Assembly: GCA_015501585.1 (NCBI GenBank)
Contig: JADNRY010000142.1
Location: 1-64,000, forward strand
DNA from: Rhodocollybia butyracea
Taxonomy: Eukaryota; Basidiomycota; Agaricomycetes; Agaricales; Omphalotaceae
DNA: 64,000 nucleotides
Direction of reading: 5' to 3'
Position numbers and translations under genes: made by a program. Shown piece after piece: positions 1 through 64,000 of this stretch. How positions within the stretch are numbered: the first letter of the stretch is position 1; each line of letters opens with the position of its first letter. Below the pieces are notes generated by a model. That model saw nothing but the letters and a program-made list of their open reading frames with translations, was not told the origin of the DNA and ran no database searches.

Positions 1-509
1 CCGGTGGGATAGAGGCGTTTGTTGGGCACGTGGAGAGGCGCGCCCGGCGATCACAAATCACGTTATAAATCTCTATCAGGAAAGTCCTTTCAAAATCGTG
101 CTAAACGGCTCCCACCAGTGCTATATCTTAGACTACCTAAAGGGCTACAACCAATTTGTAGAAGAAAATCTAAAATGGTCAATGCTCGTCCTTTAACTTG
201 AAGTTTACCCTTGGCGTCGGAATTATTGAACGAGAGGCGAGGACTGCGAGGACCGGGAAGTGATGTTGCCAAGGTCGGGGGCCGAGCGTAAGCCTTGACG
301 TTTTATAACAAGATCAATGTAACAAGCTCATAACACGCAATTATCATGATACGCCCGTGATTGGCTCGTGAACTCGTATCAAAAAGCGAGTGGATCGAAA
401 TTTCAAATGTTTCACGAGAAGTTGAACTTCCGTCCCCCCTCATTGTCAACGCGCAGCTTGCTGGTCAATCTGCGTTCTTTCATACACTCTATCCTTATAA
501 TTCTCAGAT
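1..509. other. No supported gene
   Basis: Short reading frames occur on both strands, but none has a recognisable domain or a convincing splice structure. The last 40 bases before 510 are pyrimidine-rich and could be the 5' leader of the small secreted-peptide gene that follows. Confidence 0.4.
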
Positions 510-766
510 ATGCACTTTGCTATTCTTCTTCTTCTTACGCTCCTAGCAAGCTCTATAATTGCTATGCCAGTGCTAGAGGTAACGACGTTTTATTCTACGC
601 TACATCAGGTCAACTTATATATACAGCTAACACCTCGTACCGATACACATACCCAGACGTGCCATCTCAGGCTGGCAGCCGCACTCTTCCGAAGGAAACA
701 GGCAATTCGGCTTGGAATTTGAGGAGGCCACTGGAAAAGGATACAGGAAACCCGGCTGCAAGATAA
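510..766 (+). CDS. Possible small secreted peptide, 54 aa, two exons
   Basis: Exon 1 (510-578) encodes a very hydrophobic leader (MHFAILLLLTLLASSIIA) that looks like a signal peptide with a cleavage site after residue 18. Splicing the GT-AG intron 579-670 joins it in frame to exon 2 (671-766). Exon 2 is charged and contains two related motifs, KETGNSA and KDTGNPA, separated by LRRPLE; the RR could be a Kex2-type site. The mature part would be only about 36 residues with no cysteines. I do not recognise a family. The leader and clean splice frame support it, and the short length and lack of homology argue caution. If real it would be secreted, possibly as a processed peptide. Confidence 0.4.
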
Positions 767-1883
767 AAGAGAACTAAACGAGTAAATGTTTTACCAGTGG
801 GTTGCATGATTGTGCTATACTAATACTTTGGCAGAGCATGTATCCCATTGTAACTTTCGTTGGTACCGACAAATCAGCGAAGGGTGAACCACCGGATACG
901 GAAAGGACACACACCAGAAAAATCTTCAATGAAGCCTCAACAGAGGTACCGGGGGCCAAAGCCTGAATACAGAGGTCGGGGGTTACCAGATCTAATCTAT
1001 GGGGGTCCTAGGACTGGGTTTATTTCACAATTACAGGATATGAAGGGTGTGATCCATGTATTGGATGGATGGCAAAAGGTGATCTGCGTGAGTACCTGTC
1101 CCTAGACCCGGTTTTTCCTTCCACTCCTCACATACATATGTTTTGCCAGACACAATAGATATTAGCCCTCATACTAGACGCAAGACATTGCGGACGGACC
1201 CACTTCTCTTACGAAGTTTTAAGATTTTTGTTGCATTCGCTCAGGCAAGCGAGACCAACATGGCAGGTTTACGGAGGAATGGAAAGGTAAACCTCTTTCG
1301 AGACAAAAACCCTTGGTGTTTGCCGCGAGGCAGAGAGAATGGGCCAAAAATTTTGATTGAGTTTAATGATCATCTAAAGTTCAATTCACCACTGCCAAGT
1401 GGATTTGACTGCTTGTTTTACAACCTGGAGATCATGGCAGTTCCCCACCACTGAGGGTTAGAATTAAAGGCACAGTGATCTGTATGTAGAATGAATCTTG
1501 TACTATTAGATGACTTTTGGCATATCAGTGTATAGAAAGGTGGGAGCATCATTTTTGCATGCTTACACATGAATCCACAAATGTTTAGATGATAAGATCA
1601 TCAACTTTTAACAGTTTAAATTTGAGTTAAATAGCATCAAATCACACAGATGGAATCCATGAACTATATAGGTACAAAGAAAAGATAAGAAGCTACTAAA
1701 TTCGAAGACCAGCCCATTGCTGAGCAGTGTATCCAACCAGGTTATCTATGATGACTCTCTGATATCTTGGGGTTTAAGCCTGGCCTTTATATAACAAATA
1801 CATAATTATTATTAAACTTGAACCAGTGTCAACTTGATCCAGATTTCATGGCCTGAGCCTGAGGTACTGAGTTCAATTGGAGT
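767..1883. other. Intergenic, no supported gene
   Basis: Two plus-strand reading frames (860-1105 and 1143-1454) were checked. The obvious intron between them (donor GTGAGT at 1087) does not keep frame, and neither matches a family I know. The 1500-1800 part is AT-rich and looks non-coding. Confidence 0.4.
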
Positions 1884-3136
1884 TCAAATCTGGCAGGTCG
1901 ATCGTGGACGGGCTAAGGTGGATTGGAGCTCTTCCACTTGTATTCGAAGCTCAGTGAGCTGTTCCCTGAGCTCCTTTATCGTTGTATTCTCTTCCTTGGT
2001 GGATCCACCAGCAAAAAATAGTCTTTTGTATGAGAATAAACGCAAGATCACTCAAGGTCAACAGTAGGTGACTTACGCAAGAGGGACCGGTGCTGCCAGT
2101 ATTCCAAATATATTTACTGTCTCTGGGTTAGTCATCCACCCTGCAATTGTAGATGCCAACGCCATGGCAATGGCAATAATGGTCCAAAACCACTGCCACC
2201 GTGTACCCCTTTGTACTGCTTTTTCCTGAATAAATTTACCAAGTTTGATGGAGGTTCTATAAATATAACAGTGGCAAAGGGTGAAATCAGCAGACACTGC
2301 ATGCAAATCACCATAAATTTTGGTGGAAATAGTAAAATTATGTTAAACTTGTATGAAACTTCATGCAATTTTAACATAATCTTGCTATCTGCACACAAGT
2401 TCAACATAATTTTACCGCTTCCACAAAAACTTATGTTGATTTGCAGGCAGTGAGATGTATGGGCCGATGATAAGTGAATCTTACTTGAGCACCGATTCTC
2501 CTGATGTAATGCAATACCTGAACAATGGTACTTAAATGCTTGGATGGGCAGAGGAGAACTTGAATCTTACTTCAAGAGCTGCCTGGCCTTGATGGCCTTG
2601 ATAGCTTTGAACAGCTTGAACAATAGCCCAACGTTCCAGTAGGATGAACATAGCATGCAGAGGGTGCCAGCTATTAACAATATCCAGTCACGCCCCGTAG
2701 TAGGATGCAAAACCCAGATTAATATCCCAAAGATTACCGCCAATAGAACTACCCCTGAAATAATACCGAGTATAACCATGAACGTCAAGTATTGTTGTTC
2801 CCTTGACCGCCAGCGATGTAGCGTGACTCCTGCGATATAGATAGTGTTTATCACATTTATCATATTGGGTACACCAAGTACCCACAATAACCATTCAGGT
2901 ATTGTGGAATAACTAAGATGTGACTCGGACCCCCGGGATATCGATAAGCTTATCGTCAAGGATACCGCCGCAAAGATAGCAGTATATAGTGTATTCTTGA
3001 CTGCGGGATATTGTACCACTGACCGCCCATGAAGTGAGTCCCAGCGCGAAGTCGGCAGGAAAGAAGGAGGATGGCCCGGAGAAAGGGCCCCACTTGAAGC
3101 GGAATTATCTGGTGATTGAAGGGTAGTAGAGTTCAT
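1884..3136 (-). CDS. Multi-pass membrane protein with C-terminal coiled coil, 299 aa
   Basis: Four exons join without a frame break: 3136-2571, 2530-2485, 2225-2077 and 2022-1884, 900 nt in all. The first exon holds an about 60-residue hydrophilic N-terminus and four hydrophobic segments (NTLYTAIFAAVSLTISLSI, a WLLWVLGVPNMINVINTIYI stretch, YLTFMVILGIISGVVLLAV, DWILLIAGTLCMLCSSYW). Exon 3 adds two more helices around FWTIIAIAMALASTIAGW and VNIFGILAAPVPLA. Exon 4 encodes a heptad-like helix (TIKELREQLTELRIQVEELQ) predicted as a coiled coil. I chose the start at 3136 because upstream in-frame residues are leader-like. The function is unknown; it is an integral membrane protein, perhaps oligomeric through the coiled coil. 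Intron 2 carries a MITE. Confidence 0.6.
2295..2452. mobile_element. CACTA-like MITE inside an intron
   Basis: A 158-bp foldback element starts CACTGC and ends GCAGTG. About 58 bp at each end are inverted copies with a few mismatches; the inner parts contain the shared motif AAAATTATGTTRAACTTGT. The flanks show a possible 3-bp target duplication (AGA). A CACTR terminus plus a 3-bp duplication is the known signature of EnSpm/CACTA elements. It has no coding capacity. It lies wholly within intron 2 of the minus-strand membrane-protein gene, between exons 2485-2530 and 2077-2225. Confidence 0.65.
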
Positions 3137-3848
3137 CCGTGTCAGAAAAATGTATAGAAAACTCAGATACTCTGTGCAAAAGTTGGACAATGAACTTGGA
3201 AGGAGAAAGAGAGTTTACCTTGGCTGCTGATCCCCAACGAGAGAAGCAAGCGGATGCGCGCTGAAATTAGCAGATGCTTTTTATATCGGTTTGCTCCACA
3301 TCAATGTATCAACAATGTCAAAACAATGTATCCATTAGAAAGAGTACGAGATTTTGACAGGGTTTCGCCAATAACCTGTGCAATGTCCTGGCAACTCAAG
3401 CTGTGTATTGTGTGTTGTGTTTAACCAGACTCCTTCTGGCTCTAGGGAGCTTAACAAAACATAAAATAAAGTTCAAAGATTGAGTAATACATTAAAAATC
3501 GGCATCTCGGTCTGAATGCTCGCTAGAGCGAATGGCCTAGTATGATGCTTATTGACGTAGGAGATAGTATCTCAGCCTGTATCGCTCTCAACTATTGAAC
3601 AGACAAGCATTCGAGAGTCGTCTTTCCTTCTTGTTTGAAAATGTATCACAAACCTCCGAGTTTCATGCTGTTACCAAGGCCAAATCACACTTGAATCACA
3701 CGGTCAATGCTTTCCCCGAGACTTCAAATGACAACCCACCAGAGAATCTGAGAGAAAACGTCACGAACGCGTGAACACTCAAAACGACTACGATATAGAA
3801 GCAACCATTTGTGTATTAATATTCAATGATAATGGTGCTTTCACGCTA
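3137..3848. other. Intergenic, no supported gene
   Basis: This is the upstream region of the minus-strand membrane-protein gene. No recognisable coding exon or RNA gene was seen. Confidence 0.4.
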
Positions 3849-4397
3849 TCAGAATAACATCAGTTTTACTACAGATGATAGGCATGGGTGGTGTGATACA
3901 ACGTATACGCTCTTGACCTTCTGACTTTCTGTTTTTCGTTTTTTCATAGATTGATAATTGGTAACTAAACTGGACGCCTGTGCAACTATGTTGGGGACCT
4001 GTGTGACTATACTGGCCACGAGTGCGACCAGACTGGCCGCTGGTACAACTGGACCGACGAGACTGGCCACCTGTGCAACGAGACTGGCCACAGGTACAAC
4101 TGGACAGACCACCTGTGCCACCAGACTGACCGCCTGTGCAACTAGAGTAGCGACCTGTGCAACTAGACCAGCCACTGATATAGCTCGACTGGCTACCGGC
4201 ACAATTTGACTATCCACCAGCGCAACTTTGACAACTAAACCCAGGCTGGCCACTTGTGCAACTAGCTTGGCCACCTGTGCAACTAGTCTGGCTACCTGAG
4301 CGACTGTACGAAGGCCTTCCAGAGTTACTTCCATGACGGTCATTCGAGTACAACAAGAGGATTTGGAGAAAGCGATGAGGAATCGCCGGTTAACCAC
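3849..4397 (-). CDS. Heptapeptide-repeat ORF over a minisatellite, doubtful gene
   Basis: The reading frame encodes 182 residues, most of them imperfect repeats of LVAQVAS (seven residues, 21 bp). The same DNA is also open on the minus strand in a second frame, which reads as SCTGGQ-type Cys/Gly repeats and has no in-frame ATG, and on the plus strand as ATRLATC-type repeats (3958-4209). Because the unit is a multiple of three, every frame repeats a short peptide, so openness is weak evidence of coding. The hydrophobic version would be an unusual Val/Ala-rich heptad protein. The Cys/Gly version resembles repetitive secreted proteins and could be an exon after an unseen leader. No function is assigned. 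Confidence 0.3.
   Translation of the reverse strand: MVNRRFLIAFSKSSCCTRMTVMEVTLEGLRTVAQVARLVAQVAKLVAQVASLGLVVKVALVDSQIVPVASRAISVAGLVAQVATLVAQAVSLVAQVVCPVVPVASLVAQVASLVGPVVPAASLVALVASIVTQVPNIVAQASSLVTNYQSMKKRKTESQKVKSVYVVSHHPCLSSVVKLMLF
3963..4312. repeat. 21-bp minisatellite, about 16 diverged units
   Basis: Tandem copies of a unit close to CTGGCCACCTGTGCAACTAGA (plus strand) run through this interval with substitutions but few length changes. Period 21 keeps all reading frames open. Units near 4240-4310 and 4060-4150 are the most alike. Confidence 0.8.
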
Positions 4398-6265
4398 GCT
4401 AGCTACTGCAGTGTTTATTGGGCGTATCGATCAGAATATGTTAAAATATGCAGATTGAGTGCTCACAACGTTTGTTCCACGCCTGATGTATTACGGCAGG
4501 ACCCTAATAGTTGTCGGTGAGCCTAAATCTCTAATCCAAGCATGTAGATATGTGGGAAGTAAAAGTTTGAATCGCTGCGTGTGAGCCACTACTATCCAGG
4601 AAGGGAAACGTGGGGCACCAGCGCAGATATTAAACAAATATATCACGAAGGGGCAAAATCCACCCAAATCGACACGATATAGACTCGTGAAATAAATACA
4701 TGAGTGTGCCATATCGGGAGGATACAAGAAATATTTCCGCACCAAGGTAACCAGGTGAATCGATATGACAGGGCCGCTCGTGCCCAACATGAGGAAGCGT
4801 AGCCATATCTGTTGATTAGGGACGGGAGAAGAGCTGCTGTAGGCATTGAACTTGACATAATTCTCGTCGTTCATCCAATACCATAACGGTGCTTGTAAGA
4901 AGTTTCATTTCCGGCTCATTTCCGATTCACCTTCGATCGATTTCACAGCCATTGAGCGCTGAGGAAGTACAACAGATTTCATTCGAGGGTCTCCTGTCTT
5001 TGTAGTAGGCAAAGGAGGAAAGCCAAGGTTTACGGCCTGATAAAACCACGGCTCATTTAGTCCAGCGCGATCGACGGCAAAATCAGACTGAAGGCTAAAT
5101 GAATCAACGAAAACAATCACGAACCGCCAGAGCAGATATTGATGAAGATCGCTGGAAGGGAGGATGGCATTGCAGGGCAACGGGTACAGAGCCATCGATG
5201 ATTAGCTAGACTGCATGAATGACCGTCCACAAAAATGCCTATCAAACACGCAAGAGTCAAGACCAAATACGACTGGAGAGCAACGGCTTGCAAAGTCAGA
5301 GCTGGTACAGGCCTCACAAAGTAATTAAACCAACAATGTACCGGTGATAGAGGAGATACCGAGCAGGATCGTGGAACGGGAGACATTTCGGGGGAACAGA
5401 TACAAAGCCGTTGATTATCGGACATCGAGCACTACCTAGTTTGAGAGTAAAATGAATGGCCGTCCAGCACAAAATCTAACAAATGTGCAAAATTCAAACG
5501 CACGATAATCTTGAATACGACTGACTTTGACGCAACCACGGGCAATATGCATGGTTAGCGCGGTTAGAGCTGGTACAGTTCTCAAACACTGTATATTACT
5601 CAAACCCTTCCTGCCGTCCACTTTGCTGGATTGTGGTTTGAGTATGAGCTCGAGAAACCGAGGAAGTTGGAACCACCAAGATTGCGCGAGTAGCCTGGGC
5701 CATTTGAGTGCTTGAGTACTTTTGAATCCTACTGTAAATTGGGAGGTGCGATCTTTGAGAAGAAAGTGGAAGGGGCGTACCTGGATCAACAAGGTATTCT
5801 GTACGCCGCAAAGACTCGCCATAAATCATTATCGAAATGGTTCAGGCTGGGAGTGACCGTGGACAAGATGCCTATGGACCTGGACCGGAAAAGGGAAGCA
5901 GAGTCATGTGTACGGCGGCGGTTCCTGATCAAAGTAGAAGACTTCAGACGGGTGAGTGCAATTCCGCGTATTGTCAATGTAAGCTGAGGTCAGGGACCTT
6001 GGAAAAAGTGGAAGACGTTGAATTTGAACGAAAAAAGACGCGCGTTGGTCACGTTTGTATCACCGGGCGCTAAATCGTAAAACTCGCATGCTCCAGCGCC
6101 ACATACCCAGTAAATCTCTTCTTTGTTTACTTCTTTCCAGTCTCTAACGTCCCAACGTCAACTCCATAGCTCTATTCAAGCAAGGAATTGCCACGTCTTT
6201 TTCCACTGTCCAACATCACGTCCCCAGCGTCCGGAATCAATCCTTCACCCTCTAACATTTTCAGT
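4398..6265. other. No confident gene; degenerate local duplication
   Basis: Several minus-strand frames (4491-4874, 5117-5425, 5436-5822) contain hydrophobic stretches, but no spliced model could be completed. Two blocks, about 5215-5345 and 5450-5585, share diverged sequence including GAATGACCGTCC/GAATGGCCGTCC, AATACGACTG and AGAGCTGGTACAG, suggesting an old tandem duplication. The 5837-6073 frame (plus) has no recognisable domain. The bases 6120-6262 are pyrimidine-rich and look like the promoter and leader of the NTH1 gene. Confidence 0.4.
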
Positions 6266-7781
6266 ATGTCTCTGAGAACCCGAAAAAAGCACTTCAAGCG
6301 CTTCTGTGACGCTTTACGAGCTTGCCGATATCGAGTCGCGTCCAAAAAAGCGTGTAAAAGTTGATTTAAAAGCGGAAGCTGACTCGGAATACCAACAGCC
6401 TGAGCCGGGCTCGTCGACTCCGGAAGGAAAACCGAAACTTGAACGCAAATCTCCACGTAAATCAAAAGAATCTGCCACTCCACATCCTGCACCTGAAAAC
6501 TGGCGTGTTATATATGATTCAATCTCCGAAATGCGATACTCTGCGACTGGATGTGCTCGAGACGCACCTGTGGATACAATGGGGTGTGATATAGCTGGAG
6601 AAGGAGAGGGCGAGGACGGAGATGAAAAGGTACATCTCTTTCCGTGCTATCAATAATTACAGTCGTTCATTCGTCGAACCGATCTACAGAACAAACGTTT
6701 CTCAATCCTCGTCTCCCTCATGCTCTCCTCCCAAACCAAAGACCTCGTCACCCACACAGCCGTATCCAACCTCCGCACCGCCCTCCGCTCCCTCGGCCAC
6801 CCGGGCCTCTCACCCGCAGCTCTAGCCTCTGCTCCTCCCGATCTCATCCTCAACGCTATAAACAAAGTCGGATTTTGGCGCCGCAAAGCGGAATATATCC
6901 GTGAAGCTGCGCAGCAGTGCCGGGATAAGTATGATGGGGATGTACCAGATACGTTAGAAGGATTGTTGGAGCTGAAGGGTGTGGGGAAGAAGATGGCGTA
7001 TTTGATGTTGGGGAGTGGCTGGGGACTGTACGTTCCTTTCCGATCTTTTTTTTTTTTTTCTTTTTCTTCGGTATCGGGTAACAAGCGGCTGATGATCGTT
7101 TATCGATATCCACTTATAGGAACGTGGGTATCGGTGTCGACGTACATGTACATAGGATCAGCAATAGGTTGGGATGGCATGCTCCACCAACGAAGACTCC
7201 GGAGGAGACAAGGTGTGCAGCGTAAGCGGGATCTTTTTCGGCCTCGTGGACTTATTTTTTCCCTCAGAATAAACCTCGAATCGTGGCTTCCCCACGAGCT
7301 GCACCAAAAGATCAATCATCTTCTAGTTGGCTTCGGACAGGTCGGTCAAGATTTCTTCTAATAATATTTTTTCGCTAGTTTTCTACGTTTCGTCCCTTCT
7401 TTGCGTAACGCTAGTCGACATCCAACGTTCCTTTTTTAGACCATCTGTAGTCCGGTCAAACCCAGCTGTGGCGAATGTTCTCTAAGTGGAGTAAACGGTG
7501 GCGAACGATTATGTCCCAGTGCACAGTTCCCAAAGTCTACATCTCGTACTACGAAAATCTCTACGTCTTCGAAAACTACGAAATCTTCGAAAGTTGGAAT
7601 AAAAACAAAAACGAATGCGGCAGAAAAACCGATGGGGGAAGTAACTGTAGGGGATATGACATTTAAAACGGACTCGCAAGTTAAGCAGGAGCTTTTGGAT
7701 GATAGACTGGAAGGCGCGCATCTGGAGGAAGCAAGAGGGGGACCTGAAGTGAAGATCGAGTGGGAGGGAAATGAGAAATGA
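6266..7781 (+). CDS. NTH1: Endonuclease III-like DNA glycosylase/AP lyase, frameshift near start
   Basis: This is a base-excision-repair glycosylase for oxidised pyrimidines. Exons are 6266-6629, 6663-7027, 7120-7212, 7268-7340 and 7440-7781. The helix-hairpin-helix [10 protein letters not shown] contains the catalytic Lys, [20 protein letters not shown] the catalytic Asp, and [10 protein letters not shown] the conserved start of the fold. C-terminal cysteines in [17 protein letters not shown] plus a later Cys (RLCPS) form the [4Fe-4S] cluster, with a long C3-C4 spacing. A KR-rich N-terminus (RPKKRVKV) may be a nuclear signal. The exons sum to 1237 nt, one base too many. ATG 6266 reads MSLRTRK and then runs out of frame; dropping one A from the A6 run at 6283-6288 restores 411 codons. 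Either the gene is frameshifted or the run is miscalled. A short Lys/Glu-rich tail follows the cluster. Confidence 0.9.
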
Positions 7782-8743
7782 GTCTTACTCCTAAGCGGGA
7801 CGCCTTGTTCTAAACACTCTGTTTTGTAGGGAAACGTCGTACTTAACGGTTTCTTTATCAAACTTATGTCTTGACTTCCACGATTGCCTCCACAGTGCAC
7901 ATCGTGGAGATAGTAAACTTCTCCGTACCGTACACTATGCTTTGACTTACCACTGATGGATATACGTTTTCTGATCTTTCTAGGCTTTCGATGCTTTTTG
8001 CTTATCACATGAGACTTACACTTACTATGCTAGTCCCACATAGACACTACGCTCCCTCAATTGTACCATGGTCTTATGTTCAGTTGAGGTGAGTTTTTCG
8101 CTTTATTCGTTCTCCCTGTCATTGGTCATTATACAAGTTATAGATCACTATTACTAATTAGTTATATTTACCTGCAGGTATTGTAGCCGTTTTACCCGTT
8201 ATCCTAGGTTCAACTGAGTTACATTTGTCTACACACTAGACAAACACGCTACGACTCTTCTGGACAGGTTCACTGTGCCGCTGAGGCAGCAGTAGATCCG
8301 GGGATTAAACGCTGATGAAGGATACTGGGGATCAAAACTATAATTAATAGAACATTGCAGTACACACTAAAATAATTGTTCCATCTTCTCTCAATCTATC
8401 GCGTTACCAAGAAGCAGCCGCAACTTACATTTGCACAACCACTGAGCTCAGCTCCATGCCCCAAAGTTCAAACTCGAAAACAAGGTAAACCGCAGAACCC
8501 AGGTAGTACAATCACAATGATATTGCTGCCCGCTGAACTAACCAAGGACTCGAAGCTTACCAAGTATTGTCAGCATGAAGGGAACTCAGACTCAGCCCGC
8601 ATATTTATCAATATCACTTCTTTTGATGATAAACTGAAAATACTACTTACCTACTTATGTCCGAGCCAGCTGACGTTGCATCAGCTCCAAAGATGGAGTG
8701 GCAGCTTGATGTTCAATTCATCATTCAAATGGGTGATTTCTAG
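7782..8743. other. Intergenic, no supported gene
   Basis: A 123-codon plus-strand frame at 8376-8747 has no domain and does not splice cleanly into the membrane-protein gene downstream. The remainder looks like 3' and 5' flanking DNA. Confidence 0.4.
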
Positions 8744-10037
8744 GTGATCGTTGGAGGTTACAAAGACAGTTCTATGGAGACTGGACTCATTCTCGTCCCA
8801 CCTCGCTCATTTACTCTCCCACTCTCGCCTAACTCACTCGTTTACCCAAGCATTCTTTCAGCACCTATGGCAACTAAGATTTTGACATATTGGCTAGGGA
8901 GAGTAAAGACATCCCATATTCACATCGTCAACCGGCGACAGATCTTTTCTTTCGGACCCAGTGGAATTGCGTTTGGCGGGCCTCCGCCGGACGAGGGTAG
9001 CCCTCCAAGTTCCAGCACTACCAGCACCACCAGTACTATTAACAGTGTCGCTAGCCCCACTACAACTAGCACAACTAGCAGTAGTACAAGTAGCACTACA
9101 AGCGAAGCTCCCAGTACAAGTGCTCCGTTACCATCACCTTCAAGGTTCGTGCACCTGCCATTCAGCTATGTTTTTCTTCCTCACAAAAATTTGACTTGTC
9201 TAGAGTAGTGTCTCTAACAAGTCAGACTAGTACTAGCTCGTCAACCTCAGCCCCAATAATGTCGGTTTCCTCCACTCTTGTTTTTTTTTCACCTCTTCTG
9301 AAGTCATTTAGTCAACCCTCTCTGACCAGTTTGACCAATAGTGCGACGCCAACTCAAAGTCTTTCTAGTGCTCCCATCGCTAGTACAATCCCAACAAAAA
9401 CCAGTACCACTTCCAATACATCACCTCCTGCGACTTCATCAATGATGTTTGTTCGATTCGCTCTTGATCTCTGAATTTTCCAAAATTAACCTTCTTTGAC
9501 CAGTGTTCCAGTTACCCCAAAACGGACTATTCCCGCAGGCATCATTGCAGGTGCTGTCGTCGGAACACTTCTTTTCATTGCTGCAAGCATAGCCATTTTT
9601 ATGCTTGTGTATCGTCGTCGGAAACGAAGAGCGGTCATGTCGGCCGCCAACCGTATCTCTTCTTTGATGAAACAAGATTTGACACACGCCGATCTTGGAG
9701 GCTCTTCAGATAGTGCCACCATCTCCAACAGCATAACAGCATTGCCACAGGAAAAGGGTGAATATATTCAAAATACTCAGACCAATCGCGCGCCTACACC
9801 TCAGGCTGAAACTGAGTCCGAAGTCTCCCAAGCAACCTCTACTCTCAGCCGAAGCCCGCTTCTGCAACCACCTCCTACCTTCAGATCCCCAATGCTGGAG
9901 ATACGGATCCCGATGTTGTTCGAGTAACATTGGAAGCTACTATTGGGAGGATGGCAGAACATATACATCATCTTGAAGCTCAGCTGGCGGAGGATGGATA
10001 TTCAGACGCACCTCCACCAACATATGTATCTTCATGA
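8744..10037 (+). CDS. Ser/Thr-rich single-pass membrane protein (SKG6/Mid2-like architecture)
   Basis: Four exons give a mucin-like Ser/Thr-rich ectodomain (from about 9000), one transmembrane helix (IPAGIIAGAVVGTLLFIAAS, then IAIFMLVY), a basic stop-transfer RRRKRR, and a cytoplasmic tail ending in SDAPPPTYVSS, a PPxY-type motif. Introns run about 9145-9204, 9447-9504 and 9823-9884; the last one replaces an apparent stop at 9925 with a tail containing VTLEATIGRMAEHIHHLEAQ. This layout is common in basidiomycete wall-sensor-like proteins, so a role in cell-wall sensing is inferred, not shown. The N-terminus is unresolved: no clear signal peptide is visible downstream of 8744, so an upstream exon may be missing. 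Confidence 0.6.
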
Positions 10038-10507
10038 GTGACGAATAATAATTGTGTATGTAGTAGTCACTAATGCTGCCTGCTAAGTTACTACACTCAT
10101 AGTTATGCATGTAGCACAACTTGTATCGGACTTATGGACTTACGACCCGCAATCATGGACCCTTGGACTCACAACCGTTTGTATTAAAGACGTATCGACT
10201 CATGACTTGTATCAAGTACTATATTCTGGACTTATTTGGGACTTCTGGACTTCTTAAACACGTAGCAATCAATTACTTATTTAGATCAGTCGTTTATAAT
10301 TTTCACTTTCATTTACGTGTATTACTGAGTTGTTAGGGAGGGTAATTAGAGAATCCGTACGTAGATTTTCCAAAATACGCCGACAGTTACGGTGGACTCG
10401 TTGTAACTGTTGTATAATTGTAAAAGTTGCCCATGAATCCCAAGTTCCGGTGCAGAGCCCCACAAACAGCCCCTTTATTAAACAAGAGACTCGCTCTCGA
10501 TCATCTG
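10038..10507. other. Convergent intergenic region
   Basis: This is the space between the 3' ends of the plus-strand membrane-protein gene and the minus-strand TPR-CHAT gene. It is AT-rich, with no coding feature. Confidence 0.5.
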
Positions 10508-13500
10508 TCATCTCGTGCTACCAACCTCAGTTGGAGGGAGCGGAACTGTACGTGAAATATGTATCAACTTTAAATTTGGACCAGCTCTCGAAAAATGCCA
10601 AGATTCAGCGATCAATACAGTAAACTCAGACTCCAATATGTATAAACGTTGCCCATCTACGAGGATGAGCCCCTCAATGTCATGTTGTAAACTCTTCACA
10701 GCAAGGTTCAATGCAGTTGCAGAGTCCTCAATGCCATTCTGCAAGATGTATTCATAGAAATCCTTGACCAGAGGGGGCCCGTCATCATCCGTCATCTCCC
10801 ATAATGTTCCAATCACTCTGGGGAATCCACAAAATTGTAGGGTCACGGCCAGACTGAGCGCTTCATCTGGTGTCTCTGGCTCACCCGCTGCACTATGGCA
10901 GGCGGCAAGAAATGCTAGTTCTGCCTTTGGAAGTCTCATCTCCAGGATCTTTAACAAGGAAAGCTGAGCGTTATGGAGCTCAAAGTACGATGACAGTGGC
11001 TCTTGTGGAGTACCTCGAGAGCCATGGCACGAGAAGTGTGCCCATGGATGATTAGGGAGTGCAGCAAGGACGGCTCTAGGGTCAGCTTTGTCATTCTTGA
11101 GAATCTCCGCTTTTTCTGCGAAAATATTTTTCATAACTATAAGTTCTTCTTCTACCTAGACGGGAACGTGTCAGCTTAATCCTTGTAGTAAAATCTTAAG
11201 AATGACATACCTTTGGAAGACTCATAGATTGCCCAATGGCTAGGACACTGGCTGACTTGTGCGCACCATCTGATTGAGACTGGCGTGCTGAAATTAACGA
11301 TGATAAGGTTGAAGTATAAGAGGAGATAAAATAGTCATGTAAGTTTTTCTCTCCAACATTGTAAGGCCCGGCGGCATGTATTGGGAATTGACTAAGCTTG
11401 CCCCCAGGACACCACCAGATACGTGAGTTCTCCTTAATGCCCACCCGCAGCAAGGACTTCACAACAGGTTCAACAACTATGGCCCACAGGGTACGTAGCA
11501 TTGTTAGGCTCTCCAGGACATCATTGGGAACTGGATGTTTGCTTTTCGGCTTTAGTCTAAGATCCAGCAGCCCTGAACTCGCTGTATCTCTGCTCCTGAT
11601 TTTTTCCATCTGTGACGAAAGGCTCCCAAGAAGCTCTGGGGCAGTGTCAGTGAGGGGTATGTGGAAAATCTCTCCATCGGGAAGGATGATAAGGGCATCA
11701 ATGAATAATTCAGCATGGTTCAGGAGAATCACAGGGCCACATTTTGCTGCGGCCTTGAGCTCATTGACAGGCGCTGGTCCTAAGAAGCTGGAGAAATCTG
11801 GTAAGCTCTGTATCTTAGACAGCATATCATTCCACCTCTCCGTCAACAGCCGTTGTTCTTTGATCTGCTGATCAAACGCTGCAGCGGACTGGTCCTGATT
11901 TGTGGTTGGCAGTTTCGAGTTCCGATTCTGTCTCACCATGGTAGCAGAACGGGAGGTTGGACTCTGCTTGAAACTGGAAGGCAAAAGAGTCGTATTGTCT
12001 CCCAGAACATTCAATGAATCAGAGGTGCGAGTACCAACCATGGAGCTAGATTTTGCTATTGCAAGATGTTCAAGGCGGGAGCTCAAGCTCTCAAACTCCT
12101 TAGCCATATCAGGATATTTAGCTCTGAGATCCGCAAGAGGCTGTCTAAAGCGACGAATCTTTGACCAGAACAGTGCCCTGCCCTGCTCAAATGTTTGTAA
12201 GGCTCCATCCAGATTCCCTTTGCGGAGAGCCCATGAAGTGGCTTCTGAGGCTAAGAATTTGACATCATCCCGGGAGAGGAGGCTGTGTTGCATTTCTACA
12301 GTAGCCCGCAAGAATAATGAACGCTGGACCAAAAGCAAGGCTTTGTCATATGCAACTGAAGTGGAAAGGTGATCAACTCCACGGCCTAACTTCACCCAAG
12401 CTATGGCAGCCTCAAATCGGTTCAACAATGAGGATGTACTAGTCTCCGAAGCTTCGTTTAGGCGGGTAAATGCGAAGTCTAGATTACCATTTGCCTTGTG
12501 CAAATCTGCAAGGGTAATAGAGATCTTTGGAAGTAATGGATCCATATTTTGTTTGGCTGTGGTGTATGCTTCCATGCAATATCTCAGAGCTTCCTCGAGG
12601 TCAGCTCTCTTCCCGCCATTCTCAAAACGCTTGTGGAGTAGTTTTGCAAGTGAGTTAAGTGAATAATAATGCCGATGCGGATGTCCTGGTGGACGTAAGC
12701 TCAAAGCTCCCCGTTCAAATTCAATCGCCTCATCAAGGTCCTTTGTTTCATGAACCTTATCAAAGCGCATACCCAGTGCAGTGGCAAGATTACTCAAAGA
12801 GAGCGCCCGATTGGGGTGACCAGTAGGACGTAACGTCAGTGATTCACGTTGATACTTGATGGCCTGATCTAGGTCCTCTAAGTCTCCAAGTAGAGTGAAC
12901 CGTGATGAAAGGGAAAAAGCATAACTCCCAAGTGTTGTCTCACGGCGATGATGCCCAACAGGATGGAGATCCAGAACAGCATGCTCCAGCTTGATGGCCT
13001 CATTCAAGTCATCTATGCGTCCAAACTCATCAAAGCGAGCTTGAAGTAAACCTGCAACACTCTCCAGTGCTGAATCATGACCTGGAACTCCATCAGACAA
13101 TTGCGTCAGGGCAGCCCGAGCATGCTCCAGGGCATCCTCAAGATCTTCCACATGGCCAAGCTGAACGAAGCGTGAAGCGAGGGAGGAGGCAAGGACACCA
13201 ACTGTGGCAATACGACTTGGACTATCAGGCGGGTGAAGGTCGAGGGTGGCCTGTCCATGTTTTACAGCTTCATGAAGATCGTTAATATCTCCAAGCTGAT
13301 AGAAGCGTGAAATATATAACTCGGTAAGGAGCTCAAGGCTGGCTGGACGCATAGGATGACCTGCCGGGTGAAGAACAAGTGATGCTTGGCCATACTCGAT
13401 AGCCTTCTTGAGATCATCCATTGTTCCCGAGTAATCCCTGGATTCTGCGTTCAGCTCTGGGACCAGGCCGTGTGATAAATTCTTTCTTTCTTCCTTCTTC

Positions 13501-15025
13501 CTTCCGCCCTCAAAAGCGCGCGCGTGAAGTAAGGAAGCCAAATTACCAAGCGCTGAAGGATAAGATGGGTGATCAGAAGGACAGCTGGATAAGGTGGCGT
13601 AACCATGATCTATGGCAGCGTATAGGTCGTTAATGTCGCTGAGATGGGAAAACCGTGAAAGAAGCAATTGGGAGAGGTGTGCGTGTGCTGTATGGCGCTC
13701 AGGATGACCTAGAGGTAGAACATCCAGCGCGTTTTGCTGATACTGTATGGCTTCCTGAAGGTCATCTGTGTTTCCCTGACTTAGAAAGTTTAATTGAAGT
13801 GAGTGAGAAAGATCTTCAAGAGCAAGCGAGTGATCGGGGTGACCAGGAGGACAAAGATTTAGTGTAATACGTCCAAGTTTAATGGCTTCCTGGAGGTCTT
13901 CCACTTGCCCAAACACTTCAAATCGAGTGCTCATGATTTTTGTAAGATTACCAACAGCAGCACCGTACTCGGGATGGCCAAAAGGATGAATGGCCATTGC
14001 GGCCTTTGCATGTTCCATAGCCTCCTTGATATCAGCCTCATGGTTAAGATTGTGGAATCGAGTACCAAGTGATACGGATAGTGAGTTAAGCGCCACACTC
14101 CGATTGGGATGGCCACTGGGGAAAAGGTCTAGAGATTCACGCTGAAGTTCGATTCCTTCATTGAGATCTTCCATGTGACCAGATTCAAGAAAACGAGTAT
14201 AAAGGAATCGAGAAAGATTGTCAAGAGATATTTCACGATAGGCGTGACCTCGTGGGCGCAGCAACAAAGCCGCATGCTCGTTCTCAAGACAATCATTCAG
14301 GTCTTTAACATTCCGGGTTTGATGAAACTGATGATGAAGGGAGAAAGCCAGATTACTATGCGCAATATGAAGGCAAGGATTGGTTTTAGGACGAAGAGCC
14401 ACCGTTTCACGAGCATACTTGATGGCCTCTTCAAGATTATCCATATCTCCGGAGACGTTGAAGCGAAAGGATAACGACATGGCCAGGTTTCCCAGCGATA
14501 TATGACGGTGAGGGTGGCTAGGAGGACGAAGCGCTAATGCCTCACGCTCATAAGCAATAGCAGCCTCTAGATCTGCAATAGGCGGAGGGCCTAGTCCTGC
14601 GCGTGTGAAGTGCAATTTGGATAGCTTGCTGAGTAAATGGCTACGCTCAGGATCACCTTTGGGACGGAGCCATAACATCCCTTGGAGTTTCAGCTGTTGC
14701 GCTTGGCTCATGAACCATCCGGCTGGATTTTCCCCTTCCAGAAACGACACAGTGTAAATCTTTCGGTATCGTTGAGTTGAGGATGAAGCAGATCGACAAT
14801 AAGCTAGATACTCACCTCTTCAGTGAGAGGGTCTTCCTCAGCCCAAGGACCTTGTTCGACGGATTCAACTACATCCCGAGTCTGCGTATACCCATTATCA
14901 GTCTCAAACTCCGCTTCTGTGGCATCACATTTACTTACCGTTACAGACACAACTCCTTGATTTTCGATTTCTGAACTCATAGTGGTATCGAGAAGAGAAT
15001 TGGGCAAAAGTTCGGTGTCAATCAA
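10508..15025 (-). CDS. TPR-CHAT protein (caspase-like protease domain), about 1468 aa
   Basis: Exons are 15025-14816, 14759-11211 and 11155-10508 (phase 0 throughout). After an acidic N-terminal 70 residues the protein has many TPR-like repeats of about 45 residues with a shared core (SLxNLAxSLxxRFxxxGxxxDLxEAI and LRPxGHPxR). The C-terminal CHAT domain, of the separase/caspase clan, carries the catalytic His in WAHFSCHG (about residue 1297) and Cys in AFLAACHSAAG (about 1339). CHAT proteins with TPRs are known as regulated proteases in prokaryotic defence and are expanded in Agaricomycetes. A role in nonself recognition or regulated cell death is inferred. The last about 50 residues are unusual for the family, so one more small intron near 10600-10660 is possible. 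The catalytic dyad is intact. Confidence 0.9.
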
Positions 15026-16123
15026 GCTGAGAGTGGGAAGGATCGACTGGAGGCGTTAGCGCAGTCACCAACGATATAAGTATATCATGAACACGTTCCA
15101 AAGGCTTGATACGCTGTATGGAATGCACCAATGGAGCTGTATCCTGACTCTATCACTCTGATAGGAAGTTCACAGCCAGGCTACAGCATTGAAATTTGAC
15201 GTTAGTGGCACGTCTGATCATGAATTCATCTGATCATTCCTCTAAAGCGCCCTGCTTTTGCTGTTATCAACGTCATCTAAACTCATCCAGGGAAAAAACG
15301 GCCGCATAAGGGCATGGAAGTCAATTCATGACCTGAACACAAGCGCCTCGATTGGCCAAACCCTTGGTCTTTGACTTCTCTATTGACAATGTTAGCGCGT
15401 TATATGAGTACTATACCCCATGACCTTCCCACAACTCGATTGACTCCGACTCGGAAAAAGTTAGTATCAGCTTCTGGACTCTTACGAAATGAAAATATCG
15501 CCCCAACAGCATTCACCGAGGTACCCATTCATCCCAGCGCCCTGTTCGACAGTGCCCCATCTATTCCAGAAGAGGAAGAAATCCGTACTTTTTTCCAAAC
15601 AATGTCGCTGGGCCTGCGTGGTCGACACGCACAAGGAAAATAAAGAGTACTGAGGAGTACAAGAGCGAATGCTTCCTCCGGAATACGGGAAATGAAAAGC
15701 AACGAGATGGCTAGGTGTACGAGTAGTTTGGTAGCGGGGCTTAGGACAAGAGAAGGTCACTTTCTATGGGATTGATGGGACTCACTACGACGGTGCTCAA
15801 GCTCGTCAAAATACCGGAGCCCCTTCAACATCAATTCGCGTTCGAAACTGGCTTTTCTTGTTTCTTGGCACTAATTGTGTAGTCATAATCTGGTCCACTG
15901 CCCATGCAGCTCCGCTATATCCATCGCTGCTTTATCATGTCACGTTCCCGCTTACTTGTGGCTCAGGCTCACCACCACCGTTATCACCCAAGACAGTATC
16001 GGAACATAGTATACTCTCTCCCTCGCGCTCAACCGAAGACAACTTGAATCGATCTCCCCGTGTTGTCAGGAGGAAACCAGAGATGTTTGAGATCTTGGTT
16101 GGATAGGTTGTTGTGGTTCCGGT
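15026..16123. other. Intergenic; two weak plus-strand ORFs
   Basis: A 90-codon frame (15371-15643) and an 82-codon frame (15858-16106) are open on the plus strand, but I see no homology or consistent splicing between them. Bases 15026-15370 are the probable promoter region of the TPR-CHAT gene. Confidence 0.35.
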
Positions 16124-17114
16124 TTAACCATCATAGACGTTGCTCTCCTCTTCACCAGCATAAGGACCGGCCAGACCGGGAGTTTCTCGTATGAATGCGA
16201 TTGGATAAGAAGGTGTTAGTGTATTTGGTTGAGTGCAGGAGTGGTTGCAGGGATAGATGGAGCGTTCAAAGGGTTCAAAACGTTCAGGCCTAGCCTCAGA
16301 GGTGGTGGACGAACAGTGATTGTGGTTCTTAGTCGTAGGTTCTGGAATCGAAATAGGATCAGAAGCAGTTTCGCCATCGCCTTCTATGGCAGCAGGAACA
16401 AGAACAACAGGAGCCTATAAAAGTAGACCTAGGTAAAGTCGAAAGAACACTCACAACGATCCAGCCCTTACAGAGCATTACTCGACAACCCTGGAGCTTA
16501 AAAAGCACCCTGATGTGGATATCCGCGAGGGTTGTTTTTGTACGTCTTTGAGAAGTTCTGGATCGGTAGCCGTCAAACATTCAGTTTGAGTCGTCTATTG
16601 GGCCGTCGATTTCAGAAATCCATGTGTCTTCTGAGTCGATGGCTCGTTTAGGTGGTTCCACCGCAAGTTGTCTTTCCATGTTCAACGAAGGCCAAAGTCT
16701 GAGTCTTCTTCTCCTAGTGAGCTGGTCCAGGTTAGGCAAAATTCCGTTTTACTTTAATGATATCCTTATTTCGTGAATCCGACCGAAGTGATAGAGCAAG
16801 CTTGAAAAGATTTTGGCGCCTGACTGACTTTTGCCGCTGGTCGGACCGCCGGTCCCTTCGATAGTACGTCCTCCTTCGCGGTGGGCTAAGGTCCAAGTTT
16901 TCTCGAGCGGTTTCGGACCAGACTTGGCAAGACGCAGGAGCTTCTCAGAACATGTACTACCCGAGATTTATCGGGGTAAAGGGATATTGTTCGAAACTCC
17001 CTTTCGCACTTCCTGCCATCTTGTGATGTTCGTTGCTACAGGTGCTGATGAAAAACCTAAATTACGCCGGCGTTGTCTTGTCACAAACCTTGCCAGATCT
17101 CTTACATCTGACAT
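16124..17114 (-). pseudogene. Unknown spliced gene interrupted by an in-frame TGA
   Basis: From ATG 17114, exons 17114-16998, 16943-16753 and 16713-16455 join in one frame using introns of 54 and 39 bp; the 39-bp intron has a CTAAC branch point. A TGA at 16583-16581 then interrupts, giving a 146-residue product ending EIDGPIDDSN. The same frame stays open beyond it (MFDGYRSRTSQ...), crosses a textbook intron (donor GTGAGT at 16454, acceptor ending at 16415) and continues for 96 residues to TAA at 16124. The retained intron suggests one gene with a nonsense mutation, though two adjacent genes cannot be excluded. The protein is basic in its N-terminal half (RLAKSGPKPLEK, SLKRRRLRLW) and acidic/Pro-rich at its end. 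I recognise no domain. Confidence 0.45.
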
Positions 17115-18377
17115 CTATTCCCCCCATTGACCGATCCTCTCAGCGCTCACAACTATGTTCACGAACTGGTGGCACCAGGTGGAGGAGCTCTCTTCCGGTC
17201 TCTTCACTCTCAGCCGTCACCACTGAAGTAAGAGAGATTGGTCAAAGCGAGGACCGGTGGGTATTCCAGTTGGGTCCAATGTAGAAGTAGTAGTAAATCT
17301 CACTTCGAAGTATTAAACCTAAGAAGTGGCTAGAGAAGATAATAATAATAATAACACAAAGAGCTTAACACTTAGCTCAACACTTGTTGCACTCGCTGCA
17401 ACGTCGTATTCACACAATATAGGTCACAGAGTATAAGGATCGATTGGAGAAGGCTACTCTAGCTATAGATGCAGTACTACTAAAAATGTGGACTCTACCA
17501 ACGCCGTGAAACTTGGAGCTTGGGCAACGGTTTTCATGGCATGTCGGAATGGAGACACTGCGAACTTGAGCATCACCGCCGCACTCGACGCACAGCAGTT
17601 GACGAAGAAACGACCAGCTAAGCCCGATTAACAGTCTGGTTTGCTGATCTGTATGTCTTAGTTTCCACAATATATCTCAGTTTTCTGTCTGTTCTTTTCT
17701 TTTTTTGGCTAATTTTATAATATCTTCTGTACTATCTAGTTCTATTAGTTCACTATCGATGAGGAAGCGTCTCTGGCGAGACAAAAAGACCATAATCTCC
17801 CCTCAAGGCCGGTCAGTATTTTTCTCCTCTGGTGTTCATTGCATTTCTGCTGGATATTCTGTCATTTCGTTCTCCTCAACTACAGCCAGCTCTCTATTTT
17901 TAGAAACCGGCCGGGATTGATTCTTATCCGCCTGACATTTGCTTTTTGGTGTATACCAGTACTTTCTTAAGTTGCCGATGATTTTGTGCCTTGTAGAACT
18001 GCTTGTTAATCGAACCCGCTTATCCTGATCTAGGGCTTTACTAAAAATTCTCACCCTAGGAAGTCTAAGACTAGGAGACAGCAGTGAGTACTTCGACCTG
18101 GGAATTTTCACTCGTCAATTGACTTTGTCAATGATGATCCATCTGAAAGTCTCTCTTTTTCTCTTTTCCCACTTGATTCCCCCGGCTTCCGTCCATATCC
18201 CAAGTCAAAAACGAATCGGCATGTATATTTTACCCGCGACTTGATTCTAGCTTGTCCATAATGAGTGGTGCATCTTCTCACATCCAACTGATATCAGGAT
18301 TCAGGGTTCGGTCCAGTGTCCATAGTTATCCTTTCTTCCCTAACGGTCATTGACCTCTGAAGCTTTCCAAAGGCAAC
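17115..18377. other. Intergenic with weak minus-strand reading frames
   Basis: Minus-strand frames at 17836-18111 (basic, starting MKIPRSKYSLLSP) and about 17690-17810 (starting MVFLSRQRRFLIDSE) look mildly protein-like, but no complete model could be built. The final 250 bases are the likely promoter of the UstYa gene. Confidence 0.35.
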
Positions 18378-19362
18378 ATGTGGCTTTCCGCTAGACGACT
18401 CTTGGATTTTCAAACCACGAAAAGATCCAGCATCCCCTATGAACCTCTGGAGGTAAACCCCATCTCTCACTCTATAGGGACAACCAATGAGTCCCCTCCG
18501 TACATTATTTCGGCGAAAACACCGTGTTTCAAACAAGCTGCAACGCTTAGTGTTGTTTTTCTTGCTGGTATCATATCTGGATCGTTTGCTACTTGGATTC
18601 CTAGAAACTTGAGCTGGACTGACCCAAGGACAACACAATTACTCGTGTACTGTATGTTCAGGCATACTATCAAGAGACATCTCAAATCTGACTACATACC
18701 ACCTTAGCTCCTGCTCAAGGCAGCATACAATACGAAGTCCGCCAGTTCAACTCCTCTATCAGAAACGATACCACAGAGTATCAGGGTACACCCACCGAGG
18801 CACTGGATAGAAAATGGAAAGACCTGTACGAATGCACGTCTCTCGTCTCATTTTTTTTATTGGGCGACGTTCTGACAGGCACCATATGTAGTTGGGGTCA
18901 GCCAGATTTCAGAAAGCGAGGCAAATAACTTGGTTCATAAGACTGTTCGAATCCCAGGAGACGAGGAGTACTACATCACAAGCCTGGAGGTTTTTCACCA
19001 GCTTCACTGTTTGGTAAGCAGACTATCGCGTTCCTCCATCACTACTTACATCGTTTCACGTATTTTTGCGGTAGAATCTCCTCCGGAAATCACTGTACCC
19101 GGAATACTACCCCTTGACACCTGTTGACCATCTGGATCACTGTGTTGACACTCTTCGCCAAGCCCTCACATGTACAGTTGATATCAGCCCGCTGAGTTGG
19201 AAGTGGGATGAGCGACTTCATATAACGGAGCCACAGTTGAATGGCACTCATCAGTGCATGAATTTTACCAAGATTCAGGAATGGGCACATCATCATCAAC
19301 TCAAGTCAGAGTTCAACAACACAGTAAATTTAGACTTGGGCCTGGGCCATGAGGGGCATTAA
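18378..19362 (+). CDS. UstYa/DUF3328-family oxidase-like protein, 269 aa
   Basis: Exons are 18378-18651, 18708-18833, 18892-19013 and 19075-19362, 810 nt in frame. A cytosolic N-terminus with IPYEPLE precedes one transmembrane helix (about residues 54-74). The lumenal domain has the family hallmarks: YSPAQ, DLYEFGVSQISESEA, and two HxxHC motifs, HQLHC (169-173) and HLDHC (193-197), followed by a Trp-rich end (DISPLSWKW) and HQCMNF. UstYa proteins install oxidative crosslinks or hydroxylations on secretory-pathway RiPPs such as ustiloxin and asperipin-2a; some act elsewhere, as in cyclochlorotine biosynthesis. Intron 2 appears to use a GC-AG pair (donor GCACGT at 18834), since only that splice keeps both frame and the conserved sequence. 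The start is the first suitable ATG. Its partner is very likely the repeat precursor 760 bp downstream on the same strand. Confidence 0.88.
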
Positions 19363-20121
19363 AAGGTTATTTATGAAGTTACACGTCATGGGCCTGAGCC
19401 ATTATGGTAGTTTTTATATTCCGGCTGATTACAGCTTTTGAATCCCATGCTTTAAGCTTCATCACATTCTCAACACATTGAGATGCTGGTGAAAATTAGC
19501 CCGAGTCACCAAGTCAGGAACCCAATACCTGACACACTGAAAGGGGGACGAAAAATATCAGTAGACATACCAGCGATAGAAGATTCACGCATGTTCTGGG
19601 GCTGGCGACATGAACCAACCTGAGCGGATACAATAGTACCAGATGCGATGAGAGGGAATAACGATTCCACTAATGGGTAGATGCAAGTCTGCATGAATGA
19701 TGAGATAGATACCAAGATAGATCCAACTTTCTTTTGTCTGTATGGCAAGCTCCGCCCTAATATCATGGACAAAGATTATCAACGCGCGGGTAAATCTACA
19801 CGCTTTGACTCAGGACATGGATGGATCCGAGAGGTTATGGACAAGAATCGAGACACGAGAAGATATTTACCCATCTTTCACTTCCTGTTTGGCCTTTTGT
19901 ACCGATAGAGTAGATCCTGATAAAGATATGACTAGGCAAGGCACTAGATTATAGATATCCTCAGGCTACTATTTGCTAAAAAGTGGTTTCCTGATGAAAG
20001 TCAGTGGATCTTGGTCGGCCTCTGTGTCACAAGTCATTTTCTAAATGGTATAAAGGGTGACCAGAAAAGTCAAAGATGAGCCGTCTAACTCTTCATTGAA
20101 CCTGGCTTGGATTTGACAGCA
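19363..20121. other. Spacer between UstYa gene and peptide precursor
   Basis: No convincing gene was seen here. Short frames on both strands (for example 19585-19782 minus) lack domains. The last part is the promoter of the precursor gene. Confidence 0.5.
20049..20054 (+). promoter_or_regulatory. TATA box of the peptide precursor
   Basis: TATAAA lies in the context GGTATAAAGGG, 73 bp before the ATG at 20122. This is a plausible distance for a strongly transcribed fungal gene with a short leader. Confidence 0.55.
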
Positions 20122-20812
20122 ATGAAACTCACCACCTTCTCTGCTGTTCTTGTGCTTGCTGTCACTGCAAGTGCCCAACCAGTCATTCACATTGTGAGCC
20201 TTCAATTTGTCTTTTTTTCTAACTGAATCTCATTCATAAAGGCTCAGCGCGATGTCAATGACGGCGCTGCAAACCCAGACAGGGCATTTCCCGGTTGGAA
20301 TGTGAGACATTGCATTCTTAAGTTATGTTCAACTGATTGCGAGACTATTTGCAGAAAAGATCTTCGGATGTAGACGATGCTTTTCCTGGCTGGAACGTGA
20401 GTGATGTTTCTCCTGTGGTTAGCTCTATCCTTGATCACTGACTGGGAAACTATTCACAGAAAAGGTCTTCGGATGTAGACGATGCTTTTCCTGGCTGGAA
20501 CGTGAGTGATGTTTCTCCTGTGGTTAGCTCTATCCTTGATCACTGATTGGGAAACTATTCACAGAAAAGATCTTCGGATGTAGACGATGCTTTTCCTGGC
20601 TGGAACGTGAGTGATGTTTCTCCTGTGGTTAGCTCTATCCTTGATCACTGATGGGAAACTAATCACAGAAAAGATCTTCGGATGTAGACGATGCTTTTCC
20701 TGGCTGGAATGTGAGCGATGCTTCTCTTGTGCTTGCTTACGTTTGATGAACTGAGCGAAACACCTTGCAGAGAAGAGCAGACTCTGATACGGTATCAAAT
20801 ATACAACTATAG
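20122..20812 (+). CDS. RiPP-like precursor with Kex2-bounded repeat peptides, 113 aa
   Basis: Seven small exons: 20122-20193, 20242-20301, 20355-20396, 20460-20501, 20565-20606, 20669-20710 and 20771-20812, all phase 0. Exon 1 encodes a classic signal peptide (MKLTTFSAVLVLAVTASA). Exon 2 holds a diverged copy ending DRAFPGWN. Exons 3-6 each encode exactly KRSSDVDDAFPGWN, and exon 7 begins RR and ends ADSDTVSNIQL. KR/RR sites would let Kex2 release four identical 12-mers in the Golgi. Repeated core peptides behind a signal peptide beside a UstYa gene define dikaritins (ustiloxin, phomopsin, asperipin-2a, epichloecyclin precursors). AFPGWN is the part shared by the diverged and identical copies, so it is the likely core; the Phe and Trp are candidate sites for UstYa crosslinking (inference). 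Alternatively this is a non-modified Kex2-processed peptide, like pheromones or KEP proteins. Confidence 0.87.
20355..20710 (+). repeat. Tandem exon-plus-intron units, 105 bp
   Basis: Four 42-bp exons are nearly identical in DNA (AAAAGATCTTCGGATGTAGA at the start of the first; AGG in place of AGA in the second; final AAT in place of AAC in the fourth). The introns after the first three are 63, 63 and 62 bp and also nearly identical, so the duplicated unit is exon plus intron (105/105/104 bp). The intron after the fourth exon has diverged. Confidence 0.95.
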
Positions 20813-21214
20813 GCACTTCAAGTCGGCGGACCCTTTTTAGTCTGATGCAGTCAAAACATACACATCCGATGCATCTTGGCTCCGGAAGGACGACCAGAGT
20901 GCGAATGTTCTCACTCCCTGTTGGTTAGGTTGAACGTATATTGTTAGTGCTACGGAATTGAGTTAGTTTCGGTCTTCTCTCTTTAACCAAATAAAACCTT
21001 CTTTCCTTCCTTCCTTCTGGTCCAAGTTCTGGTCAGCTGTTCATCTCAATTGATTTTCTTACTCATACTAATGTCGTCGTCTGTGACCAACAATAACAAC
21101 ATAATCTAAAGCTCTGGTTCTGATTCATCGATTCTACTTGTATGTATCGTACATCATCAAACTACACCTGTGTTGATCAGTTGAAGGCCTCTCGCACTGA
21201 GCAAACTTGAAATT
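20813..21214. other. 3' region of precursor gene; CTTC microsatellite
   Basis: No coding feature was seen. A short run of CTTC repeats lies at about 21000-21020. This is the convergent end between the peptide precursor and the AAA+ gene. Confidence 0.5.
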
Positions 21215-24200
21215 TCAGAAGACATAGTGGCATCCTTTTTGCGGAACACGGACTGTAATAAATTTATTTAGTCAAGCGGGATAACCATAAAGAAATAATG
21301 CGATATGTACCAAGCGGATTCTCCTTTGCCATGTCGATATCGCCAGCAGCATTGATAAACAGATGAACAAGCCAACTATTGGCATAATTTTTGTCAGGAA
21401 TAACTCGCAGACAGATAAACTCGGCAACGTACTTATCTCGAATATCTCCCCGGATCTGCGATTCAGCAAATATTTGGATGGCAAGTGTTTGTACTTCGTT
21501 CGTGATGGAACGTGCACCAAAGTTGACATCGTAGCCTTCGGCTAGTCTGTCGACGACTATCGTCGCAAAAAGTTCAAGTCAGAGATTAGAATAAGAATTG
21601 CGTCGAGGACGGATCGATACTCACCTTTGGGTGACCAAGATAGCCTAATCGCATGTCGCTCTTCAGCTCGTTTCTTCCACTTTTTTAACTCGGTCTCGAC
21701 GATTTGAGTTATCTAGTAGTAAACACCAAGTCAACACTGAATCCCTGATATCGTAATCGCTTTCATTAAATACTCACCTCTTGGTGGTTGAAAGGCAAGA
21801 AGACCACAGTCTGATTGATCCGGCCAAGAAACTCGTCCCTCTTGAACGAACTCTTCAGGATGGGGTAAAGCTGCCGGGTGAATTGCGCAATTCCCTTGAC
21901 ATACTGCTCATGCCGTTCTTCAGTCTCTGCGACAAGTTTGTGGAGCATAGGTGCCGCGGCCCTAATCGCCTCTGAGCCCAGGTTGGAGGTCATAATGAAC
22001 ACCGCTTCTTTGCAGTAGATCGTACCGAGCTGGGTGGGGTGAAAATGAGGGCCTAGCGAATAAAAGGTGTCATACCTTGGGATCTGTTATCCTTCCGTCG
22101 TCGAAGACTTGGAGGAAAACGGTCAAGACATTGGGGTGCGCTTTTTCGATTTCATCTAAGAGGACGATAGCTTTAGGATTAGCCTTCAGTTTCTTTGTTA
22201 AGATGCCCCCCTCCTCGTAGCCCTACCACAACGGTGAGCCCCAGAACCGTAGCGATGACGACTGAAATAACATACCACATAACCTTTGGGCGAGCCTGAG
22301 TACCGTTACGAGGGAAGAGTCAGCATGTATCTGATTCAGAGACGAGGACCACGACATACCCGTTAGGTTCGATACTGTGTGACTGTGTTGGTACTCGGAC
22401 ATGTCGATTCGCACAAACGCCCCAGACTTTTCAATCTCCGTGAGTGATTGACCGAAGGAAGATTTCTCTTGACTCTTGTCTTGGTGAAGGAAATACGTGA
22501 GGCGTTTTGCCAGTTCTGTTTTGCCTATGCCGGAGCTTCCGAGGAAGAGCATGACGAGGGGACGATCGGGGTCTACCCAGCCGTTCTCGCGCAGGCGGAT
22601 GGCGGACGCGATAGACCGAATTGGTCCCCTCTGTCCGATCATCTGGTCCCCGACGATTTTCTCGATCTTGACTATGAGGTTATTAAGATTAGCAAGTAGT
22701 TTGTTGAGCTAAGGACGGAAAACAGCTCACGGTGTCGAATGCGTAATTCGTCTTTTTCTCGAAGCTTTCTCTGCTTCTGCTCCTCCTCTCTTTCAGCTAT
22801 GAGAGTTCTGTAGGTACGATTCGTTGAAGTGAATACAAAAAAACACTTACCTTGTAACTTGCGCAAATCTTGTTGTGCTTGTAGTAATCTCTTCTTCTCT
22901 TCCTCCTTCTGTAGCTCTCGTTTCTTCTGCTCCTCCAATTCCTTCTCAAGTTTCTTCTTTTCTGCCTCCCTCTCGACCTCAGCTGTTACATCAGAAGAGA
23001 TTGGTAAATACGGTTGGTTACGGCAAAGAGAGAAACCACTTACCGAGTTTTTTGCGTAACTCTTCGTTCTGTAGCTTCTTCTTCTCGCCCTCTTTTTCTG
23101 CTTTACGCTTCAACCTCTCTAACTTAACTTTCTCCTTCTCGCGATCCGTCTCTAGCGCTTCTGCGAAACTCCCAGCCCACTTCAACTCCTCCTCTTCTCG
23201 ACGTATCGACTTTTCCTCCTCGCACAGAGACTCGAACTCCTTCACTTTACTATCACCATTAACGCTCGCATAGTTCTCAGGAAGATGCTCGTTGCTGTCG
23301 AATACTGTCCACTCCGCCCCATTCCTCAGAAGTACTTTCACAACCTCCATGTTACCCAATAAACACGCATAGTGAAGAGGCGTCGATCCACGCTTCTGAA
23401 AAATATCCAACTGCGGGGAAATAAGGTTCATATTGCCGGGTTGACGATCCACGAGTGCCGTTTCCAGAACGGTCAGTACAGCTGGATGGTTACCACAAGC
23501 TAATTCCGGCTTCGCGTTAAGAATCCTGCAATGCGGAGTGAATTGATAAAGTTTGACCATAATCAAGGATGATACGCACTCTTTACAGTACTCATAGTCT
23601 CCTTCGCGTATAGCACAACAGAGAACGGTCATATCTGAAAAGAACATTTAGCTAGCACGCATCGAGGTCATATATATATATTGCACCTTTTTTCGCTAGT
23701 GCGCGCCAGCGCATGTACCACGCCTGGGAAGCAACATGGTACGCCTTGAAAGTATCTACATTCACCCGTTCCAAATCAAAGTAGTCTAATGGTAGCTTTT
23801 GTGCGCCGTCTCGCACATCATGCGCGACATGTGTATTTAAGAGCAGGTTCAAGACCTCCAGGTCACCCCGCATGCAGGCGAAATGCAATGCAGTGGCACC
23901 GTGCGTGTTTTGCGTTCCACATATAGTCGGACAAAACTCTTGGTGTCGACAGAGAATATCGGTGTCGGGAGATGTAACGGAGAAGGTGGAGCTATCCTTG
24001 ATGGTGATATCGATACCTGGCAGGTCCAAAACAAACTTTACTAGGGAGGGGTCTCCGCATAGAACGACGGCATGTAGTGGCGCCCAGCCGAGAGGATGGC
24101 GAGTGTTGATGAGAGCGGGGGAGATTTCCAGGAGCCTATACGGATTCAAGTTTACAATGTCATATGGTATATGTAGAGATAAAGACATACTGTCGAGCAC

Positions 24201-24312
24201 GATTGAAGTCACGATTGACAAAGGTTCTGCACAGACCGCGACTTCCTGCTACAACCAATGGAGTTTGCATGATGTGTGGACAGAGATAGGATTCGCGAGT
24301 GATTGTGGACAT
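21215..24312 (-). CDS. Ankyrin-AAA+ disaggregase, CLPB/SKD3 type
   Basis: This multi-exon gene starts at ATG 24312 ([14 protein letters not shown]) and ends at TGA 21215. Order: ankyrin repeats ([60 protein letters not shown]), a long Lys/Glu-rich coiled coil (24-kb side of 22670-23270), then one AAA+ domain. The AAA+ part has Walker [15 protein letters not shown], the pore-loop region SPKGYVGYEEGG, Walker [15 protein letters not shown], sensor 1 IMTSNLGS, Arg-finger region [11 protein letters not shown], and the ClpB C-terminal domain ([29 protein letters not shown]). One AAA+ module after ankyrins is the architecture of animal CLPB/SKD3, a mitochondrial intermembrane-space disaggregase, rather than of two-module Hsp104/Hsp78. 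No obvious mitochondrial presequence is visible. Neighbouring the RiPP locus is probably chance. Confidence 0.88.
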
Positions 24313-26498
24313 ATTTCTCGATTATAAATCTAAAGGGACGCGATGGTCACCGTGGAATATGAATAGCGAGATATAGACAAACGACACGTCTGAGAGCAGG
24401 GTGAGTGAGTGCCACTGAGACTGTAGAAGCTTGAATTTTTAAGCCCTACCTGAGAACGAGTTAAACAAGGGAATTGAACTTGTCGTATTCGCTGCTCTCT
24501 GGTTTTTATGTTGCGATAAATAGGGGGTAAACGAACCGAGAAATGAGACATGGCGGTGCTCGAACCAAGGGAAAGAGGTTGTTCGAGTCATACGCGCAAC
24601 ACTTGCGAGAAGTTTCCCGCTTGGAATAGCCGCCCATACTTAAGCGGCAATTGATTTTGGCGCACGTTTTTCTACACGCCTTTGTTGTGACTCAGGTGGT
24701 TTTCTGGCATGTTACTGTATGTACTAAAGACGACATTTATCGGTGTTGCCCCCTTTTGCGGGTTAAACGTTACGCGTTAAACCTGTACAGCGATTGTACA
24801 GCGATCCAAGGTCGGGATACACAATAAGGCCAGTTCTGCTTGGATGTACTTATCTTTTGGTCAATACCAGCCAAGATTTGAGCGCACCTTTCTCAACAGG
24901 ATTCACGTCATACCAAATGGAGTTGTGAAGCGAGCGAGTCGACTATCATCCTAGCCAAAACCATCTACACATCTACAATCAAAAACCTCCCTTCAAAGCT
25001 CCAAAGCTTCATCATTACACATGCCGCTCCTCAAGGCCTCATTAACATTGGCCTCACCTTCGCGTACTCGACCGCACTCCATCCGAACTTTGCTACGCTC
25101 CTTCACACGTCCGCTAAGAGCTACCTACTGCTCATCTACAGACGGAAATTTTAATCGGTGGTGGCTCCTATTTCGTATCCAGCGACTCTTCGCCCACCAA
25201 ATTACCGCGAGGTCCAATCTGATCCAATAAACCCCCGATTTGATTTGCTGATATAGAACTAGATAGAGCCCGGGGCCAGCTCCGTTTCTGACATCCATCG
25301 TGATAAGTTCCGAATCCAAGTTTTCGGGATTGTTTGGAACTTCACGAAGGGTCTAGGTAGTCGTTTCTGCTATTCGGTTGTTGGTTCCTGTTAATAAACA
25401 TATCACCTTCGAACTTCTCAGCAGCCGACCTCATTCTCATTCACAGCAGGCTATTCTTGTACATCGCCGCCCTCACCATCAAGATGGAAAAACTCATAGA
25501 CCTCCTGCATAATATATTGCTAACGTGAAAATGTAACCCTAAACTGCAGCTTCTTCCAGGTGTCTGATAGCTCTGATCGGGCCTGTTCACTGCTCTTCAG
25601 TACTGTGTTTGAAGCTCAAAGCTGCTATGGTACAAGTAGAAGACAGTACACCTATTATATTAGATGTGATGATGTAACTATTTCACTCACTAAATCCAAA
25701 ACGCCAAAATTGCCCCTGAACGCAATTCAAAAAAAAAAAAACTAAAGCCCTCCGAGTCGGAGAGGCACAACATAAACACGTAAATCCTACCTGCTTCGGG
25801 GGGATTATCGCTTCATTCCATATCTCCTTCTGTCCATTTCACACTGGTGACTTATTCCCAACTTCACTTCCTCTGACTCAAACAGTCAACAAACGATATC
25901 TTCTCTCGCGTGTCTTTTTCCCGATGTCGATGTCGATGTCAACGATTTCGTACCCATAATGTCCGCACTAATCGACCCAGGGCCATTCAAAAGTGTGACG
26001 ACGAGAGAGGTAGTTCTGGGACACGCGTTGACTTGCCCTGAGGTTGTGTCAAGGATGCTTTCGAGTTGTTTTAATTCTCCGAGTGGCAAAACGAAAGGCC
26101 AAAGTAGGTTCATTTTTCTCAGTGGGTCTGAGATTCCATATTAAGCGAGGTTTGCGCGTTGATAAATAGTGGGACGTCAAAGAAAATGAGGCAGGCAAAA
26201 GCTTGTCTGATTGACGGGTATGCTTCTGAAGCTTGTTCGTGCAGAGGCATCGATTAAGCTGATTGCGGACAAGGAGCGGGTGTATTTGAGGGCAGTTATT
26301 GAGCAATAATTGTTGTGGGCGGTATAAAAGGGGGATGAGGACTTTCTGTGTTATCAAGTTGAGTGAAGATGGATCCGCCTCATACTTGTCCCCGAGATTC
26401 ATATCCGGTTTCGCCGGCTCCTGGAAAGGCCAGTGCTCGCTGATCTGATCATATCGTGGAGTTCGTCCAAGGAAGATTTCGCTTTCCCAATTTACACG
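24313..26498. other. Gene-poor stretch with small ORFs
   Basis: A plus-strand 69-codon frame at 25021-25230 starts with an Arg/Ser/Thr-rich, presequence-like segment, but the other two frames there are equally open, so I do not call it a gene. Minus-strand frames at 25886-26113 and 26049-26402 overlap, with no domain. AT-rich leader-like DNA lies at about 26290-26330. Confidence 0.35.
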
Positions 26499-26818
26499 CT
26501 ATATTTTGTACTTGAACTTCCCAAACTTCGTGTAGAGGTAGACCGGTCGGACGCACCCAGAAAGAGGTACGGTGGACGATGAATCGGGTAGATCGGGATA
26601 GTCTGGGGTATTCACATTGATGTTCCGTGTATGATATATGATATCTTGGGCAATGAGTGTAACTGACGGCAGGGATCGATGAGTCGCAGAGCAGTGGTAC
26701 ATCGACGGTACATAGTAATTTTGGAATAGTTGAAGGAAATGACGCGGCGAGGTACGCCTTCTGGCGTTCTTGATTCATCCAACTTCACCCTACCGACCTG
26801 GCCAGTGAGTTGCACCAT
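26499..26818 (-). CDS. Possible small two-exon protein, 93 aa
   Basis: Exon 1 (26818-26701, starting MVQLTGQVGRVKLDESRTPE) and exon 2 (26662-26499) join in frame across a 38-bp GT-AG intron to give 93 residues ending TKFGKFKYKI. The start vaguely recalls OB-fold single-stranded-DNA-binding proteins (GVPRRVISFNYSK), but this is too weak for a name. An upstream minus frame at 26895-27158 (MLSRLRLVQNSDYP, with one hydrophobic stretch) could be a separate small gene or an earlier exon. Confidence 0.33.
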
Positions 26819-27253
26819 ATCCCCTTAAAAGCGTCCTCTAAAGCCTCTTGACCCAGAATAACAACGAGTATCAGCTTATGGTCCCGGTTCAGACCTAAGG
26901 ATGAAAAAGGGCGATGGCATTTTTTGAGACAAAGGTATCCGTCGGTGTTGTCTGGAGTAAGACGATAATGACAATGAGGCTCTGGATCCAGGCCAGCGGT
27001 CGAGATCGCGACTTTTTTCTTTGATTCAGTTTGGTGGCCAGTTGAGAACTTACAAGTGGAACAAATCGAGCTTGTGAGCCTCGAATCATATTTTTGCGAG
27101 GGTAGATCCTGTAACTTGGATAGTCAGAGTTTTGGACAAGGCGTAGCCGGGAAAGCACGAAGAAAAAAAGCCTTCAATACCGTCATTGCTTCAATTTTTT
27201 GGAGTTGCCAAGACGATTTGACAATAACTGTAAGCGCCCGTGATCATCGGCGC
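26819..27253. other. Spacer up to the transposon
   Basis: It contains the short minus frame 26895-27158 noted above. No supported feature otherwise. Confidence 0.35.
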
Positions 27254-27256
27254 TTA

Positions 27257-28550
27257 CACCGGGGGCAAGGACCGGCGCAGTTGATTTCCCACTGCCATTA
27301 ACGCAGTGGTCAACGCAGGGGGTAACGCAGTTGACTTTTTGATGATGTCATTCTATTGAAACGGCGTCCCGGCATTGATGCCTCATTGATATACCTGATG
27401 GATCTTTCCCACCGCAACATTATAAGTGATCGTACACTACTTCTCTCTTCTCGCTTATTTCTCATTCCAAAATATAGCAACATGTTTGCATTTACTACTA
27501 TTAGTGTAGAACCAAGCAATTCACTGTATGCAACGTTGACTAACCAGGTTGTTGAGCCTGGTGCTGCAACACAGCATCTGCATCGAGTCCTCAGTCAACA
27601 GAAAGCAATCAAGGCAAAATCAAGGTGTTTGCAAGGTCTGTGAGCTAGCAGCAACAGAAGGCCCAGCCTTTAATGCCAACGTCCGAGACACCCTTTTGCT
27701 TCTTTTGTTGCATCCTAATTATTTGACAGCTTGCTGCAATTGATACTCCAATTGTCAAGCTCTTGCTTATTTGGCTCAATCTTATGCTGTCAGCCAGCAT
27801 AGTGGACTGCAAATACTATTCTCAAAGGTGTGCAGCTCATCCTTATAATTGCTTGGCAGTGGAGTAAGAAGGCTGGAGAGCACAATGGTAAACAGCCCAT
27901 ATTGGACTTGCTGTGAGCTCATTATTTGAGACTGATACTAGATCTTGCATCTTTGACATTATATAGACTACTATACCACTACTATATGGTACCTTTTTAC
28001 TAGCCATGAAGCCCCTTGGTTCCATGTCCTCTTGAATGATTAAGATCGCAGAAATAATCATTTATTGACATTGATATTTAGAAAAACTCTCGAAGGAACT
28101 TTTATCTGGATAGATACTGTAGATGTTTCGTTGACCAAAAGTTGGAGGATACACTTCCTTGTTCATGTGGTATAAGGAAGAACATTGAAGATAAGGTGTT
28201 ATTTGGTCACGGTGGTGGGAAAGAATTGGGCGCCATCCGGTATATGGACGCCGTAATCATCAATGGCTAGATTCTGGTGTTTCTCCAACGCTACAGGGCT
28301 TAACAGTAGATGTAAACACAGATTGCCATGCCTTGAGGTGGGACATAAATGAGAAGTAGTGGTGCGCAACTTTGCGGCACTACAATGCAGTGGGAAAGAC
28401 TCATCGGGTATCAATTCGGCACCAATCAAAGGTGCATTCACTGGCCGGCACTCCAATTCAATAGAATGACATCACCAAAAAAAATCGACTGCGTTGACCA
28501 CTGCGTTAATGGCAGTGGGAAATCAACTGCGCCGGTCCTTGCCCCCGGTG
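27257..28550. mobile_element. Non-autonomous DNA transposon with long TIRs, 1294 bp
   Basis: Both ends begin, reading inward, with CACCGGGGGCAAGGACCGGC and are identical for about 62 bp. Weaker inverted similarity continues to about 27370 and 28440. TTA flanks each side (27254-27256 and 28551-28553) as a 3-bp target duplication. A 3-bp TWA duplication is typical of PIF/Harbinger; the CAC start also fits EnSpm/CACTA. The interior has only short frames (longest about 95 codons) with no transposase signature, so it would need a transposase in trans. The perfect outer TIRs suggest recent activity. Confidence 0.85.
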
Positions 28551-28553
28551 TTA

Positions 28554-31500
28554 TCACACCAGGCTTCATACTAAGTCTGCGAGACTGACCTGGCACAACG
28601 CATCTCGCAGATTCATTGTCAAAAGTGCAGGCCAGTAAAAAATTACCTGCAGGTCTGTGTATGCATGAGCGCTTGAGCACCGTGACGGACTAAAGTACTA
28701 ACGGGTTAAGTACGAAATTAATGTGTAAGTACATGCGCAATTGAGGGGTACTATCAAGGTACTATGACGGAGGGGGGGCTGAGTGCGCATTGAGCTCCAC
28801 AAAGCTTTGAACTTCCCAGATGGCTCCTATCGCGTAAATACTCAACCTATCCCCGACATCAAGCCCGACATATCTACATGATGGACTTCGAATCGTCAAC
28901 TCGAAGTAGAGGTTACTCAAGACGTTGACCATGGACGGTCCCACTGGGGAGGCTGCTAAACCTGCTAAGCCCCTGTGGATTATAATCTCGGACCCAGTAC
29001 ACCCTTCCTCGACCACTTCTCTAATTTTGTGTTTGGAAGGCCTCGGAGTACAGTCGGAACTAGCCTTTCCGACTGACCAGTATCTGCATTCTTCATCTCT
29101 CTACCCTCTAGCGTTTTATCAGTTTCTAATGATATCCAGAAGTCTAACTTCTTAATCTCGCCGCGTCATACAAAGTCCTGCCATATCCGCGTCTCTGGAG
29201 TCCGCAGTATATAGACAAATCTTCTCAGTTCTACTATTCTTATTCCGTGGTAGGTGTGCGACAGATGTGATGATCTATGTCACCTAACGATAAGTTATCT
29301 TACGTGCTATTAGAGTAGAAAAGGTTTCGATGTATACATGCAGAATCACCCAAACTTTAAAGTGCTTACTCTCATTCGAACTCACTGGGCAGATGTTTTA
29401 ACCGATGATTCTGACTCCATCGTCCCACTGAGTGAAGAAATACAAAACCCTCAAAGCTACGAATGTGAACACCATCTGCAATGTCAAACTCGAAGGATGT
29501 GTTCCGAACCTTTTCTTCGATATCCTCTGGAATTCATGCTTCTCTGATCGGCATACTGGTTTACGATGGAGCTTGATTACGCTACGGTGATCGCGAGAAG
29601 CTTTTTGCGGACTTGAGAGGCTGGGAGCAAGATGCCAGCCGGTAAGACAGTAATAGCGCTCTACTGCTACCGAAACTAAAAAAACGTAGTTGTTTAGCCT
29701 CCTAATAATACCCATAAAATTAATTTGTGCTAAAACCTCGGACATTTTGGGCGATGATGTGCTGTGACATACAAACCTCCAAAATCTATCTAGATTAATC
29801 ATTATGCTTTCCAGGTTCTGGTAATGTTCGCAGGAATGAAATCATAGTCGGCTCCTACTACCAGAACTTTGCCGCTTCCATATCTAACGCTCCGAATATA
29901 TCTATGATGAGGGTCAGCAAGGTAGGCGATGGAACGCTCAGAGCTGAACGTGGGTCGCTTCTTTCAGTGCGCCCGGTCTATATTGCTGCTTCCTCCCAAA
30001 CGCAGTGGAATTATATCTGAATCTATTATCTGAGAGCATGGCGATGGATACGCTTCGTTAATGTGATGTATATCTTCGCCGACAGGTCGTTTCCACTTGG
30101 TAACAGTAATCATGGTTGAAGCCCCTAATAATATGATCAAACCATGTATGTGCGTTGAACTTGTAGCATGTGTACAAGCAGGCCAATGAACAGGCCCCAG
30201 GCTAAAGAGATGGGGAAGAGAAGCCAGGAAACATGTCAGTTTCGCTGTTGTTACATTGGTTGTGAATATGTAGCTAGGCTTCGACTTGGAAGTGGGTTCC
30301 AGAAAAGTATATCTATAGCGCCATAGTCAATAATATTTGACTTTTTCGGGAAGGGGGAAGAAAAAAGCACCGCAGAATTATGCTTTCCTCTCCGGAGTGC
30401 GTGGAGTAAGAACAGAAAGAGGAGTAGGAAGAGCAGTGGTAGTCGCTCAGCGCACTCGTTCCGTATCTATTATCCGATGTTGTGAACTGTTAGTATCGTT
30501 ACCTTTCGATCTACCAGAATCACCAAGATCCCTTCTACAAGTGTCTGGTGAGCTTCCACGGACTCCAAGTTGACCCATAAAATGGTCGACAGATTTGTAA
30601 CTTGACCTGTTAATTTTGTCATGAAAAACAGAGAACGTACGTTTTGTGCGTTTTGGTTCGGAAACTTTAAGGTTCTCCCGCGTTAGAACCTAGCCCAATG
30701 CTTCTGTTTGTCATCTGCTCCCTTGGAGTTCATGGCGTTGAGCAGTGAGACGAAAGTCAAAGGTCGCTGCCGTACGCATTAAACTCGTGGGAAGATGCCG
30801 CTCTTTTCCGGCATGAACCAAGCCGCGTTTTGCCTCTCTGCCAAATGGGCTCAGCCGAACCCTCTCTCTCAAACCTCCCAATCAGTCAACAGTCTGGAAC
30901 TCAGAATGAATATCATAGAACGTACTTATGTCTCAATGGGAAATGGTAATGAATGCGGTCCTCGCGAGAGGATATCTCTAGGTTTAGACAAAGTTTGGAC
31001 AAAGTTTAGAGCCATGCCAAGATGCCAGTCAACATGACAGGTCGTACTGTATATTCATTACTCCCGAAACAGAAGATGATCCCTTCCTAGCACACCTATA
31101 TCGACAAATTTACCTGTGCTGGGAGCCAGGGACTGAGTCTCCAAGTCGTCAAAATCCAGATTGGGGGCTGGCTTCGCAGATCAGCATTTCTAGGCTGACC
31201 ACCATATTTGGATGAAGAATATTGGTGACGCTCTGTGACCTAGAGCTCAAAACTAACCGCGGACTTTTCTCGGCATGTGAGGCTGTTTATATCTTCGTCT
31301 CTTTAATTTCCGAGTCCAGGGGATTCGAGATTGATATTGAACATGTACCTGATCTCAGCCTGAGCGTGATCATCAGATGCGTACAAATACCGACATGTTC
31401 TTATAGTCTCGCGGTCCCAGCGCGGAAGCGGTGAGGCTTGAGCTGGTTTGGTTTAGTACCGCGACTACGAATGAGAGGATGAGACGTCTCATACTAGAGA

Positions 31501-32384
31501 GTTCAAGTTTGAGCTGTCTGTGGTACTCGTGTATCCATGGCGTGCTCTGATGTTGCTCTAGTAAGGCTTTGAAGAAGTGGGTCCAGAACCCGAGACTTGC
31601 AGCATCAGTATTGCACATCGCGACTAGTTTGTCCCTGTGTATGCATGCAAGATTATTCAAGGAGGCGACTCTGTTGTATAATTTTTCTTCCCTTTTCCAC
31701 GCCACAGAAATACCGAAATACCCCTCCCCAAGCGCTCGTATAGGATGAGTGTTGGGCGAGTGGAATGATGCGATGTGTTAGTAGGAGCCGAGTTTACTTT
31801 TATTGCCATGAACTGCCGACTAGGTGGTCTATAGCGGTATCCCTTCGCTTCATTAATCGTCTTTCTCAACTTGGCATCACCCCGGTTTTCTAGATTTCTG
31901 ATTTCTGGACATGATATGAACAAAAATAGATAGCACGAGAACCAGACGTGTAAGTACCAAGCTTGTAATTCCCTTGTCCTACAAACACTGTGGCCCGAGC
32001 CTCAACTTGTCGAGCTTCGGATTTGAGTGGAGTTTGAATGTCGGGACCAACTGGGAGCATAAAGCTGAACGAAGACAGAAAAGGCTAGCTTCAGAGTTGC
32101 CTTCCTACCTACCTCGGAAAGCCCGAGAGCAGCGCGTTACCGCGTAAATATTAAGATAAGTAAAGCCAAGCACGACCAGTAATATCTATTCACCGGAACT
32201 CACTCGTAGCTAGCGAGAGTTAGTAAGTGGTGCTTCCTACATGGAAGTCAAAATTACGAGGTATATGTAACATAGATTTGATTTAACAGTGAAAGCAGAT
32301 GCCGCAAAATTCAACTACTAACCAATATCAGCTTGATCTCCTCCGATAACCTTGAATCCGACCTCCCGCATCGCTCAGTTCTGT
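28554..32384. other. Gene-poor region, no supported gene
   Basis: Only short frames are present. The most protein-like is minus 31373-31705 (MAWKREEKLYNRVASLNNL), overlapped by another minus frame at 31657-31923, but no domain or splice model holds. It may be regulatory or decayed repeat DNA. Confidence 0.35.
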
Positions 32385-32580
32385 GCATTGCAGTTGGTCA
32401 TTCGACGAATATGTAGCACAAGTCAAAGATTATGGAATGGTAATGATGGTGGACCGTCGTATGTAACATAGTAAGTAGCGACCACGGGATAAGACTTACA
32501 TTCAAGGTACTATATGTCTATATGTTAACGACGAACGTCGTCCTCTTTCGGCACCCAAAATCTCTCTTCAGACAGAGATT
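32385..32580 (+). repeat. Dispersed non-coding repeat, copy 1
   Basis: It shares ordered blocks with 34085-34400: GGTTGGTCATTCGACGA-like, GCACAAGTCA, GGATTATGGTA-like, GGACCGT, the GTAAGTA...CGGGAT-ACTTACATTC block, and CTTTCGGCA-CCAAAATCTC. The spacing differs by insertions. Confidence 0.65.
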
Positions 32581-34084
32581 TTTTAAACCCATATCCTCGT
32601 CGTTACATGACACCAATGGCGGCGGAAGTTTAGTTTAATGATAAGCTCATAATAAGTACTCGGAGGGCGCGCATATATGTGTTTTTGAATCCCAGACTGC
32701 TTACAAGAAACTCGAAAAACTCTACGCAAACCAACGAACGTTTGCTCCTGCGCATGCTCTCATTCGTGAACCCAGAATACGGGTAACTTTTAAGAAACCT
32801 GTAAATTCAAGTATTGATCTCGGTAAGTAACACAGATCTCTGTGTACTTTGGTGCGTCGACATTTGTTTTTTGTTTTTAGGGTGCTGTCTTTTTATATGT
32901 ATGTTTGAATTTAATGATCCGAACTTGAAGGGGGATCATGGTGATCTGAGAGCTCAAGGAGAGCTGGTACGATGTATCTGGTGACTACTTATTCCGGCGC
33001 GGGAGGCAGTATGGCTCTGTCAGTGATATAGATTTTCTTTCGAGATGGTAAGAATACTAATACATAAATTATGCCGGGGGGGTCGAAGCGGCTAAGAGAG
33101 AAGGAGGAGGAGAAGGCCGAGTATTGAAAAAATAACAGGGGGGGAAGAGGGAGGCGACTGCGCTCTAGGGAGGGTAAGGAGCCGTCAAAGGATGTACATT
33201 GAAAGCACACACACACACGTACTCCCACTACACCTTCTTTCGCTGTTTGTGCACTCGACCAGTCGATCATCTTGCTTTATCAGTACACACATACTTATCA
33301 TTCAAGTTTTGCCGGTCATTGGGTACCAGTCGGTCATCTTTCTTTATTTGTAAATGTTATTTAAATTCCTCTAACGAACAGGTGGTCTTAGCGGGCATGG
33401 GAGCGTCATCACCAAATATGCTTAACCAGGGTGATCATTTTGAACACCAGTTTCGCAAGTACATATACAGTGAGAAAGTACGAAACACACGAGGTTGAAC
33501 CTGCGACGCAATTAAATTTCTCACGGGAGCAATTACTGTAAACCGGAGGCACGGTACAGTAGAAACACTGGGATATCGAGTTTATATCGAGTTTTGGGGC
33601 GTGTAGGGAGGATTCGTAGGCACTGTGTTGAATGTATGATATATATACAGAATTATAATTCAGAGAGAGGCGAAGCGACATGCCGCGACGCTAATAAAAA
33701 ATCCCCCCTCCCCCCTTTCTTTCTGCGCCACAAGCACGTTTGACCCCTTGACGTGGTTACTCAGGAGGAGTGGTGGAGGGGTTATGAGCGGAATTAAGCG
33801 GTGGGTTGGCAGGCATTAGGGTTATATTTTATAGCCCCTAACTGCTGCTGACTGTCCGGTCTGCAGCCTCGGAATCTTTATTTCGCTTCCTGAAAAATCT
33901 CGTTTCTTACCTTGGCATCGTGGCACGCTATATTCTGGATTTCTGATTTGCAAAGTCCATCCGCATCCGACTCGCTTAGTGGGTAAGTTGTCACTGGTTG
34001 GTCAGCTGCCCAGTATTTTTTTCGTCATCTGCTGCTAACATAAGTAGTTATGTACATTCGTATGTACACACCGATGTTATTGTT
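32581..34084. other. Non-coding stretch with simple repeats
   Basis: No gene was seen. A (CA)n run lies at about 33205-33218 and a G-rich tract at about 33135-33160. Short frames at 33199-33498 and 33409-33681 look like chance. Confidence 0.4.
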
Positions 34085-34400
34085 ACATTGCGGTTGGTCA
34101 TTCGACGAGTTTCATTGGTGGATGGGGTCGTTATTTACCTACTTACTTGGCACAAGTCAGAGGTATGTCAGAAATATCATGATATCATGCATAATGCAGG
34201 GATTATGGTAGCCCGGCGGACCGTTAATATGTATGTAAGTGGTAGTATGGTAAGTAACGTACTTATGACGATCCATCGACCAAGAGCATCGCGGGATGAT
34301 ACTTACATTCGAGGAACTTCATATGGACTACGGATACTAATACCCATAATAGCTGCTAATAAAACTAAGGCCGCCTCCTTTCGGCATCCAAAATCTCCAA
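34085..34400 (+). repeat. Dispersed non-coding repeat, copy 2
   Basis: This is the longer copy of the element at 32385-32580, in the same orientation and about 1.7 kb away. The 143-codon frame 33998-34429 crosses it and is probably chance. Confidence 0.65.
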
Positions 34401-37400
34401 TTTTCTCCATCTTAATTATAAATGCATAGGCATATGCATCTCGGTGTTACCATTGTGGTTTCATTAGCACCGGAACGGGGGAGCTTTTTTCTGGAGTTTG
34501 AAACTCGGTACTGTGTACTATGTAGTAAGCGCATGGTAACTACTTGGAGCTGGTGGCTCGTGGGTGTGTGCATATACAAGTACATTAGCGTGTGTTTTGG
34601 CCAAGAACCTCGAAACCAAAATCTCAAGTCTGTACTCATCTGTACTCGAAATCAGCGAATCAACGACGAAAGTTCGTTCTTGTGCTGTGCTTCTGTGCTA
34701 TCTTAGGTGTATATATATATTGGGAAGAGTCCCCTGGAACCCCACGATACGGCAACGTTTAAGCAAACTCTGGGATATCATTTTTAACTTGATTGAGGGC
34801 GGGGGTTTCATGTGCTGATATCCTCGGGAACGCTGATCCCTCCCGGACCTGGGGCTACTTTTGGAAAGGGAGTCGTTATTCAAGTCGTTATTTGTTTTTT
34901 TATGGTCTTTCTCTGCATACCACAAGCAACCCCCATGCGAGTGCTCTACAGGCGACTAAATCTCAAGCTAACCTTATTGATTTCATCTCGATTTTATTTT
35001 ATTTTATTTATTTCTACATATCCAAATTGAAACTCCGAGTTTTTGATGTTCTTTAACGTCGATAGGCCTAGGCCCTACATACTCCTGTCCCTGCTGCTCG
35101 GAGCTCGATTACTATGCAACTACTCCGTGACTACTCCTTCCGACCCCGACATACCCTAACACACAGCAGCACACCGCAAAACCAAAACTTGCTACATATG
35201 TATATTATATTCCAGTGTAACGGTCGATATATTCCTACTCCTTTGATGCACCCCAAAATCAAAACTCGCTACATTCGGTACATATGCATACTATGTCCCA
35301 GTGTACCGGTCATACCTACTCCGATGCACCCCAAAACCAAAACCTGATACCGTGACGTATGTATTCCCGGTCAGTGTAAGCATTAATTAATATTAATTTT
35401 CTACAGACTGGTACAGTACGAATACTCGCCGTATGATAGATCAGGCTGCGTTGCATTGCAATGTGCTAATTGCTAAACTGGGATGATGCGGGAGGCAATA
35501 GGAGGCGATAGGAGGCAAACACGGCTCTCTGTCAGTGATACGGGATTTATTTATATATATATATATTATGTTTGATGAATAGGAATGAGAATGATCGTTG
35601 GGAACAGTCATGGGGATGGTAATAGGAATGGTGATAGGAATTGTAATGGAATTTATCATCTTTCTATGTTGCTGTTTCGGGTCGAGAAGACGTTGTCTGG
35701 AAGTTGTACAGTGAGAAGGAAGAGGGGGGGGGAGGTGAGCCGAGCGATTTTGAAAAGTGGGGGGTGGGAGGACGAGTGGGGGACGAGGAGGAGGGGAAAC
35801 GGAATGCTAAGGGCTCGGAGACCAGTGTGAACCCTCGGAGAGTTACCTTCCGGTGATGGACCCACAGCGGGAGCGAGGGTCTACACATGTCCATACACGT
35901 CTTCTTCTGTGCCCACCGTGTCAAACTACATTACATTTTGTGTAGAAAGAGGGCGATGGTTTTGCACACCGGTTCCGATTTTTTGGTAAAGGGGATTGAT
36001 AGTTGCGTGGTTTGATGTGTAGAGTAAATCATAGGACGTAGTGTGTATATGCGCATATAGGCGAGCGTAAACGTGTAATGCGCCTAGGCTGAAAAGTAGG
36101 AATGTAAGTAAGGAGTATACAGGCCCCATTCAAGGCGAAATCAATGATGAAATAAACTCGTCATGGGGTATAAATCTAAAATCTAAAGCAGCGTCGTTGG
36201 CTCTACTAGACATACAAGAAACAATCTGGACGAGTTAAACTGGCCGTGGGTTGATTTTTGGGTGCGCTGGGAGGAGTAGCCAGATGCAAGTCAAATATTC
36301 AGTTCGAGTGGGAGTCTCGGAATACTTGCAAAGAAGGTGATAAAAAAGGTTAGTGGCTTGCGCAAGTTCGGGCTGGTTGCCAGCCTACCAGTACGCAGCG
36401 TGTACGCATATATCCTTGTATGTATCCAGTTGTCTTGTATCTGTATCTGTATCTGTACTGAGACTGTACTCAGATACATACTTGAATACGTACACAGAGG
36501 CTGAATATATTGTGCATGCTCGAAATAGCAAAATAGGCCAAGCGAATGCACATAAGTACATATATTGGCTATACGGGTACTTTGGCTAATTTTGGGCTGG
36601 ATTGGTCGAGATCAGGGCTGGACGCTACTGACCGAGCTTGGCCGTTGACGCTACTTGGATGGACGCATCAAGGGCCCTTCGAATGGATACAATTGAGTAA
36701 ATGTATAGATATTGTATGTAGATATTGTAACTGAATTCGGTTTACTAGCATACATACGGTTGCTGAGGTGAGTTGGACAAACTGGGATGGCGGACGGTAC
36801 TTGGAGAGTTTCCGATGAGTGCGCCAGATCGAGTGGGCAGAGTTACGTCGAGTTACAGTACGTCGAGTATCTCATGTTGCCCCATGGGCCACGGGTAATC
36901 GTTCACTCGAGAGCTTGTACGGCAGTGCCGGCAGGACACTCCCGCGTCGTCGCTTGAAGAGGCTCTTCTCCTGATCTCATGGTCAGTGTTGAGTGCAGTC
37001 TGTCATTTCTGGAAACGTACACAGAATGATGGACCAATAGAACGCCGAATCAAAAGCGTCGCGGGATGATTGCCGCCAGCAGTGCCGCCCTGCCGGGACA
37101 TATGCCGACGCCGCTGTTGGGTTGTGTGTACGAATGATGCTCGAAAAGGACACGGGGATCAAAGAATGAATTGGAAAACTTTGTCTCCGTTTCTCTCCCA
37201 TCTCCGTTGCGGCGTTGTTTGGAAAATCCAGAGTCTTGTCCCTGGGGCCTCTTTTTCCTAATCCTGTTACAATTAATTTTCAGAATCGGACCGGCAGGCC
37301 AATAGGCAGAGAAGAGTAAACTCCGAGAAATTAAAGACGGCGACCTTTCTGCTCTATAGCAAAGTCTAGTTGAGTTGGGCTTGGTTGGGAGCTCGAGATC

Positions 37401-37524
37401 AAAAAAAAAAAACCGTAATCGAAATCGCACGGTATGTAATTATTTGGTCAAAAAGACTACTTTGCTTCTTCGCCAAAGCAGCGGCGTTTGTTCCTTTCAT
37501 ACTGCCTGCCTCTTTTTTTATAAC
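34401..37524. other. Gene-poor region upstream of the F-box gene
   Basis: It contains the tandem repeat described separately, a GGAATG/GGTAATAGGAATG-rich simple tract (35575-35650), a short (TGTATC)n run (about 36435-36460) and TA-rich runs. No exon was supported. Confidence 0.4.
35175..35375. repeat. About 77-bp tandem repeat, 2.7 copies
   Basis: Three diverged units begin near 35175, 35250 and 35326 with CACCSCAAAAYCAAAAC and each includes a TATGTATA/CATATGCATA block and a CAGTGTA block. The third is partial. Confidence 0.75.
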
Positions 37525-40500
37525 ATGTTCTCTCTTGCCTCTCACCATCTGTTGACCTCGAGCTCATCGTCTCGCTCGTCGTCAAGCCCATCGTCTATGG
37601 CCCTGCTCTCACTTCCGCCAGAACTCCTCGCCCAAATCGCCTTCTTCTACACCTGTCCACACGTTCTAGGCCCGCCGGTGTCGCTGACGCCGTTCTTGCT
37701 GATATGCAAGGATATTTACGAACGATTGACTGGCCGCAGCGTACACAACTCCAACAGCTTTTCTGGCCGTCTCTCGCATCTCTACGCGCGGGTTTTCCGC
37801 TACAAGTATTCGTTTACTGCGATCCGGAGACGTGGGTGGGAGCCTCGAGCCGATGAGTGGGCGTGGCAGCTGCGTTGGTGGTCTGTTGTGTTGCGCGGAG
37901 TTGAGAGACGGATGAGAGGAGCTGTGCCGGCGTATGAAGATGTGTTGGTAGACGACGAAGAAGACCCTGGTGTGCAGGAGACGATGTATGCGTTGTGGCT
38001 TATGTGTTTAGAGGATGACGGGTGTAATCGGGTGCAGATGCAGTTAGCGGGTGTCTATGAGTGGGTTGGCGGGTACGTGCAGCTTATGGGACGTAATCAA
38101 GATGAATTAGCGGATTGGCCCGTGGCGAACGCAGGTAATAGCTGTGCGATGTGGATTTTTTGGTATCTTAGTAGTAAAGGTCGGTCTTTTATGTACTTGC
38201 TATCTATCTCATCTAATATTTTCACAGAACGTCTCCTCGCTGAACCCGAACCTCTCCGCGAACATATTGTTCAAGTAGTCTTACCATTCCTCGCTGTACC
38301 ATTCCGTTACCCAACAGCATTCGCGCCACCAAATCACTTTCGTTTACCACTAGCTGCGGGCCTAGGTATGGTCGTTGACACCTCCGCGCTTTCCGTACCT
38401 ACTCTCCATGGCCCGTACCCGCCTTATCATACGCACGCCAACACCACTAGTTCCTCGTCCATTCACGACGCCAACAACACGACACCCACTAACATTTGGC
38501 ACCTCCCTCACTACAGCCGCTGGGTCCCTCTTTCCACGCCGCTCGCTGCCGACGCAGCGAAGCTCGTGTATTTTTCTCGTCGTGAGACGATGCTGTTCGA
38601 GATTAGCGAGCATATGCCCAGGACGAGGGAGGAGGCAAGGGCGCAGGCTGCTGATGGTCCGAGACTGACACAGCAGGACTTGCACGAGTTGAATGCGGGA
38701 TTGTTGGGTGGGGAGATGGTGCCGCCGCCTTTGGCGCCAGCTTCAAGTGCGACTGCCGCTACAGTCACAGCTACTACCTCTGCGTCTACTACCGCTTCCA
38801 CTTCCACTTCCACTCCAACTCCAACTCCCACTACCGCTATCATACCCTCGCTTCGCTCATACACTAAGGGCGGTGGAACACCTCTTCCGTACCCAAACGA
38901 TCCCTGGGACCACATCCGCCGCCTTTTCCCCTCGCTGCATTTGTATTCGCCGGATGAGGATATCAGGAAGGCGGAACGCGTGCTTGCGCAATATTTAGGA
39001 GATGGCACGGATAGCGGAGTTATCATTGACGAATCGAACACGCATTCGAAGCGCTGGGATGCGGATTGGTGGAGGCTGAGGTTGTGCAGGAGCGTGTTTG
39101 GCACGGAGGAAGAAGAAGAAGAAGAAGAGGATGCGGAGATGGAGGCCGAGGAAAGTGCGAGCGTGGCTTCTGGATCGGGTTCTGGAGCTGTCGACGTGGA
39201 TGTCGAAGTATCTGACGCTGAAGACGAGGACGAGCAAGAGGAGGACCTGTGCGAGGACGAACACTTCGTTGACCAGGATATCGGTATGGAAGACTCCCAC
39301 CAACACGCCGACTCGTTAGACTCAGAAATCGCCTCAGATGCTTCAACCGACGACGCCAACTCTTTAAGCGACAATGATTCTTCAAGTAACAATGACTCTT
39401 CCAGCGACAACGGCGCCGAAGAGCGCGAGGACCACGACGTTCGCCACCCTACGTTACTGACTGGGTATCCCCAGAAAGGCGCTGTTTACGTGCCAGGGCT
39501 GTTGGGCGGACTGTGGACAGGAAGGATGCTTGTGAGTATAATTTTTCAATATATTGTCCTTTGGCCTTGCTTGTTTTTTTTGTTTTGTTCCAATTCTCGT
39601 TGGGCTTTGGGTTGGACAAAGACTCGATTTTCTTATTCTTTTTTGTTATTTCCTTTCTACGCGTTTTTTGCTACGCGTTTTTTGCTACGCGTTTTTGTTT
39701 ATTTTATTTTCGTCGAGTTCAAAGATTGATTACTAACCTCCTTCTGTTTATTACCCGTTATAGATACCTTCGGAAACGCATCTCCGAGCACTGCTGATGC
39801 CGCCTGAACCGCGCGCGCCTGATGCCCAGGATGCTGCTGCTGCTCTTGACGGTGCTGTGGATGCTCCCGCGGCCCTTGCGGTGACAGAGGAAGAGCCAGA
39901 ACCTGGATCCACCGCTAACACCACTGAACGCTCTAACACACCTGCCCCTGCCTCTACCTATAACATCCCTACCGCTACTAATCCCGCCGCTGACACTCCT
40001 CCACCACCAACTCAGAACCCCCCTCGCCCAGTCCCGTTCACTGAAGATACTCTCGGTCTCGCCGCCGTGCCTCTGTACGTCCGTTTGAAAGAATGGGTCG
40101 TGTATGAGGGTGGGCGAGTCGTTCCGTGTGCGGGTGATGACCTCGAGGAGGATAACGACCTTGACGACGTTGCTGGAAAAGGGAAGCACCGTCAGAGTCG
40201 GAGTAGGAGCAGGGGAAGGAGCGGAAGTAGTGGACCAAGCGGACCAAGCAGGAGTAAGAGCAGGGCCAGGAGCACTGGAAAGCGGAAAACTCCCACTGAC
40301 CTATTCGACCAAGGTCTTAAAGACGCATGGTTCCCGCCAAATTCAACGATAACGCCGCGCGGAGAACAGGTGCGGGTTGTTGTTGAGGGTGCAGGGGACA
40401 GGGAGTATGAGTACGTCGCTGTTGATGCGCTCGAAGAGGGACACAGCCATGGTTTGACGGCGGAAGCAAAGAGCAAACGGAAACCTGGGACATGGCACGA

Positions 40501-41042
40501 TAAGGAGACTTGTTCGGGGTGTAGAGCGAGAGAGGAAGTGTTGAAGGGTGTGAGGAGGCGTCAAGGGAGTGTAGGGGACGATTCAGATGTAGACGCAGAC
40601 CCTTCGTTCGAGCCCGACACCGATGTTGACGCAGACCTTGACCTACCATCGTACGATCCTTCGTCGTCGACGCTCCCTCCGTGCACTGGGATCCGCGATG
40701 TAATCATCACGGGCACGACGGATACACGGCATGCAGAAGCGTGGGGGGACTGGACGTGGCAGGGACGGGTGAGGAAGTGGGATGGGCTGGTGGGGATTGT
40801 GAGGAGCGGTTCGGTGGGTATTTTTTTCAGCCTATGTTTTGTCCCTTCGCTGACTTTTTACTTCGATTATTTAGGTGAACCCGAACGCACCACCGGGCGC
40901 TCGTTCGAACAGAGGCAAGATCTTTTTCTATGGGACACTTCTGGGATCGACGAACCTTGTCGGGACGTGGAGAGTCGCGCATGAGGATCCACGGATGCCG
41001 GCGTATGAGGGGGCGTTTACGTTGGGGAAGAAGGAGGAGTAA
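37525..41042 (+). CDS. F-box protein with acidic linker and C-terminal beta-rich domain, 1058 aa
   Basis: Exons 37525-38179, 38228-39531, 39764-40813 and 40875-41042 total 3177 nt in frame. The F-box is near residue 25 (MALLSLPPELLAQIAFFYTC, later LLICKDIYERLTG). The middle is low complexity: Thr/Ser runs (about 38750-38850) and poly-Glu/Asp (about 39105-39330). After an RS-rich patch (RSRSRGRSGSSG) the C-terminus has a conserved-looking domain (WQGRVRKWDGLVGIVRSGS, then GKIFFYGTLLGSTNLVGTW), which recalls the C-terminal substrate domain of FBXO31-like proteins; this is tentative. F-box proteins recruit substrates to SCF ubiquitin ligases. An in-frame upstream extension to 37375 lacks a good start context. 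Its 3' half is duplicated at 56.7-58.7 kb. Confidence 0.8.
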
Positions 41043-42060
41043 GTGGCGTGGAGGTGTAAGGCCTAACTCTCGACCCAAGCTCAAAAATTTCGGAAACCGA
41101 ATCCAAATCCACACGAACGAATGACAATCTCTCACAGCGAACCTAGACTTTCCAACTATCAAAAAAATCGTGTTCCGTTTCTGTCATCGAATACCCTCTT
41201 ACAAATCGCAATCCATCGACATCCGCCCAAAAAAAATATTTAATTTTTTTTTTTGTCTCTTTGGGTATTGGTTGTCTCGTCTCGTCTTCCTTGGACGCTT
41301 TACTCGACTCGTTGTCCCATCGACTCTCTAGTCCGCCGCCACTCCCTTTTGGTGGTATACCATGGTATCTCTGATAACCATCAATTTTTCTATCTATCTA
41401 TTCAGGCGTTCTGTCATTGGGCATTATCCTTTTCTGCTCTGTATTGTTGTCACACGGCTGTCTGCATATCATAATCCCGAACTTATATCCCTCCCCTGCC
41501 CACTTCTTTGTGCGCTTTATTTTATCTTATCTTGTTTCCCGTTCTTATTCCCTGATGTTGTTGTGCCTGCCACTGGTCTTGTGTTTCTGTTGTTGTGTTA
41601 TCCTCTCTCATTCACGAATATCTTCCGTGTACATATACATTGTTGTGTGTCTGTTTTTGGTTGTTGTTATGTCTTTGGTATCGTTCTGTCCCCTATATTT
41701 ACATGAATCTGTTTCTAGTGTAATTATATCTTCCTTGAGAACGTTCGTGTTCTTGTTTTTTTTTGCATTCGTGTATATGTTCTAGTATTTATTTTACCGG
41801 TTCTTGGACTTGGTTCTGTAATTTTCCCACATACCTGCATCTATTCTCGTCTACGTCTACTCTTGATCTATTTTATAGTCACCCTCCATCTCTCGGATGT
41901 TGTAAAAAGTACGAGTATTATCATAAACTTGTTCTTGGAACTTGGCATGTTACAATGTGTAATTACATATATCATTTTCTTGTTCAAAGAGTTGTTGTTT
42001 TTTTGTAGTATTTTACTTACATATAGACACCCCTTTAGCTGCTAGATTTTTTGTTCTTTG
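40036..42060 (+). repeat. Parental copy of a 2-kb segmental duplication
   Basis: From the PFTEDTLGLAAVPLYVRLKE coding region through the stop codon and about 1 kb of T-rich downstream DNA, this segment matches 56736-58715 in the same orientation. Coding and non-coding parts look similarly conserved. Confidence 0.92.
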
Positions 42061-42658
42061 TAATTTATTGCTGTTTGCGAAATACATAACACGGACTCCT
42101 GAAATTTGCAGAGTCATGCGTGCACTGGGATGCAGAAGTCCCGCCATCGCATGTGAGCCGGTGAAGTGATGCTGGAGCGTTAGTATGTGATATATATATA
42201 TGTGTATGTAGTTGGGGAAAAATGCGCCTCTTTGTTGAGACGAGAGATTTCATCTACAAGAGGTAGACTTGTTGAGAACAAGTATGATGAAAGAGGATGA
42301 AACCTCACCGACAGCAACGAGCGCGATAGGTGACTCCGAAGGAACGACGACAAGGATGAACGAAGTAGTATTGGGTAAAGAAAAATGATAAGTAGTTAGG
42401 AGAGACACCGAGGTACTACATGTACATACTACGTAACATACGGAGAAAGGAACGAATAGCCAAAATCCAACAAGACTTTGGTAACTTTGCACTGGGACAT
42501 TTGGATTAACATTGTTCGCCGCCGTTCAGTACATTGAGAGAGCATCCACTGCATCTGGGGTTGACTGGAGTAAAGTAGATATTGTAAGAAGAAATGAAAC
42601 ATCGTGTATGCCACGGGAGAGGTAACGGGTGTGGCGGGGAGGGTTTGGGCCGTCTGGG
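41043..42658. other. Pyrimidine-rich downstream region
   Basis: It is T/C-rich on the plus strand to about 42060, so several long frames (for example 41362-41785) are compositional. It is probably the 3' UTR and downstream region of the F-box gene. Bases 42065-42658 hold minus-strand short frames only. Confidence 0.5.
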
Positions 42659-43607
42659 TCAAAGATTGCGGGAATCACGTAGTTCAGCCAATACACTTGG
42701 GATCGCCTTTTCTGCCTCGTCCAGAATTTCCGTGACTGCTGCGAGATATTCACTTTCCGTATACCTGGCACGTTTTGCCAAGGTAGACAAGCGCAGTAAA
42801 ATATCTTCCATCGCGGTATCTCTACTGACACCGTGTGCCAGTAGGGCCGCAATGAGGTTCTTGTCGAGCTCAGAGCTCGGTACGCGAGGTTGAATGGGAA
42901 TGATATCGCAGAGAATGTTGCCACTGAGCGTAGGCGCTGGATCGGCGCCCCTTTTGAGCGGAAAGAGCACCGTGTCCCGTGTACGTGGCGATGGTTCAAG
43001 GCAATAGCCATATGCGGCCCATCTAAGTGGGGTCCCATGCTGATGCGGATGCTCGAGGTCTGCACCATAATCTAGAAGGAGATGACCCGTTTCCACATAT
43101 TCGCAAGCGTAATGGAGTGCGGTTTGACTGTGGGGGCCGTCCCTGGATCTGAATAGACTGTCGACGGGCGCGCCATGCTCCAAAAGCAACTTCATCATCT
43201 CCAAATGCTTGCAGAATGCCGCTAAATGAAGTGGCTGATACTCGTAGGAAGTGAATTGAGCACTGACGTCCGCGCCTGCTTCGAGAAGGAGGGCAGCAAT
43301 GTCCCTGCGTCCGGTTTTTGCAGCGATGTGGAGGGGCGTGTCATACTCGTAGCTGTGCCTCAACCTCAAGTTTGGGTTTATCAGGTGTGGAGGAGCGAGG
43401 AGTTTGGCCACCGTATGGAGCTTCCCAGCTTCCACCGCTTTAACGAAAACATCCCGCCCAAGCTCGGTGTCAGTGAGGGCCGCCTCAAGCTCAGGTTGGA
43501 GGATCGCGTGAAGCCGACTACAAGTGAGGATAAGGGCGTGGAGATCTCCGGGAGATAGTAACGGGGAAAGTCAAATTATAAGCTCTGGTGGAAAATCTTC
43601 AAAGTAA
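42659..43607 (-). pseudogene. F-box-ankyrin protein with nonsense codon in the F-box
   Basis: From 43435 down, 258 residues contain ankyrin repeats (DTPLHIAAKTGRRDIAALLL; YQPLHLAAFCKHLEMMKLLL; TALHYACEYVETGHLLLDYG). The same frame continues upstream into an F-box (FPPELII, LSPLLSPGDLHALILTCSRL, then HAILQPELEAAL), but a TGA at 43573-43571 sits between its two halves and no in-frame ATG lies upstream before another stop. No GT donor is placed to splice the stop out. Either the gene is inactivated, the base is miscalled, or translation starts at 43435 and yields an ankyrin-only protein. F-box-ankyrin proteins are common in basidiomycetes as candidate ubiquitin-ligase adaptors. Confidence 0.65.
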
Positions 43608-45482
43608 TCTTTTTCCAAGTTTTGTCAAGCCTCGCTCCGAGATAAGTCAGCCGAAGGCGGCTTATCAGAGGATAAGATAAGCAGCGTGAGAGCTATCGCC
43701 GCCGTGCAATCAGCGGCGGCACAGATTGAGTTATTCAACCTCTCACCGCTGCAATCATTCTCCTCACGAAATATCACTAAATTCGCATCCCCACTCACCC
43801 ACTCCTTAATGCAGGATTCACACTAGCGTTGTTTAGACGTTCCAGATTGGTTTCCGCGTGTTAGCATTTGTTTGTCCAAGCATTTGATGATGTCGCGCTC
43901 CCAATTAAAAAAGCAAGGACAAACAAAGAATATGAAGGATACCCACCCACGCGGGCCAAGCCCCAGCCAAACCCCTCGCCAGTATTATTGGACATTGTCC
44001 TGAACTTCTATACTCATTGAAATTATCTATACTCACTTTTCTTATTACAGCGATACTTTATCTTATCCAAACCTCATGCCATAAGTGGCTGCCCCGCCAA
44101 ACTGAGACTTGAATTGGTCAGACCAATTTGACCGATCAAAACCGAAAGGACCGATTTGACCGATTAAGACCGATTCTGGCTCAGGCCACCCCGTGACAGG
44201 AAATCCCGACGTGTAAAAGCTCGTTGCGCATCCAACTCACACGGGAGCCATCTTTTTGACTGCTGCAAGGCATTATCATAGAGAAGTATTCATATACGGT
44301 GGACCTTACTATGCTTCCCAGGCCTTTGTACGACTTAAAAACTTCATTTATTATTGTACTCATCATTTCAGTCCATGCCGGCGTAGCCGGCCGCCAAAAA
44401 TGTAGCATAAGCGCCCAACTTGCCGAATTTACGCCTTCACCAATTCTTTAGTCAATAAAATATTATACAGCTCGAAATAAGCCTATTAGTGTAAGCGGGC
44501 ATGTAATAGCCAAAAGATATCAGAGATTCAGAAACAGGGAAGTGATATTAGGATGGACCAGAAGAAATACAGTTACAATATTTGACGGCATGGGCCAAAA
44601 AAGCAAGGAAACTTAATATACAATGTCACAAATGTGAGCAACAATATCAAGTCATTCAAATATGTAAACACAGGATGGTTTAGCTCTACTTATTAGCATA
44701 GGTACTAAGTTATTGGCCCAGCCTGAAGCCCGAGGCCTCGGCGGGTTTGCTTCCGTCTTGAGTCATAGGCCTCGGGCCTTTCGCGTGCACCTGCGGTGCA
44801 CGCGAGGCCTCGGTATGACCAATTTGCCCCATAAGTCACCCTACTGATATCACCTGATGTGACTATATCTGCTTCAACGGGCCGGGCTTTCTTGCTTCTT
44901 TTCTCTCACTCTTCTATATATAGAAAGTATCCAGGAATAACCAGGTGCCCTGGGCACCTGAAACAACAATCGAATTTCACGCTGGGCACGTAACCAATCG
45001 AATACATCGATTGAGACAATCCAGATACGGTAAAGGCCCACTTGGCATATTAAATTTTCATTGTTTCCATTGTTTCTCGAGGCCATTGGCGCCATGAATC
45101 TCTGTCTTTCTAAGCTGTACTAGTGTAATTAACCTTATCTTGAATTCAAGTGTAGGCTTATTTGCCACACAGACGAGCAACAGTCTGTTCACTCAGAGCG
45201 TCGACTTGACGCAGCAAGTTGGCACGTGAAAAATACCCAATCGCGTTAATTTGGCGCCCGATCAGCTCTTCATTCAGCTCCATTGTGTACCAATCCCTCG
45301 CGTTTGAGGACTTCCATTGTAATTCATACTGTTTTCTTAATCTAAAATGGAAATCATTGCTTCCTTTGTGCTCGCTGACTACTCTTCGACAAAATTGGAA
45401 AGTTTCTTGCGGCCATTGACAGTATTGTGATTTTACTTTTGTAGTGAGTCCTCATCAGTCCTTGCCTTGCTTTCCTGCTGAA
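43608..45482. other. Intergenic, with palindromic GC-rich block
   Basis: No gene was seen. Several ACCGATTTGACCGATT-like short repeats lie at 44120-44180. A cluster of perfect palindromes is described separately. The region just before 45483 is the promoter of the recombinase gene. Confidence 0.45.
44728..44818. repeat. Cluster of short GC-rich palindromes
   Basis: CCGAGGCCTCGG, GCCCGAGGCCTCGG paired with GGCCTCGGGC about 35 bp later, and GCGTGCACCTGCGGTGCACGC occur within 90 bp. CAGGTGCCCTGGGCACCTG follows at about 44942. These could form hairpins or belong to a small foldback element. Confidence 0.6.
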
Positions 45483-48400
45483 ATGTCTTCAGAGAGCATG
45501 CTCTTTGAATCTACCGACGGTACTCAGCTCCAAACTGGGAGCTCTTTCTTCTACAACTCCACTCTCAACTCTTCAATTACCTTTCCAATGTCCAAAACAA
45601 CTGACTCCTCTGTTTCTGGCTCCCAACTCCAATTTGAGACTACACCTAGCTCTCCTGCGAGTAAACGACGTCGAATAGGCTCTGGGCCATCAAACCTTAC
45701 TGCTGAATCCTCCCTGTCTTTCAATGATGAAGGGCCCGGTGACTCAATCCAAACGGAGGTGTCCCCATCTCTGAGCGCAGGTGACATTGTCTCCTTGCAG
45801 AGTGAATTAGATCATGAGGAAGATAACCTTGATCTCGAAACTCACGCTAACCGACTTGCTATGCAAAGGGCAATGCAGGCTGCAAATTTGAAGAAGGACA
45901 ACTACACTCGGCATGTTCTAAAATACATGTCCTGGACTGATGTTGAAGGCAAACATCGTGCTCTTGAAAATCCAACACGGAGATTCAAACTCACTGCAGA
46001 GCCTATCACTGTGGCCAAGGTTGCTCTTTTCCTAGAATATGAAACCAAGCGTGCAAAGGTCAGTTTTTTTGGCTGTAGATTCAATATGATACTCATAAAT
46101 GAACAGGCTAACAGCGGCACTGGTACTGTTGGTGCTGAATCCGTTAGCCAGACCATCAGTGCACTTGAAAACCATCGTGTCAACCATCAACATGAGAAGG
46201 TCTACCGGGACTGTCTTGAGTCTCAGAAGCCTCTTCGAAGTGATCGTCGGGTTACGACTTTTGAGAAATTTGCTCATCGCAATGAGCATCTTTGGGCCAG
46301 CAACGGAGAAAAGATGAAGACACAAGGACCAGTGTCCGGTACGTTCTAATTGATTTCTCAGTTAGTTTCTCCTTGTGCTTATTTTGCATTTTCAGCGAGC
46401 TACACACCGGCACAATTGAAACAACTCTCGGTTTCAGCTCTTCAGCCAGCACGCAAAACCCGCATTTCTACTGCCAAGAGTCTTCGAGATCGTGCTATCA
46501 TTCTATTATGTTCGACAATGGCTTTTCGGGGGGATTCCGTTCGTGGGCTAGAAATCTCTGACCTAGGGGTAGAAGATTTGCCCATGCCTGCTATAGCACC
46601 GGGTGTGACCGTAAAGGTGTGTTTCAATGAACAAAACTCTATCTTTATTTTATTTAGCTTTTTCTAGACTCTGATTGCCTTTTGTGATAACGGAAAGCAC
46701 AACAAAGAGGGTCGCATAGAAAAGCATGCGGCTTTTCGACATCTACATCCAGAAATGTGCGCCATCGGGGCTCTCGCGTTCTATTTCTTCAGCGAATATC
46801 ACATCTTGGGCAAATCTCCACCAAACTTTGCCCCCGATTTTGATGACCCAGATGCTTCTGAGCTTGGTCGGCGGGATTAATGGAAACATCTTCTTTTCCC
46901 TGGCAGCAAGGGCCCAACAGCTGAGATGTCATACAATAGTATGTTACTTTTACAAATTCATTAGAACATTTCTAACACCTCTTAAGATCATCGGCTTCGT
47001 ACTAACGCATTGTACCATTCCAATAATATCCATATCTCGTCTGTAACCCATGGTGGCCGTCATTATGTTCCGAAAACTGCAGGTGATAATCGCGCTTCTC
47101 TGGAAGGCCGAAAAGCACTAGGAAAGTGGAAAGAGGGGCGCGGGGCATTCGAGAATGCTTATGATGATCAAGTTCCTATTGACGCTATGCTGGGTGTAGC
47201 TATGTTTGATGCGCAACGCCCAGACAGCTACACATGCTCACGGAACTGTCTCCAGCCTCCACCGGAACTACTGGAGGCGTTGTTCCCCTGGGTGGAGGAC
47301 AAGATGAAGGTTTTCGAAAATCGGCGCAAAGATTTTGGAAAGCGGGCTGAGGACTACTCTCTCGACCAGTTTCTCAATCTTCTAGTCTATCTCCGCTCAG
47401 TTCTTCTTCAAGACGCAGCTCTCATATTTGCTGAATTTCCAGCATGTCATGTCTTCACATTTGCACCTTTTAATTCCTCAGTATTTCAAGACTGGGCACA
47501 AAACTCCCGGGCAATTGTCGATTCTGCCGAGGCTGAAGCTCGCGAGGCATTTAAAAATATTCCAACTAATCTTATCTCTTCTCTCCGTGGCATCCTTGTC
47601 ACAGAGAGAATTGAGTCTGAACGCCGACACCAATCTCTTCATCAGGAACTTCTTTCAGCTGTCTCTCTGAATGTACTACCAGCTACCAAGAACAAATCTC
47701 GGAAACGGAAACGCAAGATAAGCAGTACGTTATTCATCTGTTATTTCTTTATTTCTTATTCATTTCACTATTTAGCTACAGAGCCTTTGGCAGCAAATAT
47801 TAACACTTCAAATACTCACTCTTCAGTTTACCCTCCACTACCTAGTATACAAGTGCCAGTTCAACCTCCAGTTTGTGAATCCGAAACTCTACCTTCGACT
47901 GTACTGAAATCGACAAACACGATATCTCCACCTTCATCCGATTCTCTTGGGCTCATTTCATCAACTGTGGGTTCAATTACCACTACTATCCCCTCCACCA
48001 TACTCAATCCTGGAATAACCGCCCCAACTGCAGCCCCGCCGATGTATTCCGAGGAGCAAGCATCTGTGGATATGCTCAGGCAGAGGTACAGTGAGGTGAA
48101 GTATACGAAGCATGAGCTTTGGGAATGGGACCGGGAACGCAAGGAGCACCTACCATCTTACCAGTACCAGAAGCCTTCGACACTTTGTGCATACTGGGAG
48201 GAGTTAACTGTAGGCTTGAATGGATATATTTCAGTCCAGGAGCTCAATAATCGCTGGGAGGCTCAATGGCGGCGCAATATCAGCGGTTTGAAAACAGAAA
48301 AGTGCCGCTATGATCGAGTAGAAGAGCTAATCCAAAAGCTACGGTCGCGTGATAACTGGACAATGGACTTGGTTTGGCGTTTCCTTGATGCCCGTTTTCC

Positions 48401-48518
48401 TATCCCTACAAAAGACGTTCCGCATTTGAGAACAGCGAGAAGCTTTATTACTTATATTCAAAAGAAGGATGGTTCTGGAATGAACGAAGTACTTACTGCA
48501 GCCAATTCTTACTGTTAA
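45483..48518 (+). pseudogene. Crypton-type tyrosine recombinase (Ndc10-like plus GCR1_C) with one internal stop
   Basis: Exons 45483-46058, 46107-46338, 46396-46616, 46668-46938, 46987-47724 and 47776-48518 join in frame. Conserved parts: N-terminal helical region (KDNYTRHVLKYMSWTD), box-I Arg in TMAFRGDSVRGLEISDL, HxxR in SSVTHGGRHYVPKTAG, and the catalytic-Tyr region GAFENAYDDQVPIDAMLGVA, then LQPPPELLEALFPWVEDK. The end (YWEELTVGLNGYISVQELNN, WRRNI) looks like the GCR1_C DNA-binding domain. Cryptons move via such recombinases without terminal inverted repeats. A TAA at 46878-46880 replaces one residue in an otherwise conserved stretch (GRRD stop WKHLLFPGSKGPT), so this copy looks recently inactivated. 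Intron 46059-46106 is a multiple of three and could be retained. Confidence 0.78.
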
Positions 48519-48869
48519 TTGTTACCATGTATTTTCATTCTCTTATTTACATTATACAAGGTGGCGAGGTAACTTAATCAGATGGAGGTGAAGCAATTAT
48601 CACAGCGGCACCTGGCAAAGGCAATAAACGCTGAGCAGGCTGAGGAGACTGCGGCATCTCTGCTATTAGAGATAGGGACAGCGTTTTCTATTCAGATTCA
48701 AAGGGCAGGTACAAACACTGATGTAGATGTAGTTGTAGATGATATTATGGATGTAGAAGAGTAGAAAGAGTTTATTGTCGAGTTTGAATGGAGGAGGGAC
48801 CAGGGCCCGTTTGAGAGTTTTGAACAGGAGATGGTCTAAGACGAGTCGGATAGATAGATTAGCAGAGAT
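48519..48869. other. Spacer with a 60-codon frame
   Basis: A plus-strand frame at 48582-48764 (MEVKQLSQRHLAKAINAEQA, acidic end) directly follows the recombinase. It may be chance or a leftover of the element. Confidence 0.35.
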
Positions 48870-49738
48870 CCAGGTTTCACATCATCAAAATACTCACGTC
48901 TGGTATACGAATGTCAAGGAACAACCACCCCGCTACCCAACGGCGTGTCTAACTTTGAACGAATTCCATGATTACATAGTTGTGGATCTGCACAAAGTAG
49001 ATATCAGTATGAAGGAACAGCAGGGAAGACTTGACGCGTACCAAATGGGATTTTATCATGTCTACGGCCTCAAACATGGACAATGATTTACTGAGCATCA
49101 ACACGTACTGTCTATGAAAGGTATTGGTAAAAAAAAATCGCAGATGGATGAGACCAGAGACTTGAGAGCTCACCTGCATTGCTCCGGTGTTTCCATACTC
49201 TTACTGTTCATCTTTCCTATGAACACTACCTCACCACCAGATGCGACCATTTCAACTTGAAACCTGTACAAATAGTTCAGATGCAATTCAGCATTCATAG
49301 GCTTCATTAGATATGGCATATGTACCGTGGATGAGCCTTGTAGCTTTGTCTCACCCAAACGAGCGATATCTTTGACGCTATTGTAGAATGGTGGATTGCA
49401 CATTGTAAAGCCAAACCTGTCAAGGTATCAGCAAATCACGGAAGAATATAGGATCGGGGCCAGATAGACTGACATTTCATCTTGATTTAGGAACAAAGAA
49501 GAAGAATTGACGAGTGATCGTTTGACTGAACAAGCTGAGTACGCTTGTCGAGGTTGTTGGTTGAGAAGTTCTGACCAGAGACAGCTGTGATGGCTTCAGC
49601 ATATGAGTTAATAGAGGGTGTATTGCCAACGAAGCCAAGGCTACACCCATGGGGATGAGCATAACCCTGGCCTTGCTGGAGGTCCCCAAAGGTGAAGAAG
49701 AGATCAACGCGTGGCAAAGCGCCCAAATTAGCGCCCAT
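48870..49738 (-). pseudogene. METTL16-like RNA m6A methyltransferase fragment
   Basis: Minus-strand exons are recognisable in order: STNNLDKRTQLVQSNDHSSIL (end of the Rossmann DID/NV region), FTMCNPPFYNSVKDIARLGE with the catalytic NPPF motif, MVASGGEVVFIGKMNSKSM, MLSKSLSMFEAVDMIKSHL, and NYVIMEFVQS-stop-TRRW. In intact METTL16 the last motif reads FVQGQTRRW, so a Gln codon has become TAG. There is also a one-base frame change just before the NPPF exon, the usual CTGADVEM stretch is disrupted, and the N-terminus is missing. METTL16 methylates U6 snRNA and structured mRNAs. This copy cannot encode an active enzyme; the functional gene is presumably elsewhere. Confidence 0.85.
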
Positions 49739-49971
49739 ACCGCGGCGATCCGGTTCTCACAAAGCAGTAAGATCAGAAACTGGTACATAGTTCATGTACA
49801 GTTTCTGGTATTTACTATCTACCCACTAAAGTATGTATTCTTGTATATCAAAACCCATTCTATCTTATTTTTGTCACAGTAAATCAATCTTGTTGTCCCT
49901 CGGAACTTAGGGGCTTAGCACCTTCAAGTCTTTTCAACTCCTTCATCTATTAAAAAGACTGCATTTTTACA
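49739..49971. other. Short spacer, promoter of the XPG-family gene
   Basis: No feature beyond AT-rich, promoter-like sequence. Confidence 0.4.
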
Positions 49972-51904
49972 ATGGGTATAACAGGCCTTTGGTCTGTGAG
50001 TACCTATTCTATTCTCGCTGTAGACACTACTAAATTTTGTGTAGATCTTGAAAGACGTACCAGAACAGGTAGAATTTACTGAATATGCTCTGATCCATGG
50101 GTTTCTCCCAAAAATCGGAGGGACCAGGGCATTTCACCTTGGGATTGATGCAAGGTAAGGTTGTCTGTATTATCTAACAGACGCTAAGAGCAAATAGTGT
50201 CTTGCTGGATGGTTACAGTGCTGCAGGGATTACTTATGGGCGGTTTCAACATCATGCCTCCAGCAACTGTGCACTTACACAGTTGATTACCTTTCTGTGC
50301 CAACTCTCCTCTGCACCAACAGACTGTACCTTTGTCTATGATGGCAACGACCGTCCAGCATACAAACGAGGGATTCAAGTTGTTAAGCGGGAGCCTTTCC
50401 TCTATCGAATTTCAAAGATTATTATTGAAGCTTTTGGCTTTCGAGTTCATATGGTAATGGTATACCCTTACTTCTACTCAATTCTCCTATTCTCACATTG
50501 AAGCTCAGGCCAAGGGTGACGCTGAAGCAGAGCTTACACTCATGAATCAATCAGGAGTGTTTGAAGCTATTCTCACAAAGGATAGTGACGTGTTTCCTCT
50601 GGGCGCACAGTGTGTCCTCCGTGTTGTCCCGTAAGCTCATATTACTGGATAAATCATCATTGTTTGAGGCTAATTATATCACAGTAATAAAAGTACCAAC
50701 ACCAAGCTTATTGTCGACGTTTACTATGCGAGTAAAATTGAACAGATGCTGCATCTTAATACAGGCGGACTGGTCTTGTATTCACTTTTAGTTGGGAACG
50801 ATATTGACAAGAATGGAGTCAATAACTTCGGTACTGTTACCGCACTTGCAATTGCGCAGTGTGGGTTTGGTGACACACTCATTGCTGACTGGAAGGCAAT
50901 ACGCAGCTCATGTATGGATCAACACAGGTATTTCAGGGACCTTAAGCAGAAAATCGGCAAAGAGCTCAGATGTAATGCTCACCATCGACTGCAGAGTTGT
51001 AAACCCGCGCTTGCCAAAATACTGATAAATTCCAATTTTCCTTTGGAGATTGCTTGGAAGTGGTTCCTTGCACCTCCAACTGCTTGGTCTGACTCGGCCG
51101 ACATTCCAAATACTTTGTCTTGGGTTCCTCAAAGCCACGACATCCCGGCGATTGCCCAATTTTGTATCAGCCATGTTGGCTGGTCACCGGAAACAACTCT
51201 GGAGCGATGTCATCAGAAAGTCTGGCGCAGCGTAATTATTAGGATACTTTGCTCCGTATGTCTATTTCTTCTTTCCCCTTCATATTGCTATGGCCAACAC
51301 TGCTAGTAGAAATATCGAGTCTATGATGAAGCTACAGGTGCTCTCCATGCACTTCTGCCGCAACAGAATTTTCTCCAGGACAAACAGAGCCAACCCTGTG
51401 CTCGTACTAGCTGCATTACAATCAAGGGATGTAATCCACCAACATTGGCTGCTAAATGTCTGGGCGATGTTGTCCGAATCACTTTCGATATCTCTGAGCT
51501 CATCAAATTAACATTGCTTCAAGTTCCCTATTCAGAAGGGCTGAGCAAACAGCTCAATGTATTTCTACCATTTGTAATCATCGCTGTGGGTACCAATCAA
51601 CAACATCTCCTCACCGACTTCATTTGTATGGTGTTCCTTGCGAGTCTCTCATTGGCTTAGCTGCTTACAATATTACATAGTGAAAACCCCATCCATGCTA
51701 GCACCAGTGGCTCAGTCAGCTCAAGCTCAGCAAGCTACGAGATCCGGGAACATTAATAGTGTCCAAAACTCCGAGGATGAAATTGAGGTTGGTGAAATTA
51801 GGCCTATTCACAAGCTTGATGGCAGTATATCTGAGGATGAAGTGGAAATAAGTGAAGTGAGGCGCATAAGCAGAGCTGCATCCAATCAATCTTGCGGGGC
51901 CTGA
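49972..51904 (+). CDS. XPG/FEN1-family structure-specific nuclease (PIN-like)
   Basis: Exons 49972-49995, 50045-50154, 50198-50453, 50509-50630, 50685-51255 and from 51310 join in frame. The N-terminal XPG-N domain begins MGITGLWSILKD, with acidic site HLGIDAS and FVYDGNDRPAYKRG. The XPG-I domain AKGDAEAELTLMNQSGVFEA, then ILTKDSDVFPLGAQ, keeps the E-A-E and D-S-D metal ligands. LLVGNDI and the helix-hairpin-helix region follow, with GEN1/Yen1-like length. Such nucleases cut flaps and junctions. Mushroom genomes carry expanded families of these PIN-like proteins of unknown role, so orthology to GEN1 is not claimed. At 51256 the second of two tandem AGs must be used to avoid a stop. The last exon(s), near 51530-51904, ending in an acidic tail (SISEDEVEISEVRRISR), are uncertain. 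Confidence 0.78.
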
Positions 51905-52035
51905 CATTGAAGGTCTTTCTAATGATTGCTGAGCTGTGTCGGAAGGAAGGGAAATGTTTTTAGGCAGGAGATAAAATAATAACATTTTGTCAATTCTGTT
52001 ACTTATGGAAAATACTAGCATGATTGCATAACATG

Positions 52036-53534
52036 TTACTTCTGAGCCACTCGACAGAGTCGACGTTGCTCAGGTTTTGAGCCAGGGACGGGATGCTCAA
52101 TTTCCCACCCAACCAAAAATTCCATGAGTGTTGCCGCACCTTTGCGGTCACTTGAAACCATGTCCACAACTTTCTTTGCTTCATCTTCAGCAGTGCGAAG
52201 AGATGTTGGGCCAAGTCTGAGTGCCTGAGCGACGGCATTTTTGGTAATCCTGGTGTGCTGCGTTATTGGAGTGAGCTCTGGTTATCAGATAAGGAAATTT
52301 GACAAACAGTCAATGAACACTTCTTGCCTACATATGCCGCCGAGAACTTTGCAGCGAAATCCCAGTGAGCAGCGACTCTGTTAAATGTAAGCCGATGGCT
52401 GCGAGCAGCCACAAATCCGGGATATCCTGGAAGAAGAGAAGCCTCCCGTTGCAGTTGGGCCACCATTCCTCCCTCATTCAAAGCACAATCAACAACCGCG
52501 GAAGCTTGCGGGAGTTGAGCTACAGCAAGATCCTTCCCCGTTAGTTTGATATTCCTGTGCATTCCGCCTTCGCTGGAAGGTTCATTAAGTGATGTCGGCG
52601 CAGTTCCTACATCACTGAGATGATTAGGAAGCTAGAGAAGTATTAGCATGAGAATATCCATCAACACTGTTTCAGATACCGGAGTGACAACAACTTTCAA
52701 TCCACCTTTAGGAATAACAAGATTTTGAAGCCCTGCATTAGCATAGCGAAAATCTCCCTTCATGAGGGGTGTGGTGTACTCTGGGTCATCAGGATCACAC
52801 AAGGCAAGTTCACCCTCGCCTGCATTGAGCGTGAATTCTGATTCAAAGCTAACACGGAAGGGATAGACATACCTTCAAACGCAGCATAGGTGAGTTGGAT
52901 CTGATCATAAATATTGTACCAACGGACACAGACATCTTTCGAATCGCTGTCAACGTTGATACGAGGGACGGTGACCGTCTGGCTACGACGTCTCGGTTCA
53001 CTACCCCGCTTGTCGTCAATATAAAGCTTGACTGGCTGTTTACACACATAAAAGTAACAATTAGTATAGTTACAGGGTATAGGAAATCGAAGGAATACTT
53101 GCAACTGTGATAGTGGGTTCAGATGGCTATGCAAACAACACCATTTAGATCCAGTACTGGCATAAGATGAATCAAAGAAAAGGCTTACTTTAGGCTTCAG
53201 CTCACTTGCAGGCACGTTCTTGATCAAATCCTCACAGACCTTCTTTGAATAGGATGCAGGCACCATGCCGAAGGTGGGAAGGTATGTTTTTGTATATGGA
53301 AGAGGCTTTCGAGTCTGGAAACCGTAATTCGGGTTAAGCAAAACACGTTCGATATCTTTAACTTTCATGCTTGGCGTGAAAGCTTGTTCGGAGCTGGGCC
53401 AATGCTCAATCTGTTCTTGCACGAGTTCGACAAGTTGTTGTTTTTTAAGTTTTCTGTTCGTGGCTCAAACTTTGAGTTTACTTGACAGAATTCCGTACTT
53501 ACCTGAAGTCAGCCTTGACGAAGTGTCGGGACAT
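52036..53534 (-). CDS. Unknown spliced protein next to the XPG-family gene
   Basis: ATG 53534 starts MSRHFVKADFR, whose donor (GTAAGT) joins to KLKKQQLVELVQEQIEHWPS and on through NPNYGFQTRKPLPYTKTYLP, a basic segment (KLYIDDKRGSEPRRRSQTVT), CVRWYNIYDQIQLTYAAFEG, a central block (KLTGKDLAVAQLPQASAVVD), and an end resembling a helical DNA-binding region (NAVAQALRLGPTSLRTAEDE) before TAA at 52036. At least six introns are needed and the exon edges around 52600-53140 are uncertain. I recognise no family. Lying in a TE-rich block and converging with the XPG-like gene, it may be an accessory gene. Confidence 0.55.
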
Positions 53535-54378
53535 TGTACTTAGAGACGAGGAATGTCAATGAGTGTTAAGCGTAAGAATGGAAGCGCGATGTTTCAGACC
53601 AGCCACTTGTTAATTGTCTCATGGAACCTCAAACGAAGCTTCAAAATCTTCGAAATCCTCAGTTTGATGCAAGTAGTTATTCATTTATTATTTCAGGCAA
53701 GAAAAATACTCAGATATGTATGTTTTACTATCCGGGAGGGACTGCTAAGGAGAAGTTGAATGATTAATGAGAACTGAAGGGGAAACAAACGGAACCCGCT
53801 GGAATACACGGCAGGACCGAACGGGAGACGCGATTGAGCATGGGCGGCCCAACAACAATTGAGGGCGTGACAGACATTGATCGAGGCGCTTGCTCAGCCT
53901 AATTAGGTTGACCGGCTCGATCGAGCCAAGACAATTGGAGACGATTGGAGACAATCGAGCGTGCAAAGCCTGGAAAAGGAAGCGGCGCTAGGCCCAGGTA
54001 ACCAGACCCGGTCTGAGTCAGCGAGTTTGGCGGGAGTTACCTCACGTGAGGCTGGTCACCGCGATCATTTTCATTGTGCGCGTGGGCACTGAAACCCCCG
54101 CTATACATCTCAGGTTCCGCCGCCGATGACTTTGCGTCTTATCTTTCTGCAATATTGTCAAGTTCACCAAGGATTGCAAGAAGGATTGTTTGCACTGTCA
54201 CTTCTTTCTATCGGATAATTCAAGTTGTCCTCTGATGCCTTGACGGGTTTGCCTCAAGTCGACTTGCTTTTGTCTCGTCCCTCCGAGAAGGTCATCAGAC
54301 TGGAGCAAACATAATCATCGTGAAGGTATAGAAGAAAAAATTTACGCGGTGATTGATCACAGCATATGCTAGAGGTAT
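53535..54378. other. Intergenic, no supported gene
   Basis: It contains short direct repeats such as GACGATTGGAGACAATCGAG near 53930-53960. No coding exon was supported. Confidence 0.4.
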
Positions 54379-55280
54379 CATATGGAAAGCAAGAAGAGCC
54401 TGCTCCCTCGGATCATGATTTTTGACGTTGCCGAACTGATGGAGCCGAATCGGGACACGGACCTCGGGCACTCGCTACAATTATGTAAATCTAATACTAT
54501 TTATTCATTGGCGCTGTTCTCGTTGCGCTATTTGACAAACAAGAAGTAGCTTATCACAATTATCATGCAATCCTGTATCATTACAAACACATGCTCGCCG
54601 GATATCACGCGTTGCGCGTCAATCTTGATGGCTTAAAGCTCGCCACCTAGTAGCCCCGTTTCAAGCTTTGAGGAAACCATGGCTGGAACCCTCTGTTACG
54701 TGTTACACAAGCATACAATGGGAAATAGAAAGTACTACAGATCCTCGGATTCATCAGATCCCTTCAAGTCCATCCAATCCAACTACAGAACTTGTTACAC
54801 TGGTGCTCTGCCAGGAGGTTTCAGGAACAGCTATCAATATTACCTTGTCCAAATACTATCTGCCTCTTGCCCTCTTCAGTGTCCCCATATATAATTTTCA
54901 ATATGTCACTGCCAGACATGCGGGGTAGCGGTAAAATAAGACTTCACAATATTGATACTGTAGCTGAGAGTAGGATCACAGTCACTATCACTCACGGACT
55001 TGTCATTGTCTGAGCATCAGTACGGAGCTCTCCACTTCCTTGAAAGTCAGACAAAAAGGCAACTCCTTGTGTCTTGACATCAACTTGACATATTGCCAGT
55101 GCTGGCAAGCACCGGGCACCCACCATTATTATGTACATCTATTACTATTCATTCATATTCTCGTTTGTCAAGATAATACTAAGGGCATACAATAAGTAAC
55201 CCACTAATCATTCTTGCAAGTTTGTAACTGTGGAAATAGCGAAGTAGCGGCACTATGGACCTGAAAGATAGAGATGCAAA
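54379..55280 (+). repeat. Dispersed repeat, left copy, split by an insertion
   Basis: 54379-54550 and 55200-55280 match, in order, the reverse complement of 56399-56655. The roughly 650 bp between them (54551-55199) are absent from the other copy. The inserted part contains a 73-86 codon frame at 54668-54928 with no domain. Confidence 0.8.
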
Positions 55281-56398
55281 GAACTACCATGCTTCTATCC
55301 AGCTATCTCAAAGCCATCTTTTTTTTGATTTTCTTTAAGATTCAGGTATCGAATTCTGACTCCATGGCTCACTCTTAATACTATATGATCAGTATATGAT
55401 TGCATGCAAGATCAATCCTCCACTGTTGAAGTACTTACTAGCACATATGCACAACCTGGGCTGAACTTTAGGAGCTCTGAGGTGCTCTGCAGCGCTCCAG
55501 TATGGTAGTGAGGACTGCCCTTCAGAATTCCTGGATAATTTTGATATTTGAGGCTTCTAGTGTTGTATAAACTGGGATATCATTTTATTTTCAGTTTGAA
55601 CTTTGTTCAATTTCTATATGTTCAACTTAACTTGAGATGTACACTTGTCAGTTCTTTGTGGGCAGAAACATCCTCATATTGGGTTATTTACAAATTACTT
55701 GACTTTTTCTGCTACCTCTAGGCTGTGAACTTGGTAAGTTAACTACTCAGTAGTACTTACTACATGAGTGTACAACAACTCTTATCAATAAATGTAAGTA
55801 TCTGTGAATGCTAACTCTGTAGATGAAACAAAAGGAGCATGCTGCACAAGTAATCAGGCACTATAAGTAAAGGATAAGAAGAGTATTTGTCAACAGAGAA
55901 CACCTCCCCTTTGGAATCCGGAAACAGATCCGAGAAGCAGGACTCCCAGCACATTATGTTCACACCTCAACATAGGCCACAAAACCTTTACAAACCTCGT
56001 GCCCCGGTACTAGTATGTAGAACAAGTAAGTAAATACCATTGCTCGAAATACAATGCCCCTCAGCACAGGTTTGGCGTAGGTGCAATCAAATAATCTGGG
56101 GATCAAGATACACCATTTGTAAAACTTAGCTTGTATGACTAGCCTAAGGACTCGGAAAGCATTATTATAGCGGTCTGCCGAACGACGTAAATGCGACTCA
56201 AAATTAAGCCGTGAGAATATATTACCCGCTACTTACGAGCTTTTCTTGGTGTCTCACACCAATCCCACACGACAAGACCCTCTTCTTCCCTTTGGTCAGA
56301 ATCAGGGACTCAATCTTCTCTCTGTCTCCTTATCAGTCCATTCGAGCGAAACCCACCCTTCTATGTTACTTTGACTTACCATGTACTATAGGCACCCT
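55281..56398. other. Spacer between inverted repeat copies, no gene
   Basis: It is AT-rich. No reading frame with coding features was seen. Confidence 0.4.
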
Positions 56399-56655
56399 GT
56401 TCTTTGCATCTCTATTTTTCGGGTTCACAGTGCCGCAACTTGGCTATTTCCACGGTTACAAATTTGCGAGAATGATTAGTAGGATTCTTGTTTGTCAAAT
56501 AGCGCAACGAGAACAGCGCCAATGAATAAATTATAAATAGTATTAGATTTACATAATTGTAGCGAGTGCCCGAGATCCGTGTCCCGATTCGGCTCCATCA
56601 GTTCGGCGACGTCAAAAATCATGATCTGAGGGAGCAGGCCCTTCTTGCATTCCAT
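56399..56655 (-). repeat. Dispersed repeat, right copy, inverted
   Basis: It reads as the reverse complement of 54379-54550 joined to 55200-55280, at roughly 85-90% identity by eye (for example GATCATGATTTTTGACGTYG, then CCGAACTGATGGAGCCGAAT). It ends less than 100 bp before the duplicated F-box segment begins. Confidence 0.82.
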
Positions 56656-56735
56656 AGTATCAGACGTGGAGGGACCGGGGCAGACTGGCAGTTACTACGT
56701 GTTTATTGTATCTTGGAAACACTCACCCACTCCCA

Positions 56736-58715
56736 TTCACTGAAGAGACTCTTGCTCTCTTCGCTGTGCCTCTATACGTCCGTTTGAAAGAATGGGTCAT
56801 GTATGAGGGTGGGCGGGTCGTCCCGTGTGTGGGAGATGACCTCAAGGAAGATAGTGACAATGATGACGTTACTGGAAAAGGGAAGTACCGTCAGGATCGG
56901 AGTAGGAGCAGAGGAAGGAGCAGCAGCAGTGGACCAAGCAGGAGTAAGAGCAGGGCCCGGAGCACCGAAAAGCGGAAAATTCCCACTGACCTATTCAACC
57001 AAGGTCTTAAAGACACGTGGTTCCTGCCAAATTCGACGATAACGCCGTGCGGAGAACAGGTGCGGGTTGTTGTTGAGGGTGCAGGGGACAGGGAGTATGA
57101 GTACGTCGCTGTTGATGCGCTCGAAGAGGGACAAGGGCATGGCTTGACAGCAGAAGCAAAGAGCAAACGGAAACCTGGACGTGGCATGATAAGGAGATGT
57201 GTTTGGGGTGTAGAGCGAGGGAGGAAGTGTTGAAGGGTATGAGGAGGGGTCAAGGGAGTGTGGGGGATAATGCAGATGTAGATGCGCACCCTGCATTTGA
57301 GCCCAACACAGATGCTGACGCAGGCTTGGCTTCGACCTACCAGCATACGATCCTTCGTCGTCGATGCTCCCTCCGTGTACTGGGATCCGCGATGTGATCA
57401 TCACGGCACGACGGATACATGTCATGCAGAAGCATGGGGGGACTGGGCGTGGCAGGGACGGGTGAGGAAGTGGGATGGGCTGGTGGGGATTGTGAGGAGC
57501 GGTTCAGTGAGTATTTTTTTCAGCTTCTGTTTTGTCCCTTTGCTGACTTTTTACTTCAATTATCTAGGTAAACCCGAACACACCACCGGGTGCTCATTCG
57601 AACAGAGGCAAGATCTTTTTCTATGGGACACTTCTGGGATTGACGAACCTTTTTGGGACGTGGAGAGTCACGCATGAGGATCCACGGACGCCGGCGTATG
57701 AGGGGCGTTTACGTTGGGGAAGAAGGAGTAAGTGGCGTGGAGGTATAAGGCCTAACTCTCGACCCAAGCTCAAAAACTTCGGAAACCGAATCCAAATCCA
57801 CATGAACGACTCGGAATGACAATCTCTCACAGCGAACCTAGACTTTCCAACTATCAAAAAAAATCATGTTCCATTTCTGTCCTCGAATACGCTCTTACAA
57901 ATCGCGATCCATTGACATCCGCCCAAAAAAATCATTTAATTTTTTTTTGTCTCTTTCAGTATTGGTTGTCTCGTCTTGTCTTCCTTGGACGGTTTACTCT
58001 GCTCGTTGTCTCATCAACTCTCTAATCCACCGCCACTCCTTTTTGGTGGTAAAGTTACCATGGTATCTGATGACGGTCGATCTTTCTTATCCATTCAGGC
58101 GTTCTGTCATTGGGCATTATCCTTTTCTGCTCTTGCACGGCTGTCTGCATATCATATTCCCAAACTTATATCCCTCCCCTGCCCACTTCTTTGTGCGCTT
58201 TATTTTGTTTCCGTTCTTATTCCCTGATGTTGTTGTGCCTGCCACTGGTCTTGTGTTTCTGTTGTTGGGTTATCCTCTCTCATTTACAATTACCTTCCGT
58301 GTACATATACATTGTTGTGTGTCTGTTTTTGGTTGTTGTTATGTCTTTGCTATCGTTCTGTCCCCCTATATTTACATGGATCTGTTTCTAGTGTAATTAT
58401 ATCCTCCTTGAGAACGTTCGTGTTCTTGTTTTGCATTCGTGTATATGTTCTAGTATTTATGTTATCGGTTCTTGGACTTGGTTCTGTAATTTTCCCACAT
58501 ACCTGCATCTATTCTCGTCTACGTCTACTCTTGATCTATTTTATAGTCGTGCTCCATCTCTCGGATGCCTTGTTCTTGGAACTTGGCATGTTACAGCCTT
58601 GTGTAATTACATATATTGTTTTCTTGTTCAGAGTTTCTGTTCTTTACAGTATTTGCTTACATATAGACACCAGACACCCTTTTAGTAGTAGATTTTGTTT
58701 CTTTGCAATTTACTT
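56736..58715 (+). pseudogene. 5'-truncated duplicate of the F-box gene and its downstream DNA
   Basis: It matches 40036-42060 at about 90% by eye, including the RS-rich patch, the final intron (57508 onward) and the T-rich downstream region. It lacks the F-box, acidic linker and promoter. A one-base deletion near 57178 shifts the frame (KRKPG then GMIRRC), further small indels lie near 57320-57350 and 57410, and a premature stop follows. It cannot encode a functional protein. The duplication starts inside an exon and includes an intron, so it arose by DNA duplication, not by retrocopying. Confidence 0.9.
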
Positions 58716-60061
58716 GGGCTTTGCATTTCCGCGAGTCTGAATTTTGGGACGTAAATAGGAACAGATAGATCTCCAGTGAGACATTCGGGCGCCATTCAAT
58801 TGAACGCTTGCTAGGTGATAGATTCGGAGCAGGCTGCGGCTCCGGCCCGGAACGGGTAAGAAGGGCTTCAAAACTCGCGATTTGGCGGGGGTGCTTCATC
58901 GCTCTTTAACTTCATATACAGTTCACGGTTCCTCATGTTATATAGACAAGATATATACCTGAGATGTCTCTGAAGGCTGCCAGCTAATTAATTTCTTAAT
59001 ATGATTTTTTGGTGCACAATACTTATACAACGAGCAAGTTGGGTAAGATCTCGACGAACGAGGAGTAAATGTCACACATGTCACGAAGTGTTACTATCGC
59101 AAGCATAGGGGCCTGCTCGATACTTATCAACCCTGGATGCGAGTCACGCGACACTGGAATATGACAACACATTCTGGAAGACTATATTGCCCCCGAAACT
59201 CACAAGCTCAATGTACAACAAATATTTCAACATGTATTCTCTCTTATCATCTTCTTGCAGCTCAGTCTGGGCAAATTACTTTTCTCCATCTTCTCAAGCA
59301 ACATACGAAAGGGTGAATGTTTTTATGGCTACAGGCCTTTGGCACTCACCTTTCATGCCCAATTCTTTGATATCTGGACAGACCTTGAATGGTTCCCCAA
59401 GTTGTCACAAGCAGCTCTGGAAACAATGATAGAAGAAGTCGCATACAGACACCGAGTGAGCACTTCAAGTATTCCCACTCCCTTGGTTTCTGGCAATGCT
59501 TGTAGGTGTACCATCCTGGCTCACATTATTATTGTAAAAATACTACTAAGTGATAGCCAAAACTACATTGCATCGTATATATCGCGCCGTGTGTCAGAAT
59601 CTATGGTTACACACTTAGGCATGAAAATCATGTGTCAGCATGATTTCTCATGAGTCCAAATAATGGCGGGAAAAACGAAAAAAGAACCTTATATTCCAAG
59701 CCTCGATTTTGGAGAGGGATCCGGACTCGTGTCCATCTTTACCCCTTGATGGTATGCGTTTCAGTGTAGTACAGGTTTACCCTCAAAGGGGTTCCGATAT
59801 TTCTCCTGTCTATGATTTATTTATCCTTGATTTTTGTTTATACTTGGCAGTTTTGTGCTACTTACTTATATTCAGGTTGTGATGTTTTATTCCCTCAGTT
59901 GTTTGTACTACAAGTACGCTTCTGAGGATATGTTGTCTTGTTTATATATCTGTGGAACTAGTACTTACACTTATCTTAGTCGCTAGTACTTATCGTCTCA
60001 CAGGTAAATATTCAATACAGAGTTGTTTGTACTACAAGTACACTTCTGAGATTGCTAGTAC
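58716..60061. other. Intergenic; one unexplained ORF
   Basis: A plus-strand 132-codon frame at 59255-59653 (MQLSLGKLLFSIFSSNIRKG) has mildly protein-like composition but no domain. Otherwise the stretch is AT-rich with local repeats. Confidence 0.35.
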
Positions 60062-60072
60062 TTATCGTCTCA
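59898..60072. repeat. Local direct repeat downstream of the NLR gene
   Basis: GTTGTTTGTACTACAAGTAC followed by RCTTCTGAG occurs at about 59898 and about 60021, and GCTAGTACTTATCGTCTCAC at about 59982 and about 60053. The second block of each pair abuts or enters the NLR stop-codon region. Confidence 0.8.
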
Positions 60073-63000
60073 CATAAACCTTTTTCCAGCAACCTTCCCA
60101 GTTTTTGCCATATGTGAAATTACTATAGTCAATTTGTAGTGCAGAGTTTGTGGCATCAGCTGGCATAGTGAAAATCTGTTGGTGATTAGTAGCTCCAAAT
60201 CTGTACTGAGATGGGAGCCAAAACAAAAGATGGCCTTCAGATGATACCACCCAACCTCGCATATCAAGATAGACACTGGAAGGCAAAATGGAGCATGAGT
60301 GGCCATATATAGGCTCTGCTACAGCTTGCCCTGCTACAGCTTTCCAGATTCTCACTGTATGATAGGAACCAGAAACAATATTTTTCTCATCTGAAGGCAA
60401 AGGAGATGACAGAACTGAATGGGTTTGGCCCTTTAGTGAATCTCCTAGTGACTGTGCTATTGCTATTTCTGTGCTCCAGACTCTCACTGTCTGATCCCCA
60501 GAACCAGACACAAAATGTGTTCCATCTGGAGAGCAGGAAACTGACTGAACCCAATCAGTATGGCCTTTCAATGGATTCCCTACTGGATACCCAGTTACTA
60601 CATTCCAGATCCTCAATGTATGATCTCTGGAACTGGATACAATATGCACTCCATCTGGAAAACAGGCAACTGACTGGACACAATCAGTATGCCCTCTTAA
60701 AGGATGCCTTATAGGCCGCCCTGTTTTTGCATCCCATATTCTCACTGTCTTATCCTTGGAACCAGACACAATGTATTTTCCATCCGGGGAGCATGCAACT
60801 GACTGAATCCAATCAGTATGTCCCTTCAATGGGTCTCTCATTGGCTTCCCTGTTTCTGTGTTCCAGATTCTCAATGTCTGATCCCTAGAACCTGACACAA
60901 TGTATTTTCCATCGGCAAAGAAAGCAACTGACTCAACCCAGCCAGTGTGCCCCTTAAATGGCTCTCTTGCAAGCTGTCCTGTATCTGTATTCCATATTCT
61001 GACTGTCCGATCACTTGAACCAGACACAATTTGCTTTCCATCTGGCGAATAAGCAACTGACTGAACCCAATCAGTATGTCCTATTAATGGCATTCCTACT
61101 GACTTTCCAGTGTGTGTATCCCATATCCTTACTGTTCGGTCCCTGGAGCCAGATGCGATATAGTTTTGATCTGGAGAGTAAGCAACTGACTCAATCCAGT
61201 TGGTGTGCCCCATTAATGACTGACCTACTGGGATCCCAGCCTCTCCATCCCAGAATCTTATACTAAAATCCAAGGAACCGGATACAATGTGTCTCCCATC
61301 TGGAGCATATGCAACTGAGTGGATCCAATCAGTATGGCTGCTTAATGTATTTGATATAATTTGTGGCTGTACTGTCTCTGCATTCCAGATTCTCACTGTC
61401 CGATCCCTGGAGCCAGACATAATATGTTTTCCATCGGGAGAGTATACAACTGACCAAACTGACCGGGTATGTCCCTTTAATGGCTCTCCTGCTAGCAACC
61501 CAGTTTTTGCATCCCATATTCTGACTGTTTGATCACCAGAACCAGACACAATATATTTTCCATTGGGGGAGTAAGCAAGGGACAGAACTGAATGTGTATG
61601 CCCATGCAATGGCTCTCCTACTGGCTGCCCAGTTACTGCATCCCATATTCTTATTTTCTGATCCCTGGAACCAGACACAATATGTTGGCCATTTGGAGAG
61701 TATGCTACTGACTCAACTGAGTGAGTATGTCCTTTCAATGGTTTTCCAACTAGCTGTCCAGTTTTTGCATCCCAAATTCTCACTGTCTCATCCCTGGAAC
61801 CAGACACTATGTGTTTTCCATCTGGAGAGTATGCAACTGATGTAACTGAATTAGCATGACCTTTTAATGGACCTCCTATAGGCTGCCCTGTTATTGCGCT
61901 CCATATCAGAACTGTCGAATCTCTAGAACCAGACACAATGTGTTTCCCATCTGGAGAGTAAACAGCTGCCTGAACCCAGTCAGTGTGCTTCTTTAATAGA
62001 TTTCCAACAGGCTGCCCTGTCTCTGTGTCCCATATTCTCACTGTCTGATCCCTGGAGCCAGATACAATCTGTTTACCGTCAGGAGAATAGGCAACTGACT
62101 GAACCCAATCAGTATGTCCCATCAGTGGCTCCCTTACTGGCTGTCCAGTTTCTGCATTCCAGATTCTCACTGTCTGGTCTCTGGAACCTGTTACAATATG
62201 TTTTCCATCTGGAGAGTAACTGGCACTATCAACTGCACTATCAAGTGGGATTTGGTTAATTTCGGAAGCCCAATATCTATGCTTTCCTTCCTGTTTAATT
62301 CTAATCACGTTCTTCAGAAAGCCATGGAGATGGTGATATAATAAAGTGTTTTCTGGGATCATTGCCAGTGCACTTTGATATAAGTGTGGAGTGCTATAGG
62401 CAATTGGGAAATAAAATGTCCGGACAAATTTTGCAATATCAATGGCAGCTTCAGGTATTTTGAGGTCAGAATGCTGCAATGAATTGGTTAGATGCCACAT
62501 ATCAATATTTAACTGCGGAGTGTGCTCAATGCTCATACCTTCCACTTTGTCTGATCTGACAAGTTGTCCATGCTATCACGGATCTGAGATGTTCTTCCCA
62601 TCAAGCTCAAGCATTCCATCCAGTACATAATCTTTTCACCAGTCATCAACTGTACTACTTGGTTCAGCACTGTGTGATCCACATTGTCTGTCATACAAAG
62701 ATGGTGAACCCAGCTTTCACAAGAATACTGAAGCTCCTCCGAAATATACTTTTCCACTCGTTCTCCTAATCTAGGGTTCGATATGAATTCATTCGGAATA
62801 CAAGAATCTTCCAGATAACAAATATTGAATCTCAACTGAGACATCAACACTTTCAAGCAAGCAGTTGTAAGAAACATGTGTTGTTCTTTTAGATTTATGT
62901 TAAACCCTCTTTTTACTCCTTCATCCTGAATGAATTCTTTGAATGATAAATGGTACTTGAGTTTTCCATCTCCACTCTTGTAAATTACTGCACCTAGGGA

Positions 63001-64000
63001 TCTGACTATTTCCTGCACAGGATTACTTGTGAACTTCTGTAATGCATTTGCTGTCACTGGCTGCTGAAGAATAAAGAGGGTACCGATGACATTCATGTAG
63101 TCTATGGTATCATTCGGTGGGTCTTGTATGGCCTCTGTCAAGACAGTGTTGTATAGATCATAGAGAACACCATAGGAATTAGTTCCAGACTTGGATCCTT
63201 TCACTTGTTTCTTCAGGATATTCAGATGTTTCTGTGGGTATAGAGCCTGAGCCAGGAACTTAAATGCGGTATCTGCTAATATAAAGAGTGACTCTACATA
63301 AGACAGTAGCCACCTCACATCATCCTCACTAATTGCCTGTTCCACCTTCTCATTCTTCTTAATGCACTTTCTGAGAAACTTTGCAATATCATCTTGGGTA
63401 TTTGGATCTTGCTGTATATCTATTATTCTCAATTGCTCCCCAGGTGTGAAAACTTCACTGATCTCAGCATTTGGCCGACTTGTTATCATGAAGTGAAGCC
63501 AACTGTGATTCTTGCATAGCTCTTGAATCTCCAGAAGAAACAATTTACGGCTTTCCTTTTCCTGAGCCCATTCATCAAGTGCATCAATGATGACTAATAT
63601 CTGCCTTGTCGGGTATTCATTTCTCTCTTTTGTCACCATGTTCAATGGCTGGTGCAAAAGGTTATTGAATTGATAATGCAATCCACCGGAGGTGTTTAGC
63701 ATCGGGTCACTTGCCAAATATCTTCCAAATGCCGAAAATCTCTCTGCAATATTGTATGCAAGAGTTGGTACCAGCATATGCAGATCTTCACTGCGGGTTC
63801 CTCTAGTGCAGTGAAAACTTATGGCCAAATCTATACCAGTGAGTTCTGGATGACTTGATTTTTGGTGGAACATCTGTTCAAGTGAGCCCACAATGGAACT
63901 TTTACCTGTTCCTGCTAAACCATGAAGCCAGACAATGCTATTTTCTTTGATGCTTTTTGCCAAGTCTGACAGAAGTTCAACCCGTGTTGATTCCATGCAA
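60062..64000 (-). CDS. NACHT-WD40 NLR-like protein, N-terminus outside window
   Basis: The gene runs off the right edge; the visible part encodes about 1300 residues. NACHT: P-loop WLHGLAGTGKSSI (about residues 23-35 of the visible part), Walker B ILVIIDALDEWA, sensor HFMITSRPNAEI. After a helical region come about 15 WD40 repeats of 43 residues with a strong consensus (SGSRDxTVRIWxxxTGxPVG then PLKGHTDWVQSVAYSPDGKxI), and a degenerate last blade. NACHT-WD40 proteins with highly alike repeats (het-d/het-e/hnwd type) mediate fungal nonself recognition and can trigger cell death. The two halves are in different frames: the NACHT frame ends TGG AAG GTA TGA (62533), and the WD40 frame resumes cleanly if the 26 nt at 62538-62513, which begin GT and end AG, are removed. 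That is either an ultra-short intron or a frameshift. Confidence 0.88.

Follow-up and report, generated by a model that had tools for sequence, protein, structure and literature searches.

A UstYa-type gene beside a one-repeat-per-exon precursor in Rhodocollybia butyracea: a probable dikaritin-like peptide locus in a mushroom

Does a UstYa-type gene that lies just upstream of a Kex2-type repeat precursor in the mushroom Rhodocollybia butyracea form a functional RiPP pair with it, and what could such an enzyme do to a core peptide without tyrosine? Proteins of the UstYa family (DUF3328) are dicopper proteins with a single membrane helix; among them, CctR has been described as a membrane-anchored, dimeric, O2-dependent dicopper oxidase whose His/Cys motifs are essential, and family members also hydroxylate (CctR) and halogenate (PMC12435403). 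The original prediction for this locus held all known systems of the kind to be from ascomycetes. This applies to the characterised products, and the literature searched, mostly without subscription journals, held no characterised basidiomycete UstYa RiPP, but pairs in basidiomycetes had already been counted: a survey from 2020 (Umemura) predicted a DUF3328 gene within 15 genes of 103 of 1680 basidiomycete repeat precursors, and gave the share of DUF3328-linked precursors as 6.1% in Basidiomycota versus 30.1% in Ascomycota (PMC7329392). The pair described here is a variant of these predicted pairs and not a new kind. It lies in a 64,000-nucleotide stretch of contig JADNRY010000142.1 (hereafter the window; C431 in our numbering of the contigs), part of a 95.6 Mb assembly in 1381 contigs. 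The species is an agaric of the Omphalotaceae, for which a genome paper gives the strain as AH 40177 (PMC8480192), presumably the source of this assembly.

The upstream gene encodes a protein of 269 amino acids in four exons (Table 1) that matches the UstYa profile (Pfam PF11807) at 168.5 bits, with a curated cut-off of 25 (E=2.7e-49). Of its relatives, 108 were found, and both HxxHC motifs, HQLHC (residues 169-173) and HLDHC (residues 193-197), are invariant in the 56 that were aligned; Kyte-Doolittle hydropathy gives a single hydrophobic stretch, a predicted N-terminal membrane helix. Read as GC-AG, the second intron yields LYEFGVSQISESEA, which agrees with the relatives, for example LYRYGISQISGSEA and LYDFGISRIPASAA; the GT-AG choice of NCBI, which produces the LYECTQISE of the partial protein P0001, fits these relatives less well and was rejected. 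The NCBI protein BDP27DRAFT_1231783 (Rhodocollybia butyracea) is 97% identical to the window UstYa over 66% of the latter. A monomer model of the partial P0001 (pLDDT 86) places the motifs in predicted helices 74-88 and 99-116; a PDB fold search with this model gave nothing at E≤0.001, and the best match of a PDB sequence search with the UstYa (E 0.13) was not useful.

The precursor gene follows on the same strand after a gap of 759 bp. Its seven exons (72, 60, 42, 42, 42, 42 and 42 nt) are all of phase 0 and remain in frame when spliced, giving the 113-residue protein MKLTTFSAVLVLAVTASAQPVIHIAQRDVNDGAANPDRAFPGWN-(KRSSDVDDAFPGWN)x4-RRADSDTVSNIQL, in which a signal-peptide-like start is followed by a single diverged unit, then by KR-SSDVDDAFPGWN in four identical copies, and lastly by a tail. 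Every identical unit corresponds to one 42-nt exon and the diverged unit likewise has its own; KR leads each of the four identical units and RR precedes the tail. Without splicing, the three forward frames of the region are interrupted by 9, 17 and 9 stops. The gene models thus agree with the original prediction of a UstYa protein with two HxxHC motifs and one helix, 760 bp upstream of and on the same strand as a signal-peptide precursor with four identical KR units and a diverged one, the signal being judged by inspection.

Table 1. Coordinates of the two genes and of associated features in the window
Feature	Position	Strand	Description
UstYa gene	18378..19362	+	ATG to stop
UstYa exon 1	18378..18651	+	N-terminus and hydrophobic helix, about aa 54-75
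UstYa exon 2	18708..18833	+	SPAQ...DLYE; followed by GC-AG intron 18834-18891
UstYa exon 3	18892..19013	+	first copper motif HQLHC
UstYa exon 4	19075..19362	+	second motif HLDHC, conserved Cys, stop
TATA box TATAAAGG	20049..20056	+	73 nt upstream of precursor ATG
Precursor gene	20122..20812	+	ATG to stop
Precursor exon 1	20122..20193	+	signal-peptide-like MKLTTFSAVLVLAVTASAQPVIHI; signal judged by inspection only
Precursor exon 2	20242..20301	+	diverged unit AQRDVNDGAANPDRAFPGWN; alternative acceptor possible 6 nt downstream
Precursor exon 3	20355..20396	+	KRSSDVDDAFPGWN
Precursor exon 4	20460..20501	+	KRSSDVDDAFPGWN
Precursor exon 5	20565..20606	+	KRSSDVDDAFPGWN
Precursor exon 6	20669..20710	+	KRSSDVDDAFPGWN
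Precursor exon 7	20771..20812	+	tail RRADSDTVSNIQL and stop
105-nt exon+intron tandem array	20332..20731	+	found by TRF

At the DNA level the repeat has a period of 105 nt, equal to one exon plus one intron, and exceeds what is expected by chance (TRF score 716, 3.8 copies). The four exon copies of the array are 95-100% identical. Since the first three introns are 97-98% alike and the last is only 70-71% identical to those, the exon+intron cassette has spread recently. In the diverged unit, the AFPGWN codons depart from those of identical units 1 to 3 at four third-codon positions and from those of the fourth, which ends in AAT, at three, and all of these differences are synonymous. As 11 of the 54 possible single changes in AFPGWN are synonymous, four such changes have odds of (11/54)^4 = 0.0017, and the purely synonymous divergence singles out AFPGWN as the selected part of the unit.

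A whole-assembly search with the UstYa profile gave 18 matches, which by our own grouping, with exons and allelic-looking contigs merged, represent 10 distinct loci. Thirteen ten-kb stretches round the UstYa loci outside the window were scanned for repeated dibasic units, and a Kex2-type repeat precursor was found within 2 kb of a UstYa profile match at 6 of the 10 loci, namely the window, C1160 (same protein in C305), C517, C427 (C509), C921 (C1161) and C14. Spliced precursor models close in frame at C1160, C305, C517, C427, C509 and C14, and the six precursors differ from one another in sequence. The scans showed no precursor at the remaining four loci: two on C827, one on C223, and that of a further UstYa on C921/C1161, which lies about 6 kb away from the paired one. 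If 22 such precursors were placed randomly in 47.8 Mb, at least 6 of 10 loci would have one with a probability of 2e-12, the density being borrowed from the count for C. cinerea (a section heading in PMC9769878) and not this genome's own. With a precursor at 6 of 10 loci, we rejected chance proximity, and the central idea of the original prediction, a UstYa gene paired with a Kex2-repeat precursor, is well supported. Each of the six precursors is preceded by TATA[AT]A, at -60 to -84, a motif that occurs in 192 of 2554 background 150-nt segments of the window.

An exon-repeat finder was also run on 24 sequences (the 13 UstYa stretches, the window and 10 others; 510,378 strand-bases), a thin background, and gave matches in L020, L021, L022, L032 and the window as well as one false place in the lysine-rich L039; it is blind to mid-exon KR (C427/C509) and to repeats in a single exon (C921/C1161, C495, C939). 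Pairs from the dibasic-repeat scan that we judged not to be precursors were those on the plus strands of L022, L027 and L029, on the minus strand of L043 and at the start of L025, together with wrong-frame or wrong-strand echoes of true arrays, and lysine-rich and WD40-type places on the minus strand of the window.

In three of the precursors, those of the window, C1160 and C14, most units combine an acidic D-x-D stretch with a Trp close to their C-terminus. The window unit is DVDDAFPGWN-KR; C1160 has GVDTDKEANPGGDIWN-KR, GADFDEAAGPSDQTWN-KR, AAGPSDQTWN-KR, one unit ending in WI-KR and one without Trp, GAGFDDGPSDSSTKS-KR; and C14 has EVDLDVADGSATTIW, GEVDMDAAAANGPDTFW and GEVDTDVVGANGPDSWW. 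A joint query built from these three precursors matched only the window, C1160, C14 and C305 in the assembly at E≤10. The accompanying UstYa proteins (identities from blocks joined by eye) are 61% identical between C1160 and C14, and the window UstYa is only 43% and 39% identical to these two but 71% to that of Lentinula, so the window pair is not a recent copy of the C1160 or C14 pairs. The precursors of C427 and C509 have 13 units each of DRKGYDIT-GGDVE, bordered by KR, RR and some QR, and their YDIT has Tyr and Ile at the same positions as YAIG and YVIP (PMC7329392).

Outside the assembly, a search of 5.8 billion proteins did not find the window precursor; at E≤10 only P0109 came up (E=5.4e-3), a 100-residue metagenome protein with PGWNKRPVDV repeats that is not a convincing relative. 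The aligned window and C1160 precursors, used as a query of the protein collection, gave no relative at E≤10. The collection contains the UstYa of the window contig and lacks the precursor of that contig, which fits a loss of tiny exons during annotation.

We consider it probable, from sequence evidence, that the two genes form a dikaritin-like RiPP pair, with 12-mers released by Kex2 and then oxidised by UstYa, probably at Trp; the pair is termed dikaritin-like and not dikaritin because a crosslinked product needs LC-MS/MS and NMR. We infer that the precursor is transcribed and would enter the secretory pathway, where Kex2, of which the assembly has one convertase gene of this type (C1), would cleave after KR and RR and a Kex1-type carboxypeptidase would remove the basic residues, so that each chain would yield four SSDVDDAFPGWN 12-mers and one related peptide. 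The adjacent UstYa, as a putative membrane-anchored and lumen-facing binuclear copper oxidase, would then act within AFPGWN, most likely on Trp, by crosslinking, desaturation or hydroxylation. The acidic SSDVDD stretch might act as a recognition element and either stay on the product or be trimmed off afterwards. Points counted against this reading were the Tyr-less core, the differing precursors, the four of ten loci without a precursor, the lack of a convincing precursor relative, and the occurrence of a C-terminal Trp in linear peptides of agarics as well, for example SGVAADW (PMC9769878).

Among the characterised systems, ustiloxin of Aspergillus flavus (ustA, ustYa, ustYb, ustQ) is similar in the signal-peptide-like start, the KR-bounded repeats of comparable length, the acidic residues flanking a short core and the UstYa-family neighbour; each UstA core lies between ED and KR, and the peptides believed to be set free are 13/14-mers (PMC6514808). 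Ustiloxin differs in its 16 repeats, the Tyr-containing core YAIG, two UstY genes, a tyrosinase and further enzymes (PMC6514808), whereas the window has an AFPGWN core, one UstYa and no tyrosinase near it. The original prediction had noted that no tyrosinase, methyltransferase or P450 was seen close by. For tyrosinase this stands, the only matches in the assembly being at C805 and C179, and for P450, methyltransferase and also transporter genes it holds by Pfam for 40 of the 91 listed open reading frames of the window, among which short exons could escape. Asperipin-2a (aprA, aprY, aprR, aprT) likewise has one UstYa-family gene for a hexapeptide core, but this core is FYYTGY with Tyr ethers, and the cluster includes a reductase and a transporter (PMC6514808), so that the suggestion of UstYa acting alone as in the asperipin type was an analogy that the asperipin cluster itself does not fully match.

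Tyr is the linked residue in ustiloxin, phomopsin and asperipin, while the window core has F and W and no Y. Tyr is usual but not required in DUF3328-linked precursors, occurring in 65.6% of their repeat sequences, and the type P-3 precursors of the same survey (Fonsecaea, Cladophialophora, Galerina, Psilocybe, Coprinellus), four of seven of them with DUF3328, have W accompanied by P (PMC7329392); the window precursor is likened to P-3 by this description alone and not by P-3 sequences. Given a functional pair, a side-chain crosslink involving Trp has in our view an even chance. The cyclic or crosslinked product of the original prediction is a deduction: the family also carries out other reactions, and the core has no Tyr. 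The strongest alternative, which overlaps with the preferred reading as one of its outcomes and to which we give a substantial though lesser probability, is that UstYa hydroxylates or desaturates a residue of AFPGWN without crosslinking and that the product stays linear. It draws on the hydroxylase CctR and a halogenase among DUF3328 members (PMC12435403), on the dehydroamino acids of phomopsins, whose installation is credited to UstYa-family proteins by a reference title, and on the absence of a core Tyr for the known ether links; against it, AprY of asperipin is a single UstYa-family protein capable of sequential macrocyclisation (PMC6514808).

A further, unlikely possibility is that the peptides made from this precursor are linear, unmodified signals of the alpha-pheromone-like class known from agarics, with the neighbouring UstYa acting on something else. 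The linear agaric peptides reported by Vogt et al. in 2022 share the signal peptide (putative in the window precursor), the dibasic sites and a Trp near the C-terminus, Trp-ending linear peptides from repeat precursors having been detected in mushrooms, and R. butyracea has a homologue of one of them (PMC9769878), located at C495 and C939. In the 2020 survey, a DUF3328 gene lies within 15 genes of 17 of 76 basidiomycete pheromone-like precursors (PMC7329392), and such a neighbour alone is therefore no proof of modification. The window precursor nevertheless departs from the linear type in several respects: some of the Vogt peptides, which were found linear and minimally modified, have XA/XP motifs (PMC9769878), whereas all four identical window units have SS after KR and no XA/XP dipeptides there; the linear-type repeats lie in one exon at C495 and in one open frame at C939, with no UstYa match on either contig; and pairing with UstYa recurs at 6 of 10 loci.

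Slightly less likely still is a relic, that is, a pair that is no longer expressed or a hemizygous leftover. The sequences on either side of the pair have 98-99% matches on other contigs (C864 as far as window position 15143 and C1079 from 28632), and the other haplotype is unassembled over window 15143-28632; this and the absence of a convincing precursor relative from the protein collection would suit a relic. However, C864, the allelic contig, stops inside a high-copy element that matches the assembly at about 40 other places, a collapse of identical haplotypes is possible, splice sites and frame are intact, a TATA box is present, and the core has only synonymous changes. A pseudogene was rejected on the intact frames and the synonymous core. 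Among the 40 open reading frames scanned with Pfam, those upstream of the pair include an HhH-GPD repair protein besides CHAT and TPR proteins, and those downstream AAA and ankyrin-repeat proteins, with an NDC10-type domain at 46986-48515.

Mushroom UstYa genes have been linked to dikaritins before: Pleurotus ostreatus has 16 UstYa-like genes, six of them developmentally expressed, which are credited with a probable role in making dikaritins, with no precursor named in the passages concerned (PMC8893723, eLife 2022). The 2020 survey suggested that in Basidiomycota either the cyclisation factor differs or cyclisation "might hardly occur" (PMC7329392). With six pairs in a single mushroom genome, among them a Y-D-I-T core as well as a Tyr-less Trp family, this question becomes directly testable, and if UstYa crosslinks Trp here, the chemistry of copper peptide cyclases would be wider.

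One repeat per exon is the arrangement of five of the six UstYa-linked precursors, C921 having its repeats in one exon, versus neither of the two linear-type precursors (Fisher P about 0.1, not significant), and the literature searched, again mostly outside subscription journals, contained no report of such precursors. Basidiomycete RiPP genes have been described as hard to find without transcripts owing to high intron density (PMC9233826). The 2020 survey began from annotated proteins, whereas the window precursor stands outside the protein collection; genes split in this way may escape surveys that rely on annotation, and the design offers a concrete reason why they may go unannotated. We tentatively propose that mushrooms possess largely unseen UstYa-processed Trp-core peptides, whose precursors grow by duplication of exon+intron cassettes and are missed by surveys of this kind. 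If so, each peptide copy would be a phase-symmetric mini-exon that can be gained, lost or skipped in splicing with the frame intact, which would help to explain the apparent rarity of DUF3328-linked precursors in Basidiomycota, and symmetric-phase mini-exons beside UstYa are offered as a search rule. The order of exon lengths differs between the C427 and C509 copies, consistent with whole cassettes having been gained and lost between haplotypes. Contig C24 bears a diverged copy of the C427/C509 precursor along with the 3' part of the adjoining UstYa, and there is a corresponding weak match at C1161:81537.

Besides the UstYa–precursor pair in the window, dibasic-site repeat precursors were found beside UstYa genes on other contigs of the same Rhodocollybia butyracea assembly (C-numbers; L-numbers denote stretches cut from them), including contig pairs treated as one locus each. 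The C427/C509 precursor consists of 13 exons with one repeat each, is adjoined by a divergent UstYa gene and has a Y-D-I in its unit that corresponds to the Y-x-I of the ustiloxin and phomopsin cores. Its two copies are distinguished by units gained and lost. A diverged duplicate of this pair, comprising the precursor and the 3' part of UstYa, lies at L051 (C24) and C1161:81537 and is apparently partly decayed.

One unit per exon also describes the precursors of C14 (phase 1) and C517 (five exons, phase 2), the latter with a UstYa gene nearby on the other strand, and that of C1160/C305, where four of the five exons end in W-N-KR or W-I-KR and the adjoining UstYa gene lies on the opposite strand. 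The SDAEDGETLTSLVDF-RR repeats of C921/C1161 all fall within one exon and are adjoined by two UstYa genes; the C921 copy runs into an early stop codon at a point where the array of C1161 carries on, the two copies differing in spacing by one base.

Features of the window and of the other UstYa–precursor loci
Feature	Location	Strand or remark
GC-AG intron in UstYa	window 18834-18891	
Multi-copy element	window 27257-28551	many assembly copies, 73-99% identity
Large tandem array	window 60482-62219	period 129
Precursor, unit DRKGYDIT-GGDVE	L030/L031 (C427/C509), ~1830-3294 in L030	minus
Three-unit precursor (EVDxD...W)	L032 (C14) 6744-7262	opposite to UstYa
UstYa gene	L032 (C14) 4960-5085	opposite to three-unit precursor
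Precursor, unit KRD...FAK(K/V)AW(E/G)AE	L021 (C517) 6609-7615	
Precursor, five one-unit exons	L020/L022 (C1160/C305), ~3373-4018 in L020	minus
Repeat array SDAEDGETLTSLVDF-RR	L025 (C921) 3988-4614; L028 (C1161) 5684-6102	

Within the window UstYa gene, the public annotation models the GC-AG intron differently, and at its position extra sequence is inserted in P0007, a Lentinula guzmanii model.

Repeated sequence also occurs in and around the window. On the allelic contig C864 (L043 1-3585), high-copy sequence with ~40 further assembly matches (93-100% identical) begins at the point matching window 15143, and the multi-copy element stops just short of 28632, where contig C1079 takes over. The large tandem array is presumably WD40-like.
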